Part shown: positions 1 through 64,000 of the stretch, one piece after another
How positions within the stretch are numbered: position 1 is the first letter of the stretch
Layout of the letters: every line of letters begins with the position of its first letter
Origin: Methanomicrobiaceae archaeon
Lineage (GTDB): Archaea > Halobacteriota > Methanomicrobia > Methanomicrobiales > Methanomicrobiaceae
Direction of reading: 5' to 3'
Length of the DNA: 64,000 nucleotides
Assembly (NCBI GenBank): GCA_029762625.1
Contig: JARVGI010000001.1
Location: 248,001-312,000 of the forward strand
Program-made: the position numbers and the translations under genes
The notes under the pieces: model-generated
Database searches by the model: none
What the model was told of the DNA's origin: nothing
What the model saw: only the letters and a program-made list of their open reading frames with translations

Positions 1-251
1 ACCTTATAGAGCCCGTACGGGAACTCTGCGCTTTTCCTCATTGACAGGTGCAGTCCGATAATCAGTGCTGCAGCGGCGAAGACGTCGACAAGCGAATGAA
101 TGGCGTCGGCACGAAGCGTGAGGCTTCCCGAGACCTGCGAGAGCGCCAGCTTGATGGCCACGAGGGCGATATTGAGCCCAAGGGAGAGGAACGCCACTCT
201 GAGCACCGCTGATTCGGGCGATCGCTCCGGTTCGGGGTTGTGGTCCGGCAT
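1..251 (-). CDS. Cation diffusion facilitator (CDF) transporter, N-terminal part, cut by window edge
   Basis: Reading leftwards from an ATG at 249-251 the frame stays open to the window edge (83 codons). It encodes a charged N-terminus, a first membrane helix, and the CDF signature ADAIHSLVDV in which the His and Asp are metal-site residues, followed by a second hydrophobic segment and FPYGLYK, a typical CDF loop. CDF proteins export Zn, Fe, Mn or related divalent metals in exchange for protons. An AGGTGG Shine-Dalgarno lies just upstream of the ATG. The gene is divergent from the DUF1622 gene, and the shared spacer carries a TATA-like element and a palindrome. Substrate cannot be told from this fragment. 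Confidence 0.8.
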   Translation of the reverse strand, partial: MPDHNPEPERSPESAVLRVAFLSLGLNIALVAIKLALSQVSGSLTLRADAIHSLVDVFAAAALIIGLHLSMRKSAEFPYGLYK

Positions 252-298
252 CTGCCACCTGTTTGGCCGTAATCAATGGCGATAGGAGCCGGATAGTC

Positions 299-314
299 AA
301 ATATATTGCGCAAT
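299..314 (-). promoter_or_regulatory. Putative TATA box and 10-bp palindrome upstream of the CDF gene
   Basis: On the minus strand AATATATTTG (299-308) is TATA-like and lies about 50 bases before the CDF start codon. It overlaps ATTGCGCAAT (305-314), a perfect palindrome at the place where the BRE or an operator would sit. A metal-responsive repressor site is a guess. Confidence 0.4.
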
Positions 315-363
315 CTGGATTCGGGAGGAAATGGGAACGGCCCGCGTGTCGACATATCCCTGC

Positions 364-443
364 ATTCGCGATCTATTTCAGCCCTCAACCGGCATTGCTC
401 TCGATTCGCAATCTATTTCAGCCCTCAACCGGCATTGCTCTCC
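364..443. repeat. 40-bp tandem duplication ending at the start codon of the DUF1622 gene
   Basis: Two consecutive 40-base units, 364-403 and 404-443, differ at only two positions that I can see (GCG/GCA near the start and the last base). The second copy ends exactly one base before the ATG at 444. Because the array replaces the usual leader position, each copy may carry promoter or RBS-like sequence, or it may be a recent slippage duplication. Confidence 0.85.
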
Positions 444-785
444 ATGGCGGATCTGATCCTCGGCATCTGGATCGTCGAGTACGCTGCAGTGGTATTCAGC
501 TGGGCGGGAGCGCTCATCACCATCTACGGGGGGTTGTTTGCCCTCGTCAGGATCGTCCAGCGCGAAGTCTTACACCACCCCATTAAATACAATGATATAA
601 GGCTGAATTTTACTAATAAAATCGTATTCGGCCTTGAATTTTTTATCGCCTCCGATATTCTCACCACGCTCATCGCCCCCTCGCAGGAAGAGCTCATCCT
701 CCTCGGCGCCGTCGTCGTCATCAGGTCGGTCCTCGGCTACTTCCTCGAAAAAGAGGCGGAGGAGTTTAAAATCGAGCGGGACTGA
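444..785 (+). CDS. DUF1622 family small membrane protein
   Basis: The 113-residue product has three hydrophobic stretches (about residues 5-32, 50-72 and 77-95) and the charged ending EKEAEEFKIERD. The central FGLEFFIASDILTTLIAP and the following VVVIRSVLGYFLEKE match what is known of DUF1622 inner-membrane proteins, whose function is unknown. The frame is open further upstream to 306, but that part runs through the 40-bp duplicated unit and has no membrane-protein character, so I start at the ATG at 444. Divergent from the CDF gene. Confidence 0.75.
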   Translation: MADLILGIWIVEYAAVVFSWAGALITIYGGLFALVRIVQREVLHHPIKYNDIRLNFTNKIVFGLEFFIASDILTTLIAPSQEELILLGAVVVIRSVLGYFLEKEAEEFKIERD

Positions 786-805
786 AAGGGTCTCTTTTCC
801 TATCG

Positions 806-2152
806 CTATCTCCGGTCGATGAACCGTTTCGGGCGGCCCTTCGCCCGGTAGAGTTCAAGCCCGCCGGGATCGGCGAAATGAAAGGCCACATCGAACATAC
901 CGTCGTTGTACTGGTCGAAGAGCGGGCGTTTCGCGCCGAAAAAGGATGTGATGAAGGTGTGCTCGACCAGTTCCCGGTCGCATGCTGATGTTTCCTCGCA
1001 TTCCACGCTCACCCGTAATGTGGTTCCGCTCTCTCCCCCTCCTCCATACAAAAACGCCTCGTACTCACCGGTGAGGTACTCCATGTTGTCGCGGGAAAAG
1101 ACCCCCCGTTCGATGTCGACGCGGTTCACCGGCACGCCTGCGACCCAGAAAGTCTCCGCCTCGCGCTGGGGATTGAGGACCTTCATATGAGTCCTCCCGC
1201 AGGCGCACCGCTCTCTCGTCATTACCATGGTGGTGTCCTCGGTATCATAATTGATGAGCACCATCCCGGCCTTTTCGCCGACCGGGATGAGCGTGGTAAG
1301 CACGATCCGCCCGCACTCGCCGTCCTCCACGAACCCGCTGATGCCCGGGTCGTAGAGATCCATGTGCACCAGGTCTTCGGGCACGTGGAGCCCGCTCATT
1401 TCGCTGCATTCTCCGCACATCGTCCCTTCCGTCGACCCGTAGGTGTTGTAGACATCGACGCCCCAGACTTCAGCGAGAAATGCCCTGGATTCGGGAGCAA
1501 AACTCTCGCCCCCCACAACCAGCCTGCGGATGCCGCTCTCTGCGGGGTCGATGCCCATATCCCTGAGGCGACGGGCGAGCCGGAGCAGCTTGAAGACGCT
1601 CCCGATGATTGCGGTGGGCCGGTAACTGGTGATCACGCGGGGGGGGAAGGTGCACCTCCCCTCCGGAATAACACAGAATCCCACGTTGCGGGCGGCAAGG
1701 GTCATCGTGTTCGCTCCCACGTTCATGCCGTAGTTTGCACAGACCACCACGCGGTCGTCAGGGCCAAACCCCTGCGATGTGAAAATGCGCGCGTATTTTT
1801 CCGCGTACCGCAGCCAGTCCCCCCATGTCAGAAAGAAGGCTTTTGGGATTCCGCTCGTCCCGCTGGTCTCATGGAGGGTAAAGATGCTGTTCCAGTCAAC
1901 GCTCATGAACCCGAAATCACCGGTGAACGGCGGCTGGTGTTCCCTGATGGTTTCCCCGCCGACAACAGGCAGTGACAACAGGTCTTCGTGCTCCCGGATC
2001 AAACCCGGATTGATTCCCTCCCTCTCAAACATCCTGCGATAATAGCGTGAATGATCGGCAGCGTAACGGACTGTATAGGAGATGCGCTCGTCGACAAGGG
2101 CATCCAGATCATCCCGGACGAGCGTCTCGATTTCAGGATTGAAATATGCCAT
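806..2152 (-). CDS. Coenzyme F390 synthetase (phenylacetate-CoA ligase-like adenylating enzyme)
   Basis: The 448-residue protein belongs to the AMP-forming adenylate family. It shows the P-loop-like ETSGTSGIPK (about residue 95), the A5 motif NTYGSTEGTMCGECSE, and the C-terminal YDTED and CGRTHMKVLNP signatures. It agrees closely with the methanogen F390 synthetases, which adenylate or guanylate the deazaflavin F420 to F390-A/F390-G when cells become oxidised; F390 is thought to report redox state or hydrogen shortage. The gene has been called ftsA in Methanothermobacter, a symbol I avoid because of the cell-division gene. It stands alone, 144 bases from the HEAT gene on the same strand. A phenylacetate-CoA ligase proper is the alternative but the full-length match favours F390 synthetase. 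Confidence 0.85.
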   Translation of the reverse strand: MAYFNPEIETLVRDDLDALVDERISYTVRYAADHSRYYRRMFEREGINPGLIREHEDLLSLPVVGGETIREHQPPFTGDFGFMSVDWNSIFTLHETSGTSGIPKAFFLTWGDWLRYAEKYARIFTSQGFGPDDRVVVCANYGMNVGANTMTLAARNVGFCVIPEGRCTFPPRVITSYRPTAIIGSVFKLLRLARRLRDMGIDPAESGIRRLVVGGESFAPESRAFLAEVWGVDVYNTYGSTEGTMCGECSEMSGLHVPEDLVHMDLYDPGISGFVEDGECGRIVLTTLIPVGEKAGMVLINYDTEDTTMVMTRERCACGRTHMKVLNPQREAETFWVAGVPVNRVDIERGVFSRDNMEYLTGEYEAFLYGGGGESGTTLRVSVECEETSACDRELVEHTFITSFFGAKRPLFDQYNDGMFDVAFHFADPGGLELYRAKGRPKRFIDRR

Positions 2153-2296
2153 CGCACAAGCTCCTGGGAGTGCAAAGGCTTCAGAACGGATTAATGATTG
2201 CGGTTACTGGAGGGAGCTGCGGAACATGTCGTCAGGTGACCCCGCCGGGAACGGCGCGGAAAAAGGATCGGGTCCGCGAGAGACCGCGAGGGTGGG

Positions 2297-2821
2297 CTAT
2301 GCCGAAACCTTCTCGTCGATTACATCGATCGCTTCGGTCGCCGCCGCACGCACCTCGGCGTCATTGTCATCGAGAAGTTTTCTCAGGTACTCTTTGGCTT
2401 CGAGGTCCTGTATCTCGCCCAGCGCCACGACCGCACCCATGCGGACACGGCGATCTTCATCGCTGAGAGCCTCGATGAGTGGTTGTACCGCACGTTTCCC
2501 CAGTGATATAAGCGAATCGGTCGCCCAGAGCTGCACTCGCGTTTTATCGTCCTTGAAAAGCTGGATCAACGCTTTCACCGCCTGTTCGTCACCGATCTGG
2601 CCGAGGATTTTTGCGGCTTCCTCTCTCACGCGCCAGTCCTCGCTGTTCAGAGCCTTCGAGAGCGGTAGAATGGATTCCTGTCCGCGTGCGATAAGGGTGT
2701 CATGCGCGTCCTGGCGAACATTCTTCGGCTTGTCCTGCCCGAGGTCCTCGACGAGTGAAGGAATGGTTTTTTGATGAGAGGGACCGTTTTTCTGTTGTTG
2801 AATGAAATCAAATAACCCCAT
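2297..2821 (-). CDS. HEAT-repeat protein (PBS lyase-type)
   Basis: A 174-residue soluble protein built of about five helical repeats, for example DWRVREEAAKILGQIGD, VQLWATDSLISLGKRA and DRRVRMGAVVALGEIQD. Such PBS-lyase HEAT repeats form a curved protein-binding scaffold; no catalytic motif is visible. I start at ATG 2819-2821 because a GAGAGGTT Shine-Dalgarno precedes it and the extra upstream frame is low-complexity and unlike a protein. An AT-rich stretch with TATA-like sequence lies at about 2840-2870. It is divergent from a second, shorter HEAT protein, so the two may be related or interact. Confidence 0.85.
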   Translation of the reverse strand: MGLFDFIQQQKNGPSHQKTIPSLVEDLGQDKPKNVRQDAHDTLIARGQESILPLSKALNSEDWRVREEAAKILGQIGDEQAVKALIQLFKDDKTRVQLWATDSLISLGKRAVQPLIEALSDEDRRVRMGAVVALGEIQDLEAKEYLRKLLDDNDAEVRAAATEAIDVIDEKVSA

Positions 2822-2997
2822 TATGAACCTCTCTTTGATAATATAGCAATTATTTTTTGAATATATGAACATTATGAAAACGCATTCATACAGTCGGACG
2901 CGGTATCGTTGCAGCCTGTACGTCCGAAGAGACAGTGCGATAGGTATCGGGTGGAGAGGTACACTCGGCTGATTGTTCCCCTGGCAGACAGAGAGTG

Positions 2998-3351
2998 ATG
3001 AGGATGGATGGTGCGCCTGATGACGGTGAAAAGACGAGGCAGGAGAGACGACGTGCATTCTTCTTGAACAATCTTGATCATCCCGAAGCGCCGTACCGGT
3101 GGGGTGCCGCAGAGGCGCTGGGACGGATGGAAGACCCGGAGGCGGTCGATGCGCTCATCCCCCTTTTACACGATCCCGACTGGCGGGTCAGGGTAAAGGC
3201 CGCGTGGGCACTCGGGAGGATTGGGGATGCACGGGCTGCGCCCTACGTAAACCGCCTCGCCCGCGACGAGTCGGAAGCAGTGCGGGACATGGCGAAAGAG
3301 GCGATGCAGCAGCTCCTGAAACGCCGCTTTCGACAGCGTTCCGCAGACTGA
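2998..3351 (+). CDS. Short HEAT-repeat protein
   Basis: 117 residues with three HEAT units: PEAPYRWGAAEALGRMED, DWRVRVKAAWALGRIGD and ESEAVRDMAKEAMQQLLK. The basic ends (RQERRR, KRRFRQRS) could contact nucleic acid or an acidic partner. Start could be GTG 2995, ATG 2998 or ATG 3004; I take the ATG at 2998. It lies head-to-head with the other HEAT protein. Role unknown; adaptor or scaffold by analogy. Confidence 0.75.
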   Translation: MRMDGAPDDGEKTRQERRRAFFLNNLDHPEAPYRWGAAEALGRMEDPEAVDALIPLLHDPDWRVRVKAAWALGRIGDARAAPYVNRLARDESEAVRDMAKEAMQQLLKRRFRQRSAD

Positions 3352-3463
3352 TAGTCCCCGTCCCTGAAATCCCGGTACGGCGGATTCCTGCAGGCGTGCC
3401 CCCTCACACCGTCCGAATACAACTTCACAGGCTATTTATCCTGTACTGGAGTATACTTTCCCG

Positions 3464-4030
3464 GTGATTGTAGTGTTCGAGTGGATCATCGGCATTGTCA
3501 TTCTCATCGTGCTCGTCGTCCTTGGCGGCATGTTCGTATCCATTTACAACAGATTTTTCAACCTCAAAAATTCCGCCGAAGCAACCCTCGGCCAGATCAG
3601 GGTTGCCATGAAAAAGCGCCTCGATCTCGTCGGGCAGCTGCTCGGCGCAGTGAAGAGTTATGCCGCCTTCGAGAAGGAAACGCTGGAGAAGGTGACCGCC
3701 ATGCGAAGCAGCGTGGGCAGCGCGGGCCCCGGCGATCTCAACGAGGTCGAAGCCGAGACGCGCTCCATCCTCGGACGCCTCTTTGCGGTCGTTGAAAACT
3801 ACCCCGACCTCAAGACATCCGCCACCGTCACCGACCTGATGAAGTCGGTGAAGGGCGTGGAAGACGAGATCGCCCGGCAGCGGTATACCTACAACAACAT
3901 CGCCCAGCAGCTCAACACCATGACCGAGACGATTCCTTCCAACATCGTCGCGTCCCTCATCGGGATGCAGAAGCTGCGCTACCTTGAGTTTGAAGAAGAG
4001 ATTGAAAGGCCGCCTGAAATCGCATTCTAA
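3464..4030 (+). CDS. lemA: LemA family protein
   Basis: A 188-residue protein with one N-terminal membrane helix (residues 5-28) followed by the LemA signature: [21 protein letters not shown], then long helices with ENYPDLK and the closing FEEEIE. LemA proteins are single-pass coiled-coil proteins of unknown function, often next to TPM or DUF2207 proteins, as here. The start is a GTG; a TATA-like CTATTTATCC at 3432-3441 is about 25-30 bases upstream, which suggests a leaderless message. It forms an operon with the following gene (12-base gap). Confidence 0.9.
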
Positions 4031-4042
4031 AGGGTCGATGTC

Positions 4043-5854
4043 GTGAGCGAAACGCGCCAGATCGGAGCGGTGATCCTCATCACCGCGGCAATTGCGGTGC
4101 TCGCCCTCGCCGCCCTCGCCGCCCTCCCGGCACTCCTCGAGGGCGACCTCGTCGTGGACAGCTATGAGGCGGTATGGCAGGAGGACGGCACGCTCATCGA
4201 GCGCTATACCTACGAGGTGAAGGAATCAGGCAGGTACCGTATGCTCTATCGCGTCTGGGACGCACCGCTCGCCTCGCAGGCTCTCGATGCACCGCACATT
4301 GAATTCGTCGAAATGACCGCCCCGGCAGGATCGGTGGGCTACTACCGGGATCACCTCGGCGTGGTTACCCTCGTCGATTCCGGCAATACGGCATATCAGG
4401 CGACCATTGCAGGCCTCGCCGACCCCAACGAGGCGGGCATCTACAATCCGGCATACTTCGGGGCAGGGACGTACACCGTCGAGTACGTCTTTCGCATACG
4501 CCCGCCCATCGAGTATGACGAGTCCTTCGCCCATATCAACCTGCAGCTGGCACGCGAGCACGTGCCCTACCGGAGCGTCGCCATCACCGTTCCGGCATCC
4601 CCCATCGAGCAGCTGTACCCGCATCCACCCACACTCACCGCAACGCGTGAGGGTGAATCGTTCGTGATCAGGGGGAGCGCCCCCCGAGATGACCTTGTCG
4701 AGGTTGAGATGCTGCTCTCCCGCGAGAGCCTTGATGCCCTCGCAGGATTCCCCGTCGCCGTCGAGGATGTCCGGGGCAAGACCGAATCGGCCAACCTCCG
4801 GTATTCGCTGCCCTTCTCTGCGGCGATAGTGCTCAATTTCCTTGCAAAGGTGGCCGTTCTCGCCATGCCACTGCTGCTCTACCTCGCGTACCGCCGATGG
4901 GGCCGGGAAAAAGCCTTCACCATCCCCCGTTACCTGAGCTTTGTCCCCAACCCCGACCTCAGGCCGTGGCAGGTCAACCTCCTCTTCAAGGGAGATGCCG
5001 TCGATTTCGACGAAAACGGGTTTTACGCCACCCTGCTCGACATGCACCGGCGCAACCACCTGGAGATCTCAGAAAAGGAAGGGGGGAAGGGGGTGATCAT
5101 CCGCATCCTCGATGAACTGACCGATGATCCCTACGAACAGCGCATCATCGCCTTTGTCAGGAACGCAGGCGAAGACGGCGAGCTCGATACCGGCAGGCTG
5201 GAGACGCTTGCGCAGCGCGCCGATCGCAACACCAGCGCACAGCTCTCCATCATGCGCCTCCAGACGACGCTCAAGGCATTATCGGACACCGTCGACCGGT
5301 CTATTGTCCGCACCTATCTTGTGGAGGGAAGGCCGCGCATCCTGCCACTCGCGTTTCTGGGGGCGATCCCCTGCGCGCTCTCAGTCCTCCTGCTCATCTG
5401 GGCCCCGGGAACCGTCCCCCTGCTCATGCCCGCCGCAGTGCTCTTCTTTATGGTCATCGTGCAGGTCGGCGCGGCAGCACTCTTTCCCACGACGCTCTTT
5501 GGTTCGTGGAAAGGCGATCACTACAAAGAGAAACTGGAATGGAACGCCTTTTCAGCGTTTCTCTCGGACATGGCGCTCATCAGGAAGTACTCGCCCGCCG
5601 ACCTTTCCATGTGGGGTGAGTGGCTGGTCTACGGCACCGCCCTCGGCGTTGGCGACCGCGTGGAGGAGGCGATGAAGGAGCTGCAGATCAACATAAGGGA
5701 GACCGGCATGCCCCGCTACTCGTACCTGCATTTCGCCTTCGTGCCCGTGGTGGCATATGCCCCGCCGGCGAGCGGCGGCGGGTTCGGCGGGGGAGGCGGC
5801 GGTGGATTCGGTGGCGGCGGCGGGTTCGGCGGGGGAGGCGCCGGCGGACGCTGA
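4043..5854 (+). CDS. DUF2207 domain membrane protein with Gly-rich C-terminus
   Basis: 603 residues from a GTG start. An N-terminal helix (about 8-30) is followed by an extracytoplasmic beta-rich DUF2207 domain (about 35-250), a membrane helix (about 260-280), a cytoplasmic part, two more helices (about 435-480), and a C-terminal segment that ends in a run of GGGFGGGG units. This architecture, including the Gly/Phe-rich tail, is typical of DUF2207 proteins, which commonly pair with LemA. Function is unknown; a membrane-surface stress or proteolysis role has been guessed for the family. Confidence 0.88.
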   Translation: MSETRQIGAVILITAAIAVLALAALAALPALLEGDLVVDSYEAVWQEDGTLIERYTYEVKESGRYRMLYRVWDAPLASQALDAPHIEFVEMTAPAGSVGYYRDHLGVVTLVDSGNTAYQATIAGLADPNEAGIYNPAYFGAGTYTVEYVFRIRPPIEYDESFAHINLQLAREHVPYRSVAITVPASPIEQLYPHPPTLTATREGESFVIRGSAPRDDLVEVEMLLSRESLDALAGFPVAVEDVRGKTESANLRYSLPFSAAIVLNFLAKVAVLAMPLLLYLAYRRWGREKAFTIPRYLSFVPNPDLRPWQVNLLFKGDAVDFDENGFYATLLDMHRRNHLEISEKEGGKGVIIRILDELTDDPYEQRIIAFVRNAGEDGELDTGRLETLAQRADRNTSAQLSIMRLQTTLKALSDTVDRSIVRTYLVEGRPRILPLAFLGAIPCALSVLLLIWAPGTVPLLMPAAVLFFMVIVQVGAAALFPTTLFGSWKGDHYKEKLEWNAFSAFLSDMALIRKYSPADLSMWGEWLVYGTALGVGDRVEEAMKELQINIRETGMPRYSYLHFAFVPVVAYAPPASGGGFGGGGGGGFGGGGGFGGGGAGGR

Positions 5855-5864
5855 TGGTGTGCGA

Positions 5865-6176
5865 TCACCCGAGAAAGTGGGGGAGGGTGCAGGATGCCCC
5901 GCTCTCCTCGACGCGTCTCCGGTCCCACACCGATCCCGCCGGGCGCCCTTCCCGTGCGCCGTCGATCTCCTTGAGCATCTCCACGAGCACCGAGAATACC
6001 GCCGCTTCGAGGGGATCGTCGAAGGCATAAAAACCCTCGCTGGAATGGCGCTTTGCCATTTCCGCAAGCTTCTCGGCGTATGCCTGGTCCTCTTTTCTCA
6101 TCGCCTTCTGCACCCGCATCCAGCGGTCGGCGGTGTTTTTCACGCCAAGGCGGACGCTCTCAAAACTTCTGCCCAT
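5865..6176 (-). CDS. Conserved hypothetical protein, 103 aa
   Basis: A small, highly charged soluble protein. The centre (AYAEKLAEMAKRHSSEGFYA and DDPLEAAVFSVLVEMLKEID) is predicted helical, with no cysteine cluster or membrane segment. A clear Shine-Dalgarno CAGGAGTGA sits ten bases before the ATG at 6174-6176, which supports that it is translated. It is convergent with the DUF2207 gene (10-base gap) and divergent from AOR. I do not recognise the family. Confidence 0.7.
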   Translation of the reverse strand: MGRSFESVRLGVKNTADRWMRVQKAMRKEDQAYAEKLAEMAKRHSSEGFYAFDDPLEAAVFSVLVEMLKEIDGAREGRPAGSVWDRRRVEESGASCTLPHFLG

Positions 6177-6310
6177 ACTCTTCGTTCACTCCTGTAGATT
6201 CACCGTGTGTCGGCAGGTGCTGATAAGCGTGGAGGATGGAGAGCGTGAAAGTGTTCGCCGGGATCGAGGATATATTCTTGAATGTTCAGGGAGATATCTC
6301 GAGGATGCCT

Positions 6311-8113
6311 ATGGACGGCTATGCGGGCAGGATTCTCTCCGTCGATCTCTCGCACGGCGAGGTGGCGGTATCCGGATTCCCGGAAGAATGGAAAGGCACC
6401 TGCATCGGGGGACGCGGGCTCGGCGCACAGATCCTGCACGACCGGGGAGATCCCGGCCTCGATCCCTTTGATCCCGACACATTGCTGGTCTTTGCCGCTG
6501 GCCCCCTCACCGGCACCGGCATTCCGCTGGGCTCCCGGTATGACGTGATCACCAGATCGCCTCTCACGGGCACCATCACCAGCGCAAACAGCGGGGGGGT
6601 GTTCGGCACTGAAATGAAGCGGGCGGGCTTCGACGCGGTGCTGGTACACGGGAGATCGCCTTCGCCGGTCATGCTCCACCTGCACGAGGGGAGGGCAGAA
6701 CTGTACGACGCGTCGGCCGTGTGGGGGATGACCACGGGGGAGACGGAAGCCGCACTGCGCAGCGACCTGGGTGATGCGGCGGTCAGGATCGCATGCATCG
6801 GCCCTGCCGGTGAGCGCCTCGCACGGATGGCCTGCATCATCAATGACGGGGGGCGTGCCGCAGGGCGCGGCGGCGTCGGGGCGGTCATGGGATCGAAGCT
6901 GCTCAAGGCCATCACCGCCCTCGGCGACCGGGATGCGCAATTTGCCGGGGGAGACGTTATTGCAGAGGAAAAGGCCCGGATCAGGGAACTGCTCAAACAG
7001 AGCGGGATCACCCGCGGCGGCCTGCGCATCCACGGCACCGCATCGGTGCTCACCCGGGTCAACGAACTTGGCGTGCTGCCCACCTGCAACTTCCGGGAGG
7101 GCAGGTTTGCGCACGCCGAAGAGGTGGCCGGGGAACGGATGACCGAAACCATTCTTGTGCGGAGGACCGCGTGCTTTGCCTGCCCCGTGGGCTGCGGACG
7201 AATGACCGCAGTCGGTCCGGAAGAGGGAAAGGGGCCGGAATACGAGACTATCTGGGCGTTCGGCCCCAATTGCGGTATCGACGACCTCGAGGCAATCGCA
7301 CGCGCGAACTACCGGTGCAACGAACTCGGGCTCGACACCATCTCCACCGGGGCGACCATCGCCTGCGCGATGGAACTCTCCGAACGGGGGATCATCGACG
7401 AGCGCCTGTGCTTTGGCGACGCCGGGCATATGGTCCGGCTGGTTGAGCAGATGGGGCGTCGCGAGGGTATCGGTGACCAGCTCGCCGAGGGGTCACTGCG
7501 GTTCGCCGCACGCCACGGCCACCCTGAGTATTCCATGAGCGTCAAAGGGCAGGAGCTGCCGGCGTACGATCCCCGGGGACTGCAGGGGCTTGGACTCAAC
7601 TATGCCACTTCGGTCAGGGGTGGCTGCCATGTCTACGGCAACGTCGGGTACCCCGAGATCGGGGGATCGCCGGTCAAGCTGGATCCCGATGCCACGAAAG
7701 GCAAGGCGAAGTGGACGAAAACATTCCAGGATCTCGCCGCGGTTGTTGATGCATCGGGCATCTGCACTTTCACGCTCAAGGTCATGTGGGTTCCCGACTA
7801 TGTCGCGATGCTGAATGCCGTCTGCGGATTCGGATTCGACGAAACCAGGCTGATCCGCACCGGGGAGCGGATCTGGAACCTCCAGAGACTCTTCAATATC
7901 CGTGCAGGATTCGGGAGAAAAGACGATACCCTTCCTTCCCGATTCCGTTGCGAACCGCTCGGGGCCGGTGGAGTGCAGGCCCGCGTGTGGAGAGGAGAGG
8001 AGATGCTGGAGGACTATTACGCCCTGCGCGGCTGGGATGCCGCGGGAGTGCCTTCGGAGGAAAAACTGCAGGAACTGGGCATTGCATACGAAGGGGCATC
8101 GGCCCTCTCATGA
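6311..8113 (+). CDS. Tungsten-containing aldehyde:ferredoxin oxidoreductase family protein
   Basis: With the start at ATG 6311 the product has 600 residues, the usual AOR length. C288, C291, C295 (motif CFACPVGC) and C485 (SGICTF) fall where the four ligands of the [4Fe-4S] cluster are expected. The N-terminal GGRGLGAQIL, TGTGIPLGSRYDV and SANSGG are pterin-contacting regions. These enzymes oxidise aldehydes to acids with ferredoxin and a tungsten bis-pterin cofactor. GAGG ends six bases upstream of this ATG; upstream in-frame codons (6236, 6305) are less likely. No AOR partner subunit is adjacent. The exact aldehyde is unknown. Confidence 0.9.
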   Translation: MDGYAGRILSVDLSHGEVAVSGFPEEWKGTCIGGRGLGAQILHDRGDPGLDPFDPDTLLVFAAGPLTGTGIPLGSRYDVITRSPLTGTITSANSGGVFGTEMKRAGFDAVLVHGRSPSPVMLHLHEGRAELYDASAVWGMTTGETEAALRSDLGDAAVRIACIGPAGERLARMACIINDGGRAAGRGGVGAVMGSKLLKAITALGDRDAQFAGGDVIAEEKARIRELLKQSGITRGGLRIHGTASVLTRVNELGVLPTCNFREGRFAHAEEVAGERMTETILVRRTACFACPVGCGRMTAVGPEEGKGPEYETIWAFGPNCGIDDLEAIARANYRCNELGLDTISTGATIACAMELSERGIIDERLCFGDAGHMVRLVEQMGRREGIGDQLAEGSLRFAARHGHPEYSMSVKGQELPAYDPRGLQGLGLNYATSVRGGCHVYGNVGYPEIGGSPVKLDPDATKGKAKWTKTFQDLAAVVDASGICTFTLKVMWVPDYVAMLNAVCGFGFDETRLIRTGERIWNLQRLFNIRAGFGRKDDTLPSRFRCEPLGAGGVQARVWRGEEMLEDYYALRGWDAAGVPSEEKLQELGIAYEGASALS

Positions 8114-8225
8114 TACCGGCGAAATCGCTCTCGCGATCTGCGCGCAGGAGTTTCATCATATTGATCACCTGATCAGCCACCAATGGGCCGTAGAACGAGA
8201 AATCCCCCGGCAAAATACTATTATT

Positions 8226-8254
8226 TGTATTATATACAAGAAAGTATATATTTG
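8226..8254 (+). promoter_or_regulatory. AT-rich promoter region of the fasciclin lipoprotein gene
   Basis: Two TATA-like elements, TATTATATAC (8228-8237) and AAAGTATATATTTG (8241-8254), lie 50-75 bases before the start codon at 8305, in an otherwise GC-rich background. The second has the better TATA form. Confidence 0.6.
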
Positions 8255-8304
8255 AGGATGTTGCAGGTAAGGGGTATATCCCTAAATCTGGGGGGATTCA
8301 TGTG

Positions 8305-9042
8305 ATGAAAAAGTTGACCATACTCCTTGTACTGCTCGTTGCGGGAGGGGTTTGTATCGCCGGATGCACCACCGAAGAAAATGGTGAAGTGCTGCCGACA
8401 GAAACACCGGAAGCAACAGAGACAGTACCAGAGGAAGTTACCACGCCTCCCACTGAGGAAGTAACGGAAGAGCCGACAGAAGAAGAAGTAACGGAAGAGC
8501 CGACAGAAGAAGAAGTAACGGGACCAACGGCAAATCTCGTGGAGACTGCTGCAGATGCCGGACAGTTTACCACCCTGGTTGCGGCTATCGAGGCCGCGGG
8601 ACTGACCGAAGAACTGAGCACCGGCGGGCCCTACACGATCTTTGCACCGACCGATGCTGCCTTTGCGGCGATTCCGGCCGAGACTCTGGATGCGCTGCTC
8701 GCTTCGCCGGATGAGGAGCTCACCGAGATTCTTACCTACCATGTCGTGGACGGCGAATACTACGCCGAAGATCTGACGAATGTCGCGTCGCTTGACACGC
8801 TTCAGGGGACCATGCTCACCATCAGCATCGATGGCGACACGGTGATGGTGGACGGCGCACAGGTTATCGATCAGGACATACAGGCGAGCAACGGCGTCAT
8901 CCATGTCATTGACGAGGTGCTGGTGCCGATCGGTGTCGAACTGCCGGCTGCGACCGACGGTGAGATGGAGGAAGCAACAGAGGAGATGACAGAAGAGGTC
9001 ACCGAGGAAATGACGGAAGAAGAAACCGAAACCCCGGAGTGA
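8305..9042 (+). CDS. Fasciclin (FAS1) domain lipoprotein with acidic repeat linker
   Basis: 245 residues. The signal peptide ends with a lipobox (VCIAGC), so the protein is probably lipid-anchored outside the membrane. Then comes a Thr/Glu/Pro-rich linker with 9-residue repeats (VTEEPTEEE), a single FAS1 domain (about residues 75-215, with YTIFAPTDAAFAAIP and NGVIHVIDEVLVP, the H1 and H2 motifs of FAS1), and an acidic tail. FAS1 domains mediate adhesion or surface interactions. Start chosen at the ATG after GTG 8302; GGGGGATT upstream may be the RBS. It has its own promoter and stands alone. Confidence 0.9.
   Translation: MKKLTILLVLLVAGGVCIAGCTTEENGEVLPTETPEATETVPEEVTTPPTEEVTEEPTEEEVTEEPTEEEVTGPTANLVETAADAGQFTTLVAAIEAAGLTEELSTGGPYTIFAPTDAAFAAIPAETLDALLASPDEELTEILTYHVVDGEYYAEDLTNVASLDTLQGTMLTISIDGDTVMVDGAQVIDQDIQASNGVIHVIDEVLVPIGVELPAATDGEMEEATEEMTEEVTEEMTEEETETPE
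8461..8523 (+). repeat. 27-bp coding tandem repeat in the FAS1 lipoprotein linker
   Basis: Two identical 27-base units (8461-8487, 8488-8514) and the start of a third encode the VTEEPTEEE repeats. Perfect identity at DNA level points to recent expansion; the linker length is probably variable between strains. Confidence 0.85.
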
Positions 9043-9059
9043 GATTCACCCGGGAGTAC

Positions 9060-9082
9060 CACACATTTTTATCCCTTTTCAA
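9060..9082 (+). terminator. T-rich putative terminator after the FAS1 gene
   Basis: ATTTTTATCCCTTTTC follows the stop codon by about 20 bases. Archaeal RNA polymerase can terminate at such T-runs. The remaining spacer up to 9335 shows no convincing gene on either strand. Confidence 0.4.
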
Positions 9083-9335
9083 CGCTGCGCATCTGCGCCT
9101 TTGCAGGAGAGCCGAGGATGTTCCTCTGGAATCCACCACAGCAGCGGCACCTCTGATCCCACCGATCCGGCAGGTCTCCGGGCAACAACCGCGGCAAATG
9201 CAACAGGAAGAATCGATGCGAGGGATGCGGGATCCACTCAATGGCATGGGCAGGGAGAGGAGTTCGCCGGACAATTGCCACGGCCCGGGAAATGAACAAT
9301 AACACTAAATTCGCAGGGGGCATTCATAATTATTT

Positions 9336-10355
9336 ATGCCTGACGGGCCGCAGGAATCTGCCGGGAGCATTGCCGCATCCCTGTTCCAGAATGAACTGGA
9401 GACCATCACTGCGGCGATCGAGTCGTACGGCAAGAAACCTCACCAAAATATCGCCATCATAGCGGATCCTTTTGCCGGTCAGCAATTAGTCATTGAAGAA
9501 ATAAAGCGGCGGTACCCGGACACGATCTCGTATCTTCCCTTCTTTTCCGTGGTGACAGGCAAAGACTTCATCCCCAACCTCTACACTGCAAAGGACGTGG
9601 TCGTCATGGAGCGCTGCCATTTCCTTGCACTGCGTAAAATTGGCGGGTTCGTGATGCTCGACGAATTTCTCGATTTCATCTCGTCATCGGAAAAACTCTT
9701 CATCACCACATGGAACAGCTACTCCTGGTCATACCTGAACGCTGTGCGGCAGATAGAGGGTTTTTTTCCGGAGATCATTCACCTGCCAAAAATGGACAGC
9801 AAAACCCTCAAAGATCTTATCCTCGTAAAATACGAAGGAGCAAAGATCGAATTCGTCGATGATCGCGTGATCGAGGAGAAAAAGGGGATCGAGGTGCTGG
9901 AGCGGAAGATCACCCTTCCCATTGTAAACAGAGTTGTGTCCATTCCATGGATAACCTACAGCCCAAGCGTATCAAAATTGGAGGGGATAGAGGTCAAGGA
10001 TGCGGTGTTCGACAGGATCAACAGCATCGCGGACGGCAACTACGGGGTGGCGCAGAGGGTCTGGGAACGGAGCCTCGATTACCCGGAAATGAAGATGAGC
10101 AATATTCCTGTCACGCCCTGCGCCGTCGATCTCACCATCAATGAGGCGTTCCTCCTCACCATCATCCTCTCCATGGAATCCATCCAGCTCGTGGACCTTG
10201 CCGAGATTGCGGGCCCCGAGATCAACATCGACCAGAACCTCTACCGGTTGATCCAGCACGGCCTCGTCGAGGAGGAGAAGGGGTACTTTCACATAAAGCC
10301 CGAAGCGCTCAAGTGCGTGGGCAATTACCTCACGCGCATACGGATGGTGTGGTGA
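9336..10355 (+). CDS. Unrecognised protein: degenerate ATPase-like fold with C-terminal winged helix
   Basis: 339 residues, no membrane helix. The N-terminus has IAIIADPFAGQQLV, which looks like a Walker A strand-loop that has lost its GKT; about 70 residues later FVMLDEFLDF resembles a Walker B strand, and LFITTWNSYSW a sensor-1 strand. The last 60 residues (LVDLAEIAGP, LYRLIQHGLVEEEKGYFHIK) look like a winged helix. This resembles an AAA/STAND-type ATPase that may no longer hydrolyse ATP. It is followed with no gap by an MscS gene (TGA then ATG at 10356), so the two are probably co-translated. AT-rich ATAATTATTT precedes the ATG. Function unknown. Confidence 0.75.
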   Translation: MPDGPQESAGSIAASLFQNELETITAAIESYGKKPHQNIAIIADPFAGQQLVIEEIKRRYPDTISYLPFFSVVTGKDFIPNLYTAKDVVVMERCHFLALRKIGGFVMLDEFLDFISSSEKLFITTWNSYSWSYLNAVRQIEGFFPEIIHLPKMDSKTLKDLILVKYEGAKIEFVDDRVIEEKKGIEVLERKITLPIVNRVVSIPWITYSPSVSKLEGIEVKDAVFDRINSIADGNYGVAQRVWERSLDYPEMKMSNIPVTPCAVDLTINEAFLLTIILSMESIQLVDLAEIAGPEINIDQNLYRLIQHGLVEEEKGYFHIKPEALKCVGNYLTRIRMVW

Positions 10356-11258
10356 ATGGCGAACGGCATCCAGCCCGACCTGACAAATCTGTCCATCAGG
10401 GAGATAGATGTTGGCACCATCCTCTACATTGGCGCCGTTCTTGTCATCGCCTACCTTGCGGCGCGGATGCTCAGCTGGGTGCTCATGCGGCTCTCCGAAC
10501 GCGCCGGGGTCTACCGCATCTCGGTCACCATGGCGATCCCGCTTCTCAAGATCGCCATCTACACCACCGCCCTCTACCTGTTTGTCACTGCCATTATCGA
10601 GCCCTCCCTCTCCCAGCTGACAGTATTCGCAGGATTCTTCGGCGCCGCCCTCGGGTTCGGGTTAAAAGATGTATTCGCCGATATCATCGGTGGGCTTGTG
10701 ATCACCTTCGAGCGGCCCTACCAGATAGGGGACAAGATCGCCATCAAAGAGCACTACGGGGAGGTGATCGATATCGGCCTTCGATCGACCCGCATCCGCA
10801 CCCCCTTCGATTCCGTCGTCACCATCCCCAATTTTATCATCTTCGACCAGTCAGTCTCGAGCGCAAATGCGGGAAAAACCGAAATGATGGTGGTGATCGA
10901 TCTCTTCATCGATCCCGAAAGCAACGCTGAATTAGCGATGGATATTCTTAAAGACGCCGTAGTCACTTCGAAATATGTTTATATCACTGAACACCGCCCC
11001 TATACCATTCTGCTCGACGACTTCCCCTTTTATAAACGGGTCAGGGCGAAAGCCTACGTCAATGATCTGCGGTACGAGTTCGAATTTTTGTCCGAAGTGA
11101 CCCGCCGGGCATGGATGGCTTATGCACGCGAGGGGATTCGCCCACCGCAGGTGCAGCGGATCCTCCCCGAGACGGCCGGACAGACAGCACGCATCAGTGA
11201 ATCACCGGCCCGAAAAGGTATTAATGAACGGCGTTCAGTGGAGAGTCAGGAGGAGTGA
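10356..11258 (+). CDS. MscS-family mechanosensitive ion channel
   Basis: 300 residues with three N-terminal membrane helices (about 25-45, 62-85, 90-110). The pore helix and following beta domain carry FAGFFGAALGFGLKDVFADIIGGLVITFERPYQIGD in essence, the MscS signature of a Gly/Ala-packed TM3 followed by the pressure-sensor beta domain; the C-terminal alpha/beta domain follows (KRVRAKAYV). MscS channels open on membrane tension and release solutes in osmotic downshock. The gene begins directly at the stop codon of the ATPase-like gene and is followed closely by a glutaredoxin, so it is within one operon. Confidence 0.92.
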   Translation: MANGIQPDLTNLSIREIDVGTILYIGAVLVIAYLAARMLSWVLMRLSERAGVYRISVTMAIPLLKIAIYTTALYLFVTAIIEPSLSQLTVFAGFFGAALGFGLKDVFADIIGGLVITFERPYQIGDKIAIKEHYGEVIDIGLRSTRIRTPFDSVVTIPNFIIFDQSVSSANAGKTEMMVVIDLFIDPESNAELAMDILKDAVVTSKYVYITEHRPYTILLDDFPFYKRVRAKAYVNDLRYEFEFLSEVTRRAWMAYAREGIRPPQVQRILPETAGQTARISESPARKGINERRSVESQEE

Positions 11259-11265
11259 GCAAATC

Positions 11266-11544
11266 ATGACGGTCGAACATGTGGACGGCGAAGACCGCGG
11301 CGATATTCTGCTCTATGCACTGAGCACATGCCAGTGGTGCAGGAAGACAAAAGAACTCCTGATGGAGCTGGGAGTGGCGTTTGATTACATCTATGTCGAC
11401 CTCATCGAGGGCAGGGAGCTGGATACCACACTCGATGAGGTCAAAAAATATAATCCCCGCTGTTCCTTTCCCACGCTCATCATCGATGAACGCTGCATCG
11501 CGGGCTTCCAGGAAGAGGCCATCAGGGAGGCGTTGAGCGGATGA
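11266..11544 (+). CDS. Glutaredoxin/NrdH-like redoxin
   Basis: 92 residues with a redox-active CQWC at 22-25 ([15 protein letters not shown]) and the cis-Pro region FPTLIIDER, giving a glutaredoxin/NrdH fold. AGGAGGAG lies about 10 bases upstream of the ATG at 11266. The stop overlaps the FDR start (ATGA), so the two are translationally coupled. In methanogens such redoxins take electrons from ferredoxin:disulfide reductase and pass them to targets such as ribonucleotide reductase; the coupling here supports this partnership. Confidence 0.88.
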
Positions 11545-12047
11545 AACCGGAGGATATCCCCGAAGAAGATGTCGAGCGGCGCTACCAGCAGCTCAAGCGT
11601 GAGGCCGAACGGGGCGGCTATCATCTCAACCCCGACGTAGAATTCACCAAATCGCTGGTCAGGGGGTTGATCGTCAATGAACGGCGCTATGGGTATATGG
11701 GATGCCCCTGCCGACTCAATTCAGGGAACAAAGAGGAGGATCTCGACATCATCTGCCCCTGCGACTACCGCGATCCCGATCTTGTCGACTATGACGCCTG
11801 CTACTGCGCCCTCTACGTGACAAAACCCGTCCTTTCGGGGGAAAAAGAACTGCGGCCCATTCCCGAGCGCCGCCCGCCGCCCGAAGAGCGCGCGCAGCTG
11901 CAACGCCCCGGCCCGGCCCGGCTATCCCTTCCCCTGCCGGTGCTGCGGTGCCGTGTCTGCGGCTACCTCTGCGCACGCACCGATCCTCCGGAGATCTGCC
12001 CTGTCTGCAGGGCGAAAAAGGAGAGGTTCGAACGCTTCATCGAGTAA
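11541..12047 (+). CDS. Ferredoxin:disulfide reductase, FTR catalytic domain fused to a rubredoxin-like domain
   Basis: 168 residues. Residues 1-95 are the catalytic subunit of ferredoxin-thioredoxin reductase with C55-P-C57, C72-P-C74 and C87-Y-C89, which bind a [4Fe-4S] cluster and supply the active-site disulfide. A Pro-rich linker (about 105-132) leads to a rubredoxin-like zinc/iron knuckle with C137, C140, C153 and C156. This fusion is known from methanogen ferredoxin:disulfide reductases, which use ferredoxin to reduce thioredoxin-type proteins. It overlaps the glutaredoxin gene by four bases. The extra C144 (GYLC) is unusual for a rubredoxin knuckle. Confidence 0.9.
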
Positions 12048-12066
12048 AATAGGGAAGCATTCACCC

Positions 12067-12077
12067 TTTTTCTCTCC
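12067..12077 (+). terminator. T-run after the FDR operon
   Basis: CTTTTTCTCTC lies about 20 bases after the FDR stop codon, a plausible archaeal termination signal for the four-gene operon. Weak by itself. Confidence 0.3.
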
Positions 12078-12189
12078 CATTGCGCCCCTTTTGCTGCATA
12101 CGTGTGCGTGGCCGACCTGCACGGATAGGAAGCGCTATCTGGAGGGACGCACTCTGGAACACTAAGGACATCTACCCGCGGAGGCGACT

Positions 12190-13158
12190 ATGACAAAAAA
12201 GCAGCATCCACTACCCTATCTTCTCTTTTTCCTGATTGCCATACCTGCGGCATCGGGGTTATGGTTCGGACACTCGGGAGGGAATTTGCCCCTGCTGGGC
12301 GCGGGCATCGTGCTCCTGCTCATCGCCCTGACGGCCGCGTCTTCCACGAAGGTCGCCGACCAGTGGGAGAAGGCAGTGGTGCTCAGGGTGGGCAGGTTCC
12401 GCGCGCTGGCGGGGCCGGGCTTCTTTACCATCATCCCTCTCGTGGACACCATCGCCTACTGGATCGATCTCCGTATCATTACCACCTCGTTCACCGCGGA
12501 AAAGACCCTGACCAAGGATACCGTGCCGGTCGACGTGGAGGCAGTGCTCTTCTGGAAGGTAACCGATCCCAAGAAAGCTGCGCTGGAGGTCGAAAACTAC
12601 CGGTCCGCGATCAGCTGGGCGGCCCAGACGGCGCTGCGCGAGGTGATAGGCAAGTCGAACCTCGCCGACATGCTGGAAGGGCGGGAGAAGCTCGATGCGG
12701 AGCTCCAGAAGATCATCGACCAGCGGACCGAGCAGTGGGGCATCCATATCAGCTCCGTGGAGATCCGCGACATCCTCATCCCCACCGAACTGCAGGATGC
12801 CATGTCCATGCAGGCGCAGGCGGAACGCGAGCGGCAGGCGAGGGTGATTTTGGGTGAGTCGGAAAAGCAGGTGGCCGCACAGTTCGAGGAGGCCGCGCGG
12901 ACCTACGAGCACAACCCCACCGCACTGCACCTGCGGGCGATGAACATGCTCTACGAATGCCTCCGGGAGAACGCCACGCTGGTGCTGGTGCCCTCGTCGG
13001 TGCTCGACACCATGTCACTCGGGGATATTTCCGGGGTCACCGCGCTGTCCAAAGGGCTCGCCGACCAGATGAGGAGGGCGCGTGAAGAGGCGCCTGCACA
13101 CAGGTACAGGACCGAACGGAGCGACGACACCGGAGGAGAGAAAAAGCCCCCTGCATGA
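12190..13158 (+). CDS. SPFH/band 7 protein (stomatin/slipin family)
   Basis: 322 residues with two N-terminal hydrophobic segments (about 8-25 and 32-50), then the slipin band-7 domain: QWEKAVVLRVGRF, GPGFFTIIPLVDT, the LTKDTVPVDVEAVLFWKV strand set and the coiled-coil EMLQAQAERERQAR-like region. Slipins form oligomeric membrane microdomains. They are often paired with an NfeD protease-like protein; none is adjacent. GCGGAGG lies about seven bases before the ATG. Standing alone between the FDR operon and a small membrane protein. Confidence 0.9.
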   Translation: MTKKQHPLPYLLFFLIAIPAASGLWFGHSGGNLPLLGAGIVLLLIALTAASSTKVADQWEKAVVLRVGRFRALAGPGFFTIIPLVDTIAYWIDLRIITTSFTAEKTLTKDTVPVDVEAVLFWKVTDPKKAALEVENYRSAISWAAQTALREVIGKSNLADMLEGREKLDAELQKIIDQRTEQWGIHISSVEIRDILIPTELQDAMSMQAQAERERQARVILGESEKQVAAQFEEAARTYEHNPTALHLRAMNMLYECLRENATLVLVPSSVLDTMSLGDISGVTALSKGLADQMRRAREEAPAHRYRTERSDDTGGEKKPPA

Positions 13159-13396
13159 GGGCCAGATGATGAACTTTTCTCTTCCGGCGTGACGATGAGA
13201 GGAAAGCCGCTGCAGCGATGGTTCCGTCGTGGAGGGAGAGGAACGTGGCCGTACAGCGCAGGGCGATGGCGCTCGTGCCGATACCTTCCGGGCTGCTGAG
13301 GCGAGAACGGTGCTGTATCGGTGCATACCTCCGGCAGCACCTGACGGCGGTGCCCGCATGGGGGAAGGATATACACCGATACGAAGCGTTAATCCG

Positions 13397-13603
13397 ATGC
13401 AGCCCCAACCACATACCATGAGAAACCAGGTGAAATGGGGAATTGGCCTCATTGCCGCCGGATGCATCCTCTCCATCGCCGGCATCGGCATACCGTTTCT
13501 CGTTATTTATGCCGTCCCCCTCATCCTCATCGGCGCAGCATTGATTGTATTCCGGGCGCGTGAGGATTCAATCGAAGAGGTATACGCGGTGAACGAGCAA
13601 TGA
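13397..13603 (+). CDS. Small two-helix membrane protein
   Basis: 68 residues (61 if the second ATG at 13418 is used), nearly all hydrophobic: WGIGLIAAGCILSIAGIGIP and LVIYAVPLILIGAALIVF form two helices, followed by an acidic tail (REDSIEEVYAVNEQ). A TATA-like GGATATACAC at 13368-13377 is about 25 bases before ATG 13397, fitting a leaderless message. The stop overlaps the start of the YbjQ-type gene (ATGA). No known function. Confidence 0.7.
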   Translation: MQPQPHTMRNQVKWGIGLIAAGCILSIAGIGIPFLVIYAVPLILIGAALIVFRAREDSIEEVYAVNEQ

Positions 13604-13917
13604 TCATCACTACCACAGAATCTTTGAACGGCGCGAGGATGCAGGTCCTCGGCGTTGTGTTCGGCAACACGGTGCGCGCGAAGCACCTCGGAAAGGACGT
13701 CATGTCGGGGTTGAAAAGCCTGGTCGGCGGGGAACTCCAGGAGTACACGGAGATGCTCTCCGATGCCCGCATCGAGGCGACCAACCGCATGATCAACGAA
13801 GCACAGAGGATGGGGGCCGATGCAGTGGTCAATGTCAGGTTCACCACCTCACAGACATCCGCCGCCGCTGCAGAGCTGCTCGCCTACGGGACGGCCGTGA
13901 AACTCCTCAAAGAATAA
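13600..13917 (+). CDS. YbjQ/UPF0145 family protein
   Basis: 105 residues covering a complete YbjQ_1 domain: MIITTTESLNG, VVFGNTVRAKHLGKD, LKSLVGGELQEYTEM, ARIEATNRMINEAQRMGADAVV-type helix and a closing strand. The family forms pentameric rings and has been annotated as heavy-metal binding without firm evidence. It overlaps the upstream small membrane gene by four bases, so the two proteins may work together at the membrane. The 3' end overlaps the convergent lipoprotein gene by 11 bases. Confidence 0.88.
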   Translation: MIITTTESLNGARMQVLGVVFGNTVRAKHLGKDVMSGLKSLVGGELQEYTEMLSDARIEATNRMINEAQRMGADAVVNVRFTTSQTSAAAAELLAYGTAVKLLKE

Positions 13918-14254
13918 CCGGGGCGGGGATGCGGGACGACTCCTCTCCCACTATCGCCTCGATTTCGATAATTTCAATCGGGGTGCCCCACTGCTGGATG
14001 GTGACCACGTCACCCCGCAGTTGTGCCACGAACCGCACCCGCAGTCCCTGAACCTTATACTCGTCAGCGAGGTTGATCGGGTAGTACTTGTGGCCGTCAT
14101 CGCTGACAATACCGAAGAATCCCCCCTCCAGAGGGACGATACGCACCGTTCCCTTCCCGGAAAACACGGCGTCTTCACCGCGCTGCTGACCGCCGAGGCA
14201 CCCTGACGAGAGGATGCACCCGATGAGCAGTAACAGCACCATCCTTTGCTTCAT
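13907..14254 (-). CDS. Small lipoprotein of unknown function
   Basis: 115 residues. The N-terminus MKQRMVLLLLIGCILSSGC is a lipoprotein signal with the lipobox LSSGC. The mature part is a small beta-rich domain (GKGTVRIVPLEGGFFGIVSDDG, VRFVAQLRGDVVTIQQWG) that resembles an OB-fold, with an ending EIEAI. The frame is open up to 14389, but that part lacks signal-peptide character. Convergent with, and overlapping, the YbjQ-type gene. Family not recognised. Confidence 0.75.
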   Translation of the reverse strand: MKQRMVLLLLIGCILSSGCLGGQQRGEDAVFSGKGTVRIVPLEGGFFGIVSDDGHKYYPINLADEYKVQGLRVRFVAQLRGDVVTIQQWGTPIEIIEIEAIVGEESSRIPAPVIL

Positions 14255-14388
14255 GCTCTTCAGCCTGAATTCTTTCCTCCGCGAATCATAATCCTTGTGC
14301 ATGGTGCCCGGATGGCTCCGGGTGACGCGAGGGATGCGCTTTGCCCGGCGAGTGCTTCCGGAGCTGCCTTCCGGGCGTCCGGGCTGCA

Positions 14389-14400
14389 TTTATATACTTT
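14389..14400 (+). promoter_or_regulatory. TATA box of the rubredoxin-ThDP enzyme gene
   Basis: TTTATATACTTT, a very good archaeal TATA element, lies 60 bases before the ATG at 14449. Expected transcription start is about 14420, leaving a short leader with the GGGGGTGA Shine-Dalgarno (14434-14441). Confidence 0.7.
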
Positions 14401-14448
14401 GCCCGGTGTTCACTTGCGTATATACCCGGGTTCCGGGGGTGAGTGGTG

Positions 14449-16413
14449 ATGGCAAAATGGAAGTGCAGCGTCTGTGGCTACGTGTACGATGAGGAGCAGG
14501 GGGAGCCCGCGACCGGCACGCCGCCGGGTACCGCCTTCGAGGACCTGCCGGGCGACTGGCGCTGTCCGGTATGCAATGCAGAGAAATCGGCGTTTTCCCG
14601 CACCGGCGACGAGGAGAAGGGCGGCGCCGCCCTGTTCATGAAGTGGCGGTGCAGCGTCTGCGGCTACGAATACGACGAGAAGGCGGGGGAACCTGCGACC
14701 GGTACGCCGCCGGGGACACGGTTCGCGGAACTCCCCCGGACATGGCGCTGCCCGGTCTGCGGCGCAAAAAAAAGCGCGTTTTCCATGGTGAAAAAGGAAG
14801 AACTCGTGCATGCCAGAGCGGATACGACCGTCTCCGACGTGCTCATCGCCGAGATGGAGGCGCGGGGCATCACGCTGGTGTTCGGGATCCCGGGGACCTC
14901 CTCGCTCGGGCTCGTGGACGCGCTCAGGAAAAACCCGAACATGCGGTATATCGTGGTGCGGCACGAGGAGAACGCCGCCATGGCCGCGTCTGCCTACAAT
15001 AAACTCACCGGGAAGATCGCCGCCTGCCTGACCATCGCGGGGCCAGGAGCGACCAACCTCGCAACCGGGCTCTACGACGCAAAAGAGGATCATGCCCCGG
15101 TCCTCTCCCTCAACGGGCAGGTTACAATCCAGTACACGGGGCCGGGAGGCATCCAGGAGATCGATCAGGACGCCTTCTTCCGCCCGATCACCGTGTTCAA
15201 CAACACCATCTATGACAAAAAGACCGCAGTCCTGCTCCTTACAAAGGCCATCAAATACGCCACCATCCACCGGGGGGTCGCCCAGCTCTCCGTTCCCAAC
15301 GATATCCAGAAAGAGCCGCTGGACGCCCCCATATCAAGAAGGGAAAGTTGCATCTCCGGATTCGGGATCGTGCAGGACGACGGCGACATCGAGAGGGCGG
15401 CGGAGGCCATCAACCGTGCAAAGCGCCCCGTCGTCATTGCCGGATGGGGCGCCTTCGATCTCCCCGGGGAGGTGGTCGTCCTCGCCCGCACCATTCAGGC
15501 GCCCATCGTCACCACCTTCCGTGCCAAGGGGATGCTCCCCGACGACCATGCATGGAACGCGGGCATTCTCGGGTCGCTGGGCCCACCGCATGCTCGGAAA
15601 CTCGTCGACGAGGCGGATCTCCTCATTACGCTTGGCGTCGGGTTCTCGAAATTCACCAACGTGCCCCTTGATACCATGATGGTGCAGGTGGACACGGACC
15701 CGATCAAGCTGGGCAAAAATCCGGAGGGCATATCGCTCTGGAGCAATGCCAGGCTCCTGATCCCCAGACTGGTCCCGAAGCTGCGGGCGCGGCATGACAG
15801 CGGCATCCTCGCCGAAATCGGAAACATGAAGCGGGAGTGGCAGGAGCACATCGACGGTGAGGCTGACCCCGATGCCGTGCCCCTCCGCCCGCCCTACATC
15901 ATGAAGGTGCTCTCGGAGACCGTTCCCGAGGATGCCGTAATTTCAGTCGACGTGGGGGAGATCCAGTGGTGGTTCGGCAGGAATTTCCGCATGAAACGGC
16001 AGCGGTTTGCCATGTCCGGCTATCTCGGCACCATGGGGTTCGGGCTTCCCGGGGCAATCGCCGCGAAACTGGCCTATCCGGAGAAGACCGTGGTGTGCAT
16101 CACCGGCGACGGCGGATTTTCGATGGCCATGGCGGAATTCGTCACCACGGTCAAGTACGATCTCCCCATGGTCGTTGTGGTCTTCAACAATCACCAGCTG
16201 GCCATGATCCAGGTCGAGCAGATGATGGAGCAGTACCCGAACTTCGGCACGGATCTGCTCAACCCGGATTTTGCCGCATATGCAGAGGCGTGCGGCGGCA
16301 CCGGCATCAGGGTTGCGGAGCCGTCGGCACTCAGGGGCGCCGTCGAGCACGCCATCAACCTCAACCGGCCGGTCATTATCGACGTGGACACCGATCCCCG
16401 GCGGTTCTTCTGA
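14449..16413 (+). CDS. Double rubredoxin fused to a thiamine-diphosphate-dependent enzyme (acetolactate synthase/pyruvate oxidase-like)
   Basis: 654 residues. Two complete rubredoxins come first: C6/C9/C39/C42 and C68/C71/C101/C104, each with CPVC and [14 protein letters not shown]. From about residue 125 a full ThDP enzyme follows: Pyr domain with the catalytic Glu (RHEE, E173) and [14 protein letters not shown], the central domain (about 310-460) with PVVIAGWGA, and the PP domain with GDGG at 553 and NN at 580-581 (the Mg-ThDP motif). These enzymes decarboxylate 2-oxo acids such as pyruvate. The fused rubredoxins suggest that electrons from the hydroxyethyl intermediate leave through iron instead of FAD or oxygen, but substrate and acceptor are unknown. 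Starts at ATG 14449 on the basis of the Shine-Dalgarno. Confidence 0.85.
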
Positions 16414-16443
16414 ACCCCATGTTCCTTCGGCCCTGGGGGCGCC

Positions 16444-17133
16444 TCACAGCCCCCAGCGGCACTCCATATCCTCAACGATGCCTGCGCCTGAGACCTGCGC
16501 CACTTCCTCCACCCAGATGATCTCGCAGGCACCCTCCAGCTCGTCCTCTCTCGTCCTGCTGGTATTCCACGTATACGTCGACCCACGGGAATCCACCCCG
16601 CGGACGTCGACCAGATATCCCCGTATCTCGACAACATCGCCGATCCCGACAGCCTCTGCCGCAGCCTGCACCGATTCATTGGCAAAGATGCAGTGGTTGT
16701 TGCTGCTGTGGCCGTTGATATACGAGTAATTGAGTGCCGGGCAACCGGCAGGAAAATGGCAGTGGTAATTGAGGTGGCGGGGCTCTTTGTAATAGCTGAC
16801 GTAATCCTCGTAGGGCGCCTCGATGAGCTTTCCCCATGCAAAACTCAGGTCAACCGGCGAGAGCGTGTCCGGTGTAGACCCCGAATAATTGTCTCTCGCC
16901 ACCAGTTTTCCGCGCAGGGTGTAGCGTGCGACGGCGGTCATCGTGAAATGCCAGTCACCGATGCCGCGGCTGAAGGCGTCCGGCGACGTGAGATTTTCCT
17001 GTAGAGGCCCTATCACGGGAGCCTCGGTGCGCAGCTCTCCTTCGGCGGCGACACCTCCGGGCATCAAACCGGCGCCGCTGAGAATGGCACTGGCGAACAT
17101 GGCGCCCATGATGAGCAGGGATGGGATGTTCAT
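16444..17133 (-). CDS. Secreted conserved protein of a bacterial-type periplasmic family
   Basis: 229 residues starting at ATG 17131-17133, which is preceded by GGTGGAGGAG. A signal peptide (about residues 1-29) is followed by WHFTMTAVARYTLRG, LSPVDLSFAWGKL, a His/Cys-rich insertion (HLNYHCHFPAGC, INGHSSNNHCIF), GDVVEIRGYLVDV and RTREDELEGACEIIWVEEV. The SPVDL..WG, NxH, GxLV and GACE(I/L)IWVE signatures recall an unnamed family of exported proteins known from Proteobacteria. The order of motifs suggests an OB-like barrel. Function unknown. Convergent with the rubredoxin-ThDP gene (30 bases). Confidence 0.75.
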   Translation of the reverse strand: MNIPSLLIMGAMFASAILSGAGLMPGGVAAEGELRTEAPVIGPLQENLTSPDAFSRGIGDWHFTMTAVARYTLRGKLVARDNYSGSTPDTLSPVDLSFAWGKLIEAPYEDYVSYYKEPRHLNYHCHFPAGCPALNYSYINGHSSNNHCIFANESVQAAAEAVGIGDVVEIRGYLVDVRGVDSRGSTYTWNTSRTREDELEGACEIIWVEEVAQVSGAGIVEDMECRWGL

Positions 17134-17298
17134 TGACTCCTCCACCGACCCCGCCGCCGGCGGCAGGTGCATACGCAGCTGGATCTCATAATGGTTCCGT
17201 CCGGACAGGAGAACGGCCCGCACCGCCACTGTGCGGGGCGCGCGTGCAGAAATGCTCCTGCGGCCGCATACCGGACCTGATCTCAATTCGGCAGGGGA

Positions 17299-17496
17299 TC
17301 AGGGGAGCTTCTCGACAACCCTGTGGTTGTGTATGTCGAGCACGTAGCGTTCGGGATGATCGAGCAGATCGAGCACATTGATTCGGAGGTCGATGAGTTC
17401 GCCGTAGCTAAAATGCTCAGCAAGAATCTGTGAACTTTGCTCATACTGCACCTCCACGCCATGGACCTTCTTCCCGACGTTGATGATCTCCTGCAT
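17299..17496 (-). CDS. Small conserved protein, paralogue of the gene at 29186
   Basis: 65 residues, starting at ATG 17494-17496. It shares the pattern EII.V, F..EL.D..IN..DLL..P..Y.LD.HNHR.V with the 70-residue protein at 29186-29398, so this is a small family present at least twice in the genome. A TATA-like CATTTATGTAG on the minus strand at about 17520-17530 lies inside the end of the upstream gdpD gene and would give a nearly leaderless message. No known function. Confidence 0.7.
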   Translation of the reverse strand: MQEIINVGKKVHGVEVQYEQSSQILAEHFSYGELIDLRINVLDLLDHPERYVLDIHNHRVVEKLP

Positions 17497-17518
17497 ACCC
17501 GCCCTTACGTGCGAGGGA

Positions 17519-18232
17519 CTACATAAATGATTCGCCGCGGAGACGAGGTGCCATGTGGGTAGCAAGGAAATCCCTCGCCCTGCAGGGATCGTCGCTCGCG
17601 AACCCGTCGACGCCGAGCTCCACGGCCCGGGCGAATTCCACCTCGCTGTTCAGCGTCCACGGGACGACGGAAAGCCCCGCATCATGCGCGGCTTCGACAA
17701 GGCCGGGCGTCACCCTCGTGAATTTGGGGAATATCGCACTGGCGTGTGCCGCACGGGCGGCCTGCACGGGATCCTCAAGGGCCCGTGAATAGATCAGGCC
17801 GGTCGCCACATCACCGAGCAACTCGATAATCGATTGAAATACCTCCGGGTGGAATGATGCCACGATAAGGGGTTCAGGCCGCACCCGTGCGAGCATCGCG
17901 CAGACCGCCACCGTGCTTCCCGGTTCTTTGATCTCCACCACGAGGCCCCCTCCTCGCCGGCTGACCAGATCGAGCGCCTCCGCAAGCGTCGGGATCTGTT
18001 CACCAGCGCCTGCGTCAAGGTTCCTTAGCTCTGCGAGCGTCAGCGATCCGACCGCCCCTGTGCCGTTCGTGGTGCGGTCCACGGCATCGTCGTGGATCAC
18101 GACAAGATGCCGATCCCTGCTCACGCGTACATCCACTTCCACGTACGGTGCACATTCCATCCCCCGGCGAAGAGCTCGCAACGTGTTTTCCGGTTCCAGC
18201 GCCCGCGCCCCCCGGTGCCCGATGACGAACAT
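17519..18232 (-). CDS. Glycerophosphodiester phosphodiesterase
   Basis: 237 residues with a complete GDPD TIM barrel: HRGARALEPENTL at the N-terminus (catalytic His and Arg), EVDVRVSRDRHLVVIHDD (metal-binding Glu/Asp and second catalytic His), LVVEIKE and the C-terminal VPWTLNS. GDPDs hydrolyse glycerophosphodiesters to glycerol phosphate and an alcohol; in archaea the natural substrate could be a glycerol-1-phosphate lipid headgroup. No signal peptide, so cytoplasmic. Next gene on the same strand starts 22 bases after the stop. Confidence 0.93.
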   Translation of the reverse strand: MFVIGHRGARALEPENTLRALRRGMECAPYVEVDVRVSRDRHLVVIHDDAVDRTTNGTGAVGSLTLAELRNLDAGAGEQIPTLAEALDLVSRRGGGLVVEIKEPGSTVAVCAMLARVRPEPLIVASFHPEVFQSIIELLGDVATGLIYSRALEDPVQAARAAHASAIFPKFTRVTPGLVEAAHDAGLSVVPWTLNSEVEFARAVELGVDGFASDDPCRARDFLATHMAPRLRGESFM

Positions 18233-18339
18233 ACCTCCGCCTCTGCTCCGGATTATTTAGTGGTTGCGCTTTTCCGGCAAAGGCGTGGCGCGGCATTCGC
18301 GAATGGCAGCGGCCGAGCGACCCGTGCGGGGAAAAGCGC

Positions 18340-18471
18340 CTACATTAGCATCACGAGATCGGTAATCGCTTCCCTGACCGGCGGCATCGTTCCGAGAACG
18401 AGCAGGAAAGCAATAGTAACAAGGATGAAATGGACAACAAGCCCGATATTTGCAGAATTTCCGAACGCCAT
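18340..18471 (-). CDS. Putative 43-aa membrane protein
   Basis: Reading leftwards from the ATG at 18469-18471 a 43-residue product appears: an N-terminal MAFGNSANIGL, a clear membrane helix (VVHFILVTIAFLLVLG) and the end MPPVREAITDLVMLM. On the minus strand AAAAGTATATAATGC (about 18495-18510) is a strong TATA box about 30 bases before the ATG, fitting a leaderless transcript. The combination of good promoter and helix is unlikely by chance, but there is no second sequence to compare. Function unknown. Confidence 0.55.
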   Translation of the reverse strand: MAFGNSANIGLVVHFILVTIAFLLVLGTMPPVREAITDLVMLM

Positions 18472-18720
18472 GCCCGCCACATTACACCCGCTGCATTATA
18501 TACTTTTTAGTGATAAAAAGCGTCAAATAATTCGTTGTGCACCGATTCTCATTGATCCGGACGATGGCGGGAGCAGGGACGTGCGCCACCCCTGCACGCA
18601 TACGCGACCGGCGCATGCCGTGCACGCCGGCAGGAATATGCGGAAGAAAAACCGAAAAAACACGAGGTTGCTACAGGATTCCGGATTGCAGAGCGATGTG
18701 TTAATCATTGCAACGGGTGA

Positions 18721-19970
18721 ACTTCTTCCACGTACATTTCCGCCGCCATACTCATTGTCGTTCTCGTGCTCATCGCCCTGCGCAATACGCTCCCATCGAG
18801 ACCGGGTATATGGCAGATAATGCTCGGCGGAGCCATCGCAATGCTGGTCACGGGGCAGATCCCCCCTCTCGATGCACTGCGGGCGATCAGCATTGACATC
18901 ATGCTCTTTCTCTTCGGAATGTTCATCGTCGGCGAGGCGCTCTGGCGCAGCGGCGCACTGCTCCCTCTCTCGTACATGCTCTTCTGCCGGTCGATGAACC
19001 TGAATAGCCTCGTCCTGTTGCTCATTCTTGTTACCGGCCTTCTTTCAGCCATTCTTATGAATGATACGGTGGCGATCATCGGCACGCCCTTTGTCATCCA
19101 TCTCTCGAGAAAATACGGCATATCAGCGAAAATGCTCCTGATGGTCCTCGCCTTTGCCGTGACCACCGGAAGCGTGATGAGCCCCATCGGAAATCCCCAG
19201 AATCTCCTTATCGCAATCGGAGCAGGCATGGAGTACCCGTTTCTGTCATTCCTCCGGTACCTTTTCCTCCCTAGGATGGCAGGCCTTTAGCTCCTCTATG
19301 CCATGGTCCGATATGCGTTTCGGGAAGAGTTTACCCGGTGCGTGCTTTGCTATGAAGACGAGGCCCTTGCTGATGAGAAACTCGCGAAACTCTCCCTCTG
19401 TTCACTCGCCCTCATCGTCCTGATGATTGCGGCAAAGACCCTGTGCGGCCTTGCCGGAACGGGCCCGACATCTCGCTCACCGCCATCGCACTGGCGGGTG
19501 CGCTTCCTGTCATCCTCTTCTCCCCGAGAAGGACAGAGATCTTCAAAACAATCGACTGGCATACGCTCATTTTCTTTGCGGCGATGTTCGTGACCATGCA
19601 GAGCGTTTGGGATTCGGGTCTTTTCCAGGCACTGCTGCCTCCCGTGTCCGCATCGTATCTGGAGATCCCCTCGGTGATAGGTCTGGGCATCCTGGTCAGC
19701 CAGATCACCTCAAATGTTCCTTTTGTGGCGCTTTTCCTCCCATTTCTGATTGATGCAGGCGCTCCCATCGAGACATACCTCGCCCTCTCCGCCGGCAGCA
19801 CGATTGCAGGAAACCTCCTTATTATCGGGGCGGCCAGCAACGTGATTATCATTCAAACCGCGGAAAAGCAGGAGCATTCGATCAGGTTCGCTGAGTTCGC
19901 AAAAATCGGAATACCGTTGACGATAGGCCAGGCGGCGATCTACATAATCTCATTTGGCCTGCTCCCTTAA
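18721..19970 (+). pseudogene. Broken anion transporter (SLC13/ArsB-NhaD type, ion transporter superfamily)
   Basis: The frame beginning near 18721 encodes AAILIVVLVLIALR, then a series of membrane helices typical of this superfamily (DIMLFLFGMFIVGEAL, LLSAILMNDTVAII, MSPIGNPQNLL). It meets an in-frame TAG at 19288-19290, continues in the same frame (AMVRYAFREEF), and near 19450 must shift frame to continue as ISLTAIALAGALPVILF, IDWHTLIFFAAMFVTMQSVW and SNVPFVALFLPFL to the stop at 19970. No good start codon is seen; GTG 18766 is the first. The stop and the shift both lie between conserved segments of one transporter, so it is a pseudogene or contains sequencing errors. Substrate would be arsenite, sodium or a carboxylate. 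Confidence 0.8.
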
Positions 19971-20202
19971 GGCCGCCGGTCCGTCAGCGGCCCCTCGTAT
20001 TCCCGCAAATCTACTGCTGCGGTTTCACGTGAAGCCCCGGCATCGCCGGATTAGTCTGCATGGACCTGGCGGTGCGGGACAATGATGCCACCGGATCGGG
20101 GCGTGCCGCACCCGGGCATCCCGGGTTCACTACCCTTAAATGCAAAGGCCGGCAAATGATTGAAGAGGCACCGGACCCGGATAGGAAGGAGGATCAAAGA
20201 CC

Positions 20203-20619
20203 ATGACTGCGCTCGATCGGTTGAACCAGTTTGAACGGGGAGTCTATTATATCCTGATCGCCCTCTTTTCAATCGTCATTCTCTTCGCGGTCATGGAAAT
20301 GGCGATACTGGTGGTCCAGACCATCGCTGATGTCACCTCATACCGTATGGACAGCGAGGAAATCCTCCATCTGTTCGGGTTTCTCCTGCTGATTCTCATC
20401 GGGCTCGAACTTCTCGATACCATCAAGGTCTACATGCAGGAGAACCGGATTCATGTCGAGGCCATTTTGCTCGTCGCAATTATCGCCATTGCGAGAAAGG
20501 TGATTCTTTTCGATCCCTTCGAGGAGGGCGTCGGTGAAATCCCTATCATCGGCATGGCCGCCATTGTCATCGCCCTCTGCGGCGGGTACTACCTGATCAA
20601 GAAAGCGGGATACTCGTAA
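20203..20619 (+). CDS. psiE: PsiE-like phosphate-starvation-inducible membrane protein
   Basis: 138 residues, four membrane helices (about 15-40, 55-75, 82-100, 112-130). The pattern LLLILIGLELLDTIKVY, the HVEAILLVAIIAIARKVI segment and the DPFEEG loop are PsiE hallmarks. In enterobacteria psiE belongs to the phosphate-starvation regulon; its biochemical role is unknown. GGAGGATC sits eight bases before the ATG, and CTTAAATGC (20134-20142) may be the TATA element. A pst/ppk island lies 32 kb downstream, so co-regulation is a testable idea. Confidence 0.85.
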   Translation: MTALDRLNQFERGVYYILIALFSIVILFAVMEMAILVVQTIADVTSYRMDSEEILHLFGFLLLILIGLELLDTIKVYMQENRIHVEAILLVAIIAIARKVILFDPFEEGVGEIPIIGMAAIVIALCGGYYLIKKAGYS

Positions 20620-20740
20620 CCATTCCTGATACGTTGACCCGTACCCCACAATGCCCCCGTACGCTCTCCGTGCTTCGCCCCCCAGCCAAAGTGTTTTGGA
20701 CGCGGGATGTCTCTGCCACGGGACCCGGGAGATCGGCTGC

Positions 20741-23011
20741 TCACGCGAGCGCACTTTCCTCTGTGGAATCGCGGCAGAATATACAGGTAGAACCCGTTTT
20801 CATCACGATCTCCCTGATCATCCCGATGTCCGGATCGGGGGGGAGGCTGAAGATATTGATATCCACGTGGGGGGCGTTCTCGAGAAAATCGGTGAACGGT
20901 CCGAGCACGACTCTGACATTTTTCGCCGGTATCCGTGCGTATTCGATGAGCAGGGAGATCGATTCCTCCGCTTCGGGGATGCGATCCTTCTCATCCACCA
21001 CCGCGATTACCATGAGATCGGCATCCCAGTTGAGGAGGAGTTTGTAGGCGACCAGAATCGAGAGATCGCAATTTTCCAGCCTTGTACCGGGATACCAGTC
21101 TGTACACGAACCGGTCAGCCAGAGACTGATCCGCCGTTTCCTTCCCAGCGCGGCCTGCGGGTGGTCCGCGTAGAGGATGATTCCTTTCAGGTTCTCGGTC
21201 GCTTTCTGCATGATAAATGGAAGATCATGGATTTTACCCGTTTCAGGCGGCAGCTGCAGGAACACGATATTGGGACTGAAAAGCGTGCGTTTCAGTGTCT
21301 GAATGCTTGCTATCACGCCATCATTAAAAGTATGTGCGTTCACGATGGTCCATTCGGCATAGATGCCATCCACCTGAAAATCCTCCCACAGCAGCAGCAG
21401 CCCGTCTTTCTGTTCATCACTCATCCCATCACGGGCGATGCCGATGATGCTCACAGAGCCGTGGGGAAAGGTGATGTCTCGCAGAAATTCAGAGATTCCA
21501 TAGAGAACTGCAGGATTCTCGACCGGGACGAGAATGTTCGGCCGCCATGCACGTTCCTGCGAAATGGGCAGGGACATCGCCTTCTTCGCAGCCCATTCGG
21601 CCATTGCCACAAAAAGGCTGCTTCGGACATCGCCATATGGCTGCGGGCTCTGGAGGTGGCGATACATCAGGATATAGTAAAAAAGCGCCACCATTATCAA
21701 CGCAACCAGGCTGAACACGGCATTGATGATAAACATCACGAAGAGACAGCCGAGTGTGCCGATGAGCGGGACGATGCGGGGGATCCTGAAAAGCGGCCGG
21801 AAACTAGCCAGTCCAAGACTCTGCTCGAGAAGGATGACGATATTGATCATCGCATAGGTGATCAGGAAGAACATGGTGATGAAAGGCGCAACTGTATTGA
21901 GGTCCCGAAGCAGCAGGACACCCGACACCACGATGCCGGTCAAGAGCAGTGCATTGCGCGGTATCCCCGAGGCCGAACGCCGTGATAACCAATCGCTACG
22001 GGGAAAGATGTTTTGTCTGGCCATAGCATGGAGCACCCGTGATGCCCCCACAATGGAATTGAGGGCGGACGAGAAGGTCGCGGCAAGGAGGCCGGCAACG
22101 ACCACCCCGCCGACTGCGGCCTGCTCAAAGATGAAATTGAAATTACTCGCAAGTTCGGATGAAGAGGCATTCCCCGCAGACCAGAAGACCAGAATCAGGT
22201 ATACAACCAGACTTGTCCCGATGGCCCCGAGGGTACCGAGAGGGATGCTGCGCCGGGGATTTGTAAGTTCTCCGGACATATTGGCACCGGCCATGATCCC
22301 GGTGACAGCGGGAAAAAACACCGCGAACACGACCCAGAACGTCCTATCCAACGGCCCTGCGGTGAGAGTGAGAGGAGGAGCGAAATCAAGCCCGGCGGCA
22401 AAAATCGATACCAGAGACGCTGCGATAATGGCGAGGATGATGTACTGCACCCTGAATGCCACGTCGGTGCTGAGGAACACGATGGAAAAAGCCACCAGAA
22501 AGGTCACGAAATCGATAAGTACCGGGGAGATAGCGGGAAAGAGGTACCGAAGCCCCTCCCTGAACCCGAAGATGTAGAGCGCGATGGAAAACGCTAACGC
22601 GAAGTACAGGGGCACCCCGATGCTCCCCCCGGCCTCCATGCCGAGCGACCGGGTGATGATCGAATAGGGGCCGCCGGGTCCGATGCGGATGTTGCTGATG
22701 ATGGAGGACATGGATAGGGCGGTGGCCGTGGTGATGGAGAATGCGATGATGATGATCGTCCATGCCCCGAGCAGCCCCACATTGCCGACGATATATCCGG
22801 TGCGCAGGTAGAGGATCACGCCGAGAATCGTAAGAAGCGTAGGGACGTATACTCCCTTGAACATCCCGAATTTCACCACATCTGCGCCCGTTCCACCTTC
22901 ACTGCCATCGCTGATGGGATCCCCCCCCTGTTCATGAACGATACGGAGGATAGTCCCCGTGATTTCATATAAAGATTCGGCAGAATGCGAATGCACCGCC
23001 GCATGGTCCAT
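20741..23011 (-). CDS. Cation-chloride-cotransporter-like APC permease with cytosolic C-terminal domain
   Basis: 756 residues with about twelve membrane helices (VYVPTLLTILGVILYLRTGY is the first) and a soluble C-terminal domain of about 260 residues (from about 490) with NILVPVENP, VSIIGIARDG and MVIAVVD, a fold related to universal stress proteins. This plan matches prokaryotic SLC12-type transporters such as the Methanosarcina cation-chloride cotransporter homologue. Probable role: electroneutral salt or amino-acid/polyamine transport. The frame is open up to 23068 (GTG), but a minus-strand TATA-like TTTATACATGG at about 23080-23090 makes a start that early unlikely; I chose the ATG at 23011. 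Divergent from the helicase. Confidence 0.85.
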   Translation of the reverse strand: MDHAAVHSHSAESLYEITGTILRIVHEQGGDPISDGSEGGTGADVVKFGMFKGVYVPTLLTILGVILYLRTGYIVGNVGLLGAWTIIIIAFSITTATALSMSSIISNIRIGPGGPYSIITRSLGMEAGGSIGVPLYFALAFSIALYIFGFREGLRYLFPAISPVLIDFVTFLVAFSIVFLSTDVAFRVQYIILAIIAASLVSIFAAGLDFAPPLTLTAGPLDRTFWVVFAVFFPAVTGIMAGANMSGELTNPRRSIPLGTLGAIGTSLVVYLILVFWSAGNASSSELASNFNFIFEQAAVGGVVVAGLLAATFSSALNSIVGASRVLHAMARQNIFPRSDWLSRRSASGIPRNALLLTGIVVSGVLLLRDLNTVAPFITMFFLITYAMINIVILLEQSLGLASFRPLFRIPRIVPLIGTLGCLFVMFIINAVFSLVALIMVALFYYILMYRHLQSPQPYGDVRSSLFVAMAEWAAKKAMSLPISQERAWRPNILVPVENPAVLYGISEFLRDITFPHGSVSIIGIARDGMSDEQKDGLLLLWEDFQVDGIYAEWTIVNAHTFNDGVIASIQTLKRTLFSPNIVFLQLPPETGKIHDLPFIMQKATENLKGIILYADHPQAALGRKRRISLWLTGSCTDWYPGTRLENCDLSILVAYKLLLNWDADLMVIAVVDEKDRIPEAEESISLLIEYARIPAKNVRVVLGPFTDFLENAPHVDINIFSLPPDPDIGMIREIVMKTGSTCIFCRDSTEESALA

Positions 23012-23080
23012 GAAGGCGGGAGCCGGACCATCGGCGGGTGGTTCGAAAACCGCCGCGGCCAGAACCACCTCCCCAATGCC

Positions 23081-23090
23081 ATGTATAAAG
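23081..23090 (+). promoter_or_regulatory. TATA element upstream of the DEAD-box helicase, shared with the divergent transporter
   Basis: ATGTATAAAG is a TATA box about 30 bases before the helicase ATG at 23116. Read on the other strand it gives CTTTATACAT, usable by the divergent transporter. A compact bidirectional promoter is likely. Confidence 0.5.
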
Positions 23091-23115
23091 AGGGGAGAGA
23101 GCGCATACTAGGAGA

Positions 23116-24408
23116 ATGAAACCCTCTTTTTGTTTCTCGGACTTTGCAATATCCAGTGCAATACTCAAGGCAATAGAAGACATGGGCTTTGAGGAGCCCA
23201 CGCCCATTCAGGTAGCAGCGATACCCGCAATCCTTGCGGGCAGGGATGTGACCGGGCAGGCTCAGACAGGCACGGGAAAAACGGCGGCGTTCGGGATACC
23301 CATCCTTGAAAAGGTCGATGCACGCAACAGGGCAACCCAGGCTATCGTGCTTTCGCCGACACGCGAACTCGCCATCCAGATTGCGGAGGAGTTTTCTCGC
23401 CTTGCAGCCCACCACCGCACCATCACGACGCTCCCCATTTACGGCGGCCAGCCCATCGAGCGCCAGTTGAAAGTGCTGCAGCGCGGCGCGCATGTCGTGA
23501 TCGGCACGCCGGGCAGAGTGCTCGATCATATCAAACGCGGCACACTCTCCCTTGCAGAGGTGAGCATGGTAATCCTCGACGAGGCGGACCAGATGCTGGA
23601 CATGGGATTCATCGGGGATATCGAAAAGATCATCACGAATACGCCCAAAAAACGCCAGACTATCATGTTTTCCGCGACCCTCCCCCGGCCGATCCTGGAG
23701 ATCTCGAAAAAATTCCAGAAAAAACCCGAATTTGTCCGTGTTGCGGAGCGCGAGATGACCGTCCCGCAGGTCGAGCAGCTCTACGTCGAAATACGGAGCA
23801 GGGATAAGCTCGATATTCTGTGCCGGTTTTTCGATATCTACGATCCCGCCCTCGCGCTCGTCTTTTGCAACACCAAGAAGGGCGTCGATATACTCTCCAC
23901 GCATCTCCAGGCGCGAGGATACCTTGCGAAAGGGCTTCACGGGGATATGAAGCAGTCTCAGCGGGACCGTGTGATGGGAGACTTCCGGAACGGCCAGATC
24001 GATGTCCTCATCGCCACCGATGTCGCTGCACGCGGTATCGATGTCGGTGACATCGATCTCGTGGTGAATTTCGATGTACCGCAGGATGTGGAGAATTACG
24101 TCCACCGCATCGGCAGGACCGCGAGGGCCGGCAGGGCCGGACGCGCCATCACCTTCGTCGATCCGAGGGAAGTCTACAAGCTCCGCAGCATCCAGAGACA
24201 TGCCCGGATTACCATTGTCCGCATCCCGCTTCCCAAAGAAAGCGACGCCGCCGAAACCCGCACAAGAAACCTCGTGGAGAAGGTCAAGCAGATCGTGGAC
24301 AACGGCGACATCGAACGAGAGGTGGAAATCATCGAACGCATAATGGTCGACGACTACACCTCGCTCGAGATCGCCGCCGCGCTGCTCAAGGTCGAGCTCG
24401 CACAGTAA
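23116..24408 (+). CDS. DEAD-box ATP-dependent RNA helicase
   Basis: 430 residues with all core motifs: Q motif (FEEPTPIQ), I (AQTGTGKTAA), Ia (PTRELAIQ), Ib (TPGRVLDH), II (DEAD), III (SAT), IV (LVFCNTKK), V (ARGIDV) and VI (HRIGRTARAGRAG). The C-terminal extension of about 60 residues (ETRTRNLVEKVKQIVDNGD) is helical. These helicases remodel RNA in cold response, ribosome assembly or decay. GGAG lies two bases before the ATG, so a short leader is expected. The YwbE gene follows after 21 bases, in the same operon. Confidence 0.95.
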   Translation: MKPSFCFSDFAISSAILKAIEDMGFEEPTPIQVAAIPAILAGRDVTGQAQTGTGKTAAFGIPILEKVDARNRATQAIVLSPTRELAIQIAEEFSRLAAHHRTITTLPIYGGQPIERQLKVLQRGAHVVIGTPGRVLDHIKRGTLSLAEVSMVILDEADQMLDMGFIGDIEKIITNTPKKRQTIMFSATLPRPILEISKKFQKKPEFVRVAEREMTVPQVEQLYVEIRSRDKLDILCRFFDIYDPALALVFCNTKKGVDILSTHLQARGYLAKGLHGDMKQSQRDRVMGDFRNGQIDVLIATDVAARGIDVGDIDLVVNFDVPQDVENYVHRIGRTARAGRAGRAITFVDPREVYKLRSIQRHARITIVRIPLPKESDAAETRTRNLVEKVKQIVDNGDIEREVEIIERIMVDDYTSLEIAAALLKVELAQ

Positions 24409-24429
24409 CCTGATCCCGGATGCGATAGC

Positions 24430-24633
24430 ATGGCGGAAGCGAAGGACGGGCGCCTGCGAAACAACCTCAGTCCCGGCATAAAGGTGCGGGTCGTTCTGAA
24501 AAAGGACCAGAAAAGCGGTAAACTCACCGAAGGAACGGTCAAAGAGGTGCTGACCGGCTCTTCATTCCATCCACACGGCATCAAGGTGCGTCTTGATGAC
24601 GGGAGCGTGGGAAGGGTCCGGCATATCGCATGA
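24430..24633 (+). CDS. YwbE family protein
   Basis: 67 residues matching the whole YwbE (DUF2196) family: NNLSPGIKVRVVLKKDQKSG, LTEGTVKEVLTGSSFHPHGIK in essence, and KVRLDDGSVGRVRHI. It looks like a small SH3-like/KOW-type barrel and may bind RNA or protein. Function is unknown; the position directly after a DEAD-box helicase suggests an RNA-related task. Confidence 0.9.
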   Translation: MAEAKDGRLRNNLSPGIKVRVVLKKDQKSGKLTEGTVKEVLTGSSFHPHGIKVRLDDGSVGRVRHIA

Positions 24634-24844
24634 CGGAATCGGCAAAGAAAGGCTCGCTTCCGGCCCCCGAAGCGCATCCTGCGAGGATTGCAGCCGCACC
24701 GGCCTGAATGCCGGAGGGAACGGAAAACTCCCCGCCCACAGGCGTTCGACTGCCCACCCGGAGGGAGGGGTGCGCGGCACGCTCTGGGATCGGTGCCCGC
24801 CAGCCCGCCGCCCGTACTCCGAGGCGTGAGCAACCTGATAATTC

Positions 24845-26116
24845 CTACAACCGGGGCTTATCCTGTCCGTTCCCGTTTTCACTCATCATCAGGTCGAGGT
24901 ATTCCGCGACAAGGCGCGTGATGAGGAAGTGCTCTCTGACATGCTCTTTTGCGTTCCTGCCGAACTGCCGTCCCAGCGCCGGGTCCCTGAGGATCTGCAG
25001 GACCCTATCCGCGAATCCTTCGGCATCGTAGGGATCCACGAGAAATCCAGTTTCTCCATCAGTTATCTGGAGGGGAATGCCGCCTGCGCGCGATGCCACC
25101 ACGGGCCGCTCCTTCCAGAGCGCTTCGGTGACGGTGAGGCCGAAACCCTCCCGCAGCGATTTCTGGATAATCACGTCGGAGATCCGCTGCAGGACGTTGA
25201 CAAGCGTGCTGTTCTCGCAGGTAATCAGGATGACATCGCCGGTCGTGACCAGATCCCCCGCCTTGTCCACGACCCTCTGGTAGATCTCCCACCCCTCGGG
25301 GTCGTCCGGCGCCATGCTGCCGCAGAGGACAAGGCGGCAGTCCACTTCCCGGCGTACGCGCAGGAAAATATCGATCACCCCTTCGGGATCCTTCCACTTG
25401 TCGAATCGCGAGATCTGGGTGATCAGCGGTTTGTCGGTGGCGATGCCGAACGATGCAAGCGTGTCGGCGATCACCTCCGCGGGGAGATCGCGGTTTTTTT
25501 CCGAGAGCGGATCGATGGCAGGGTGAAAAATCATCTGGTCCATGATCAGCGTCTCCCGCCGGTACGCGGGGTGGGAGATGATCATGTGGTCGTACCTGGT
25601 CACGAACGCCTCGAGAATTTGCCAGACACCCATATCGGGCGTGGAGAGATCGACATGACAGCGCCAGATCCACGGCTGGCTTTTTTCAAAAAACTGTATC
25701 AGGGGGAGCGGCTGGGGATCGTGCACCACCACAAAATCGTGATCGATCGAAAGACGCGACGAAAACTGTTTGTTCGTTTCAAGGTAGTGGTCGATCGATT
25801 TCGAAGGGAGATCGACATGTTCACTCTGCAGCGCGTTATGAAACTTCTTCGTGATGGCGAAAAAATCATCGCACCCGTGCAATACCTTCCAATCGGCGGC
25901 AATCCCGGCATCATTCATGAGGGGGATGAGGGAATGGAGCATTTCGGCCACTCCACCCCCCTGCGAGGTGGAATTGATATGCACCATCTTTTTCCCGCCA
26001 AGGCGCGCCGCTTTGGCATAGATCTCCTCGATGATAGTGTCGCCGACGATTGTCCTGTGATCTTCGAGCCTCCTTCCGTTGCCGCAAATAACGTCAATTC
26101 CTGCTGTTCCTGCCAA
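24845..26116 (-). CDS. GT4-family glycosyltransferase resembling trehalose glycosyltransferring synthase (TreT)
   Basis: 423 residues, two Rossmann halves. KMVHINSTSQGGGVAEML is the donor-site glycine loop of TreT-type enzymes, DPQPLPLI and WRCHVDLS lie in the acceptor part, and REGFGLTVTEALW gives the E-x7-E motif of GT4 enzymes. TreT links a nucleotide-activated glucose to glucose to make trehalose, a compatible solute; other GT4 reactions are possible. The start is a TTG at 26114-26116: GGTGATC stands about five bases before it, a perfect match to the 16S tail, and no ATG fits. The upstream 310 bases show no gene. Confidence 0.8.
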   Translation of the reverse strand: MAGTAGIDVICGNGRRLEDHRTIVGDTIIEEIYAKAARLGGKKMVHINSTSQGGGVAEMLHSLIPLMNDAGIAADWKVLHGCDDFFAITKKFHNALQSEHVDLPSKSIDHYLETNKQFSSRLSIDHDFVVVHDPQPLPLIQFFEKSQPWIWRCHVDLSTPDMGVWQILEAFVTRYDHMIISHPAYRRETLIMDQMIFHPAIDPLSEKNRDLPAEVIADTLASFGIATDKPLITQISRFDKWKDPEGVIDIFLRVRREVDCRLVLCGSMAPDDPEGWEIYQRVVDKAGDLVTTGDVILITCENSTLVNVLQRISDVIIQKSLREGFGLTVTEALWKERPVVASRAGGIPLQITDGETGFLVDPYDAEGFADRVLQILRDPALGRQFGRNAKEHVREHFLITRLVAEYLDLMMSENGNGQDKPRL

Positions 26117-26428
26117 CCCTGATCACCCTGCACTGTTTTCAAAAAATTTTGGAATCTTGAGCGGAAAAGGGTAGTGATCTGGGCCACTGCGCCGGTCGCC
26201 TCCCGGGTGCGCTCCTCTGGCCCTGAAACAACTCTGTGTCCCTGATTCAGGAGGGAGGAGAGACCTGCGGACGGGGCAAGCATGGTCTCGCGCGCCCGGT
26301 AGTTTTCGCACCCACGCACATCTTCCGCGTGTGCTCATCACTGCTGGAACAGCTGCACATGCGCGGGAGCAGGGCGGTGCGGATACGCAGCGCTGCCCCT
26401 GCTGCAGGGGTCTGCCCCCCGATGCCCG
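26117..26428. other. Spacer of about 310 bases without a recognised gene
   Basis: Open frames on both strands are Arg/Pro/Ser/Ala-rich and show no family signature. An AAAAAATTTT block at about 26140-26150 is the only AT-rich feature and lies 25-35 bases before the TTG of the glycosyltransferase; it may be part of that gene's promoter. Confidence 0.5.
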
Positions 26429-26839
26429 TCAATGCTGGCGGGGCGGCGGGGCCTGCACGCCCGTCTTCGGGCGCATGCCTTCACGGAGCCACCGCCATGC
26501 ATCCCGCCGCTGATCCGCCCCGAAGAACCGGACATCGGTATTCGGAAAGAGAAAAAATGTGTCGACCCGGTTCAGCTCGTCTCTCAGATCCTCGCTGCCG
26601 ACGATCGCCTGCCGCTCAATATGGACAAGCCGGAAATTCTCCCGGATGTCGTCGTCCATCGCGGCGATGTCCTCGCCCTTATAGTCGATAACGTCGACCA
26701 TCAGGCGTATCGTCCCGTACTCCTCTATTGCCCCGAGCAGTGCCGGGAGAAAGACAAGGGAATAATCTTCATCGGTAATCTCGCCGCAGAACCTGAACCC
26801 GAGGATATCCCCCGAACTTCCCGGGAGTTCGTCTATCAT
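26429..26839 (-). CDS. STAS/SpoIIAA-like protein
   Basis: 136 residues. It shows the order of a SpoIIAA-like (STAS/SEC14) fold: ILGFRFCGEITDEDY, a helix, IRLMVDVIDYKGEDI, helix, RQAIVGSED, and the C-terminal VRFFGADQRRDAWRWLRE. These domains bind small molecules or act as switches. Start at ATG 26837-26839 with GGAGGTG seven bases upstream. A minus-strand TATA (CGTATATATTG at 26880-26890) lies about 45 bases before the start. It stands alone. Confidence 0.8.
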   Translation of the reverse strand: MIDELPGSSGDILGFRFCGEITDEDYSLVFLPALLGAIEEYGTIRLMVDVIDYKGEDIAAMDDDIRENFRLVHIERQAIVGSEDLRDELNRVDTFFLFPNTDVRFFGADQRRDAWRWLREGMRPKTGVQAPPPRQH

Positions 26840-26875
26840 CGCACCGCACCTCCGCACATGCGGCATACTGGAACC

Positions 26876-26890
26876 GGAACAATATATACG
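26876..26890 (-). promoter_or_regulatory. TATA box of the STAS gene
   Basis: On the minus strand CGTATATATTGTTCC provides a TATA core about 40-45 bases before the start codon. Predicted leader carries the GGAGGTG ribosome binding site. Confidence 0.6.
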
Positions 26891-27063
26891 TTCCCGCGTT
26901 CACCGCGCAACCACGGGGAGAACAGCACCGGTTTCCCCCGGTGCTCCAGTGCAATCGCGGTCCTGCGTGTTGTGCGATCTCGTGCCCGGGGGTACCGTCC
27001 GATCCCGGTCCTTCCTCCATTCGCGTCGGGAGGAACACGGCACGGAAGCGCTGCACGCGGCGG

Positions 27064-27879
27064 TCAGTACCCGGTTGCATAGTACCAGCCCCCCTCCTTC
27101 CGGATACGGAACCGAACACCAAAGAGCTCACCGATACGCTCGTCGGTCAGGATCTCTTCTTTTGGCCCGTCACGGCAGAAGGCTCCGTCTTTCATGAGGA
27201 TGACCCGTGAAATCTCGGGGATGATGTCGTGGAGGTTGTGGGTGACCATGATGATGCCCGTGCCTGAGGCGGCGATTTTCCGCAGCGTTGCGCGGAAGGT
27301 ATGGAGCGCATGGAGGTCGAGGGAGGTGGTGGGTTCGTCGAGGATGAGCGTCTGCGGGTCGTGGACCAGCGCTCTGCCGATCAGGAAGCGGCGGGCCTCC
27401 CCCGTGGACATCTCCGTCATCAGCCTCTCCCCGAGGTGATCGACCTCCAGAAACCGCAATATCTCGTCTGTTTTATGTACCATCGCAGGGGTGACCCTGT
27501 GCCGGAACAGTCCGATGCTGGAGAAGAATCCCGACAGGATTGCCTCCCGCCCCGTGATCTCGCGCAGGAAGGTGTGCTGGAGGTCGGGGGAGACGATGCC
27601 GAGCGGGGATCGAAGGTCGGAAACCCGCCATACATCCTTTCCGCGGATACGGAACACCACCTGTCCCTCGTCACGGAGCGGATAGTACTCGCGAGTAACG
27701 GTTTTGATAAACGACGATTTGCCGGACCCGTTGGGCCCGAGGATGGCGACATGCTCCCCCTCGCGTATCGTAACGGAGAGGGAATCGAGGAGTTTTCTAT
27801 TCCCCGCCATGACCGTGATGTTTGCAAATTCCAGTAACGGCGGCGAGGAGTGTTCAGGGGACGGGGATTCTGCTGACAT
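27064..27879 (-). CDS. ABC transporter ATP-binding protein without adjacent permease (YlmA/ModF-like)
   Basis: 271 residues, one nucleotide-binding domain. Walker A GPNGSGKSSF, a Q-loop region, the signature MSTGEARRFLIGRALVH (an uncommon version of LSGGQ), Walker B TLILDEPTTSLDL and the switch VTHNLHD are all present. The long unusual signature and the lack of a permease recall the YlmA/ModF group of lone ABC ATPases, some of which act outside transport. A GTG start nine bases upstream (27888) is possible. Partners unknown. Confidence 0.82.
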   Translation of the reverse strand: MSAESPSPEHSSPPLLEFANITVMAGNRKLLDSLSVTIREGEHVAILGPNGSGKSSFIKTVTREYYPLRDEGQVVFRIRGKDVWRVSDLRSPLGIVSPDLQHTFLREITGREAILSGFFSSIGLFRHRVTPAMVHKTDEILRFLEVDHLGERLMTEMSTGEARRFLIGRALVHDPQTLILDEPTTSLDLHALHTFRATLRKIAASGTGIIMVTHNLHDIIPEISRVILMKDGAFCRDGPKEEILTDERIGELFGVRFRIRKEGGWYYATGY

Positions 27880-28002
27880 AACGTTCACTGCACGATGGTT
27901 CAGGGTTCGGAGACTCAGGGCATCAACGTTTCCTTTCGGGAGCTGGCCGACGTGCGCGGGAGAGCAGAAGGTACGCGGGGACGGGAACCGGCCTGCGTCC
28001 CT

Positions 28003-28460
28003 TCAGGTTCCCCCTCCCACCTTTCCCTCGTAGTCCGGCAGCCTTTCCGAGGGCTCGATGCCCATACGGGAGAGGCCCACGGTGATGCAACCCTCCACAT
28101 ATCGTGTCTTTCCGGTGCGATTTCGGTACTCTTCCCGAAATAGGTGATGTGGTTGCGGCAGGTGCTGTCCCGGTCGACGAGGCCGAGTTCTTTGTCGAGC
28201 TCCGCCAGAGAATCGAGTGGCATCTTTCGGATGATCTCGTCGCCGATGGTCGCGTTCCGTTCGCTCAGGGGAGGGGTGCGATCGCCGAGGACCCGTGCGC
28301 GCCGGGAATACTCCTCCCCCATCTGCCGCAGGACCGCGCCCTCGTCGGTGCCGGCGACCAGAAACGACGACGGCAGCGCATCGATATCGGCACCGGAACC
28401 CGCCTCCGCATACGAGAGGGTCAGGAAAATGGTGGAGTCCAGAAAAACTCCGGGCAGACC
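28003..28460 (-). pseudogene. Probable frameshifted conserved ORF
   Basis: On the minus strand a coding-like frame begins after a stop at 28461-28463 (GVFLDSTIFLTLSYAE, LPSSFLVAGTDEGAVL) and runs through an ATG at 28322 into ERNATIGDEIIRKMP, LAELDKELGLVDRD and YFGKSTEIAPERHD. Near 28100 it turns into unlikely sequence, while the neighbouring frame continues with EGCITVGLSRMGIEPSERL and ends at 28003. Joining the frames gives a sensible acidic protein of about 150 residues. There is no start codon for the first 45 residues and the 3' part needs a one-base shift, so it looks broken. Family not recognised. Confidence 0.45.
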
Positions 28461-28545
28461 TCACCGGTGTGTGGTACCGGGACCCGTGAACCTGGAGCGG
28501 GGGGTTCGGGCACCCGGGATGGGAAAGCACCCTGTCCCGGCACGC

Positions 28546-29043
28546 TCAGTAGATCGGCCGCGTGGCCGCCTCAAAGATGGGACCATCGCCCGTCGGTTGC
28601 GGTTCCCATGTCCAGGGGGGGTCATACGTCGGTGCGGGGGTGTAATACGGATCATAGCCGGTCTGCTGGAGATAGGCATTTACCTGACGCGTCTCGCCGG
28701 GATAGATCGTCACGTACTCCTGGTACGCATCATAGCCCGCCTTGTAGATCTCGACCTTGTAGGTTCCGCCCGGCCCCTCAAGGATGAAATCGTCATATGC
28801 GCTGGTCTCTCCCCGGTACTGGCCATCCACATACACCGATGCACCCGCAGGCGAAGTCCAGATGGAGAGGTAACCGGGGCCGGAGGAATACGTGGAACCG
28901 GAGTGCCCGGAGGAAGAATATTCGTTAGGATATGAGTTCACGGTATAATCGTCGTCATCGCAGCCCGCCGCACAGACTGCGGCGAAGACCATGAAAATTA
29001 CCGCTGCCACGATCGCGACGCCGCGCATCCCTTCACATACCAT
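28546..29043 (-). CDS. PEGA-domain lipoprotein
   Basis: 165 residues. The N-terminus has a signal peptide with a lipobox (AVCAAGC), an acidic/Ser/Tyr-rich spacer, and a PEGA domain: GYLSIWTSPAGASVYVDGQYRGETS, roughly residues 57-115, closing with ETRQVNAYLQQ. The tail is Pro/Tyr-rich (PYYTPAPTYDPPW). PEGA domains are found on archaeal and bacterial surface proteins. The start may be ATG 29043 or the ATG at 29028. The beta-propeller protein at 47280 carries a second PEGA domain. Confidence 0.85.
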   Translation of the reverse strand: MVCEGMRGVAIVAAVIFMVFAAVCAAGCDDDDYTVNSYPNEYSSSGHSGSTYSSGPGYLSIWTSPAGASVYVDGQYRGETSAYDDFILEGPGGTYKVEIYKAGYDAYQEYVTIYPGETRQVNAYLQQTGYDPYYTPAPTYDPPWTWEPQPTGDGPIFEAATRPIY

Positions 29044-29148
29044 GCGTGCAATTTTTCCGCAGAACTACAAAGAGATACTGCTTTTGATCGGATACTCGGG
29101 CAGGTGCGGGTCCGTGATCGCATGCGCTCGCAAACCCATAAAAATATC

Positions 29149-29166
29149 TAAAAATATATAAAATAC
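29149..29166 (+). promoter_or_regulatory. TATA region of the 70-aa paralogue gene
   Basis: Very AT-rich sequence with AAAATATATAAAATAC at about 29151-29166. Distance to the ATG at 29186 is about 25 bases, so a leaderless transcript is predicted. Confidence 0.6.
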
Positions 29167-29185
29167 GGCGTATCAATTTATAGCT

Positions 29186-29398
29186 ATGAAGGAGATCATC
29201 ACCGTAATCAGCCGCCCCAACGGACTTGATCTGATCTGGCAGCACAGAAACGAGAGCATGACCGAACCGTTCACCTTCGAGGAGCTGGTGGACATGCAAA
29301 TTAATGCCGGGGATCTGCTCGAAAACCCGAATGATTACGCCCTCGATGTGCACAACCACCGGATCGTCGCAAAGAAGCTTTCTTTTCTCAAGAAATAG
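29186..29398 (+). CDS. Small conserved protein, paralogue of the gene at 17299
   Basis: 70 residues, soluble, with ITVISRPNGLDLIW, FTFEELVDMQINAGDLLENP and YALDVHNHRIVAKK. It aligns over its whole length with the 65-residue protein at 17299-17496; the shared core is F..EL.D..IN..DLL..P..Y.LD.HNHR.V. A strong TATA box precedes it at leaderless distance. Function unknown; the acidic helical core could be a protein-binding module. It is convergent with the flavoprotein gene at 29410. Confidence 0.75.
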   Translation: MKEIITVISRPNGLDLIWQHRNESMTEPFTFEELVDMQINAGDLLENPNDYALDVHNHRIVAKKLSFLKK

Positions 29399-29409
29399 CC
29401 ATCAGACCC

Positions 29410-30213
29410 TCACACCTCACTTTCCTGCCACCCGGCACAATCCCGCCGCACCTGCCGCGCGACATACCGCTCGGCCAGAGATCCGATGGCATGAAAGATG
29501 GGGTTGACCCGCACATCGACAAAATACCGTGCATTTCCTTCCAGCCACCCCCTGCTCTTCCAGAACTCGTGGTCGAACGGCGCGCGTTCGCCGAGCTCCC
29601 GGAACGTTGCCCGCTGGCCATGGAAGAGCAGCACATCATGCAACGAGGGGGGCCGCCGCGGCCGGTGCAGGGACGCGTGGAATGAACGGGCAGCTACATC
29701 CAGCGTTTCCTGATTGCGACGCTCCTTGTTCTCCGGCAGGGGGCAGGGCGGGATGATAAGCCCCGCACGCCCGGCAACCTCGAACCCCCAGATGCGGGCG
29801 ACCTGATCGAGGTAATCGAGGACCTCTCTGTCCCCGATCAAACCCATCGTGGTGAGGAGAAGCGCTTTTTTCTCGAAGAACCGCGGGCGGTGAAAAATAT
29901 AGGAAAAGCGGTCGACGAAGGTCTTGAAGAGGCCCGAGACGTTCATGCCGTAGACGGGTGAGGCGAAGATCACCCCGTCGGCCTCGCGCATCCTGCGCTC
30001 GATGTTGGGGGCATCGTCATGGAGAGGGCAGTACTCCTCTCCTTTCTCAAAGCAGGCAAAACATCCCCTGCACCGGGCCAGATCGGCATCCCTGAGCATG
30101 CAATACTCGAACGCCACCTCCCCGAGCCCTTGCATCCGCGCTTCGATGCCCTGTGCGGCACGCATCGTGTTTCCGAGGCGCGGGCTTCCCATGATGACGA
30201 GCACTCGCTTCAT
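29410..30213 (-). CDS. NADPH-dependent FMN reductase/iron-sulfur flavoprotein-like
   Basis: 267 residues starting at ATG 30211-30213, with AGGAGA nine bases upstream. The N-terminus KRVLVIMGSPRLGNTMRAA is the flavodoxin-like FMN loop; C48, C51, C54 and C62 (ARCRGCFACFEKGEEYC) form the compact cysteine motif of methanogen iron-sulfur flavoproteins that holds a [4Fe-4S] cluster; FASPVYGMNVSGLFKTFVDR is the second flavin-binding segment. These proteins accept electrons from ferredoxin and are thought to reduce oxygen or peroxide. The C-terminal 80 residues are an extension I do not recognise. Confidence 0.88.
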   Translation of the reverse strand: MKRVLVIMGSPRLGNTMRAAQGIEARMQGLGEVAFEYCMLRDADLARCRGCFACFEKGEEYCPLHDDAPNIERRMREADGVIFASPVYGMNVSGLFKTFVDRFSYIFHRPRFFEKKALLLTTMGLIGDREVLDYLDQVARIWGFEVAGRAGLIIPPCPLPENKERRNQETLDVAARSFHASLHRPRRPPSLHDVLLFHGQRATFRELGERAPFDHEFWKSRGWLEGNARYFVDVRVNPIFHAIGSLAERYVARQVRRDCAGWQESEV

Positions 30214-30290
30214 GCTCTCTTCTCCTGCGGCAAACGAAAAAACCGTTTCCCTGCACTCGCATGACAGGCATTGCCGCGAATTGCACCGGT

Positions 30291-30310
30291 GAATATACCA
30301 TTTAAATATC
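30291..30310 (+). promoter_or_regulatory. Promoter-like AT-rich stretch upstream of copA
   Basis: GAATATACCATTTAAATATC lies about 75-95 bases before the copA start, with ATTTAAATA as the best TATA core. The palindromic TTTAAA may also be a repressor contact, but no CopY-like operator is clear. Confidence 0.4.
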
Positions 30311-30383
30311 GTCTGCGCTATCATTCCACATGGAGTGTGTCCGGGAGAGATGCCCGGCATTTCCCATGAGGAGAGGGTGCACC

Positions 30384-33002
30384 GTGACCGGAGAAGACAC
30401 AGATACTAGAGCCGATACGACCAGAACCGCAGATATGAAGGTATCGGGGATGCATTGCGCCACCTGTGCCCTGACCGTCGAAAAGGCGCTCATGGGCGTC
30501 GAGGGAGTCGCCGATGCCGAAGTGGACTTCGCGGGCGAGAGGGCAATCGTGCGCTACGATCCAGAAAAAACCGGTCTCGCAGACCTCGAAAAGGCCGTGG
30601 AGGGATCGGGCTTCGGCGTGGTGCACGAACAGGTGACCATCAGGATCGGCGGCATGACCTGTGCGATGTGCGTCCAGGCCGTCGAGAAGGCACTGAACCG
30701 TCTGGAGGGCGTGGTCAACGCCACCGTCAACCTCGGGGCGGAGCGGGCGTACGTCACCTACAACCCCCACGTCGTCGGTGTGGACCAGATGAAGGGGGCC
30801 ATCGAAGAGGCGGGGTACCGCTACCTGGGCACGAAAGACGACGATTCGGGTGCGGCCGAGCAGGCCGCATTCGAGCGAGAACTCCGAACCATGGCAATCC
30901 GGTTTTCCGTGGGGTTCGCTATCTCCCTGCCTCTTTTTGCCATCGGCATCCTCGGAATTCCGCTCCCCGTGCCCATGGACTGGTTCATGTTCCTCGTCAC
31001 CCTTCCCGTCTTTCTTTGGCTCTCCGCCCCTATCTTCAGGGCGGCGGTACGGTCGCTGAAGCACGGGATCCTGAACATGGATGTCATGTACTCCATGGGC
31101 ATCGGCGTCGCCTACGGTGCGAGCATTCTCGGCACCCTCGGCATTGTGCTCACCCCCGAATTCCTCTTCTACGACACCGCGGTCATGCTCGCCTCCTTCC
31201 TGACGCTGGGGCGCTACCTCGAGGCGAGGGCCAAAGGACGCACCTCGGAGGCTATCAAGAAGCTGATAGGTCTGCAGGCGAAGACCGCCACCAGGCTTCG
31301 CGACGGCAGCGAGGAGCAGGTTCCCATCGAGGAGGTCGCGGTTGGCGACACGCTCCTCGTCAGGCCGGGCGAAAAAGTTCCCGTGGACGGCGAGGTCGTG
31401 AGCGGCGAGAGCTACGTGGACGAATCGATGATCACCGGCGAGCCGGTGCCCGTACTGAAATCGAAAGGAGATACGATTGTGGGAGGCACCATCAACAAAA
31501 ACAGCGTGATCACCCTCGTCTCAACGAGGGTGGGGAAGGACACCATGCTCGCAGGGATCATCCGCATGGTCGAACTGGCGCAGGGCTCAAAACCCCCTGT
31601 CCAGCGGGTCGCCGACCGTGCAGTGACCTATTTCATCCCGGCAGTACTCTCCATTGCCATTGCCGCCTTGTGTATCTGGTACATCATCCTCGATGCAACC
31701 CTGCTCTTCTCCATCACCGTGCTCATCTCCGTGCTGGTCGTCGCCTGCCCCTGTGCGCTGGGCCTCGCCACCCCCACGGCGGTGACGGTGGGAATCGGCA
31801 GGGGCGCCGAGCTGGGCATCCTCATCAAAAACGGCGAAGCACTGGAGATCTCGGAGTCGCTCACCACCGTCCTCTTCGACAAGACCGGCACGCTGACCAT
31901 GGGCGCGCCCCGGGTGACCGATATTGCCGTTTCCGGGATCGACGAGCCCGCGCTCCTCTCCATTGCAGCGAGCGTCGAAAACAACTCACAGCACCCGCTC
32001 GCAGAAGCCATCGTGGCGAGGGCGGCAGGTGACGGGATCGGGCCGGAAGAGGTGCGGCACTTCGATACCTACAGTGGAAAAGGCGTTGCGGCACTGTACG
32101 GGGAAACGAGGGTGCTGATCGGCAACCGGGCGCTTATGGAGGATCATGGCGTCTCGATCCCCCCGGAACTCCTCGACGACCTTGACGCGCGCGAGCGGGA
32201 GGGCAAGACCGCCGTGCTCGTCGCCGCGGGAGACGCGGTGGTGGGGGTCATCGCCATCGCCGACACCCTCAAGCCCAGCGCGGCAGAGGCCATCGCATGC
32301 CTGAAAGAGATGGGGCTGGAGGTCGCCATGATCACCGGCGACAACGCCCGCACCGCGGCGGCGGTTGCCCGGCAGGCAGGCATCGACCGCGTCCTCGCCG
32401 AAGTGCTGCCCGGGGACAAGGCGCGGGAGGTCGAAGCCCTGCAAAAGAGAGGGGAACGCGTCGCCTTCGTCGGGGACGGGATCAACGACGCCCCCGCCCT
32501 CGCCCGGTCCGACGTAGGGATCGCAATCGGCAGCGGCACCGACGTGGCAATCGAGACCGGCGAGATCGTGCTCATCCACGACGACCTTCGGGATGCGGTG
32601 GCGGCCGTCCAGCTCTCCCGCAAGGTGATGAGCCGGATCAAGCTCAACCTCTTCTGGGCGTTCGCCTATAACGCCGCTCTCATTCCCGTCGCGGCCGGTA
32701 TCCTCTATCCCTTCTTCGGGATTACCTTCCGCCCCGAACTTGCCGGCCTTGCCATGGCCCTCTCCTCGGTGACGGTCGTCAGCCTCTCGCTGCTGCTCAA
32801 GCGATATATACCACCGGCGACACAGAGAGCTCGCAAAGAGGAGGAGCAAAAATTGAAACGAATCGCCATCGATCCGGTGTGCACCATGGAAGTGGATGAG
32901 GAGACAGCACTGTTTACCGCTGATTACCGGGGGGAAAAATACTATTTCTGCGCTCCGGGATGCAAACGTGCATTCGAGGAGGATCCGGAGAAATACCTCT
33001 GA
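30384..33002 (+). CDS. copA: Copper-exporting P1B-type ATPase with two N-terminal metal-binding domains and C-terminal YHS domain
   Basis: 872 residues from GTG 30384, which follows AGGAGAGGGTG; ATG 30366 is an alternative. Two HMA domains carry GMHCATC (C25, C28) and GMTCAMC. The pump core shows the TGE actuator (MITGEPVPV), the copper-site CPC ([13 protein letters not shown]), DKTGTLT, the HP motif (SQHPLAEA), [10 protein letters not shown], and the YN and SS motifs of Cu+ pumps ([17 protein letters not shown]). The last 45 residues form a YHS domain ([21 protein letters not shown]) that may hand copper over. Likely Cu+/Ag+ efflux. Confidence 0.95.
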
Positions 33003-33023
33003 CCGCGTCCCCGGAGAGAGGAC

Positions 33024-33638
33024 ATGCCCGCATGGCCCCTGCCCGAATGCCGGGATCGGACAATCCCCTGGCCCGGTGATGCCGGTTCGTTCTGGGAAGA
33101 CCGGGGCGACCGCCGCCGTTGCGGAATAGACCTCTATGCGCCTGAAGGCAGCCGCGTGGCTGCGATTGTTGCAGGCAGCGTTCTCCGCACGGGGGTACAG
33201 ACCTCCCCACAGCGAGTTGCCGACTGGAACCGGAGGTTCAATGTGCTCGTGAAGGGCAACGACGGGCTCATCATCCGGTACGCGGAGCTGGGGGAACTCC
33301 ATGCCTTCGGGGGCGACTGTATCGGGAGGGACGGCGCGGTGATCGATCCGCTGCGCATCGACGGGTCTGCGCCGGGATATATACGCCGTCCTGGTGCGAG
33401 GGGTGCCTGCTCCATGCTTCATCTCGAGGTCTATGCCTCCCTGCCGAAAACCCCTGACTGCCATCCGGTGGCACCTGGTTCGGGCGAGAAAAACCCAAAT
33501 ATCTCATCGATCCCGCAAAAATCCTCAGAAAGGCGGGAGGAAAATGACAGGCCCGCGAGGGCCGATTCGATCTCTGCGCCCACCCGTGCCGGGCACCTTT
33601 TTTATAGGGAGGATTTTATACAGACCAGCATCCGGTGA
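33024..33638 (+). CDS. Degenerate M23/LytM-like domain protein
   Basis: 204 residues, GGAGAGAGGAC just before the ATG. The segment CGIDLYAPEGSRVAAIVAG-SVL is the start of an M23 (LytM) barrel, followed by VLVKGNDGLIIRYAELGEL and SMLHLEVYA. In active M23 peptidases Zn is bound by HxxxD and HxH; here the first His is Arg (RRCGID) and the second motif is MLH, so only the Asp and one His remain. Catalysis is doubtful, and methanogens of this kind lack peptidoglycan. The last 70 residues are low-complexity. It follows copA by 21 bases. Confidence 0.6.
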   Translation: MPAWPLPECRDRTIPWPGDAGSFWEDRGDRRRCGIDLYAPEGSRVAAIVAGSVLRTGVQTSPQRVADWNRRFNVLVKGNDGLIIRYAELGELHAFGGDCIGRDGAVIDPLRIDGSAPGYIRRPGARGACSMLHLEVYASLPKTPDCHPVAPGSGEKNPNISSIPQKSSERREENDRPARADSISAPTRAGHLFYREDFIQTSIR

Positions 33639-33649
33639 ACCGGGAGAGG

Positions 33650-34126
33650 ATGAACACGAAAGTCACAGAACAGAAAAAGACCATTCCCGTCTACGATGCA
33701 CGGTCAGGAACGATCAGGGACGTCGAGGAGATCAACCGGACTGACGAGGAGTGGCAAGAGGAGCTCACCCCCGAACAGTTCAGGATCGCCCGGAAAAAGG
33801 GGACGGAGCCACCGTTCACGGGGAAATACCACGACCACAAGGGAGACGGCATCTACAAGTGCGTCTGTTGCGGGACCGATCTCTTCGACTCGAAGACCAA
33901 GTTCGATTCGAAAACCGGCTGGCCCAGCTTCTGGGCGCCGATCGCGCCACAGAACGTGACCTACCGCGTCGATACGAGCCTGTTTATGGCCCGGACCGAA
34001 GTGCTCTGCATCCGGTGCGGCGCCCACCTCGGCCACATTTTCTACGACGGACCGCCGCCCACCCACCGGCGCTACTGCATGAACTCGGCATCCCTTCAGT
34101 TTGTACCCAGAGCAGAGTTCGCCTGA
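33650..34126 (+). CDS. msrB: Peptide-methionine (R)-S-oxide reductase
   Basis: 158 residues with the zinc site C71-x2-C74 and C120-x2-C123, the substrate region GWPSFWAP, and the catalytic Cys143 in RRYCMNSASLQF. MsrB reduces the R epimer of oxidised methionine in proteins with thioredoxin. TTTTTTATAGGG (33597-33607) is a TATA element, with GGTGAA at 33633-33638 upstream of the ATG at 33650; a GTG at 33635 is less likely. The promoter means it can be expressed apart from copA. Confidence 0.95.
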   Translation: MNTKVTEQKKTIPVYDARSGTIRDVEEINRTDEEWQEELTPEQFRIARKKGTEPPFTGKYHDHKGDGIYKCVCCGTDLFDSKTKFDSKTGWPSFWAPIAPQNVTYRVDTSLFMARTEVLCIRCGAHLGHIFYDGPPPTHRRYCMNSASLQFVPRAEFA

Positions 34127-34142
34127 CCGGTACCGGGAACCG

Positions 34143-34159
34143 GCGCACCGCGGGTGCGC
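34143..34159. terminator. Hairpin after msrB
   Basis: GCGCACC-GCG-GGTGCGC is a perfect 7-base stem 17 bases after the msrB stop codon. No T-run follows directly, so its role as a terminator or 3'-end stabiliser is uncertain. Confidence 0.35.
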
Positions 34160-34272
34160 GATGAGAGCACGGCAGGAGATATGCCCGCATCCCCTGCCTC
34201 CTGCAGAGTGATGAACGTTTTTTACCTTGTTAACGGCAATTCTTGTACCGGATTTTTCGGACAGGATGGGGT

Positions 34273-35487
34273 ATGAAAGGGAATGATGACCGGGTGCCGC
34301 ATGTTCCCGGGAGGGATGAGGCGGACGGCGACGAGCGGCGGATTTTTGTGGTGCTCTTCATTTCCGTCTTCTCGGCCATGGTGGGGCTCGGCATCATCAT
34401 CCCGCTCCTTCCCTTCTACGCGGAGAGCCTCGGGGCGACCGGCATCTGGATAGGAGTTATTTTTTCGGGATTCGCCTTTTCAAGGGCGATATTCATGCCC
34501 ATTGTAGGAGCCCTCTCTGACCGGCGAGGGCGACGATGTTTCATCCTCGCAGGGCTTAGCATCTACACGCTCCTCTCCATCGCCTATATCAGCGCAGATT
34601 CGGTTATTCTGCTCACAGCAGTACGCATTTTCCACGGGTTCGCCTCGGCGATGGTCATCCCCATCGCCATGGCCTATGCCGCCGATTTCTCACCGGTGGG
34701 CCGCGAGGGACGATACATGGGAACATTCATGATCTCGATGTTCCTCGGGATGGGGTGCGGCCCTCTCATCGGCGGGGTGATTCAGGACCTCGCGGGCATG
34801 GACGCGGTATTTCTCACCATGTCCTTCTTCTCCCTCATCGCCCTGCTGATCTGCATCCTCTTCCTTCCCGAAGCGAGGGGGAGGCGCACAGAGACCGGAT
34901 CGATCCTGAAAACGTTGCAGAACAGGATCATGCGCCCTGTGCTCTTCTTCAGGGTGATGAACGCTTACGCCCACGGCACGTTCATGGTCTTTTTCCCCAT
35001 CCTCGCTGCAGGGGCGGCAAGCGCCGGTGCAGGCCTCTCATCGAGCGAGATAGGGATCATCGTCTCGATGAGCATACTTACCACCGCAATCCTCCAGCGC
35101 ACCTTCGGAAGCCTCTCTGACCGGTTCAGCAAAGCCTCCCTCATCATCGCCGGAACGCTCATTGGTTCGGCAGTTCTTTTTGTATTCCCCGCAATGGACG
35201 GGTTCGCCCTGCTCCTCGCAGGGGCGATCCTCTTCGGTGTCGGAAGCGGCATCGCCATTCCTACGTCCACGTCGCTTGTCGCCATTGCCGGGAGAGAGAC
35301 CGGACAGGGCGCGGCGATGGGCGCTTACAATACCGCCATGAGTGTCGGGATGATCACCTCGCCGCTCATCGCGGGCTTGCTGTACGACCTCTTTGATATC
35401 ACCGTGGTGTTTGTCGCCGGAGCGATCGTCAGCGCCGCTTCCGCGCTCATCTTCTATGCGATGGCACGCCGGGCAGGCATCCAGTGA
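34273..35487 (+). CDS. Major facilitator superfamily transporter
   Basis: 404 residues with twelve membrane helices. The loop between helices 2 and 3 has MPIVGALSDRRGRRCFI (MFS motif A), and helix 5 has GMGCGPLIGG, as in the drug:proton antiporter group (motif C). The second half repeats motif A weakly (GSLSDRFSKASLI). Likely multidrug or metabolite export. Start at ATG 34273; the TTG at 34243 would add ten residues of no clear value. Confidence 0.88.
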   Translation: MKGNDDRVPHVPGRDEADGDERRIFVVLFISVFSAMVGLGIIIPLLPFYAESLGATGIWIGVIFSGFAFSRAIFMPIVGALSDRRGRRCFILAGLSIYTLLSIAYISADSVILLTAVRIFHGFASAMVIPIAMAYAADFSPVGREGRYMGTFMISMFLGMGCGPLIGGVIQDLAGMDAVFLTMSFFSLIALLICILFLPEARGRRTETGSILKTLQNRIMRPVLFFRVMNAYAHGTFMVFFPILAAGAASAGAGLSSSEIGIIVSMSILTTAILQRTFGSLSDRFSKASLIIAGTLIGSAVLFVFPAMDGFALLLAGAILFGVGSGIAIPTSTSLVAIAGRETGQGAAMGAYNTAMSVGMITSPLIAGLLYDLFDITVVFVAGAIVSAASALIFYAMARRAGIQ

Positions 35488-35526
35488 CAAAAGTATTTTG
35501 AGTGGCACGGGGCCTAGTATTGATGC

Positions 35527-36159
35527 ATGAGTGACTCCGGGCAGATTGCCGTCGATATTGTCCTCCTTCCCCCCGTTCCTATCATGGATGCGATTATCGC
35601 CGTCAATCGCAGGCTCGTGACGCGGACCGGCAACCGCGAGGTGATGCTCGACAAACAGGACACCATCCCCCACATCACGCTCGCCATGGGAACGATGGAA
35701 GTATCGGAACTCGCCGCATTGGGCCGGCGCCTCGACGAGATCGCCCGCATGCACCTCCCGCTTGCGACCACGATCACCGGGCTTGCAGTGGTGCCCACCT
35801 CGACCGGTACAACCGTCTCCGGGTTCAATGTCAGGAAAACCAACGAACTGCAGGCGCTCCATGAATCGGTCATGCAGCTGCTGCTCACCTTCGATGCGGA
35901 AAAGGCCGCCGCACCGATGATCGCGGGGTGGGAGCACGAGCAGATAGACCCTTTTACCACCGGGTATATCAGCGCATTTTCCGAAGAAGCTGCATACGGG
36001 AACTATTCCCCCCACATCACCCTCGGCTACGGTGATGCACGCAAAGACCTCGCTGAATTCAGCGTTCCCCTGCCCGTTCTCTGCACCAGCGCGGCGATAT
36101 GCCACCTGGGCAATTTCTGCACCTGCAAAGAAATCCTCTCAACGCACCCTGAAGGGTGA
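35527..36159 (+). CDS. 2H phosphoesterase (2'-5' RNA ligase-like)
   Basis: 210 residues with the two HxT signatures of the 2H superfamily: PHITLAMG (about residues 47-54) and SPHITLGYG (about 159-167), separated by a pseudo-twofold arrangement. Known members hydrolyse 2',3'-cyclic phosphates or ligate tRNA halves. Longer and more acidic than bacterial ThpR, so substrate is open. A TATA-like sequence near 35490-35500 suggests its own transcript, 39 bases after the MFS gene. Confidence 0.85.
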   Translation: MSDSGQIAVDIVLLPPVPIMDAIIAVNRRLVTRTGNREVMLDKQDTIPHITLAMGTMEVSELAALGRRLDEIARMHLPLATTITGLAVVPTSTGTTVSGFNVRKTNELQALHESVMQLLLTFDAEKAAAPMIAGWEHEQIDPFTTGYISAFSEEAAYGNYSPHITLGYGDARKDLAEFSVPLPVLCTSAAICHLGNFCTCKEILSTHPEG

Positions 36160-36228
36160 TGCCGCCGGTCCTGCCATTCTGGTACTATTTTTTCCGAACA
36201 GGCTGCAATGTGAGGGGGGCGGCGCCAC

Positions 36229-36240
36229 ACTATAAATACA
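36229..36240 (+). promoter_or_regulatory. TATA box of the MBL-rhodanese gene
   Basis: ACTATAAATACA is a good TATA element 57 bases before the ATG at 36296; the leader contains AAGGAGGAT, a near-perfect ribosome binding site (36281-36289). Confidence 0.7.
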
Positions 36241-36295
36241 GGAAGCGGAATATCCCTCACCCGTCAGACTTCCCCCGGAAAAGGAGGATACGTGC

Positions 36296-37666
36296 ATGTT
36301 TGTCAAAAAGATTGTATCTGATGGTCTTGCCCACAATTCCTATTTTATCGGATCCGGCAGTGCTGCCGCGATCATCGACCCGCGCCGGGACGTTGAGGTA
36401 TACTTCAGCGAGGCGCGCGCGCGGAATATGCAGATCACGCATGTCTTCGAGACGCATAAAAACGAGGATTACGTCGTCGGCTCTCTCGAAATCGCCGACC
36501 GCACGGATGCCAGAATCCTGCACGGGGCGCAGGTCGACTTCGCCTACGGCACGCCGGTGCATGACGGCGACACGTTTCGCATCGGCACCCTGGAACTGGG
36601 CGTGCTGGAGACCCCGGGCCACACCCTTGAAAGCATCTCCGTCACCCTCAAGGAGACCGCCGTCTCCGACGACGTGCTGATGGTGTTTACCGGCGACGCC
36701 CTCTTCGCCGGTGATGCGGGAAGGACTGATTTCTACGGAAAAGACCGACAGAAAGAGATGGCCACCTATCTCTACGAATCGATCACCAAAAAACTCCTCC
36801 CCCTCGGCGACGGGGTCATCGTCTGCCCTGCGCACGGCGCCGGGTCGGTCTGCGCCGCGGGGATCACCGATCTCGAGCACACCACTATCGGATACGAAAA
36901 AGCCAACAATCTCCTCCTGCAGATGTCCCGTGAGGAGTTCATCGACTACAAGGGATCCGAAGAGCATTATTATCCCCCCTACTTCCACAGGATGGAGGAC
37001 TGGAACAAAGATGGCGCACCGCTCCTCCATACCGTCCCCGACCTCGCGTGCATGTCGCCCGGCGAGGTGGAGGAGGCGATGAAGCAGGGTGCGCAGGTGG
37101 TGGATATCAGGGCGCCTTCGAGTTTTGCCGGAGGGCATATACCGGGAAGCATCAATATCCCCCGGACGCTTCTATCCGCATACGCCGGGTACCTGGCCGC
37201 CTACGATACCCCCATCATCATCATCGATGATTTTAACCAGAATCTGGAATCGGTGGTAAAATACTTCACGCGCCTTGGATACGACAATATCCACGGCTGT
37301 CTCGCCCCGGGCTTCTCGGCATGGTTTGTCGCGGGAAAACCGCTGGACTACGTGGATTCGTGGGATCCCGCGATCCTGTCCGGGCACCTCGGAAACCCTT
37401 CCCTGTTCATCGTCGACGTGCGTACTATCGGCAACAGGGAAAAAATGGGCCATATCGACGACGCACACCATATCTTCCTCGGCCACCTTCCGGACCGGAT
37501 CGACGAGGTGCCGAGGGACGCACAGGTGCTCGTCTACTGCGATGCAGGGTTCAAGGGAAGTATCGGCGCCAGCCTTTTCAAGAAGGCAGGGTATGAAAAG
37601 GTTGCGAACCTCCTCGGGGGCATGCGCGGCTGGACTGCCGCAGGCAACCCGGTCAATAAAGAGTAA
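36296..37666 (+). CDS. Metallo-beta-lactamase fold protein with two rhodanese domains
   Basis: 456 residues. The N-terminal MBL domain (1-240) has an altered metal motif: HVFETHKNEDYVVGS in place of the usual HxHxDH, so H54 and D58 stay while other ligands are K, N and Y; PGHTLES, GDALFAGDAGR and CPAHG (distal ligands) are kept. Rhodanese 1 (about 250-350) lacks the active Cys (IIIIDDFNQN). Rhodanese 2 (about 365-455) keeps it (VYCDAGFKG). The set resembles persulfide-dioxygenase/rhodanese fusions of sulfur metabolism; with the altered motif it may bind one metal or none. Own promoter. Confidence 0.85.
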   Translation: MFVKKIVSDGLAHNSYFIGSGSAAAIIDPRRDVEVYFSEARARNMQITHVFETHKNEDYVVGSLEIADRTDARILHGAQVDFAYGTPVHDGDTFRIGTLELGVLETPGHTLESISVTLKETAVSDDVLMVFTGDALFAGDAGRTDFYGKDRQKEMATYLYESITKKLLPLGDGVIVCPAHGAGSVCAAGITDLEHTTIGYEKANNLLLQMSREEFIDYKGSEEHYYPPYFHRMEDWNKDGAPLLHTVPDLACMSPGEVEEAMKQGAQVVDIRAPSSFAGGHIPGSINIPRTLLSAYAGYLAAYDTPIIIIDDFNQNLESVVKYFTRLGYDNIHGCLAPGFSAWFVAGKPLDYVDSWDPAILSGHLGNPSLFIVDVRTIGNREKMGHIDDAHHIFLGHLPDRIDEVPRDAQVLVYCDAGFKGSIGASLFKKAGYEKVANLLGGMRGWTAAGNPVNKE

Positions 37667-39790
37667 TCATTGTTTCCCGGCAGGGAAGGACTCGGGCGCC
37701 CCTATCAGCAGGGAATACAGATCGGCGGGATCGGAAACGGGGCGAAGGCAGGTGTGCTCACGGCAGATATGTGCGGTGGCATGCCCCTCCTGCATCTCCA
37801 TGCCGGCGGCAAACGGCGCCAGCCCGATAACATCGCCGCCCTCATTGCCGGGATCGACGGTAAGCCAGACGGCCGAGGGAAGATACGCCGTCCTGAGCAG
37901 CGCAAGCAGCGCTTCGGTATCCGCCGCGCCCCGACTGCCTGCCACGACGACCTCGTACGAGGGGCCGAGGGCGAAATCAAGTGCGCAGGCAAAGAATGCG
38001 TGGGCGGAGGGTGTGCGGGAGACCGCAGGTGCGAATGTCTTTGCAAGGACGGATGCACGTTCCTCGAGATCCGATCTGCCCGTAAGCCGGGCGAGGCGGA
38101 GCAGGTTGAGCATGCAGACGGCATTTCCCGATGGGATTGCGCCGTCGTAGATCTCTTTCGGGCGGACGATCAGTTCCTCCGCATCGTCGGCAACAAAGAA
38201 AAATCCTCCCCCCCCCTCATCACGGAAATGCATGAGGATATGCTCGTTGAACGCCACCGCACGCTCCAGAAATGCGGAATCGGCGGTCGCAAGATAGAGT
38301 TCGATCAGGCCCCATACCAGCGAGGCGTAGTCGTCGAGGGTGCCCGGGACCCCCCCAACACCGTCCCTATACCGGTGGCGCAGGGCGGTGTCGCCGGAGG
38401 AGAGGTTTTCCATGAGAAATGATGCAGCGTCGCGTGCCGCCGCTAGCAGCCGTTCGTCGCCGAAGGCGGCTCCTGCTTTGGCAAGAGCCGCGATCATAAG
38501 CCCGTTCCAGTCGGCGAGGATTTTATCGTCTTTTCCTGGGGGGACACGCCGTTCTCGCGCAGAGAACAGGATGGTGCGGATCCGTTCCATGCGTGCGGCG
38601 ATTTCGTCCTCCCCCAATCCGAAACGTGCGGCAATATCGGGGAGCTGCTCGGTCATATGGAGGATGTTTGCACCGCTCCGCATCCCCGTGGACTCCTGCG
38701 CAAAATTTCCGCCCCGCAGCACGTTGAACGCGTAGATTGCGATATCCGCGTCCTCGCCGGAGAGGATATCCCTGATCTCCGGCTCGGTCCAGAGGTAGAA
38801 CCTGCCCTCGACTCCCTCGCTGTCGGCATCCTCCGCCGAATACAACGCGCCATCCGGATCCCGCAGAGCGCGCAGGACATAGGCGAACAGATCCTCGGCA
38901 ACCTGCCGAAAGAAGGGATCGCCCGTCGCCTGATAGGTCTCCACGCATGCATACGCGAGCAGTGCCTGATCGTAGAGCATCTTTTCGAAATGCGGCACCA
39001 GCCACTCACGGTCGACCGCATAGCGGTGCACCCCGAACCCCACCTGGTCGAAGACCCCGCCATTCCGGATGGCGCGAAGCGTGCGCTCCACCATGCCAAG
39101 GGCGGCGGGATCGCCCGAACGCCTCCACCAGCGCAGGAGAAAGAGGAGATTGTGCGGTGTCGGGAATTTGGGAGCCGATCCGAATCCCCCGAACTCGTCG
39201 TCGTATTGCGCACGAAGTTCATCATAGGTCGCCTGGAGCTGCGCTTCACCGGGCATCACATCGCCGGCGGGGGGTCCGATTCCGCCGATCACCCCGGTGA
39301 TCCGCTTTGCAGAATGCTCGACTTCATCCCGCTGCTCCTCCCAGACCGAGATAATGCGGGGCAGGATGTCCATGAGCCCGGCGATGCCGAACCTGCTCTC
39401 GCGGGGGATATAACTCGCCGCAAAGAAAGGGCGCATCGTGGGCGTGGTGACGATGGTAAGCGGCCAGCCGCACCGCTTGCTCAGCACCTGGCAGACGGTC
39501 ATGTAGACATGATCGATGTCGGGGCGTTCCTCCCGGTCCACCTTGATGGGAATGAAATGTTCGTTGAGAAGGGATGCGACCTCATCGTTCTCGAAGGATT
39601 CGTGAGCCATGACATGGCACCAGTGGCAGGTCGAGTAGCCGATAGAGAGAAATACGGGTTTTTCTTCAGCCCTTGCACGCTTGAACGCCTCCTCGCCCCA
39701 CGGATACCAGTCGACCGGATTTGCTGCGTGCTGAAGAAGATAGGGGCTTTTTTCTCGTGCCAGACGATTCATATGCTGCTGAGCTGCCAT
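37667..39790 (-). CDS. DUF255 thioredoxin-fold/six-hairpin protein (YyaL/SPATA20 family)
   Basis: 707 residues. Residues 1-165 are the DUF255 thioredoxin domain with [13 protein letters not shown], the redox motif STCHWCHVM and RPDIDHVYM. The rest is an (alpha/alpha) barrel resembling glycoside hydrolases ([44 protein letters not shown]). The family is universal but its reaction is unknown. The ATG at 39790 is preceded by GGAGAGGTGG. It is directly convergent with the MBL-rhodanese gene (stop codons abut). Confidence 0.92.
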
Positions 39791-39871
39791 ACCACCTCTC
39801 CGGGTGGGGATAGCACCGGCACCCCTTAATAGTTATCGCACCGGTGACCCGGAGCATTCGGTATGCGCGGG

Positions 39872-41488
39872 TCAGAGCCCGCGCAGCATGGACCCGAACC
39901 GGGGGAGGAAGTCCTTTTTCCGCGACATCGCGCCGTCAAGGCGCACAGGCTGCTCCGTCCACCCGAAGCGGGAGAGGGTGACGTCATCCGCTGAAATAAA
40001 GAGATCGCTAGCATTTTCGAACACATTGGTGAGCAGCACCGCATAGATGTCCACCCCGCCGGTTTCCCTGAGCAGTGAGAGTTCCCTGGCGATTTTTTCG
40101 GCGTGCGACTCCCCGAAGGCGAAGGAGGGGACCATGATCTGGGCGATGACGACATCCCTGCCGAAAAGGTGGTAGCGCTTGGTATCCTTCCGGAGGAGAT
40201 CCTCAAGGGGCACGGTGTCCAGCTCCAGCCCCTTCCTGATGAGCTCGGCCCCGAACGCGGCCGGGTCGAGTCCCGCGATCCCGGCAAGATAGGCGACGGC
40301 CTCCTCGTCCTGCGGCGTGGTGGTGGACATCTTCAGGGCGAGGGTGTCGGAGAGGATCCCGGACAGGAGCAGCGCTGCTGTTGCCGGAGCGGGCTCGATT
40401 CCCTCCTCCCGAAACCTTCGCGCAATAATGGTCGAGGTCGAGCCGACGGGGTCGTTGAGGAACCGGATAGGCCGGAGGGTGGTGATGGCGCCGATACGGT
40501 GGTGATCGATGATTTCAAGAATATCCGCCTTTTCGATACCCTCGACGGCCTGCGAGTACTCGTTGTGGTCGAGGAGGATGACCGATTTGCGTATCTCGTC
40601 CACGAACGTATTGCGGGAGATCATGCCCTTGAGCCGGCCCTCGTCGTCGACCACGCAGGCGGTCCGGTACTTTGAATTGGTGACCACTTCCTTGACGTAT
40701 TCGAGGGTGTCGTCCATCCGCACCCGCGGGACATCGGTTGCCATGACCATGCCCGCCGGAAGGGAGAGGTTGATCATCTTCCCGACGCCGAAGGCATCGA
40801 TCGCTGTGGAGAGCAGCCCCACCCCCCTTTCGCGGGCGGCCGCAATCACCCGCGCACCCACCGGCGCCCCGTCGGCCACGATGAGAGCGGCGATACCCGC
40901 ATCGATCAGCGCCAGCTGGGCGGGCTCGTTGTCGCCGACGATGGCCACGTCGCTGGCGGTGAGGCGGGAAAGAGCCACGTGAAGGGCGTCGATGGCGATG
41001 TAGACCTTCCCTTCGAGGAGGTCCCCCCCGGGCACCTCGATTGCGGCGTTGAGGATGCGGGCGAGCACCTCGAGTTTGATGGGGGAGATGGACAGCGGCT
41101 CGATGTACATCCGCTTGACGTAGGTCCTGGCAAGCCCGTGCTCGCTCACCAGCCCGAGAAGCGTGCCCTGTTTGTCGATGATGGGCATGTTCCTGACACC
41201 ATGCTCGTCCATGAGGCCCACGACCTCGATGGTGGGGATATCGTTGCGGGCGCTGACCGGGTAGGTGAAGGGCAGGTCGGTGACCGTCGGCTCGACGCTC
41301 TCGATATAGAGGGGCGGTTCTGCGTCGAACCGGGAAAAGACGTGTTCGGTTTCCGCACTCAGTTCCCCGCACCTGGCCGGGATATAGCGGCCGGGCTCGA
41401 AATGATTGAGCAGTTCTGCGTACCCCACCACGCTGCATATGCTGTCCGTATCGGGCTGCCGGTGCCCTATGATATAGATGGGTCCCAT
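39872..41488 (-). CDS. ppaC: Manganese-dependent inorganic pyrophosphatase with CBS-DRTGG-CBS insertion
   Basis: 538 residues. The DHH/DHHA2 family II pyrophosphatase is split by a regulatory insertion. Order: GHRQPDTDSI (metal site), CBS 1 (VRNMPIIDKQGTLLGLV), DRTGG domain (VAIVGDNEPAQLALIDAGI), CBS 2 (YRTACVVDDEGRLKGMISR), then DHNEY, EIIDHHRIG and DPVGSTSTIIA. The enzyme hydrolyses pyrophosphate; the CBS pair usually binds AMP/ADP (inhibiting) or ApnA dinucleotides. Start at ATG 41488 with AGGAGACAGGAG upstream. This sensor type would tie PPi breakdown to energy charge. Confidence 0.93.
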   Translation of the reverse strand: MGPIYIIGHRQPDTDSICSVVGYAELLNHFEPGRYIPARCGELSAETEHVFSRFDAEPPLYIESVEPTVTDLPFTYPVSARNDIPTIEVVGLMDEHGVRNMPIIDKQGTLLGLVSEHGLARTYVKRMYIEPLSISPIKLEVLARILNAAIEVPGGDLLEGKVYIAIDALHVALSRLTASDVAIVGDNEPAQLALIDAGIAALIVADGAPVGARVIAAARERGVGLLSTAIDAFGVGKMINLSLPAGMVMATDVPRVRMDDTLEYVKEVVTNSKYRTACVVDDEGRLKGMISRNTFVDEIRKSVILLDHNEYSQAVEGIEKADILEIIDHHRIGAITTLRPIRFLNDPVGSTSTIIARRFREEGIEPAPATAALLLSGILSDTLALKMSTTTPQDEEAVAYLAGIAGLDPAAFGAELIRKGLELDTVPLEDLLRKDTKRYHLFGRDVVIAQIMVPSFAFGESHAEKIARELSLLRETGGVDIYAVLLTNVFENASDLFISADDVTLSRFGWTEQPVRLDGAMSRKKDFLPRFGSMLRGL

Positions 41489-41545
41489 GCTCCTGTCTCC
41501 TGAAGAAATCACTCCGCAAGGTAATAAAACTCGATTTGATCCGGA

Positions 41546-42910
41546 TCACTGATCCATTGATCCTGCATATCCTTGTACTTTCTCCACATATGCATCGGCA
41601 TCGAATTTGCGCCGGAGCCCCGCCGCGTTCATGTATCGCACCTTGCCGAAGACCGGCCGCTCGGCCCAGGCGCGATCGTGCTTGCCGAAGCACCACGCCA
41701 CCCCGGCATACCCGTTCGGGTCGCGGCCGTCGAGCTCGTAGCGATTGTTGAGTGAAATCGCTATCTCAAATGCCGCCGCAGGCGTCTCCGACCACTCGAG
41801 GATCTTCTTTCCCCAGTACATGCGCATGTACCCATGCATCTTTCCAGTGTGCACCATCTCTAGCTGGGCGGCATTCCAGTACGGATCATGGGTCGATGCC
41901 TGCTCGAACTCCTCGAACGAGTAGACGTATTCCCGGCGGTCCCCTTCGTGCGCGGCAAGCGTAGCCTTCGCCCAGCCCGGCAGCCCCTCGTACGAATCGT
42001 AGCGTGGGTTGTAGAAGACGAAATTGACCGCCAGTTCCCTGCGCACGATCAACTCCTCAAGGTACGCATCCGCTCCGGCGCTCCGGCGTTTCCGCACCTG
42101 CTGGGTGATATCGATCGGGGATATCTGGCCGAAATGGAGGTACGGGCTCATATGCGAGAGTGCATCGGCGGTGGGATCATTGCGCTCCGCTTCAAACCGC
42201 TCGATCACACCCGCCAGAAAGCGGGTGAGCCGACGGTGCGCTTCCCGACCTCCCCCGTGATAGGACGGGACGGGATCGATACTGCGGTCGATGGAGAGGC
42301 GGCGAAGTACCCGCTCGACCGACGCAAGAGGCTCTGAGGGGATCTCCAGGAGCCGGCCGGAATGATCAGGGCGTACTGGTTCGGGCAATATGAGAAAACG
42401 GTCCAGATGCGGCCGTATCTTTCTGCGAAAGGTGGCCGCGGACCATTCCTCTTTTGGAGATGCACGACGGACCGGGACCGCCACGTTGTCCTCCACAAGG
42501 ACAAAGGGGCATTTGACCATACCGGCAACGGCGTTTCGCCATTCCCGCTGGATGCGAAGATAGCCGCAGTCCGCCACCACAAGAGCGGCATCGCCGGCAA
42601 GATCCGCAACCTCTACCGGGGGAGAGCCCCGGCGCAGGACGAAAAAGACGCCCCGTGCCTCGAGGGCGTCCTTCGCCTCCAGCACACCCTCGATCAGGAA
42701 ATGGTAGTGGCGCAGGTTTGCCCCCGGGTACTCCCCCGTCAGGCAGAAGAGCGCAGCCACGGGGAGACCGAGCCGGTTGGCGCGTCGGATCGCATACTCC
42801 AGCGCCAGGTTGCTCTTCGCTCTCGGTGACGCCTGCATCCAGTAGAGCACATAGGAACCTTTATTCAGCGACCGTTCGTTGATGTGGTGGATTCTCTCGG
42901 GCAGGGTCAT
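41546..42910 (-). CDS. phr: Class II deoxyribodipyrimidine photolyase
   Basis: 454 residues. VLYWMQASPRAKSNLALEYA at the start is the class II antenna-domain signature, then the FAD domain: YHGGGREAHRRLTRFL, LSHMSPYLHFGQISP, ARRELAVNF-like RRELAVNFVFYN, DPYWNAAQLEMVHTGKMHGYMRMYWGKK in essence, and DGRDPNGYAGVAWCFGKHDRAW. It repairs cyclobutane pyrimidine dimers with light. It follows uvsE on the same strand (68 bases), so two UV-repair routes are joined. Confidence 0.95.
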   Translation of the reverse strand: MTLPERIHHINERSLNKGSYVLYWMQASPRAKSNLALEYAIRRANRLGLPVAALFCLTGEYPGANLRHYHFLIEGVLEAKDALEARGVFFVLRRGSPPVEVADLAGDAALVVADCGYLRIQREWRNAVAGMVKCPFVLVEDNVAVPVRRASPKEEWSAATFRRKIRPHLDRFLILPEPVRPDHSGRLLEIPSEPLASVERVLRRLSIDRSIDPVPSYHGGGREAHRRLTRFLAGVIERFEAERNDPTADALSHMSPYLHFGQISPIDITQQVRKRRSAGADAYLEELIVRRELAVNFVFYNPRYDSYEGLPGWAKATLAAHEGDRREYVYSFEEFEQASTHDPYWNAAQLEMVHTGKMHGYMRMYWGKKILEWSETPAAAFEIAISLNNRYELDGRDPNGYAGVAWCFGKHDRAWAERPVFGKVRYMNAAGLRRKFDADAYVEKVQGYAGSMDQ

Positions 42911-42978
42911 TGCATATCATCTCGCCATGATGCTGTGTGTGAGTCCTAGGATTGGGCTCCGCACCTGGATGACCGGGT

Positions 42979-43884
42979 TCAGGGCACCCCACCTCCCACA
43001 AAGCGGGGATCGGTGCAGGCCGCATCGATCGCCTGCAGCGCACTGTGCTCTTTGTCCTTGATCTCGAGCATGATGTCGAAATCGAGCGGTGCGGTGTCGG
43101 CGATGAACGCCGAAAAATCTGCGATGTCAATCGACTGCGGGTGTTTCCCGGGCCGCTCGCCCGGGTTCGGCGAACTGTAATCGATCATCGGGAGACCGTC
43201 TTTGGCCGCCCATGTCGCCCCGCAGCGCTCGACGGCGTCCCGCACGGGTTCCCCCGAGGAGTTCCAGAGGTGGTGGAAGGTATCGAAGAGGACCGGGACG
43301 CCGGTCTTGTCGTGAATGGCAAGGCAGTCCGCGACGGTGTAGAGGCGATCGTCGTTCTCGATGACCAGGCGGCGGAGAACCGCCTCGTCCAGCCCGGCGT
43401 AGCGGCTGACAAACCGTTCCATGGCCCCTGGTTTGTCCCCGTAAATGCCGCCGACGTGGAGCTGGATCTTGGCGCTGCGATCGAGGCGCATCAGGTCGAG
43501 CACCTCCGCGTGGTAGGCGAGCTCAGCAATGCTCCGGGCCATCACCTCCTCACGGGGCGAGTTGAAGACGATGAACTGGTCGGGGTGCATGGAGATCCGC
43601 ATGGTGTGATCCCGGATGAACGCGCCGATCTCATGAAATTCCTGCGCGAAGTGCTCCTGCCAGCGGCAGGTACAGACGGGATGGGAGGCGAACGGCACCA
43701 GGTCGGAGGTGATGCGGAAGAACAGGATCCCGTGCTCCGCGTTGTAGGAGAGGATGCGGCAAAGACAGGATAGGTTTCCATCGAGCGTGTCGATGAGCCG
43801 CTCGTCCGAGTAGGATTTCAGGCGGAACGTCCGGCCTGCCCGGCAGGGGAGGGTGAGATTGATGCAGGGATAGCCGATCTTCAT
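42979..43884 (-). CDS. uvsE: UV damage endonuclease (UVDE/UvsE)
   Basis: 301 residues, complete UVDE TIM barrel: KIGYPCINLTLPCRAGRTFRL, FFRITSDLVPFASHP, RISMHPDQFIVFNSP, IQLHVGGIYGDK, VIENDDRLYT, VLFDTFHH and MLEIKDKEHSAL. The enzyme cuts 5' to UV photoproducts and AP sites, beginning an alternative excision repair. It starts 13 bases after the prsW stop and precedes phr, so the three form an operon. Confidence 0.95.
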   Translation of the reverse strand: MKIGYPCINLTLPCRAGRTFRLKSYSDERLIDTLDGNLSCLCRILSYNAEHGILFFRITSDLVPFASHPVCTCRWQEHFAQEFHEIGAFIRDHTMRISMHPDQFIVFNSPREEVMARSIAELAYHAEVLDLMRLDRSAKIQLHVGGIYGDKPGAMERFVSRYAGLDEAVLRRLVIENDDRLYTVADCLAIHDKTGVPVLFDTFHHLWNSSGEPVRDAVERCGATWAAKDGLPMIDYSSPNPGERPGKHPQSIDIADFSAFIADTAPLDFDIMLEIKDKEHSALQAIDAACTDPRFVGGGVP

Positions 43885-43897
43885 TGCCGCACCGCCA

Positions 43898-44578
43898 TTA
43901 GAGCTCCCTTTTCCGGCAGAGGGTCATCGCCGTGTTGATCCGCTGAAGGACCATCCACCACATGAGCGGCACCACCACGAGCACGAGGATGGCAAACCCG
44001 ATGCTGTTCATGACCAGAAAGTTGAAGAGCCCGTGGAAAAACATTGCGAGGAAGAGGCCGCCGAGAATGATCTGCTCTCTTTTGCCCGGCGGGCTGAATT
44101 TGGCGATGCCCAGCGCCGCCCCCCACATGATCGAGAAGAGGGCGTGGCCGGGGACGGAGAGTACCGCCCGGACAACCCCGGTACTGATCGCAAGGGGCAG
44201 CGACATCACATAAGAGCTGAAGACGTAGAGGACGTTTTCCAGCGTGGCAAAGCCGAGCGCCGCCGCAGTCGCGTAGATGATGCCGTCGATCGGCTGGTTG
44301 AACTCGCGATGAGAGTAAACACCGCGTCTGACGACGAAATATTTCCCGAATTCCTCCACCACCGGAGCGATGAGGACGACGAGCAGGATTTCCGGCAAAA
44401 AAATTGCGAAGAGGTTTTCGATGAAGGCAACGGGCACGGTTATGAGGATCCCGAGCACGAACATCCTGACGATCAGGGAGAGGGGTTCGGGCTCGCAACG
44501 GTCTTTCTGGTAAAAATAGTACATCCAGAAGATGCCCGGCGCAATCGCGAGCACGGCCAGACCCCATACCTCCACCAT
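43898..44578 (-). CDS. prsW: PrsW family intramembrane metalloprotease
   Basis: 226 residues with about seven membrane helices. Conserved motifs PVVEEFGKYFVVRRG (EE..K), FATLENVLYV (E), SVPGHALFSIMWG (H) and MFFHGLFNF (H) mark the metal/active-site residues of PrsW, a CAAX-related glutamic/zinc intramembrane protease that in Bacillus cuts anti-sigma RsiW. In archaea the target is unknown. Start at ATG 44578. It leads a UV-repair operon. Confidence 0.88.
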   Translation of the reverse strand: MVEVWGLAVLAIAPGIFWMYYFYQKDRCEPEPLSLIVRMFVLGILITVPVAFIENLFAIFLPEILLVVLIAPVVEEFGKYFVVRRGVYSHREFNQPIDGIIYATAAALGFATLENVLYVFSSYVMSLPLAISTGVVRAVLSVPGHALFSIMWGAALGIAKFSPPGKREQIILGGLFLAMFFHGLFNFLVMNSIGFAILVLVVVPLMWWMVLQRINTAMTLCRKREL

Positions 44579-44760
44579 AGCTATCGAGCACTCGCCGTAT
44601 ACCGGCATTAAGGTTTTGCAGGGGAAACGTCCTTCAATGCTCGCCGTTCAAGATTATCCCGTTCATCCGGAGCCCCCCGGACGACCGGGAACGAATACCG
44701 GTGCGGTGGAATTTGCCTGCGGCAGACTGCCTGTACGCCGCTCCTCGCGGATTTCTTCCC

Positions 44761-45665
44761 TCACCAGAGGCCGAGATACCACGATGCGATGCTGAAGTAC
44801 ATCAGCACGCCGGTGATGTCAGCGACCGAGGTGACGATCGGGGCGCTCGCCGTTGCCGGATCCAGGTTCAGCCGGGTGAGAAGAAACGGCAGTGAGAACC
44901 CGATCAGCGATCCGACGAGAACGACGGCGATCATCGAGAGGGCGACGACAACCCCGATCTCCGCCCCTCCCCGCCAGAATCCGACGAGTGAAACGGCCAC
45001 CCCGGGTGTCGGGCCAATCGCGACCGCCACGGTGATCTCTTTGGTAACGAGCGCCATCCAGTCCTTGAGCCGGACATCGCCTGTCGCCATCGACAGGATG
45101 ACCCGGGTGGCGGATTGCGATCCCGCGTTGCCCCCGCTATCGATCAGGAGCGGGAGGAACATGACGAGGGCGAAGGCCGCCGTGATCGTCTCCTCAAAGA
45201 GGGCAATCCCGCTTCGAGACAATGCTGACCACGATCAGCACCAGCAGCCAGGGAAACCGCTTCCGGTACATGAGACCGACGCTCGCCTCCCGGAAGTTGA
45301 TGCCCAGATCCCGTACCGAACCGAGTTTGTGAAAGTCCTCCGTCCTTTCCTCCTCGATGACATCCATCGCATCGTCAAACGTCACCGATCCGACAAGCCG
45401 CCCTTCGGAGTCGACGACCGCGATCGCCGTCAGGTCAAACTCCTGGATCAGGGTGGCAACCCGCATGCGGGGATCCGTTGTCCTGACAAAGGAGAACAGG
45501 AGCAGAGGCGAGTTCCCCCACCTTCCGGTCGGGTCTGGCCTTGAGCAGGCACCCGAGGCGGAGATGGCCGCGGTAGATCCGGCCGGGCCACCGCCCATCC
45601 CCCGTTCTGGTGGTGAGCGGTGTACTGGTGTACCACACTGCATATTATCGGGTTGTGCATGAACG
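44761..45665 (-). pseudogene. mgtE: Decayed MgtE-type magnesium transporter
   Basis: The C-terminal membrane part (44761-45222) is intact: ETITAAFALVMFLPLLIDSGGNAGSQSATRV, the MgtE pore signature, and closing helices. Upstream, the frame must shift one base near 45216 to reach the CBS linker (VATLIQEFDLTAIAVVDSEG, GSVTFDDAMDVIEEE), and again near 45510 to read YRGHLRLGCLLKARPDRKVGE, a first CBS half; farther left only scraps remain, and the N-terminal MgtE superhelix is missing. No start codon fits. At least two frameshifts plus truncation mean a pseudogene, unless several sequencing errors occurred. Confidence 0.8.
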
Positions 45666-45992
45666 GCAGGGCTACACCTCTGTACCGGATCTCGAATCGT
45701 GCATGCGGGACGGGGGCTCTTGCGGCCGGGCCTGATGCCGGTGCAAATGTTCGCCGGTAGCAGGAGAGAAACCCGGTTTGGCGGATGTTCCCCTGTGCTG
45801 TTCACCGGGGAGGGGCGAAACCGGCATTGCCTCGCAATGCATTGCCATCGTGCACCTTCACGAGGAGTTCGGGCAGAAGAGGAGTCCTTGCGGTTTACTG
45901 CACTGGATTTCGTCTCCGAAGACCACCACCTCCTTGCACGCCCTGCGGCTCTGCGCTGCACGATGGTGCCCCACCCGGCGACGCAGGTTTTT
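45666..45992. other. Spacer of about 330 bases without a recognised gene
   Basis: Region between decayed mgtE and the MutY-like gene. Frames on both strands show no family. GCATTGC-CTC-GCAATGC (45824-45840) overlaps GCAATGCATTGC (45834-45845), giving a compact hairpin/palindrome, which may mark the 3' end of the MutY-like message or be chance. The lost N-terminal part of mgtE might have stood here. Confidence 0.4.
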
Positions 45993-47108
45993 CTAGAGCG
46001 CACCCGTCTTCGCTATGCTCACGATCCCACCAGTTCGGTGGATGAACCCTTCTTTTTCCAGTTCGACGAGCAATGTCTGGATTCTTTCCTTCTCACCGGC
46101 AATCGTTTCGATGAGCGCACCTTCAGCAATCGCTCCTTTCTCGAGCACAATTTTCAGGATATTCCCGCGGATCTGGCGATCAGAACCTTCAAACGGGCTC
46201 TGTTTCTTATACGCGCTGCTTCGGAGGTTCGGGTTCTGCTCTCTCGTTTTCAGCCACGCTCCGTAGTCCATCAGCGCGTTGAACCACAGGCGAGGATGCT
46301 CCCTGTACAGGGTGTTCTTCACGATGGGTTCGATTTCGGAGTCCCCGATGCCGGACCTGTCCTGGAAAAAGAAATGGATCATGACCCGCCGAACATTGGT
46401 TTCAATGTAGATCGCAGGTGTATTGAAAGCGTAGACGACGATGGCCGATGCCGTTGCCCTGCCGATACCCGGCAACTGTACGAGGATCGCAATATCCCGG
46501 GGAAGCTCGCCATTATACTGCTCGACAAGAATTTTCGCCGTGCGCTGCAGGGCAATCGCCCGGCGGTTGTAGCCCATCCCCTGCCACACGGCAAGGACCT
46601 CTCCCAGCGGTGCGGCGGCAAGCGTTTGAACATCGGGAAATGCTTCGAGAAATTCATGATATTTCGGGAGAACACGGGCGACCTGCGTTTGCTGCAGCAT
46701 GATCTCTGATACAAGGATGTGATACGGATTGCTCGTTTCTCTCCACGGGAGATCCCGCCCGAAGTGCGTGTAGTACGAAAGGATCAGGCTTTGAAACTGG
46801 ATAATGCGATCCGGGGCCAGTCCGGTGGCTCCGATTGTTGCAATGAAGTGAGCCTCTGAACTGATGATTTGAGAGAGATCCGGATCCGCTTTCACACCAG
46901 CCAGTATATCTGCCACCGGTGGTATTGAAACCTCCACCTGCAACCTGATCCCTGCCGCGTCGAGAAACCGGTGCAGGAGCTTTCTGTGGCCGGTACTGAG
47001 CCGTCGCAGCCATTCGAGGGTGCGCGGCGATATATCCTGCGCTGGTGGTGGAGCGAGATTCGTCACGGGAAGCCATGCGATGGTTCCGGCTCGATAGGCA
47101 AACAGCAC
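45993..47108 (-). CDS. MutY/Nth-like HhH-GPD DNA glycosylase without iron-sulfur cysteines
   Basis: 371 residues at maximum length; conserved part from about residue 95: LSYYTHFGRDLPWRETSNPY, SEIMLQQTQVARVLPKY, AVWQGMGYNRRAIAL, LPGIGRATASAIVVYAFN (helix-hairpin-helix) and IYIETNVRRV. Two oddities: the MutY catalytic Asp (normally VDGNV) is Glu (IETNV), and the Fe-S loop (MDYGAWLKTREQNPNLRSS) holds no cysteine. The end looks like a winged helix (IETIAGEKERIQTLLVEL). It may remove adenine or another mismatched base, possibly with altered chemistry. The start is unclear: GTG 47108 or GTG 46895. Confidence 0.75.
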   Translation of the reverse strand: MLFAYRAGTIAWLPVTNLAPPPAQDISPRTLEWLRRLSTGHRKLLHRFLDAAGIRLQVEVSIPPVADILAGVKADPDLSQIISSEAHFIATIGATGLAPDRIIQFQSLILSYYTHFGRDLPWRETSNPYHILVSEIMLQQTQVARVLPKYHEFLEAFPDVQTLAAAPLGEVLAVWQGMGYNRRAIALQRTAKILVEQYNGELPRDIAILVQLPGIGRATASAIVVYAFNTPAIYIETNVRRVMIHFFFQDRSGIGDSEIEPIVKNTLYREHPRLWFNALMDYGAWLKTREQNPNLRSSAYKKQSPFEGSDRQIRGNILKIVLEKGAIAEGALIETIAGEKERIQTLLVELEKEGFIHRTGGIVSIAKTGAL

Positions 47109-47218
47109 GTCAAATAATCCGGCGGGAGACGGAGAGGTGGTTCGAACAGATCGGGGGGGGGCTCAATATCGCCGGATCGGCCTGATAAGCCCGAAGCACC
47201 TGCGGTACAAAATTCATT

Positions 47219-47227
47219 CATATAAAT
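47219..47227 (+). promoter_or_regulatory. TATA box of the beta-propeller/PEGA gene
   Basis: CATATAAAT at about 47219-47227 is 55 bases upstream of ATG 47280. Since it overlaps an in-frame ATG at 47226, that ATG cannot be the start. A GGAGGTC ribosome binding site follows at 47264-47270. Confidence 0.6.
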
Positions 47228-47279
47228 GCTCCTGAATGCAACACAGGAATTGCCAGAATTGATGGAGGTCTGTTCAGGA

Positions 47280-48632
47280 ATGATGATGATGACCGCACAA
47301 ATCGCGCAGAACGCCCATACAACCTCATTCCACGGGAAACGCACCGCATGGCCACTTCTCCTTCTCATCGGGTGTGCGGCATTCTCCGCATGCTGCGGGG
47401 TTGCGGCAGCAGAGGAGTATACCGTCCTCTGGCAGCATACGGCAGCCACCAATTTCAAGGCGGCGGACATCTCCCCTGATGCATCCTTTGTCGCAGCAGG
47501 ATCGTTTGACGGCACCGTCAGCCTTTTTTCCATCGACGGACAGGCCCTCTGGGACAGGAAGGTCGCCGGTGCGGTGAAAGGGGTTGCCGTCTCTGAGAAC
47601 GGCACCCTGATTGCTGCCGCATCCGATGGCGGGACGGTCCACCTCTTCGACCGGAACGGCACGGAAGTATGGCACAGGACCATCGGAAAACAGGCCTTTG
47701 ATGTCTCCATTTCGGCCGATGGCTCCCTCATCGGAGGCGCCTCGGATGACGGCACCCTTCACCTCATGAATGCACATGGCGAAGAGATCGGGAGCGGGCG
47801 CATGCAGGGTTCGGTACACAGCATCGCCATTTCCGATGACGGCCGGTTCATCGCCGCGTCCTCGGAAGATTTCTTCGTTGCGCTCTTCGACGCCGGGGGC
47901 ACCCGCATCTGGCATGTCCGCACGCCCGCGAAGATCAATGATATCGGGATCTCTTCGCAGGGGGATTATGTTGCCGTGGGATCCGTCGACCGCACTGTCA
48001 TGCTCCTCGACGGGAACGGTGATGAGGTCTGGACGCGTTCGCTCAAGGGGAGGGTGCTCGGCATTGACGTTTCCCTTTCTGCGGATCTCATTGCAATCGG
48101 CGCGGACGATGCCCATGTCTATCTCCTCGACCGGGATGGCAGAACTGTATTTTCCGCCTTTACCGAGGCGAACGTCAACCGGATCGCATCCTCTCCCCTC
48201 GGCAAATACATTGCCGTCCCCTCGGATGCGGGAACCCTGACCCTCTTCGCATCGCCCGCCATCACAGAACCGATCCTGCCGGCAGCGCCCGAAGCCACCC
48301 CTTCACCACAGCCACCACCGCCTCCCGCAACGGGCGCGATACATCTCGAATCCTTACCTTCCGGTGCAAAGGTGTTCCTTGACGGCGACGATGCGGGGGC
48401 AACGCCTCTCGCGCTTGCAAACGTGACGGTGGGGAGCCATGCACTCACCGTGCAGGCGGAAGGGTTTGCAGCATGGAAGGCGGAGATCATGGTCGAAGAG
48501 AACAGGACCGTCCGGCTGCGGGCGACACTGGAGCCGAAAACGGGATCCGGGCAGGCTGCTGCCGGAGGATTCGCTGCAGTGGGCGCCCTCCGCGGGCTGA
48601 TCCTGCTCGTGGGCCTGCGCAGGCGAACGTAG
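47280..48632 (+). CDS. Secreted WD40/PQQ-like beta-propeller protein with PEGA domain
   Basis: 450 residues from ATG 47280 (GGAGGTC ten bases upstream). A signal peptide (about 1-46; LLLLIGCAAFSACCG) is followed by about seven propeller blades with the pattern ISPDASFVAAGSFDGTVSLFS / DRNGTEVWHRTIG. A Pro-rich linker (SPQPPPPP) leads to a PEGA domain (IHLESLPSGAKVFLDGDDAG). The C-terminus (AAVGALRGLILLVGLRRR) looks like a membrane anchor of the archaeal PGF/LPXTG-like type. Probably a surface scaffold. Confidence 0.88.
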   Translation: MMMMTAQIAQNAHTTSFHGKRTAWPLLLLIGCAAFSACCGVAAAEEYTVLWQHTAATNFKAADISPDASFVAAGSFDGTVSLFSIDGQALWDRKVAGAVKGVAVSENGTLIAAASDGGTVHLFDRNGTEVWHRTIGKQAFDVSISADGSLIGGASDDGTLHLMNAHGEEIGSGRMQGSVHSIAISDDGRFIAASSEDFFVALFDAGGTRIWHVRTPAKINDIGISSQGDYVAVGSVDRTVMLLDGNGDEVWTRSLKGRVLGIDVSLSADLIAIGADDAHVYLLDRDGRTVFSAFTEANVNRIASSPLGKYIAVPSDAGTLTLFASPAITEPILPAAPEATPSPQPPPPPATGAIHLESLPSGAKVFLDGDDAGATPLALANVTVGSHALTVQAEGFAAWKAEIMVEENRTVRLRATLEPKTGSGQAAAGGFAAVGALRGLILLVGLRRRT

Positions 48633-48766
48633 ACGGGGGCGGCGTTCTCCCTGCCCACTTCTTTTTGCAATCGATCACTGCGTAGCATTCATCCGCAGGT
48701 TGCAACCGTTATGTGCCCCACAGGCTCATATAGGATCGCCGCCACATCAGGGGGTGGTGAGAGGAG

Positions 48767-49060
48767 GTGTGCGAACTGGTCAAAGCGATATGGAAGGGGG
48801 CCGTGATTGCCGAAAGTGATGCGACATTCATAATAGAGGGGAACCACTATTTCCCGCCTGACGCAGTGAACATGGAGTGCCTTACCCCGACCGAGAGCAC
48901 CTCAGTGTGTCCGTGGAAAGGGCACTGCCGCTACTTTACCATCACAGTCGGGGGAGAGAAAAATGTCGATGCTGCGTGGTCGTATGCCAATCCAAAACCC
49001 CGGGCGGGGGAGATCGCCGGGTACATCGCCTTCTGGAAAGGCGTCGAAATTATCGAGTAG
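48767..49060 (+). CDS. DUF427 family protein
   Basis: 97 residues matching the full DUF427 domain: KAIWKGAVIAESDATFIIEGNHYFP, CPWKGHCRYFTI, NVDAAWSYANPKPRAGEIAGYIAFW in parts. The start is a GTG with GAGGAG immediately before it. Function unknown; small beta barrel. Confidence 0.88.
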   Translation: MCELVKAIWKGAVIAESDATFIIEGNHYFPPDAVNMECLTPTESTSVCPWKGHCRYFTITVGGEKNVDAAWSYANPKPRAGEIAGYIAFWKGVEIIE

Positions 49061-49154
49061 CAGCACAAGGCACCCCCGGAACGCCGGATCCTGGCTTCGA
49101 ACGAGGAGAATAGACAGGAATCCTCAATTCAATTCTTTTCTCTAGGAAACGTTT

Positions 49155-49676
49155 ATGTCAAGGCAGGATCTACGGACTTCATATCAGGATGTGATAGGAT
49201 TGGATATCGTGAAAATCCCCCGCATGGAAAAACAGGAGTATGACCGGCTGATCGACGAAGGGTATGTCTGCAGGATCGCCTTCCAGGGAGACAAATACCC
49301 GTATATCGCTCCCTTCCTCTATGTATTCGACGGCAAGTTCCTCTATTTCCTCTCCACCAAGTACGGACGGAAAAACGACCTCTTTAAAAAACATCCGTAT
49401 GTCTCCGTCGAGGTGGAGAAGTATACCTCCGATCTCTCCAGTTATACCTTCGTGACCATGCAGGGGTACCTCGTGCAGGAGGAGGACGCCATCACCAAAA
49501 AGATCGTCAGGAAAAAGTTCGTGGATATGATCGAAGAGCGCAATCTCTCCACCAATATCCTCGCCGCCCTCGGCCACCAGCCCGATGAACCCGTCGATGC
49601 GATCACCGCCGAGGAACGCTCCAATATATGGAAGCTCACCGGCGTGGTGGATATCGTGGCACTCAAAAATCTTTGA
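49155..49676 (+). CDS. Pyridoxamine 5'-phosphate oxidase-like FMN-binding protein
   Basis: 173 residues. RMEKQEYDRLIDEGYVCRIAF, YPYIAPFLYVFDGKFLYFLSTKYGRK and PYVSVEVEKYTSDLSSYTFVTMQG are the split-barrel FMN-binding strands of the PNPOx-like superfamily. The C-terminal IWKLTGVVDIVALK is typical of the short archaeal type. Likely an FMN- or F420-linked reductase; no substrate can be assigned. It overlaps the end of a decayed ABC permease on the other strand. Confidence 0.88.
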   Translation: MSRQDLRTSYQDVIGLDIVKIPRMEKQEYDRLIDEGYVCRIAFQGDKYPYIAPFLYVFDGKFLYFLSTKYGRKNDLFKKHPYVSVEVEKYTSDLSSYTFVTMQGYLVQEEDAITKKIVRKKFVDMIEERNLSTNILAALGHQPDEPVDAITAEERSNIWKLTGVVDIVALKNL

Positions 49677-49935
49677 TTTTTCTTCTTTTTTGAATGAAGC
49701 GGGCAGCATTTTTTTCCTGAGCAGGCTCACCGAGAGATCGATGAAGCTGGCAATTACGATGGCCGGTAGCGCTCCAGAGAGGATTTTCGAGACGCTGAGT
49801 CCCGCTTGGATTTTGTACGCGAGATATCTCGTCCTTCCGCATCCGTTGGTGGCGGCAATCCTGATCTCCGCACCATTGGCCGGAAATGAACAGCGAACCC
49901 ATACCATGCAGGTGATCTGCCTGCCGATATGATCA
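49677..49935 (-). pseudogene. Remnant of an ABC-type osmoprotectant permease C-terminus
   Basis: The minus strand encodes, without start or own stop, IRIAATNG, LAYKIQAGLSVSKILSG and ALPAIVIASFIDLSVSLLRKK, ending LPASFKKEEKSK. The IL-GA-PA-LLA-D---GLLE-R-TP order is the last segment of glycine-betaine/choline ABC permeases (OpuCB-like). No intact reading frame leads to it and the frame runs into the PNPOx-like gene. The rest of the spacer holds nothing I can recognise. A fragment only, so moderate to low certainty. Confidence 0.4.
49679..49693 (+). terminator. T-rich terminator after the PNPOx-like gene
   Basis: Immediately after the TGA at 49674-49676 comes TTTTCTTCTTTTTTG, a strong archaeal-type termination stretch. 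Confidence 0.55.
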
Positions 49936-49981
49936 CATCCTGAACGCCCCGGGGAGCGTTTCGAGACCAGCGTTCGACCGA

Positions 49982-50467
49982 TCACGGCGACGCCGCCATC
50001 GGCACGAGAAGAGACGATGCGGTCTCGATCAGGGCGCGGGACTGCTCCGGCGATGCATACCCGCTGGCGCTCCACCGGATGGTTCCTTCCCGGTCAAGCA
50101 GGAACAGGTAGGCACGAGAACGGTCATCCATTTCCAGCGCCTCCCGGTAGGGTCCGGAAGATTCATAGTAGGTCATCACAAAGGCATGGCGCCGTTGCGG
50201 GATACCGGCACGCATCCCGGCATCGATCATCCCCCGCATCATGCGCCAGATGGCTGAATCGATCATCGGCACCTCGTACACGACCACGCCCGGGTTGTTT
50301 TCGAATGTCGCCTCGAACGGTCCCACCCATGAATTGATCTGGCTCTGTGCCGCCCGCTCGAAGGCGATGACGATGAGCGCCACCTTTCCCCCCACTGCAT
50401 CGGGGAGGGTGACGTTCGTGCCCTCCAGGGATGATGCCGTGATCGTTGGAAACCGGATGCCTTCCAT
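49982..50467 (-). CDS. Thioredoxin-fold protein of ATP10/AhpC-like type
   Basis: 161 residues. Start at ATG 50465-50467, preceded by a perfect GGAGGTGA; the longer frame to 50626 crosses the divergent promoter and is not used. FPTITASSLEGTNVTLPDAVGGKVALIVIAF is the first strand of a peroxiredoxin/ATP10-like thioredoxin fold, and AYLFLLDREGTIRWSASGYA the later one. No CxxC is present, so it is likely non-redox, as in ATP10 assembly factors. Divergent from the thioredoxin gene at 50598. Confidence 0.75.
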   Translation of the reverse strand: MEGIRFPTITASSLEGTNVTLPDAVGGKVALIVIAFERAAQSQINSWVGPFEATFENNPGVVVYEVPMIDSAIWRMMRGMIDAGMRAGIPQRRHAFVMTYYESSGPYREALEMDDRSRAYLFLLDREGTIRWSASGYASPEQSRALIETASSLLVPMAASP

Positions 50468-50514
50468 ATATTCACCTCCTCCCCGCCTCGGAGGAACAGG
50501 TGCTGGATATGCGG

Positions 50515-50563
50515 AAATGGTATACATAGGTTGCGCCATCTCGGGCCGCAGTAAAATATAAGG
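50515..50563. promoter_or_regulatory. Divergent promoters of the ATP10-like and thioredoxin genes
   Basis: Minus strand: TGTATACCATTT (about 50517-50528) is TATA-like for the 50467 gene. Plus strand: TAAAATATAAGG (50552-50563) is about 37 bases before the thioredoxin ATG at 50598. Two oppositely directed thioredoxin-fold genes thus share a short control region. Confidence 0.5.
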
Positions 50564-50597
50564 GAAGTCACGAGAAGAACCACAGAGAGGACGTTGT

Positions 50598-50990
50598 ATG
50601 AGTGACACGGAGGTGCTGGAACTCACCGATAAAGACTGGGAAGCGAGCGTGGAGAAAAGCGAGGTGCCGGTAGCCGCAATGTTTTACAGTCCGACATGCG
50701 CCCACTGCAGGACAATGGAGCCCTATTTTCGTGAATATGCCAGCGAGTACGAGGGCAGGGTGAAATTCGTGCGGCTCAATGTTGCCGCCAATCCATGGAC
50801 ACTCCAGCGCTACGGCGTGCGGGGAACCCCGACCTTCACATTTTTCTGCGGAGGAAAACCCGTCTCCGAGCTGGTGGGAGCCATTTACCCGGCGCTTCTC
50901 AAAAAGCGCATCGAAGAGGCCCTGATATATGGGGAGGAATGCGCGGAAAACACCACCGAAATCAACTACGAAATCACCGGATACGCCTGA
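50598..50990 (+). CDS. Thioredoxin-like protein
   Basis: 130 residues with the active site C34-A-H-C37 (YSPTCAHCRTME) and cis-Pro strand RGTPTFTFFCGG, a thioredoxin fold. CAHC is closer to disulfide-exchange proteins than to CGPC thioredoxin. An acidic tail of 25 residues follows (YGEECAENTTEINYE) with one more cysteine. The next gene starts about 86 bases on. It probably reduces disulfides, but the reductase is unknown. Confidence 0.88.
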   Translation: MSDTEVLELTDKDWEASVEKSEVPVAAMFYSPTCAHCRTMEPYFREYASEYEGRVKFVRLNVAANPWTLQRYGVRGTPTFTFFCGGKPVSELVGAIYPALLKKRIEEALIYGEECAENTTEINYEITGYA

Positions 50991-51075
50991 CCAGAGAGAT
51001 TCTGGCGATACGGGGAGCGCAATCATCTTCTCGGCGGCGCAGCGTGCACCGCACAAAGACCCGGCAGGAGACCGG

Positions 51076-52815
51076 GTGCAGACCACCACGATACGCATGA
51101 AAAGCGACGACGACCTGAGAAACCAGCTGCGCCGCATCGACGGACGGGGCTACAAGGCGTATCGGGACATTAAAGGCGTCTTTGCATTCCTGTCGTTTAC
51201 GCTGAACATCGACCACATACAGGGCGATCCCTTCGCCGCGCCCAGCAAGATGCGGGTGCAACTCCCCCTCGATGTAGCCGGCCTTCCACCCGAAACCCAT
51301 GCAACCGGGAGCAGAGAAACAGCCCTCTGCGATTTCCTCACCCGCAGGTTCGCAAAGGAGGCAGAGAACCGTGGCGCAAGGAGACGGGGAAGCGGAAAAA
51401 GCGGCCTGATCGCCATCGACAGGCCGGGACAGGAGATCCTCGAGCGCACGTCGGTGCTCCTCGGAGAGGGCACGCTCGAGGCGCGCTTCGTGGCGGGGCT
51501 GCCGGCGAGAGGGCGGACGATCGCCGGACGGCAGGCCGAAGCAATGCTGCTCGAGGACATCCCTGCCATCATCGAAGCATCGCTCCTGTATGAAAACCTT
51601 GATCATGACGCGCTCGTTCGGCACATCGAGGTCAACGAGGATGCGGAGTATCTCAGGGCATGCATCTGCCGGTCAGGATTGATCGCGTTCGTCGCCGATG
51701 GGTCCGTGCTGCCGCGTGCGAGCGGCGTGGACGACCGCCCCATGACCGGACCCCGCGTGGTGCCGTTCACCTCGCCGCCGTCGCTGGTGCACGAAGTCGA
51801 GCTTCCCAATTGCGGGACCATACTGGGGATGGGGATTTCCGAGGGGATCACCCTCATCACCGGCGGCGGCTATCACGGCAAATCGACCCTGCTCAACGCC
51901 CTCGAACGGGGCATCTATAACCACATACCCGGCGATGGCAGGGAATTTGTGGTCAGCAACCCCTCATCGGTAAAAATCCGGGCAGAGGACGGGCGCAGGA
52001 TCGAAAAGGTCGATATATCGCCGTTCATCAGCAACCTCCCCTTCGGGCAGGAGACGCGGGCATTCTCGACCGACGACGCCAGCGGCAGCACCTCGCAGGC
52101 GGCAAATATCATGGAGGCGCTCGAAATCGGCGCAAAAGCGCTCTTCATCGATGAAGACACCTCGGCGACCAACTTCATGATCCGCGACCACCGGATGCAG
52201 GAGCTCATCGCAAAGGAGAAAGAGCCCATCACCCCGTTCATCGACAAGGTGGCACAGATCTCTCATGATCACGGGGTCTCCACGGTGCTGGTCATCGGCG
52301 GATCAGGCGACTATTTCGATGTGGCGGGATGCGTGATCTGCATGGACGAATATACCGCCCGCGACTGCACCCGGGATGCGCACGCCATCGCCGAACGCTA
52401 CCGGGCCGAACGGGTTGCGGAGGGAGGCGACCGGTTCGGCGCGTTCCGGGAGAGAATTCCCCTCCCGGGCAGCTTCGACCCAAGCAGGGGCAGGCGGGAG
52501 GTGAAGATTTCCCCGAAGGGGATGCACGCTATCGCCTTCGGCAATCACACCATCGATCTTTCGGCGGTCGAGCAGCTGGTCGATATCAGCCAGACCAACG
52601 CCATCGGCGATGCCATCCATTGTGCGGTCTCGTTGATGGACGGCCAAAAATCGCTCTCCGAAGTGGTGCACAGCGTTGAGGCGCGCATCCGGGAGCACGG
52701 GCTCGACGCGATCGGCCCGCAGCCTGCAGGCGATTATGCCGAGTTCAGGCCGTTCGAGCTTGCCGCGGCCATCAACAGGCTGCGCACGATGTGCATGAAG
52801 CAAAAAAAAATATGA
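51076..52815 (+). CDS. ABC-class ATPase of COG3044 type
   Basis: 579 residues. LRNQLRRIDGRGYKAYRDIKG and the IDHIQGDPFAAPSKMRV block at the N-terminus, then VHEVELPNCGTILGMGISEGITLITGGGYHGKSTLLNALERG (Walker A GGGYHGKST), FSTDDASGSTSQAANIMEAL (signature), ALFIDEDTSATNFMIRD (Walker B) and VLVIGGSGDYF. It is the predicted ABC-class ATPase family with no transporter partner; role unknown. GTG 51076 has AGGAG five bases away; ATG 51097 is the alternative. The Walker B-neighbouring Glu and all motifs are kept, so it should be active. The end has a run of nine A bases. Confidence 0.88.
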   Translation: MQTTTIRMKSDDDLRNQLRRIDGRGYKAYRDIKGVFAFLSFTLNIDHIQGDPFAAPSKMRVQLPLDVAGLPPETHATGSRETALCDFLTRRFAKEAENRGARRRGSGKSGLIAIDRPGQEILERTSVLLGEGTLEARFVAGLPARGRTIAGRQAEAMLLEDIPAIIEASLLYENLDHDALVRHIEVNEDAEYLRACICRSGLIAFVADGSVLPRASGVDDRPMTGPRVVPFTSPPSLVHEVELPNCGTILGMGISEGITLITGGGYHGKSTLLNALERGIYNHIPGDGREFVVSNPSSVKIRAEDGRRIEKVDISPFISNLPFGQETRAFSTDDASGSTSQAANIMEALEIGAKALFIDEDTSATNFMIRDHRMQELIAKEKEPITPFIDKVAQISHDHGVSTVLVIGGSGDYFDVAGCVICMDEYTARDCTRDAHAIAERYRAERVAEGGDRFGAFRERIPLPGSFDPSRGRREVKISPKGMHAIAFGNHTIDLSAVEQLVDISQTNAIGDAIHCAVSLMDGQKSLSEVVHSVEARIREHGLDAIGPQPAGDYAEFRPFELAAAINRLRTMCMKQKKI

Positions 52816-52842
52816 GCCGCGGTACGGGGGATTCCACACACC

Positions 52843-53493
52843 TCAGCGGATTTCCACCCGCTCGCCGGTGTCCATGTAATAGATCTTTTCGGCGATGAGG
52901 CAGGCATGATCGCCGGCGCGTTCGAGGTGCCGTGAGACGGAGATGTAATCGATACACCGCGGGATGTTACGGTTATCCTCCATCATGTAGGTCAGGCACT
53001 CACGGAAGATGGATGAACGGAGATTATCCACCACATCGTCCCGTTTGGAGAGCTCGATGAGGGATGAGACGTCGTTGCTTCCGTACACCTCCATCACATC
53101 CCGAAGCATGGCAACCACCAGGTCGCCCATATGGAAGATATTCTGCAGGTTCTCGATGAAGGGCTGATCCGCCACGTACATGGAGAGCTTTGCAATATCC
53201 CACCCGATTCTCCCCACCCGGTAGAGCGAGTAGTTCATCTGGTTGATGCAGGCGATGACCCGCAGATCTTTCGCCATCGGCTGGTAGAGCGCGAGAATTC
53301 TCAGCGCTTCCTCTTCGATGTAGGTGTGTTCTTCCGCAAGATTAGCCTTCCTTTCCCGAATATCCTCTGCGATCCCGACATCCTGGTTTTTCAGCGTTGT
53401 TATCGAGTCTTCAAGCATTCCAATGGCAAACCTGGCAAAAACCGGGATTTCTGCCTTCAACGCATCCAGTTCTTCATAAAATTTTTCTACCAT
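52843..53493 (-). CDS. phoU: Phosphate transport regulator PhoU
   Basis: 216 residues, two three-helix PhoU repeats: YEELDALKAEIPVFARFAIGMLEDS, LRVIACINQMNYSLYRVGRIGWDIA, then the second half with ISVSRHLERAGDHACLIAEKIYY (metal-binding E..D motif). PhoU controls the Pst transporter and phosphate signalling. It is the last gene of the pstS-pstCA-pstB-phoU operon, nine bases after pstB. Confidence 0.95.
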   Translation of the reverse strand: MVEKFYEELDALKAEIPVFARFAIGMLEDSITTLKNQDVGIAEDIRERKANLAEEHTYIEEEALRILALYQPMAKDLRVIACINQMNYSLYRVGRIGWDIAKLSMYVADQPFIENLQNIFHMGDLVVAMLRDVMEVYGSNDVSSLIELSKRDDVVDNLRSSIFRECLTYMMEDNRNIPRCIDYISVSRHLERAGDHACLIAEKIYYMDTGERVEIR

Positions 53494-53502
53494 GCTCCTC
53501 CC

Positions 53503-54267
53503 CTATCCAAATCTTCCGGTCACGTAATTGCTGGTGAGTTCTTCCTGAGGCTTCTCAAAGATCTGTACCGTATCCCCAAATTCGATCATCTTTCCGAGGT
53601 ACATGAAGCCCGTCTCATCACTGACACGTGCCGCCTGCTGCATATTATGTGTCACCACGATGACGGTGTAGTCTTTCTTCAGCCGGATCATCAGATCTTC
53701 GATCTTCGAGGTGGCGATGGGATCGAGTGCCGAGCAGGGCTCGTCCATAAGGATGATCTCGGGCTCCACCGAGAGCGTGCGAGCGATGCACAGGCGCTGC
53801 TGCTGCCCGCCGGACAGCCCCATCGCCGATTCGTGCATACGATCGCTGACCTCATCCATGAGCGCCGCGTATTTCAGGCTCCGCTCGACAATCTCATCGA
53901 GGTCCTTTTTATTCTTGACGCCGTGGATGCGGGGGCCGTAGGCGATGTTGTCGTAGATCGACTTGGGGAAGGGGTTGGGCTTCTGGAACACCATCCCGAT
54001 CTTCTTGCGAAGCCCCACGACATCGACGTCTTTTGCATAGATATTTTTGTCATTGAAGAGACATTCGCCGCTAATTTTGACTCCATCGACCAGATCATTC
54101 ATTCTGTTAAAACAGCGAAGCAGCGTGGATTTTCCGCAACCGGAAGGGCCGATGAGTGCCGTGACCTTGTTCGGCTTGATATCGATCGATATGTCGATCA
54201 GGGCCTGCTTGTCCCCATAATAGAGGTTCAAACCATGAGTACTGATTATTGCGTCATTTTCCTGCAT
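53503..54267 (-). CDS. pstB: Phosphate ABC transporter ATP-binding protein PstB
   Basis: 254 residues: [17 protein letters not shown], Walker [11 protein letters not shown]-loop [13 protein letters not shown], signature [15 protein letters not shown], Walker [14 protein letters not shown], and [10 protein letters not shown] at the end, all standard for PstB. The start is ATG 54267 with GGTGA six bases upstream; ATG 54279 overlaps the end of pstCA. It powers phosphate import. Confidence 0.97.
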
Positions 54268-54272
54268 CGTAT

Positions 54273-56243
54273 TCACCATTTTACTGTTTTCTGGTAGTGG
54301 TTTCGTATGACTATAGCCACGAGGTAGACTCCGATCACAAGGAGCAGGAGAACCAGCGCAGTTCCGTACTGGTTTTGTTCTGCGCCGGGAACATTCGTCG
54401 AGAGGATGAAAAGGTGGTAGGGGAGCGCCATGACCGGGTCAGAAAGAGAATCTGGTAAGAAGCGCCGTGAAAAGACCACCGCTGTAAAGAGAATCGGTGC
54501 GGTCTCTCCCGCAGCTCTCCCGATACTCAGGATGGTGCCGGTGAGTATGCCCGGTACTGCGGGAGGGAGAACCACACGGCGTATGGTCTGCCATTTCGTC
54601 GCACCGAGTGCGAAACTCCCTTCGCGAAGCGCGTCAGGAACGCTCCTGAGCGCCTCCTCGGTGGTTCTGATAATCGTCGGGAGAACCATCAATCCCAGCG
54701 TGATCAGGCCGGAAAGAAGAGATACGCCGAAATTTAAAAACAGCACCAGGAATGCAAACCCGAACAGACCAAACACAATCGAAGGCGTGCCGTTCAGGAG
54801 ATCCACACCAGAACGGATGATCTTGGTAAGCTTACCCTCTCTCGTGTATTCGGTCAGATAAATGGCGGCACCTATGCCGATGGGAAGGGCAAACAGGATC
54901 GCCCCCGCAACGAGGTACAGCGTCCCCACAATCGCAGGAAAGATACCCCCCTCGCGTCCCAGATTTCTGGGCGACTGTGTGAGGAACTCCCAGGAGAGTG
55001 CCGGCAGACCGTTGGAAATGATATCGTAGAGAATGATGCCGAGGATGATGAGGACCGTGATAATCGAGAGAACAATCATCCCGAATGCGACATTCTGCGA
55101 GATCTTTGCCGATATCCGCTCGTTCACAACATACAATGCCCCCAGTGCGGCGAGGACGACTACCGTCGTGAGCGGACCGGCGACCACGAACAGGATGACT
55201 GCCAGAAATGCCACCGCACCAATACCCAGCGAGCGCTTGACACGGTCTGCCATCTCCGGAGAGAGCCTGCGGCGGCGGGTTTTTGCGGATGCAATATTCT
55301 CCTCCCTCAGCCGCTCCATGACAAGCATTGCACAGACATTGACAATGAGCGCGATGACGAGCAGCACCACGGCAACCCCGAACAGCGCATGGTAGTGCGA
55401 ACTGCCCAGGGCCACCTCGCCCATCTCGATCCCGAGTGTTCCGGTAAGCGTTCTCACCGGCGAGAGCACGTTGATAATGGGATCAGGGATGATGGCTGCA
55501 TTGCCGGTGACCATCATCACCGCCATCGTCTCCCCGATCGCCCGCCCCATGCCAAGGATGAGGGCGGCGGTGATGCCGGAAATGGCGGATGGCGCAATCA
55601 CCTGGCTTATGGTCTGCCAGTGGGTCGCCCCGATTGCGAGTGACCCTTCCTTGAACTCACGGGGCACCGCACTGATTGCATCCTCCGAAACGCTGATAAT
55701 CGTCGGAAGCGCCATCACGCCGAGGAGGATCGATCCGGCGAGCCAGCTCTCACCGCTCGGAACATCAAACCCGATCCGTATCCAGTTTGTCAGCACGATC
55801 AGCCCAAAAAATCCTAAGACCACGGAGGGGATCCCGGCGAGGAGCTCGATTGCCGGTTTGACCACCGTCTTCACCCTGTAGGGGGCCAGTTCTGATATAT
55901 AGAGAGCGCTCCCGATACCAAGGGGGGTGGCGAAGAGCATGGCGCCGAGCGTTACCAGCAGTGTGCCGACGATGAGCGGAAACGTCCCGTAGAGGGGAGG
56001 CGATCCGGTCGGCCTCCAGACCTCCCCTCCAAGGAAGTCTCCAAGGCCTACCGACGCAAATATGGGGTAGGCGTCCCGAACGAGAAAATAGAGGATGAAG
56101 AATACGGTAATGACCGCAAATATCGCAGTCAAAAACCACAATCCCCTGATGAGGATCTCCTTAAGACCCGAAATTTTCCCCGCGTGGGGAAAAAGTGCCC
56201 CCCAGGACCTTTTTATTTCAAAATCCGGCGTATGTTCTTCCAT
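54273..56243 (-). CDS. pstCA: Fused phosphate ABC permease PstC-PstA
   Basis: 656 residues. Residues 1-310 are PstC ([47 protein letters not shown] with the EAA loop), residues 340-656 are PstA ([54 protein letters not shown]). The two halves are joined by a basic linker ([22 protein letters not shown]) and need two extra helices for correct topology (about 345-395). Normally these are separate genes. An intergenic hairpin lies before the start. Confidence 0.93.
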
Positions 56244-56270
56244 AGGAGAATATGAATACTACATTGAACT

Positions 56271-56290
56271 GGAGGGGTTTGACCCCCTCC
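56271..56290 (-). terminator. Hairpin between pstS and pstCA
   Basis: GGAGGGG (56271-56277) pairs with CCCCTCC (56284-56290) around a six-base loop. It lies after the pstS stop and before the pstCA start and could terminate or stabilise the pstS message, giving excess binding protein. Confidence 0.5.
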
Positions 56291-56343
56291 CGTCCGTTTG
56301 TTGCACCACCAGGTGGTGTATCCGCAGTTCCAGCACAACAAGG

Positions 56344-57225
56344 TTATGCGACCGGCACGAAGCCTTCATCCTCGACGATTGCCTGACCCTCATCGCTGAG
56401 GATAAAGTTGATGTAGGTTGCCGCAAGCCCGGTCGCCTCGCCCTCGGTGAACATGTTCAGTTCACGGGAGATGGGATAGGTGCCGGCGATGACGTTCTCC
56501 ACCGTGGGTTCAACCGGCGTGCCGTCGACATCGATCTCGACGCCCTTCACCGTCTCGCCTACGTAGCCGAGACCGACGTAGCCGATCGCACCGGGAGTGC
56601 CGGCGATGGTCTGCTGGACCGCACCGTTGGAGTTCTTCTCGAGCATGGTCGCCACGAACTCCTGCTTGTCCATCACCAGTTCCTCGAAGGAGGCGCGGGT
56701 CCCGGATGCGCTGTCGCGGCCCACCACGACGATCACGGCGTCACTGCCGCCGACCTCGTTCCAGTTGGTGATCTCGCCGGTGTAGATCTGGCGCACCTGC
56801 TCCACCGTCAGGCTCTCCGCAGGATTCTCATTGTTGATGATCAACGCGATGCCGTCCTTGGCGACGACATACTGCACCAGATCGGGGTACGACTCCTTCT
56901 CGGCGTCCTTGAGTTCGCGGGAGGCCATACCGATATCGGCGGTGCCCTCACCGACCGCCTGCACACCGACGCTGGATCCGCCGCCGCTCACCTGAATGTC
57001 AGCTTCGGCATTGGCGTCCATGAACGCCTCCGCCGCCCGCTCGGCGATGGGGAGCACCGTCGTCGAGCCGGTCACCGCGAGGCTGCCGCTCACGGGTGCA
57101 CCTGTTGGTTCGGCGGTGGGGGTCACCTCGCCACCCTGATCGCCCACACAACCACACATTACCACAGCGAGCAGCACGATTCCCGCCATTGTGACTGTCA
57201 AAAAACGTAAGGATCTGTTACTCAT
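56344..57225 (-). CDS. pstS: Phosphate-binding lipoprotein PstS
   Basis: 293 residues. Lipobox VVMCGC, then VSGSLAVTGSTTVLPIAE, SGGGSSVGVQAV, IGMASRELKD, DGIALIINNENP, IYTGEITNWNEVGG, GRDSASGTRASFEELV and GAIGYVGLGY, the complete PstS signature with the phosphate-contacting Ser/Asp/Arg residues. GGTGAAGATC precedes the ATG at 57225. It leads the pst operon and has a strong TATA box upstream. Confidence 0.96.
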   Translation of the reverse strand: MSNRSLRFLTVTMAGIVLLAVVMCGCVGDQGGEVTPTAEPTGAPVSGSLAVTGSTTVLPIAERAAEAFMDANAEADIQVSGGGSSVGVQAVGEGTADIGMASRELKDAEKESYPDLVQYVVAKDGIALIINNENPAESLTVEQVRQIYTGEITNWNEVGGSDAVIVVVGRDSASGTRASFEELVMDKQEFVATMLEKNSNGAVQQTIAGTPGAIGYVGLGYVGETVKGVEIDVDGTPVEPTVENVIAGTYPISRELNMFTEGEATGLAATYINFILSDEGQAIVEDEGFVPVA

Positions 57226-57251
57226 CACTGGATCTTCACCGCATTAAAATT

Positions 57252-57270
57252 AAAAATGTATATATAAAGG
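57252..57270 (-). promoter_or_regulatory. TATA box of the pst operon
   Basis: On the minus strand TTTATATATACATTT is an excellent TATA element about 35 bases before the pstS start. The region to 57341 contains both promoters of the divergent pair, so a phosphate-responsive regulator could act on both. Confidence 0.75.
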
Positions 57271-57331
57271 TTTACTCGACCGAGAAGATGGATCTCTCTG
57301 TGCTTACTATAGGAGAATAGAGAATCATACC

Positions 57332-57370
57332 ACATATATACCATGAACCTGAAACATATTCTGCAATATG
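57332..57370 (+). promoter_or_regulatory. Promoter and palindrome at the start of the AbrB-PhoU regulator gene
   Basis: ACATATATAC (57332-57341) is a TATA element about 30 bases before the ATG, so the message should be leaderless or nearly so. CATATT-CTGC-AATATG (57355-57370) is a perfect 6-base inverted repeat that includes the ATG (57368-57370). It may be an operator for the encoded AbrB-type DNA-binding domain. Confidence 0.5.
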
Positions 57371-58384
57371 GAGATTCGCAAAGTCCAAATCAGCGGTGGC
57401 TCGTCCTATATAGTTTCCCTGCCGAAGAACTGGATTAAACAGACAAAAATCCAGAAAAACGACCCTGTCGGCCTGATAGTACAGCGCGACGGCACGCTGC
57501 TCGTCACCCCCAACATCAAGGGCGAGAAGATCCAGAAGGTCAAGGAGTTCGAGGTCAGCACATCCACCGACCAGACGTACCTGCTCAGGTGCATTATCGG
57601 GGCGTATATCGCCGGTTACGACACCATCAGGATCTGGGCGCACGCACGCCTTCCCCCGTTCGTCCTCGGGCTGGTGCGTGATTTCACCAGCAACGCGGTG
57701 GGCCAGGAGGTCGTGGAGGAGACCGAAACCGCCATCGTCATCAAGGATCTCCTCAACCCCTCGGAGATGCCCTTCGACAACACGCTCAAACGCATGTCGG
57801 TCATCGTCAAGGGGATGCACGAGGACGCCGTGACTGCCTTAAAGACCGGTGACAGGGCACTCGCCGAAGATGTCATATCCCGGGACACCGATATCGACCG
57901 CCTCCACTGGCTGATTGCACGGCAGAACAACCTCATCGTCAGCGACCTCAACCTTTCCCGCAGGATGAACATTTCCATTGGCACGGCGGAGGAGTACTTC
58001 ATGATCAGCAGGATCATCGAGCGCATCGCCGATCACAGCACGCGCATCGCCTACAACGTGATCGAGCTGATCGGAAAGACCGAAAATTCGAAAATCAGCG
58101 GCGATATCGAGAAAGCCAGCGCCTATGCCCTCAATATATTTCACAGCAGCATGCATGCATTCAACACCAATGATCTCGTGAAGGCGAACGATACCATCCT
58201 GATGGTCAAAAAACTGGAAGAGATGTGCAAGACGATCAGCACCCATGCCCTCAAGTACGAATCCCAGGTAGCCATTTTTATCGTTCACATTTCCGACAGT
58301 ATCCACAGGATCGGAGACTATTCCGCAGATATCTGCGAGGTAATCATCAATCACCTCATCGGAGAAGAAGAACAGTACGACTAG
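57368..58384 (+). CDS. AbrB-type DNA-binding domain fused to PhoU (phosphate regulator)
   Basis: 338 residues. Residues 1-50 (EIRKVQISGGSSYIVSLPKNW, DPVGLIVQRDGTLLVTPN) form a swapped-hairpin AbrB/SpoVT domain. Residues 100-330 hold two PhoU repeats (ADHSTRIAYNVIELIG; IHRIGDYSADICEVIINHL, each with the metal-site pattern). It can be expected to bind DNA near the pst promoter and sense phosphate through the PhoU part. Divergent from pstS. Convergent with ppx (13 bases). Confidence 0.92.
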   Translation: MEIRKVQISGGSSYIVSLPKNWIKQTKIQKNDPVGLIVQRDGTLLVTPNIKGEKIQKVKEFEVSTSTDQTYLLRCIIGAYIAGYDTIRIWAHARLPPFVLGLVRDFTSNAVGQEVVEETETAIVIKDLLNPSEMPFDNTLKRMSVIVKGMHEDAVTALKTGDRALAEDVISRDTDIDRLHWLIARQNNLIVSDLNLSRRMNISIGTAEEYFMISRIIERIADHSTRIAYNVIELIGKTENSKISGDIEKASAYALNIFHSSMHAFNTNDLVKANDTILMVKKLEEMCKTISTHALKYESQVAIFIVHISDSIHRIGDYSADICEVIINHLIGEEEQYD

Positions 58385-58397
58385 AAAATCCCATTTT

Positions 58398-59987
58398 TCA
58401 GGCGGGACTGCCGCTTTCTCCGGAGACACGGCACGTAACATCGAGCGTACGGCAAAACGCTCTTTCAAAGGCCTTGATGTCGGCTTCAAGCGCCCAGACC
58501 TCGAGCGAGCAATCCGCGCGGCCGATGACCTCGAGCGAGACCACTCCGAAATCCATGCCCGTAAACCGGGCCGCTGTGACCAGCCCTGCATGGCTCCGGT
58601 CCAGGTGTTCAGCGAGCCTGAGGAAGGTGGAGAGCACGAGGATGGTATGCTGGTTTTCGGGATCGAGCGCATTGAATTCTTTATCATTCTTTCGCGGCAT
58701 TCTTTTCCGGTGGTAGCGGGCGATATGGGCAAGGAGGATGATTTCGTGTTCGTTGAATCCGAGGAGTTTGGCGTTTTCGATGATGTACTTGGAATGGAGA
58801 TGGTGCCCTGAAAACGAGATGAACTGGCCGATGTCGTGAAGATAAGCGGCGTATTCAAGCAGTTCGCGCTCCCCCTCCCCGAAATCGTGCAGGCCGATCG
58901 CCCTGCTGCTGTCGAAGAGATCGAAGGCCAGCCGGGCGACATGCTCGGCGTGGGGGATGTCGATACGGCATGCACGGCCCAGCATGTGCACGCTGCGGGT
59001 GCGTACCGACATCTTTTCGGTATAGGGGGACCCCGGTGTCTTCGAGAGGTAATCGACAAGAAGCCCGTCGCGCAGACTCCGGTCACTCACCCTGATCTCG
59101 GCAATCTCCAGCTCGTGCATGATGGTGTCGAGGATCGCAGCACCTGCCACAATAATATCCGCACGATCGGCGTTGATCCCGGGAATTTTTCTCCGTTCCT
59201 CGAGCGGGACGGCACAGAGCCTGGCGATGACTGCTTGTAGTTCATCGTGGGTGATAACGGACGGCGGGAATCGGCGTTTCTCTTTCTCGCGCATCTGGCA
59301 TGCGATCTCGGCGAGATTCTGTATGGTGCCCGAACTGCCGAAGGCAAGATCAATCTTCTTCGTACGGGCTTTCTGCACGGGGAGAATAATGGCGTTTCGC
59401 ACGTACCTGCAGATCCTCTGGTAGAGATCCTCGCTCACCGGCCCGATATCTTCCGGTCCGAAAAAGCGGTTGGTGAGACGGATTGCCCCCAGTTTGAGGC
59501 TTCGAAGCAGGCCGTATCGGTACTGGTCGCCGACAATGATTTCCGTGCTTCCACCACCGATATCGACGAAAAATGTTCTCTGCGATCCGATATCGATGCC
59601 GCTCGACACGCCGAGATAAATGAGGCGGGCTTCCTCGGCTCCCGAAATCACGTGCACGTCGAGATCCGCTTCCTGTTTCAGCAGTTTCAAAAAGACATCC
59701 TGGTTATGCGCCTCACGGGTTGCGGAGGTTGCCACCGCATAGATCTCCCTCGCACCGAATCCCTTCGCCAGCTCGACAAATTTTTTGGAGACCAGGACCG
59801 CCCGCTTCATCGCTTCCGGAAGCAGGAGATCGTGTTCGAACTCTCCTTCGCCGAGGCGGATCATCTCCTTCTGTTTCGTGAGCACCGTGTAGGAGTGATT
59901 GGGATTGAGCCTCACGATGAGGGACCGTATCGAGTTGGTCCCCAGATCGATAAATGCAACGACTTTTTCGACGGCGGTGTGCTCCAT
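58398..59987 (-). CDS. ppx: Exopolyphosphatase/guanosine pentaphosphatase (Ppx/GppA) with C-terminal HD domain
   Basis: 529 residues. The actin-like part: FIDLGTNSIRSLIVRL, the REIYAVATSATREA strand, VDIGGGSTEIIVG and GSSGTIQNLAEIA. The C-terminal HD-type domain has AAYLHDIGQFISFSGHHLHS. The enzyme removes phosphate from polyphosphate ends or converts pppGpp; in this context polyphosphate is more likely. Start at ATG 59987, preceded by GGAGCG and an AT-rich promoter (AATAAAAAG) at about 60010-60025. Confidence 0.93.
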   Translation of the reverse strand: MEHTAVEKVVAFIDLGTNSIRSLIVRLNPNHSYTVLTKQKEMIRLGEGEFEHDLLLPEAMKRAVLVSKKFVELAKGFGAREIYAVATSATREAHNQDVFLKLLKQEADLDVHVISGAEEARLIYLGVSSGIDIGSQRTFFVDIGGGSTEIIVGDQYRYGLLRSLKLGAIRLTNRFFGPEDIGPVSEDLYQRICRYVRNAIILPVQKARTKKIDLAFGSSGTIQNLAEIACQMREKEKRRFPPSVITHDELQAVIARLCAVPLEERRKIPGINADRADIIVAGAAILDTIMHELEIAEIRVSDRSLRDGLLVDYLSKTPGSPYTEKMSVRTRSVHMLGRACRIDIPHAEHVARLAFDLFDSSRAIGLHDFGEGERELLEYAAYLHDIGQFISFSGHHLHSKYIIENAKLLGFNEHEIILLAHIARYHRKRMPRKNDKEFNALDPENQHTILVLSTFLRLAEHLDRSHAGLVTAARFTGMDFGVVSLEVIGRADCSLEVWALEADIKAFERAFCRTLDVTCRVSGESGSPA

Positions 59988-60409
59988 CGTGTTGTTTCGC
60001 TCCGTAAAAATCTTTTTATTGATTGATTGCCCCGCAAACGGCGGGATTCCATGCAAATACCGGATGATCATCTGTCTCTACTGTGCGATTGATCGAACCG
60101 TACCCGGCCCCGTCAGCTCCGTGATAACGCCGATCCATAATCGATCTATCAGTAATGGCTGCGGCGTTCGGATTTCCGGCCTGACCCGGCATCAGGCGTT
60201 CAGAGGCGTCATGCGCCACGGAGGGATGACCGCCTCCGAGCAACGCGCCCCGGCGACCGGGGGTCTTGCGGCCCCGCGGTGAGGGGGGTGAATAATCGTG
60301 AAAATATCGCAGAGAAAGGCGGACATCCTGGCGTGAGGGCGCCGGTTCCGCCCTGCACCGGCACATCCCGGGAATGACCGTCCGGGCGGGCTGTTCGACG
60401 GTCATCACG
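59988..60409. other. Spacer of about 420 bases between ppx and the CHAD gene
   Basis: No frame on either strand has family support. It holds the ppx promoter (AATAAAAAGATTTTTA near 60010-60025), a GC hairpin (CCCCGG-CGA-CCGGGG, 60248-60262) and the ATGACCGTC inverted repeat described separately. Length is unusual for this gene-dense window. Confidence 0.45.
60374..60405 (-). terminator. Inverted repeat after the CHAD-phosphoesterase gene
   Basis: ATGACCGTC (60374-60382) and GACGGTCAT (60397-60405) form a perfect 9-base stem with a 14-base loop, five bases after the stop codon of the gene at 60410. A 3'-end hairpin for the ppk operon is likely; a regulator site is possible. Confidence 0.55.
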
Positions 60410-62434
60410 TTATTGATCTTCCTCTTCATGGTGTTTTATTATATCGAGAGGCTGCCCCTCATGATAGATACGGGCAAAGGTGCCCGACTCACGATGCCCG
60501 TAGATCGCCTCGATAGACCGGTTGATCTCGTAGGGAACACGGAAATGGTAGAGGGCGAAGGGATTGAGCTGCAGGAGAGCGTAGCAGGCACGCGGGTCTC
60601 CGTCTTCCGGCCTGCCCACGCTCCCTGTATTGATGAACCAGAGGCCATCAACCTCGCGTGCGAAGGGGCGGTGGGCATGCCCCGATACGATGAAATCCGC
60701 TTTTGCGATTTCCATGAACTCCCGCAGTCTGCTCCCGGGCGTCTCCGGGGAGATATATTCGGTCACGGACTCCGGGCTGCCGTGTGTCATGTAGATGCGT
60801 TTTCCTTTGAGATTCAGCCTTATCTCGGCGGGGAGGGATGTGAGGTACGCACGGCTCTCCCTCGAGAGGCGTTTGTACTGCCAGCGGAGGGCCCGGTACT
60901 TCTGCCGGTTTTTCCGCTTCTTTTTCGATCGCTTGACGTTCATCACCCGTTCGTCAAGATTTCCAATCGTGCTGATTGCGTGCTCCCGGCGGAGCCGCTG
61001 CACGACTTCCTCGGGAAATGCTCCGAATCCTACGAAATCGCCGATATTGAGGATTACCGTCGCCCCCCGGTTTCTGGCGTCATCGAGTACGGACTCCAGT
61101 GCCGGCAGATTTGCGTGCACATCACCGATAAGGGCGACCTTCAGGGGTCTGTCCGCGCCGTCTTCCATGATCCTGACGATATCTCCCTGGTAGAGCCCCT
61201 GCAGGGGATTGCTGATCGTGGATCGCAGGTCGTCCCGGTACCCTTCCTTTCTCAGCTGTTCCCAGTACTCGACGAGCGACCGCCACAGTGCCTCGCGCCG
61301 TGCTTTGCGATCCTCCCGGAGATGATTGACGCCCGGCTCAATCAGCCGGAAAAACTCGGCATGGCCGAAATATTCGACAGAACGCCCCTTCTCCTCCCCG
61401 AGAAATTCGGGGAGAAAATCCACCCACACATCGCAGTCATGCATCTCGCCGAGGATATCCTGCAGGTGTTTGATGGCTTTGATGTGCGCCTTCATCTGCC
61501 CGTCGTAGAGATCGCTGAAACTCTCCATCGTATAACGGAGCCGCTTTGCCGCGATCCGCATGGCGTGGTGCTTTTCGATCCGCTCCTCCTGCGGCACAAA
61601 GCGTTCGTAGGAGAAGACATCCTCGAGGGCAAGCGAGATATTGAAGAATGCCTGCTCGTAGGCGGTGCGGGAATGCATGTCGGTATGCCGGAGCTTTGCC
61701 TCCACCACAACACGGCGCAAGGAGCCCTCCATCTCCCCCGCCACATCGAGGTCGACAAACCGGTCAATCGCTGAGATCACCCCGGGCTGCAGGGCGTTGC
61801 GCTTCTGCTGAAGCCGCAGGATGATGCATTCGAGCCCTGGCCGGTAAATCTGCGAAGATCCCCGGGGAATGGATGGAATGGCCATCCCCGTCTCTTGCGG
61901 TTGATCCCGGGATCGCGTTGATTTTTCACGGAACCGTTTGATCCGCATGCGGGTGCCCGTAACAAAGATGCGAATATGGTCCCGGAGCGTGCGCGGCCCC
62001 TGTGCCGGCACACCCTCTACCGGTTCCCCATACACCGCGGGGAGCGGTTCCGTCCCGGTACCCTCCCCGCCTGCCGCTCCTTCCAGAGCAAAGAGCGGCG
62101 TTCCGGACCGGGTCTCCTGCGGAGAGAGCGCGGCCAGGTACTTATGGAGGAAGTCCACCTGCACGTCTGCATCGCGCGCGTCTCCGAGGGCCCGGGTGAT
62201 ATTCCTGATTTCGAGTCGCCAGAATCTGTACTGCTTTTTCGAGAAGCAGTTCCGGTAGAGCGGCAGTGTCGCCCGGATACGCCGAGTGGCGACGCGCATC
62301 CGGTGGACATACTCGATATCCTCCGCTTCCCTGACGCCCTCGATCTCCCCGCCGAGAGCACCGAGGAGGTCCAGGAGATTCCTGGCTCCGTACAGGCAGT
62401 ACCCCGAGTCCTTCTCCGCTTCGGGAATGCTCAT
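60410..62434 (-). CDS. CHAD domain fused to a calcineurin-like metallophosphoesterase
   Basis: 674 residues from ATG 62434 (GGTGA seven bases upstream). CHAD domain (about 10-410): VHRMRVATRRIRATLPLYR, LGDARDADVQVDFL, HHAMRIAAKRLRYTMESF and LQDILGEMHDCDVWVDFL, conserved His/Arg patches that bind polyphosphate. Residues 430-660 are a YfcE/MJ0936-type phosphoesterase: VALIGDVHANLPALESVL, ILNIGDFVGFGAFPEEVV, GNLDERV, THGSPES, SGHAHRPF and NTGSVGRP, all metal ligands present. It follows ppk by 21 bases. Likely binds polyphosphate and cuts a phosphoester linked with it; the substrate is unknown. Confidence 0.9.
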   Translation of the reverse strand: MSIPEAEKDSGYCLYGARNLLDLLGALGGEIEGVREAEDIEYVHRMRVATRRIRATLPLYRNCFSKKQYRFWRLEIRNITRALGDARDADVQVDFLHKYLAALSPQETRSGTPLFALEGAAGGEGTGTEPLPAVYGEPVEGVPAQGPRTLRDHIRIFVTGTRMRIKRFREKSTRSRDQPQETGMAIPSIPRGSSQIYRPGLECIILRLQQKRNALQPGVISAIDRFVDLDVAGEMEGSLRRVVVEAKLRHTDMHSRTAYEQAFFNISLALEDVFSYERFVPQEERIEKHHAMRIAAKRLRYTMESFSDLYDGQMKAHIKAIKHLQDILGEMHDCDVWVDFLPEFLGEEKGRSVEYFGHAEFFRLIEPGVNHLREDRKARREALWRSLVEYWEQLRKEGYRDDLRSTISNPLQGLYQGDIVRIMEDGADRPLKVALIGDVHANLPALESVLDDARNRGATVILNIGDFVGFGAFPEEVVQRLRREHAISTIGNLDERVMNVKRSKKKRKNRQKYRALRWQYKRLSRESRAYLTSLPAEIRLNLKGKRIYMTHGSPESVTEYISPETPGSRLREFMEIAKADFIVSGHAHRPFAREVDGLWFINTGSVGRPEDGDPRACYALLQLNPFALYHFRVPYEINRSIEAIYGHRESGTFARIYHEGQPLDIIKHHEEEDQ

Positions 62435-62455
62435 TCTCATCTCACCTGATCGTAC

Positions 62456-64000
62456 TCATTCACTCTCCGCATGCCATGCGCCGCGGTGTTCCAGCATCCA
62501 GCTCTGGCTGTCGAATGCCTCCTCCCCCTCGACGGGCACCACCCGCTCGTAGGTGCCGTCAGGCAGCAGCATCCGTGCGTGCGCCGTGTCCCTGAGATGG
62601 ATGCTGAGAATATCGTGCAGTGCCTCTTTGATGTGGGGGTCACTGACCGGATAGAGTATCTCCACGCGCCGGTCGAGGTTCCGGGGCATCAGGTCCGCGC
62701 TCCCGGAAAGAATGATGGCATCCCCGCCATTGTGGAAGAAGTAGATGCGTGAATGCTCGAGGAACCTGCCCACGATCGAGGTCACCGTGATGCGGTCGCT
62801 GAAGCCGGGGATGCCGGGACGCAGGCAGCATATCCCCCTGACCTGGAGATCGATGTTCACCCCGGCCTGCGACGCCCGGTAGAGCATCCTGATGATTCGC
62901 TGGTCGACGAGGGCGTTCATTTTCATCGCAATATACCCGTCGCCGAATTCTTCCTGCCGGGATATTTCGTGTTCGATCCGCTTGAGGAGATCGTTCCTCA
63001 TCGTGCCCATTTCACCGTGCGAGACCAACAATGTGCGATAATCAGCTTTCCTTGAATATCCTGTGATGGCGTTGAACAGATCGGTCACATCAGCCCCTAT
63101 CCCGGCATCTGCGGTGAAAAGCCCGATGTCTGTATACATCCGGGCCGTAGTTGCATTATAATTGCCCGTGGAGAGGTGGGTGTAGGTGGTGAGACCGTCC
63201 TTCTCCCTGCGCACGACCATGCACATCTTGGCATGCACCTTGAGGCCGACAAGGCCATACACCACGTGTACTCCCTCCCGCTCCAGTGCACGAGCCCAGA
63301 CGATGTTGTTCGCCTCGTCAAACCTCGCTTTGAGTTCCACGAGCACCGCCACCTGCTTGCCTGCCTCACGCGCCTCCATGAGCGCTTTCACGATAGGGGA
63401 ATTCTGGCCCACGCGATAGAGCGTCTGCTTGATGGCAAGTACGTCCGGGTCACGCACTGCCTGCCGGATGAAATTGATCACCGGCGTGAAGCTGTCGTAG
63501 GGATGGTACAGCAGGAAATCGTGCCTCTTTATCGCCGCAAAGATATCTTCGTCCTCCTTATCCAGTCCGTCAGGATAGGAGAGGGGGAACGGGCTGTCCT
63601 TGAGGTCGGGGCGATCGATCCGCATGAGTTCGATGAGATCCGCCATCCCCACCGGGTCGTCCATGGTGTACACCTCCCGCATAGGGATGCCGAGTTTGGA
63701 GGCGATCATCTCCCGCACCCAGTCCGGCATCGAGCAGTTCACCTCCAGCCGGCACGGCGAGCCGATGCGGCGGAGTTCAACACTCTCCTCGATGGCCGTG
63801 ATCAGGTCTGATGCCTCGTCTTCCTCGATCTCGAGGTCTGCGTCCCTGGTGACGCGGAAGGGGTATGCGGCGACCACTTCCAGGCCCGGGAAGAGCATAT
63901 CAAGGTTCGACGTCACGATATCCTCAAGAAAGAGAAAATGGTGCGCTTTTACCTTCTCCACCTCACTCTCTTCGGGTACGAACTCTTCGGGGATCCTGAT
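62456..64000 (-). CDS. ppk1: Polyphosphate kinase 1, C-terminal 515 residues, cut by window edge
   Basis: The frame continues without stop to the right edge (start outside). YPFRVTRDADLEIEEDEA, IKQTLYRVGQNSPIV, VELKARFDEANNI, the autophosphorylated His region VGLKVHAKMCMVVRREK, THLSTGNYNATTARMYTDIGLF, YFFHNGGDAIILSGSADLMPRNLDRRVEILYP in parts, all PPK1. It reversibly makes polyphosphate from ATP. CHAD-phosphoesterase lies 21 bases downstream, in one operon. Confidence 0.97.
   Translation of the reverse strand: MRIPEEFVPEESEVEKVKAHHFLFLEDIVTSNLDMLFPGLEVVAAYPFRVTRDADLEIEEDEASDLITAIEESVELRRIGSPCRLEVNCSMPDWVREMIASKLGIPMREVYTMDDPVGMADLIELMRIDRPDLKDSPFPLSYPDGLDKEDEDIFAAIKRHDFLLYHPYDSFTPVINFIRQAVRDPDVLAIKQTLYRVGQNSPIVKALMEAREAGKQVAVLVELKARFDEANNIVWARALEREGVHVVYGLVGLKVHAKMCMVVRREKDGLTTYTHLSTGNYNATTARMYTDIGLFTADAGIGADVTDLFNAITGYSRKADYRTLLVSHGEMGTMRNDLLKRIEHEISRQEEFGDGYIAMKMNALVDQRIIRMLYRASQAGVNIDLQVRGICCLRPGIPGFSDRITVTSIVGRFLEHSRIYFFHNGGDAIILSGSADLMPRNLDRRVEILYPVSDPHIKEALHDILSIHLRDTAHARMLLPDGTYERVVPVEGEEAFDSQSWMLEHRGAWHAESE

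Follow-up and report, generated by a model that had tools for sequence, protein, structure and literature searches.

Known pyruvate oxidases deliver their electrons to O2 or to quinone. In these enzymes (POX), the flavin accepts two electrons from hydroxyethyl-ThDP, and in acetolactate synthase (AHAS) it does likewise as a side reaction (PMC5298238). PFOR/POR follows a related principle, in which ThDP-dependent oxidation of a 2-oxo acid is coupled to an iron center acting as a one-electron acceptor. To our knowledge, the electron donor of rubredoxin is unclear in many methanogens. Fusions that tie rubredoxin directly to a redox partner are described, such as the flavodiiron-rubredoxin-rubredoxin reductase fusion of Trichomonas (PMC9364112). 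The partner is a flavodiiron protein in that case and an FMN protein in the rubredoxin-GltS-like proteins considered below, whereas in the gene studied here it is a ThDP enzyme. In the open-access literature that we searched, we found no description of a ThDP enzyme fused to rubredoxin or to a Rieske domain, though an unseen description is possible.

A gene for two rubredoxins and a ThDP enzyme

We analyzed a stretch of 64,000 nucleotides (hereafter, the window; G000:C11:248001-312000) from the 99.8% complete genome of a Methanomicrobiales methanogen. The gene (Table 1) is a single complete ORF with its ATG at 14449, its stop at 16413, and an in-frame GTG at 14443 ahead of the ATG. It is solitary, with minus-strand ORFs on both sides (13907-14389 upstream and 16444-17286 downstream). 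The nearest named record of the protein, at 95% identity, is “Methanoculleus sp. SpSt-1212”, and orthologs with 57-95% identity are conserved across many genomes, which rules out a chance or artefactual ORF. ORFs on the opposite strand across the gene are interrupted in frame and unsupported. The original prediction had taken a TATA box and a Shine-Dalgarno sequence as marks of a real gene; both are present, the former kept in two close orthologs and the latter retained in one of them (L031) and altered in the other (L032). The gene is thus genuine, as first observed. No riboswitch or other RNA family was detected upstream of it at Rfam gathering cut-offs.

Table 1 Features of the rubredoxin-ThDP gene, in window coordinates (aa, residues of the encoded protein)
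Feature	Coordinates	Strand	Basis
Archaeal TATA box TTTATATA	14389..14396	+	Sequence; identical octamer in L031 (95%) and L032 (87%)
Shine-Dalgarno-like GGGGGTGA	14435..14442	+	Sequence; 6 nt ahead of ATG
CDS, 654 aa, rubredoxin-rubredoxin-ThDP enzyme (POX-like)	14449..16413	+	ORF, Pfam, orthologs
Rubredoxin domain 1, aa 3-49	14455..14595	+	Pfam PF00301, 81 bits
Rubredoxin domain 2, aa 65-111	14641..14781	+	Pfam PF00301, 78 bits
TPP_enzyme_N, aa 127-241	14827..15171	+	PF02776, E 1.7e-35
Catalytic Glu codon, E173 = PoxB E50	14965..14967	+	Alignment; invariant in 48 aligned family members
TPP_enzyme_M (FAD-type central), aa 314-440	15388..15768	+	PF00205, E 5.4e-28; above cut-off
GILGSLGP loop, counterpart of PoxB 249-256 (FAD loop)	15562..15585	+	Alignment
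TPP_enzyme_C, aa 501-646	15949..16386	+	PF02775, E 3.9e-43
Mg-ThDP motif GDG (aa 553-555) ... NN (580-581)	16105..16191	+	Sequence, alignment
E590, aligned with LpPOX E483; AHAS Trp position	16216..16218	+	Alignment; invariant in family

The two rubredoxin stretches (joint E 4.7e-42 in the Pfam search) are complete, as had been claimed: Each carries two CxxC pairs in the form C-x2-C ... C-P-x-C, together with the Y, F, and W core. Across 71 rubredoxin domains from 59 loci, this core (two Tyr, Glu, Phe, and Trp) is nearly invariant, and it is intact wherever the domain occurs, so that the degeneration in homologs by which the original prediction could have failed is not seen; the invariance of the four cysteines is not independent evidence, since they were part of the search pattern behind the 71-domain set. 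Core identity is 0.755 between the two rubredoxins within one protein, and 0.74 and 0.73 for the same rubredoxin between species, values that fit one old duplication and repeated homogenization equally.

Other rubredoxin genes and redox genes lie in the same genome. A gene at window positions 11541-12047 (+), 2.4 kb upstream, fuses a FeThRed_B (ferredoxin-thioredoxin reductase catalytic) domain to a C-terminal rubredoxin-like domain and directly follows a glutaredoxin-like gene (11122-11544). Just upstream of the rubredoxin-ThDP gene are an SPFH/Band 7 gene and a YbjQ-family gene (12190-13158 and 13600-13917, +). Elsewhere, the genome encodes a double-rubredoxin protein standing alone (G000:C27:38700-39005, L198), which is present in most related genomes searched, and a tandem pair of stand-alone rubredoxin genes with one complete domain each (G000:C24:34298-34608, L199). 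Rubrerythrins are encoded as well.

Affinity to pyruvate oxidases and the putative flavin site

Beyond the rubredoxins, the protein has the N-M-C architecture of LpPOX, E. coli PoxB, Corynebacterium PQO, and the PRK08611 family, with which it shares the three ThDP domains, the catalytic Glu, the glutamate of the LpPOX E483 type, the GDG...NN motif, and the FAD-type loop. In a careful tree built, like all our trees, from the enzyme domains alone, the archaeal members formed a clade (98/94) sister to bacterial POX (99/97), with AHAS outside; a larger quick tree again placed the archaeal members in one clade (95 SH-aLRT). PDB matches came in the order LpPOX, PoxB, and Corynebacterium PQO, and a Foldseek search with the AlphaFold2 model (pLDDT 87.6, pTM 0.79) agreed with this placement, returning PQO, LpPOX, and PoxB as best matches. 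Among NCBIfam models, pyruvate oxidase PRK08611 ranked first at 489.7 bits, a score under its cut-off of 742, and every AHAS model scored below it (the top one reached 335.7 bits of the 866 required). Identity is about 30-39% to enzymes of the POX kind and about 33% to AHAS. Judged by sequence, tree, and predicted structure, the enzyme is therefore closest to pyruvate oxidases (LpPOX, PoxB, PQO, and the Bacillus type) and not to acetolactate synthase. The original description as acetolactate-synthase/pyruvate-oxidase-like thus stands as regards a ThDP enzyme with a catalytic Glu and Mg-ThDP motif; its acetolactate-synthase half is disfavored by the tree, the NCBIfam ranking, and the replacement of the AHAS Trp by Glu.

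The protein also departs from its closest relatives. Unlike POX, PoxB, and PQO, it carries N-terminal rubredoxins (Rieske in some relatives) and ends 8 aa past the TPP_C match, whereas LpPOX chains (585-603 aa) extend at least 50 residues beyond theirs. It thus has no counterpart of the extension found at the C terminus of POX and PoxB, which in PoxB binds membranes, and this fits a soluble enzyme. The Phe at LpPOX position 479, which serves electron transfer from ThDP to FAD, is here Met586, a residue found in the same column of AHAS and of Bacillus enzymes annotated as pyruvate oxidase, and a second Phe near the LpPOX FAD is likewise replaced (I/V/L/F at that site). The comparison with AHAS is of the same mixed kind: The superfamily fold, the FAD-type central domain, and the Met near ThDP are shared, whereas the enzyme belongs to a different clade and lacks the acceptor Trp. 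The resemblance to PFOR/POR lies in principle only, as the domain order is unrelated and Pfam matched neither PFOR domains nor any [4Fe-4S] or CoA domain in the protein. Sulfopyruvate had been suggested as a substrate, and nothing was found in support of sulfopyruvate decarboxylation. ComDE-type sulfopyruvate decarboxylase is without the central domain.

The central domain bears directly on the earlier proposal that the enzyme is independent of FAD. The loop given in Table 1, for which we take the PoxB numbering to be 249-256, occurs here just as it does in POX, PoxB, and AHAS, whereas E. coli oxalyl-CoA decarboxylase (Oxc), an enzyme without FAD, has a deletion at this place; the GxG and the D-x-D-P strand of FAD enzymes are retained too. 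Because this loop is kept and a flavin takes the electrons in both POX and AHAS, FAD is to be expected in the window enzyme. The conservation that the original prediction had proposed to inspect therefore runs contrary to a FAD-free reading, as does the use of FAD by LpPOX, PoxB, and PQO, which stand closest to it in the tree and in fold.

Exchange of iron carriers and recurrent neighbors

The enzyme was found in 103 of the 199 sampled genomes of the class (E < 1e-110), with relatives across the phylum. Within the one supported clade, the N-terminal carrier varies among two rubredoxins, one rubredoxin, a separate rubredoxin gene, a short rubredoxin, a Rieske domain, and none. Two rubredoxins occur at twelve named loci, in the window’s genus and its kin, Methanolinea-like genomes, and Methanocalculus; at one further such locus, the first rubredoxin sits in an overlapping ORF. 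A single rubredoxin is commoner and includes two records labeled Methanomassiliicoccaceae. In Methanoculleus, the rubredoxin is a separate upstream gene that shares about 20 nt with the gene of the enzyme. Short rubredoxins occur in Methanosarcinaceae-like genomes (labels of this form were inferred from kinship and gene content) and two other families, and the carrier is absent in Methanofollis-like genomes, f10, f31, and f7. A Rieske [2Fe-2S] domain takes the N-terminal position in Halorubrum, Haloferax, Salinirubellus, and further haloarchaea, as well as on one actinobacterial plasmid of Mycobacteroides.

Some of these loci have further features. Three Methanosarcinaceae-like loci encode a CDGSH/Fer4_19 iron-sulfur protein immediately upstream of the short-rubredoxin enzyme (L139:7407-8042, -; L141:4400-5035, +; L142:6933-7568, -), and at another locus a stand-alone Rieske gene lies beside, and divergent to, such an enzyme (L148:5074-5424, +). 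The actinobacterial gene (L150:2698-4599, Mycobacteroides abscessus), surrounded by flavodoxin-family and DUF4331 genes, likely reflects transfer between haloarchaea and actinobacteria, in either direction.

Two neighbors recur in several lineages. One is malic enzyme, which forms pyruvate and is encoded next to or near the ThDP gene at 8 loci; in the ortholog with 87% identity (L032), its gene is 101 bp upstream in the same orientation. The other is a GltS-like FMN protein with a Glu_synthase domain and no amidotransferase match. Methanogens encode it as a rubredoxin fusion of about 490 aa (Rd-GltS; L104:4424-5914; L043:8040-9524, -; L082:4093-5556, -; L168; L171-L173), and in the version of haloarchaea a Rieske domain takes the place of the rubredoxin (L144:9828-11540; L155:5994-7617). 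Rd-GltS adjoins the enzyme in Methanoregula-type and Methanomassiliicoccaceae loci, a carrier-free version does so in f7 loci and on a Priestia plasmid, and the haloarchaeal Rieske-GltS lies 1-4 kb away (18 kb in G274). The carrier type matches at linked loci: rubredoxin with rubredoxin (L043, L104, L082, and L100), Rieske with Rieske (L144, L145, and L155), and none with none (L135-L137 and L152); the Halorarius GltS is known from annotation only. No GltS was found within 15 kb of the enzyme on Haloferax and Halorubrum plasmids, nor beside it in a second Bacillus-type plasmid record. The genome of the window itself encodes neither malic enzyme nor Rd-GltS, having ordinary GltS only, so that neither neighbor is obligatory.

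Other neighbors were confined to single lineages. The flavodiiron protein FprA, near the enzyme at 17 Methanoculleus loci, fits a role in oxygen stress in this one lineage. At a distance of about 2-4 kb, the ThDP gene is accompanied by a RuBisCO gene at only five loci, all closely related (L033, L034, L036, L058, and L107), and by a phosphoribulokinase (PRK) gene only in Methanoculleus (L060, L069, and others) and one relative. Given this restriction, both probably reflect local synteny, and we read the lineage-local aquaporin, isochorismatase, and SPFH genes likewise. Several Methanoculleus loci, too, have an SPFH gene ahead of the enzyme.

Proposed reaction and its alternatives

Taken together, we consider the protein to be probably a soluble 2-oxo acid:rubredoxin oxidoreductase, with pyruvate:rubredoxin as the most likely activity. 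Pyruvate would add to ThDP, activated by Glu173, and lose CO2. The resulting hydroxyethyl-ThDP carbanion would reduce the FAD of the central domain with two electrons, and the flavin would relay these one by one to the pair of fused Fe(SCys)4 centers, which, at one electron each, could store one whole turnover. Acetate would be released by hydrolysis, for a net reaction of pyruvate and water to acetate, CO2, and two electrons. The rubredoxins would thereby stand in for the C-terminal membrane/quinone module of PoxB and PQO, and once reduced could serve cytosolic rubredoxin users such as rubrerythrins. Compared with PFOR/POR, a carrier of higher potential is expected, which would render the oxidation effectively irreversible. 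Pyruvate is the probable substrate, to which the malic enzyme neighbors point indirectly, and the variation of the carrier in this branch, rubredoxin fused or encoded next door or else Rieske, suggests that the enzyme oxidizes it and reduces iron in one-electron steps. The original notion of a soluble ThDP enzyme that oxidizes a 2-oxo acid and reduces iron is supported by the carrier linkage and the missing C-terminal extension; its independence of FAD is not supported. Several observations sit less easily with a pyruvate:rubredoxin oxidoreductase: the Met in place of LpPOX Phe479, by which transfer from ThDP to FAD may differ from that in LpPOX; the missed PRK08611 cut-off; the carrier-free members of the clade; and a window genome with neither recurrent neighbor.

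The flavin might be bypassed altogether, with hydroxyethyl-ThDP reducing rubredoxin iron directly, as PFOR reduces its [4Fe-4S] cluster. Two one-electron acceptors in one chain and the loss of both FAD-proximal Phe residues would suit such a route, which is possible; the FAD-type central domain and the closest folds, all FAD enzymes, make it less likely than one through FAD, and we regard a FAD-free enzyme as very unlikely. We give little more credence to a carboligase of the acetolactate-synthase type whose rubredoxins regulate or sense redox state. Its Met586, its level of identity to AHAS, and the presence of FAD in AHAS too are compatible with this role, yet the enzyme groups with POX to the exclusion of AHAS, has Glu at the acceptor-site Trp, and scores better against POX models, and the genome encodes a canonical AHAS separately (C11:189874-191469). 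These same points disfavor acetolactate synthesis as its main function. Rubredoxins that act as structural zinc modules or redox sensors, carrying no electrons, appear to us the most improbable. Rubredoxin-like zinc domains do occur in unrelated proteins, and some homologs keep the enzyme without any rubredoxin; against this, the rubredoxin cores are fully canonical, Methanoculleus encodes the domain as its own overlapping gene, and haloarchaea substitute a Rieske cluster, which is an electron carrier. Since the same enzyme is repeatedly fused or linked to rubredoxin, Rieske, and CDGSH proteins, electron transfer is favored.

The destination of the electrons may differ from the general one envisaged above. 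In a matched redox pair, the ThDP enzyme would feed the FMN GltS-like protein through a carrier type common to both, an idea we rate as rather doubtful. The adjacency in Methanoregula, Methanomassiliicoccaceae, f7, and the Priestia plasmid and the agreement of carrier types speak for it, as does co-occurrence: Among the 199 class genomes, the enzyme is present in 32 of the 42 that have Rd-GltS and in 71 of the 157 that lack it (Fisher p 4e-4, kinship not corrected). Yet the window genome and many others hold the enzyme without Rd-GltS, and away from linkage, Methanofollis-like genomes and G262 combine Rd-GltS with a rubredoxin-free enzyme. More tentative still is a hitherto undescribed redox module in which a POX-type ThDP dehydrogenase and the FMN GltS-like enzyme share a matched, interchangeable carrier, rubredoxin in methanogens and Rieske in haloarchaea, with 2-oxo acid oxidation driving an FMN-dependent reduction.

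A whole archaeal branch thus appears to have gained, by fusion or linkage, a one-electron iron carrier of its own, the two types (rubredoxin and Rieske) being swapped between lineages, and the carrier match with the GltS-like neighbor offers a concrete pairing. If the pyruvate:rubredoxin assignment is true, strict anaerobes would possess a soluble, CoA-independent outlet for pyruvate and, with it, a source of reduced rubredoxin.

Follow-up and report, generated by a model that had tools for sequence, protein, structure and literature searches.

A phosphate-import and polyphosphate-turnover island in a Methanomicrobiaceae archaeon appears to join two modules found across the Methanomicrobiales

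Methanosarcina mazei has two copies of a pstSCAB-phoU operon, and under phosphate starvation both are raised while ppk1 is 4.2-fold lower (PMC6864096). Elsewhere, CHAD binds polyphosphate (polyP) (PMC6537752), and CHAD genes occur in polyP operons (PMC6537752, citing Iyer and Aravind 2002). We analyzed a 64,000-nt stretch of contig JARVGI010000001.1 from a Methanomicrobiaceae archaeon (the window) and, within locus L007, the flank past its end. In the window an initial annotation had described a compact phosphate/polyphosphate island of eight adjacent genes. All eight genes were present at the positions claimed, were correctly named and passed curated cut-offs (Pfam and/or NCBIfam). Chance is no concern for these gene calls, and the description of the region as an island stands (Table 1). 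The ppk1 gene is truncated by the window end. A scan of L007 for RNA elements gave no Rfam match at gathering score.

Table 1. Features of the island, its flank and two distant genes. Positions are those of the window unless prefixed L007.
Feature	Position	Strand	Evidence or remark
phoU, 216 aa	52843..53493	-	TIGR02135 163.2 bits (cut-off 130.25); PF01895
pstB, ATPase, 258 aa	53503..54279	-	TIGR00972 408.6 bits (cut-off 343.2)
pstC-pstA fusion permease, 656 aa	54273..56243	-	TIGR02138 448.6 bits and TIGR00974 465.0 bits, single frame
pstS, phosphate-binding protein, 294 aa	56344..57228	-	TIGR02136 265.3 bits (cut-off 206.6)
Intergenic region, divergent pstS and AbrB-phoU, 139 nt	57229..57367	.	
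Conserved 18-nt element copy, TttTCGAAatAgAcTATA	57273..57290	+	motif search; 3' end degenerate
AbrB(MazE)-PhoU-PhoU putative regulator, 338 aa	57368..58384	+	PF04014 2.5e-8; PF01895 2.9e-26, two stretches
ppx/gppA, exopolyphosphatase-like, HD domain III, 557 aa (from first start codon)	58398..60071	-	PF02541 1.5e-66; PF21447 4.9e-33
CHAD (two halves) and calcineurin-like phosphoesterase, 676 aa	60410..62440	-	PF05235 8.1e-45; PF12850 3.9e-23
ppk1, 728 aa in full	62456..64000, on to window-equivalent 64642 (L007:14643)	-	TIGR03705 829.7 bits (cut-off 465.85)
PsiE	20203-20619		32 kb from island
DHH-CBS-DRTGG-DHHA2 pyrophosphatase	39872-41512		11 kb from island
PhoU-fold protein, uncharacterized conserved N-terminal half	L007:16007-17953		predicted model
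Short pyruvate phosphate dikinase (PPDK), 535 aa	L007:17968-19575		PF01326, PF00391 only

The import genes have the same components as the M. mazei operon, with phoU last and a PstB equivalog, whereas the PstC-PstA fusion, the divergent AbrB-PhoU gene and a conserved promoter element are stated for the window island alone (M. mazei as described in PMC6864096). The PstS, PstC, PstA and PstB profiles all scored above their NCBIfam cut-offs, which places the transporter in the phosphate subfamily, and the phoU product is a full-length PhoU equivalog by TIGR02135. The PstC-PstA fusion is genuine, as both profiles exceeded cut-off within one reading frame; its gene overlaps pstB by 7 nt, and a fused permease is common across the order.

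The divergent gene encodes an AbrB/MazE domain (PF04014, 34.2 bits against a cut-off of 24.7) followed by two PF01895 stretches above gathering score. Because its TIGR02135 score of 74.6 bits fell below the cut-off of 130.25, the product is a PhoU-domain protein and not a PhoU equivalog. An AbrB-PhoU protein of Thermococcus, TK2157, is listed among the proteins of a chromosome preparation (PMC7325993). AbrB-PhoU was divergent from pst in 61 of the 76 order genomes carrying both, and this arrangement was kept in 24 of 34 such genomes in which ppk1 was not detected, supporting a tie between AbrB-PhoU and pst across the order. The count of 61 in 76, like that of ppk1-pst linkage below, omits AbrB-PhoU matches that were partial and scored under 280 bits, as well as PstCA matches below 400 bits from other, unfused or fragmentary permeases, except that two PstCA matches within one open frame were merged for G004, G010, G015, G016, G028, G033, G052 and G076; G051 is incomplete.

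A shared divergent control region had been placed at 57226-57367. Such a region exists with slightly different bounds, and it is common only to pstS and AbrB-PhoU; ppk1, CHAD and ppx converge on AbrB-PhoU. A motif search of 23 sequences from divergent regions across the order yielded an 18-nt element with a log-likelihood ratio of 171.1, compared with 59-72 in 6 shuffles, and its CGA core occurred in 21 of the 23. The copy in the window scored 13.1 bits, which is among the weaker copies of the motif set; it was the top score in the 64-kb window, the copy itself being one of the training sequences. A genome-wide search with one IUPAC form of the element, a string that misses the window's own copy, gave a single match on another contig, a result of little weight. 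The element is a likely target of the AbrB domain and hence a putative operator, although it could instead be a core promoter (BRE/TATA).

PPK1, CHAD and Ppx have no matches in this genome outside the island, and one PPK2 gene lies elsewhere. PPK1 scored above the TIGR03705 cut-off and contains HAK470 and HLSTGNYN489, which we take to be the catalytic histidine motifs. The CHAD profile matched at 154 bits (PF05235). In addition to PF02541 and PF21447, the Ppx/GppA protein contains DLGTNS and DIGGGS, presumably the ASKHA phosphatase motifs of this family. Since its TIGR03706 score of 276.4 bits missed the cut-off of 307 for an exopolyphosphatase proper, the product could be either an exopolyphosphatase or a guanosine pentaphosphatase. 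The promoter of ppk1 is outside the window, and ppx may have its own promoter in the 338-nt gap that follows CHAD. The grouping of ppk1, CHAD and ppx is shared with the operons described in PMC6537752; to these the window island adds the phosphoesterase at the C terminus of CHAD and the adjacency to pst.

The genes fall into two modules. The first, pstS-pstCA-pstB-phoU with the divergent AbrB-PhoU, is widespread in the order. The second, ppk1-CHAD-ppx, is also widespread: ppk1 was less than 2 kb from CHAD at 34 of 39 relative CHAD loci, and at 25 of the 39 a full-length ppx was within 2 kb as well, so that all three were together. By comparison, ppk1 was less than 15 kb from pst in just 7 of the 42 genomes holding both. 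These seven are all of the ppk1-bearing members of the window's family (PPK1 was not detected in the other 10 of 17 genomes), and linkage was found in none of the remaining 35. In 24 of those 35 the two genes were on different contigs, such that linkage beyond a contig end is possible, and in 11 they shared a contig but were separated by 39 kb to 1.6 Mb. Of the 17 family genomes examined, all 7 that carry ppk1 therefore retain the compact island of the initial annotation. Two arrangements occur. In five of the seven, belonging to sister genera, ppk1 follows phoU after a gap of 6-82 nt (first-start gene calls). These loci also carry a stand-alone HD gene, and ppk2 comes next in both loci checked with Pfam (L025 and L029), further additions to the operons of PMC6537752. 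The polyP genes of the window's genus form a separate unit that converges on AbrB-PhoU, and they appear to be transcribed separately from pst. From the sequence comparisons, the island is best described as the union of two widespread modules. Its parts are of known kinds, and only in one family were they found joined.

We consider it probable that the island represents joined import and storage modules, with storage as a separate convergent unit in the window's genus. In this scheme, for which binding, sensing, transcription units and enzyme substrates are all predicted, PstS, the fused PstCA and PstB would import phosphate, and PhoU would restrain the transporter. AbrB-PhoU would sense phosphate status via its PhoU domains, and its AbrB domain would act on the shared pst/AbrB-phoU promoter region, where the conserved element is the likely target. 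PPK1 would build polyP from ATP, CHAD would hold the chain, Ppx would trim the chain end, and at the granule the CHAD-tethered phosphoesterase would cut polyP or some related phosphoester. A promoter past the window end would drive the storage genes of the window's genus; in the sister genera they lie behind phoU and are probably on the pst transcript.

The CHAD protein contains DVH440-442, GD467-468, GN493-494, TH552-553 and GHAH587-590, corresponding to DxH, GD, GN, H and GHxH, which we take to be the metal-site motifs of calcineurin-like phosphoesterases, the class to which we assign the domain. It is possible, at somewhat less than an even chance, that this domain does not cut polyP and that CHAD alone matters, the domain being either a YfcE-like small-molecule phosphodiesterase or a decaying structural domain. 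Its NCBIfam matches are indeed YfcE-type phosphodiesterases, though below cut-off. Moreover, the CHAD partner varies by lineage: of 40 CHAD proteins, 9 carry Ppx-III/HD in place of the phosphoesterase (L050 is an HD-fused version) and a further 5 lack the domain. L024, the closest relative, and L042 have a degenerate active site, so phosphoesterase activity cannot be essential there. However, 24 of 26 CHAD-phosphoesterases retain an intact metal site, and the alternative partners (Ppx-III/HD, and CYTH in L099 and L107) are likewise of the phosphohydrolase type. Yeast PPN1 endopolyphosphatase is calcineurin-like (PMC6973038); the likeness is at the superfamily level only, the same superfamily being able to cut polyP. 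A protein named in PMC9275234 has by description the same CHAD and metallophosphoesterase pair, but it appears there only as a proteome entry linked to the chelating of metals, and the word polyphosphate does not occur in that text. According to PMC6864096, homology searches for an endopolyphosphatase in archaea returned none; the interchangeable phosphohydrolases on CHAD are candidate polyP-cutting enzymes in these organisms.

The initial annotation had placed storage under control of an AbrB-PhoU switch. The tie of AbrB-PhoU to pst holds across the order, but we found no evidence here that it rules the polyP genes. A single switch through which pst, ppk1, CHAD and ppx respond jointly would fit the pst-ppk1 adjacency in 7 of 7 ppk1-bearing family genomes, and shared control of the two is plausible in the five sister genomes because ppk1 follows phoU so closely, with ppk2 next in both loci checked. 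Nevertheless, we regard a single switch as unlikely: in the window's genus the storage genes run toward AbrB-PhoU, a scan for the element gave nothing above 11 bits in the 300 nt that precede ppk1, the AbrB-PhoU/pst divergence persists in genomes without detected ppk1, and ppk1 and pst move oppositely in M. mazei. Alternatively, the modules could be mere neighbors since one family ancestor, with no common function or control beyond the phosphate theme. Linkage confined to one family and the two arrangements within it would agree with such an origin, but the survival of linkage in all seven genomes despite rearrangement, and the operon-like order with short phoU-ppk1 gaps in five, make it improbable as well. 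A wider phosphate regulon including PsiE and the CBS pyrophosphatase is rejected; both genes are real, but we found no link to the island, and the top element-like strings nearby scored 6.4 bits (at 21516, near PsiE) and 7.0 bits (at 40427, inside the pyrophosphatase gene), compared with 13.1 for the island copy.

Just past the window end, ppk1 is flanked by genes for a PhoU-fold protein and a short PPDK. The pair is widespread: among the best 80 named loci, 77 have it and the remaining three stop at a contig edge. No paper on it (PhoU domain or DUF47 with dikinase) was found in the open-licence literature. In a predicted model, the C-terminal part of the first protein is a PhoU helical bundle (Z 24.7, rmsd 2.7, 205 residues aligned to 3l39; eight more PhoU or PhoU-like structures at Z 19.9-21.9), a likeness of fold only, as no Pfam family matched. 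Its N-terminal half gave noise-level scores with 6k4y chain M (Z 8.1, the best) and 1kaf (T4 MotA DNA-binding domain, Z 7.9), over about 104 residues, and this fold assignment was dropped; Foldseek with both models returned nothing at E <= 0.001. The second protein shares the ATP-grasp and phosphohistidine domains and the TSHAAVVAR histidine motif with pyruvate phosphate dikinase, but it covers only the first ~510 of ~875 residues and lacks the C-terminal PEP/pyruvate-binding barrel (TIGR01828 554.9, under the cut-off of 843.45, with the match ending at position 507 of 865).

The pair occurs in 12 of 90 order genomes and lies less than 6 kb from ppk1 in 5 of the 12, on a different contig in 5 and far apart in 2. 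The binomial figure for this proximity, 1.5e-8, ignores kinship, and three genera are involved. A ppk1, ppx, CHAD, phoU, AbrB-PhoU, pstS or pstCA match flanks 20 of the best 80 named loci, a count in which many loci are shortened by contig ends and PstB-only loci, which include unrelated ABC ATPases, are excluded. On two bacterial plasmids the neighbors are fatty-acid and oxidoreductase genes; on this and the 20 of 80, we reject a phosphate-specific role of the pair everywhere. One speculative reading, to which we give little weight, is that the two proteins together make up a dikinase not described before. The short PPDK would use ATP and phosphate to form phosphohistidine, with AMP and pyrophosphate as the other products. 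Having no barrel of its own, it would pass the phosphoryl group on, either to the partner protein or to a substrate bound by the partner's conserved N-terminal half, and the partner's PhoU domain would read phosphate and gate the transfer. If true, the pair beside ppk1 or pst in archaea would couple the cellular phosphate level to polyP.

PolyP homeostasis in archaea has been little studied. With co-linear islands in the sister genera and separated ones in the window's genus, this single family provides a natural experiment that asks whether phosphate uptake has to be coupled to storage.

All eight genes that the initial annotation had placed in the island were found with the domains given there, in a source genome of 2.2 Mb and 28 contigs. 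They make up an import module, in which phoU, pstB, the pstC-pstA fusion (pstCA) and pstS are divergent from AbrB-phoU, and a polyphosphate (polyP) storage module of ppk1, a CHAD-phosphoesterase gene and ppx. PstC and PstA are a single protein, with both equivalog models over cut-off in one 656-aa frame. This fused frame recurs across the order Methanomicrobiales, indicating that the fusion is ordinary in the group. PPK1 is truncated by the window end; the full gene taken from the genome encodes 728 aa. The single Ppx, CHAD protein and PPK1 of this genome are all in the island, and its one PPK2 lies outside it on another contig. PhoU profiles matched three proteins, two in the island and one PhoU-TrkA_C protein. 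At L008:2247-4692, the gene for the latter adjoins that for an MgtE-type transporter. Elsewhere in the window (20203-23068), genes for a PsiE-family protein and a prokaryotic cation-chloride cotransporter lie side by side on opposite strands. A second genome of the same genus, G066, contains the complete island gene set in identical order.

Gaps inside pst-phoU are 9, -7 and 100 nt, and 139 nt separate pstS from the divergent AbrB-phoU. The polyP genes are oriented towards AbrB-phoU, which converges on ppx across 13 nt; the CHAD/ppx and ppk1/CHAD gaps are 338 and 15 nt, respectively. Thus, the divergent control region noted earlier is common to pst and AbrB-phoU, but gene orientation and gaps exclude the polyP genes from it. 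The ppk1 promoter is placed beyond the window end, and the 338-nt gap is long enough to hold a further promoter for ppx.

Gene order was compared in 90 genomes drawn evenly over the order, the window's own among them. AbrB-PhoU and fused PstCA were both present in 76, with the two genes less than 4 kb apart in 62 and divergent in 61; the divergence was found in 37 of 42 genomes with ppk1 and in 24 of 34 without detected ppk1. PPK1 was present in 45 of the 90 genomes. In the storage cluster, ppk1 lay less than 2 kb from CHAD in 34 of 39 relative CHAD loci, with full-length ppx as well in 25. Linkage of ppk1 to within 15 kb of pst was seen in only 7 of the 42 genomes holding both PPK1 and PstCA. 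All 7 belong to the window's family, Methanomicrobiaceae, and they are every ppk1-bearing genome among its 17 searched. Non-linkage outside the family is weakened because ppk1 and pst are on different contigs in 24 of the 35 unlinked genomes; in the other 11 they share a contig at distances of 39 kb to 1.6 Mb.

In five loci (L025, L026, L027, L029 and L030) the order is pst, phoU, ppk1, CHAD, HD, ppx, with phoU/ppk1 gaps of 29, 13, 13, 82 and 6 nt, respectively, by first-start gene calls. L029 and L030 showed no pstS in the interval from AbrB-phoU to pstCA. Sister genera carry a two-domain ppk2 between ppk1 and CHAD (L025:7487-8971 and L029:7472-8947, both Pfam-confirmed). In the window's genus (its own genome and G066), the storage genes are on the opposite side of AbrB-phoU. 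Two tandem ppk1 genes precede CHAD in L032, L033, L034, L035, L036, L038 and L039, sharing ~64% and ~53% identity with the window's ppk1. The first histidine motif (HAK or HSK) is present in both copies. A strict pattern for the second motif matched none of the second copies, but many single copies escape it as well.

The 200 nt upstream of AbrB-phoU were taken from 26 genomes, and removal of 3 near-duplicates left 23 sequences. An 18-nt motif, TttTCGAAatAgAcTATA, was common to these regions, with a log-likelihood ratio of 171.1 versus 59-72 in six dinucleotide shuffles, which had fewer starting seeds. Its CGA core occurs in 21 of the 23 sequences, lying 82-101 nt upstream of the start codon in 20 of them and 121 nt upstream in the other. 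At 13.1 bits, the window copy (57273-57290) belongs to the weaker ones; it is the top match in the 64-kb window, though itself a training sequence, and the second-best match (11.7 bits) is within pstCA. In the loci compared, no match above 11 bits occurred within 300 nt upstream of ppk1, of ppx or of the PhoU-fold gene described below; two CHAD genes, those of L041 and L055, have one 12.4-bit match upstream. The element is a candidate pst promoter element, which may represent either an operator or the core promoter.

The earlier proposal that storage is controlled by a single AbrB-PhoU switch is unsupported in the window's genus, where the storage genes are separate and convergent and ppk1 has no element match above 11 bits in its 300 nt of upstream sequence. 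According to a study of M. mazei (PMC6864096), phosphate starvation increased pst-phoU and reduced ppk1 4.2-fold; compared with starvation, ppk1 was 5.7-fold higher under overplus. If this pattern applies here, a single switch moving pst and ppk1 in the same direction would be unlikely.

We aligned 40 CHAD proteins, including the window's, with a phosphoesterase without CHAD (L063) as a 41st row. A calcineurin phosphoesterase is fused to 26 of the 40, and metal-site residues are present in 24 of these; the site is degenerate in L024:8984-10993, from the closest relative of the window, and L042:8909-11062. Ppx-III/HD takes the place of the phosphoesterase in nine proteins, each Pfam-confirmed (L047-L054 and L060), and five have no residues in the fused-domain region. 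CHAD has a neighbouring stand-alone gene with a Ppx HD domain match in 10 of the 39 relative loci, each of which has the phosphoesterase form; Pfam confirmed the HD match in L025, L026 and L029. CYTH is found on a CHAD protein in L099 and L107, a pairing already known from PMC6537752. Since the partner domains vary across lineages, CHAD looks like a polyP-holding scaffold to which differing phosphohydrolases are attached by lineage. Published work lists a CHAD-metallophosphoesterase, Mhun_2988, in the M. hungatei proteome (PMC9275234) and reports polyP granules in M. hungatei strain JF-1 (PMC11346949). Yeast PPN1 is calcineurin-like (PMC6973038) and no endopolyphosphatase homologue is reported in archaea (PMC6864096), making it a fair hypothesis that the fused phosphoesterase domain cuts polyP.

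Beyond the window end, a gene for a PhoU-fold protein is followed by one for a short pyruvate phosphate dikinase (PPDK).

Genes beyond the window end, in locus L007 (window end plus flank)
Feature	L007 position	Window-equivalent position	Placement
Response regulator	14719-15213		upstream of ppk1
PhoU-fold protein, 648 aa	16007-17953	66006-67952	divergent from response regulator/ppk1 side
Short PPDK, 535 aa	17968-19575	67967-69574	directly after PhoU-fold gene

Pfam and NCBIfam searches of the PhoU-fold protein gave no match; plasmid annotations call it a DUF47 family protein, phosphate transport regulator or hypothetical. Its last ~225 residues adopt a PhoU fold in the predicted structure (Z 24.7). 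Fold comparison of the N-terminal ~400 residues gave no convincing match to a known fold. Among 45 sequences, this region contains many invariant polar residues (H158, H165, H213, D232, H239, D256, H258, D324, R329, K330 and H355). The short PPDK retains the TSHAAVVAR histidine motif. Scanning the named genomes identified 326 relatives of the PhoU-fold protein. Short PPDK adjoins it in 77 of the best 80 of these loci, which are labelled archaea, Proteobacteria, Planctomycetes and others; the other three are at a contig edge. The pair lies less than 6 kb from ppk1 in 5 of the 12 genomes of the order that carry it, and in bacterial loci phosphate genes are often absent from view. Thauera phenylphosphate synthase, a PEP-synthase-like phosphotransferase of the split type, may be an analogue. 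The pair also occurs with Ppx and CYTH-CHAD in L099, a contig with the label Thermoleophilia, at an identity (48%) similar to that of methanogen loci, which would reflect either misbinning or gene transfer. On a contig labelled Candidatus Accumulibacter (L152), a genus known for polyP storage, the pair is ~2.6 kb from pst genes.

We conclude that the joining of two known modules is real and observed in one family only, that the partner domain of the CHAD protein is exchanged between lineages, and that the neighbouring pair is a more novel lead than the island itself.
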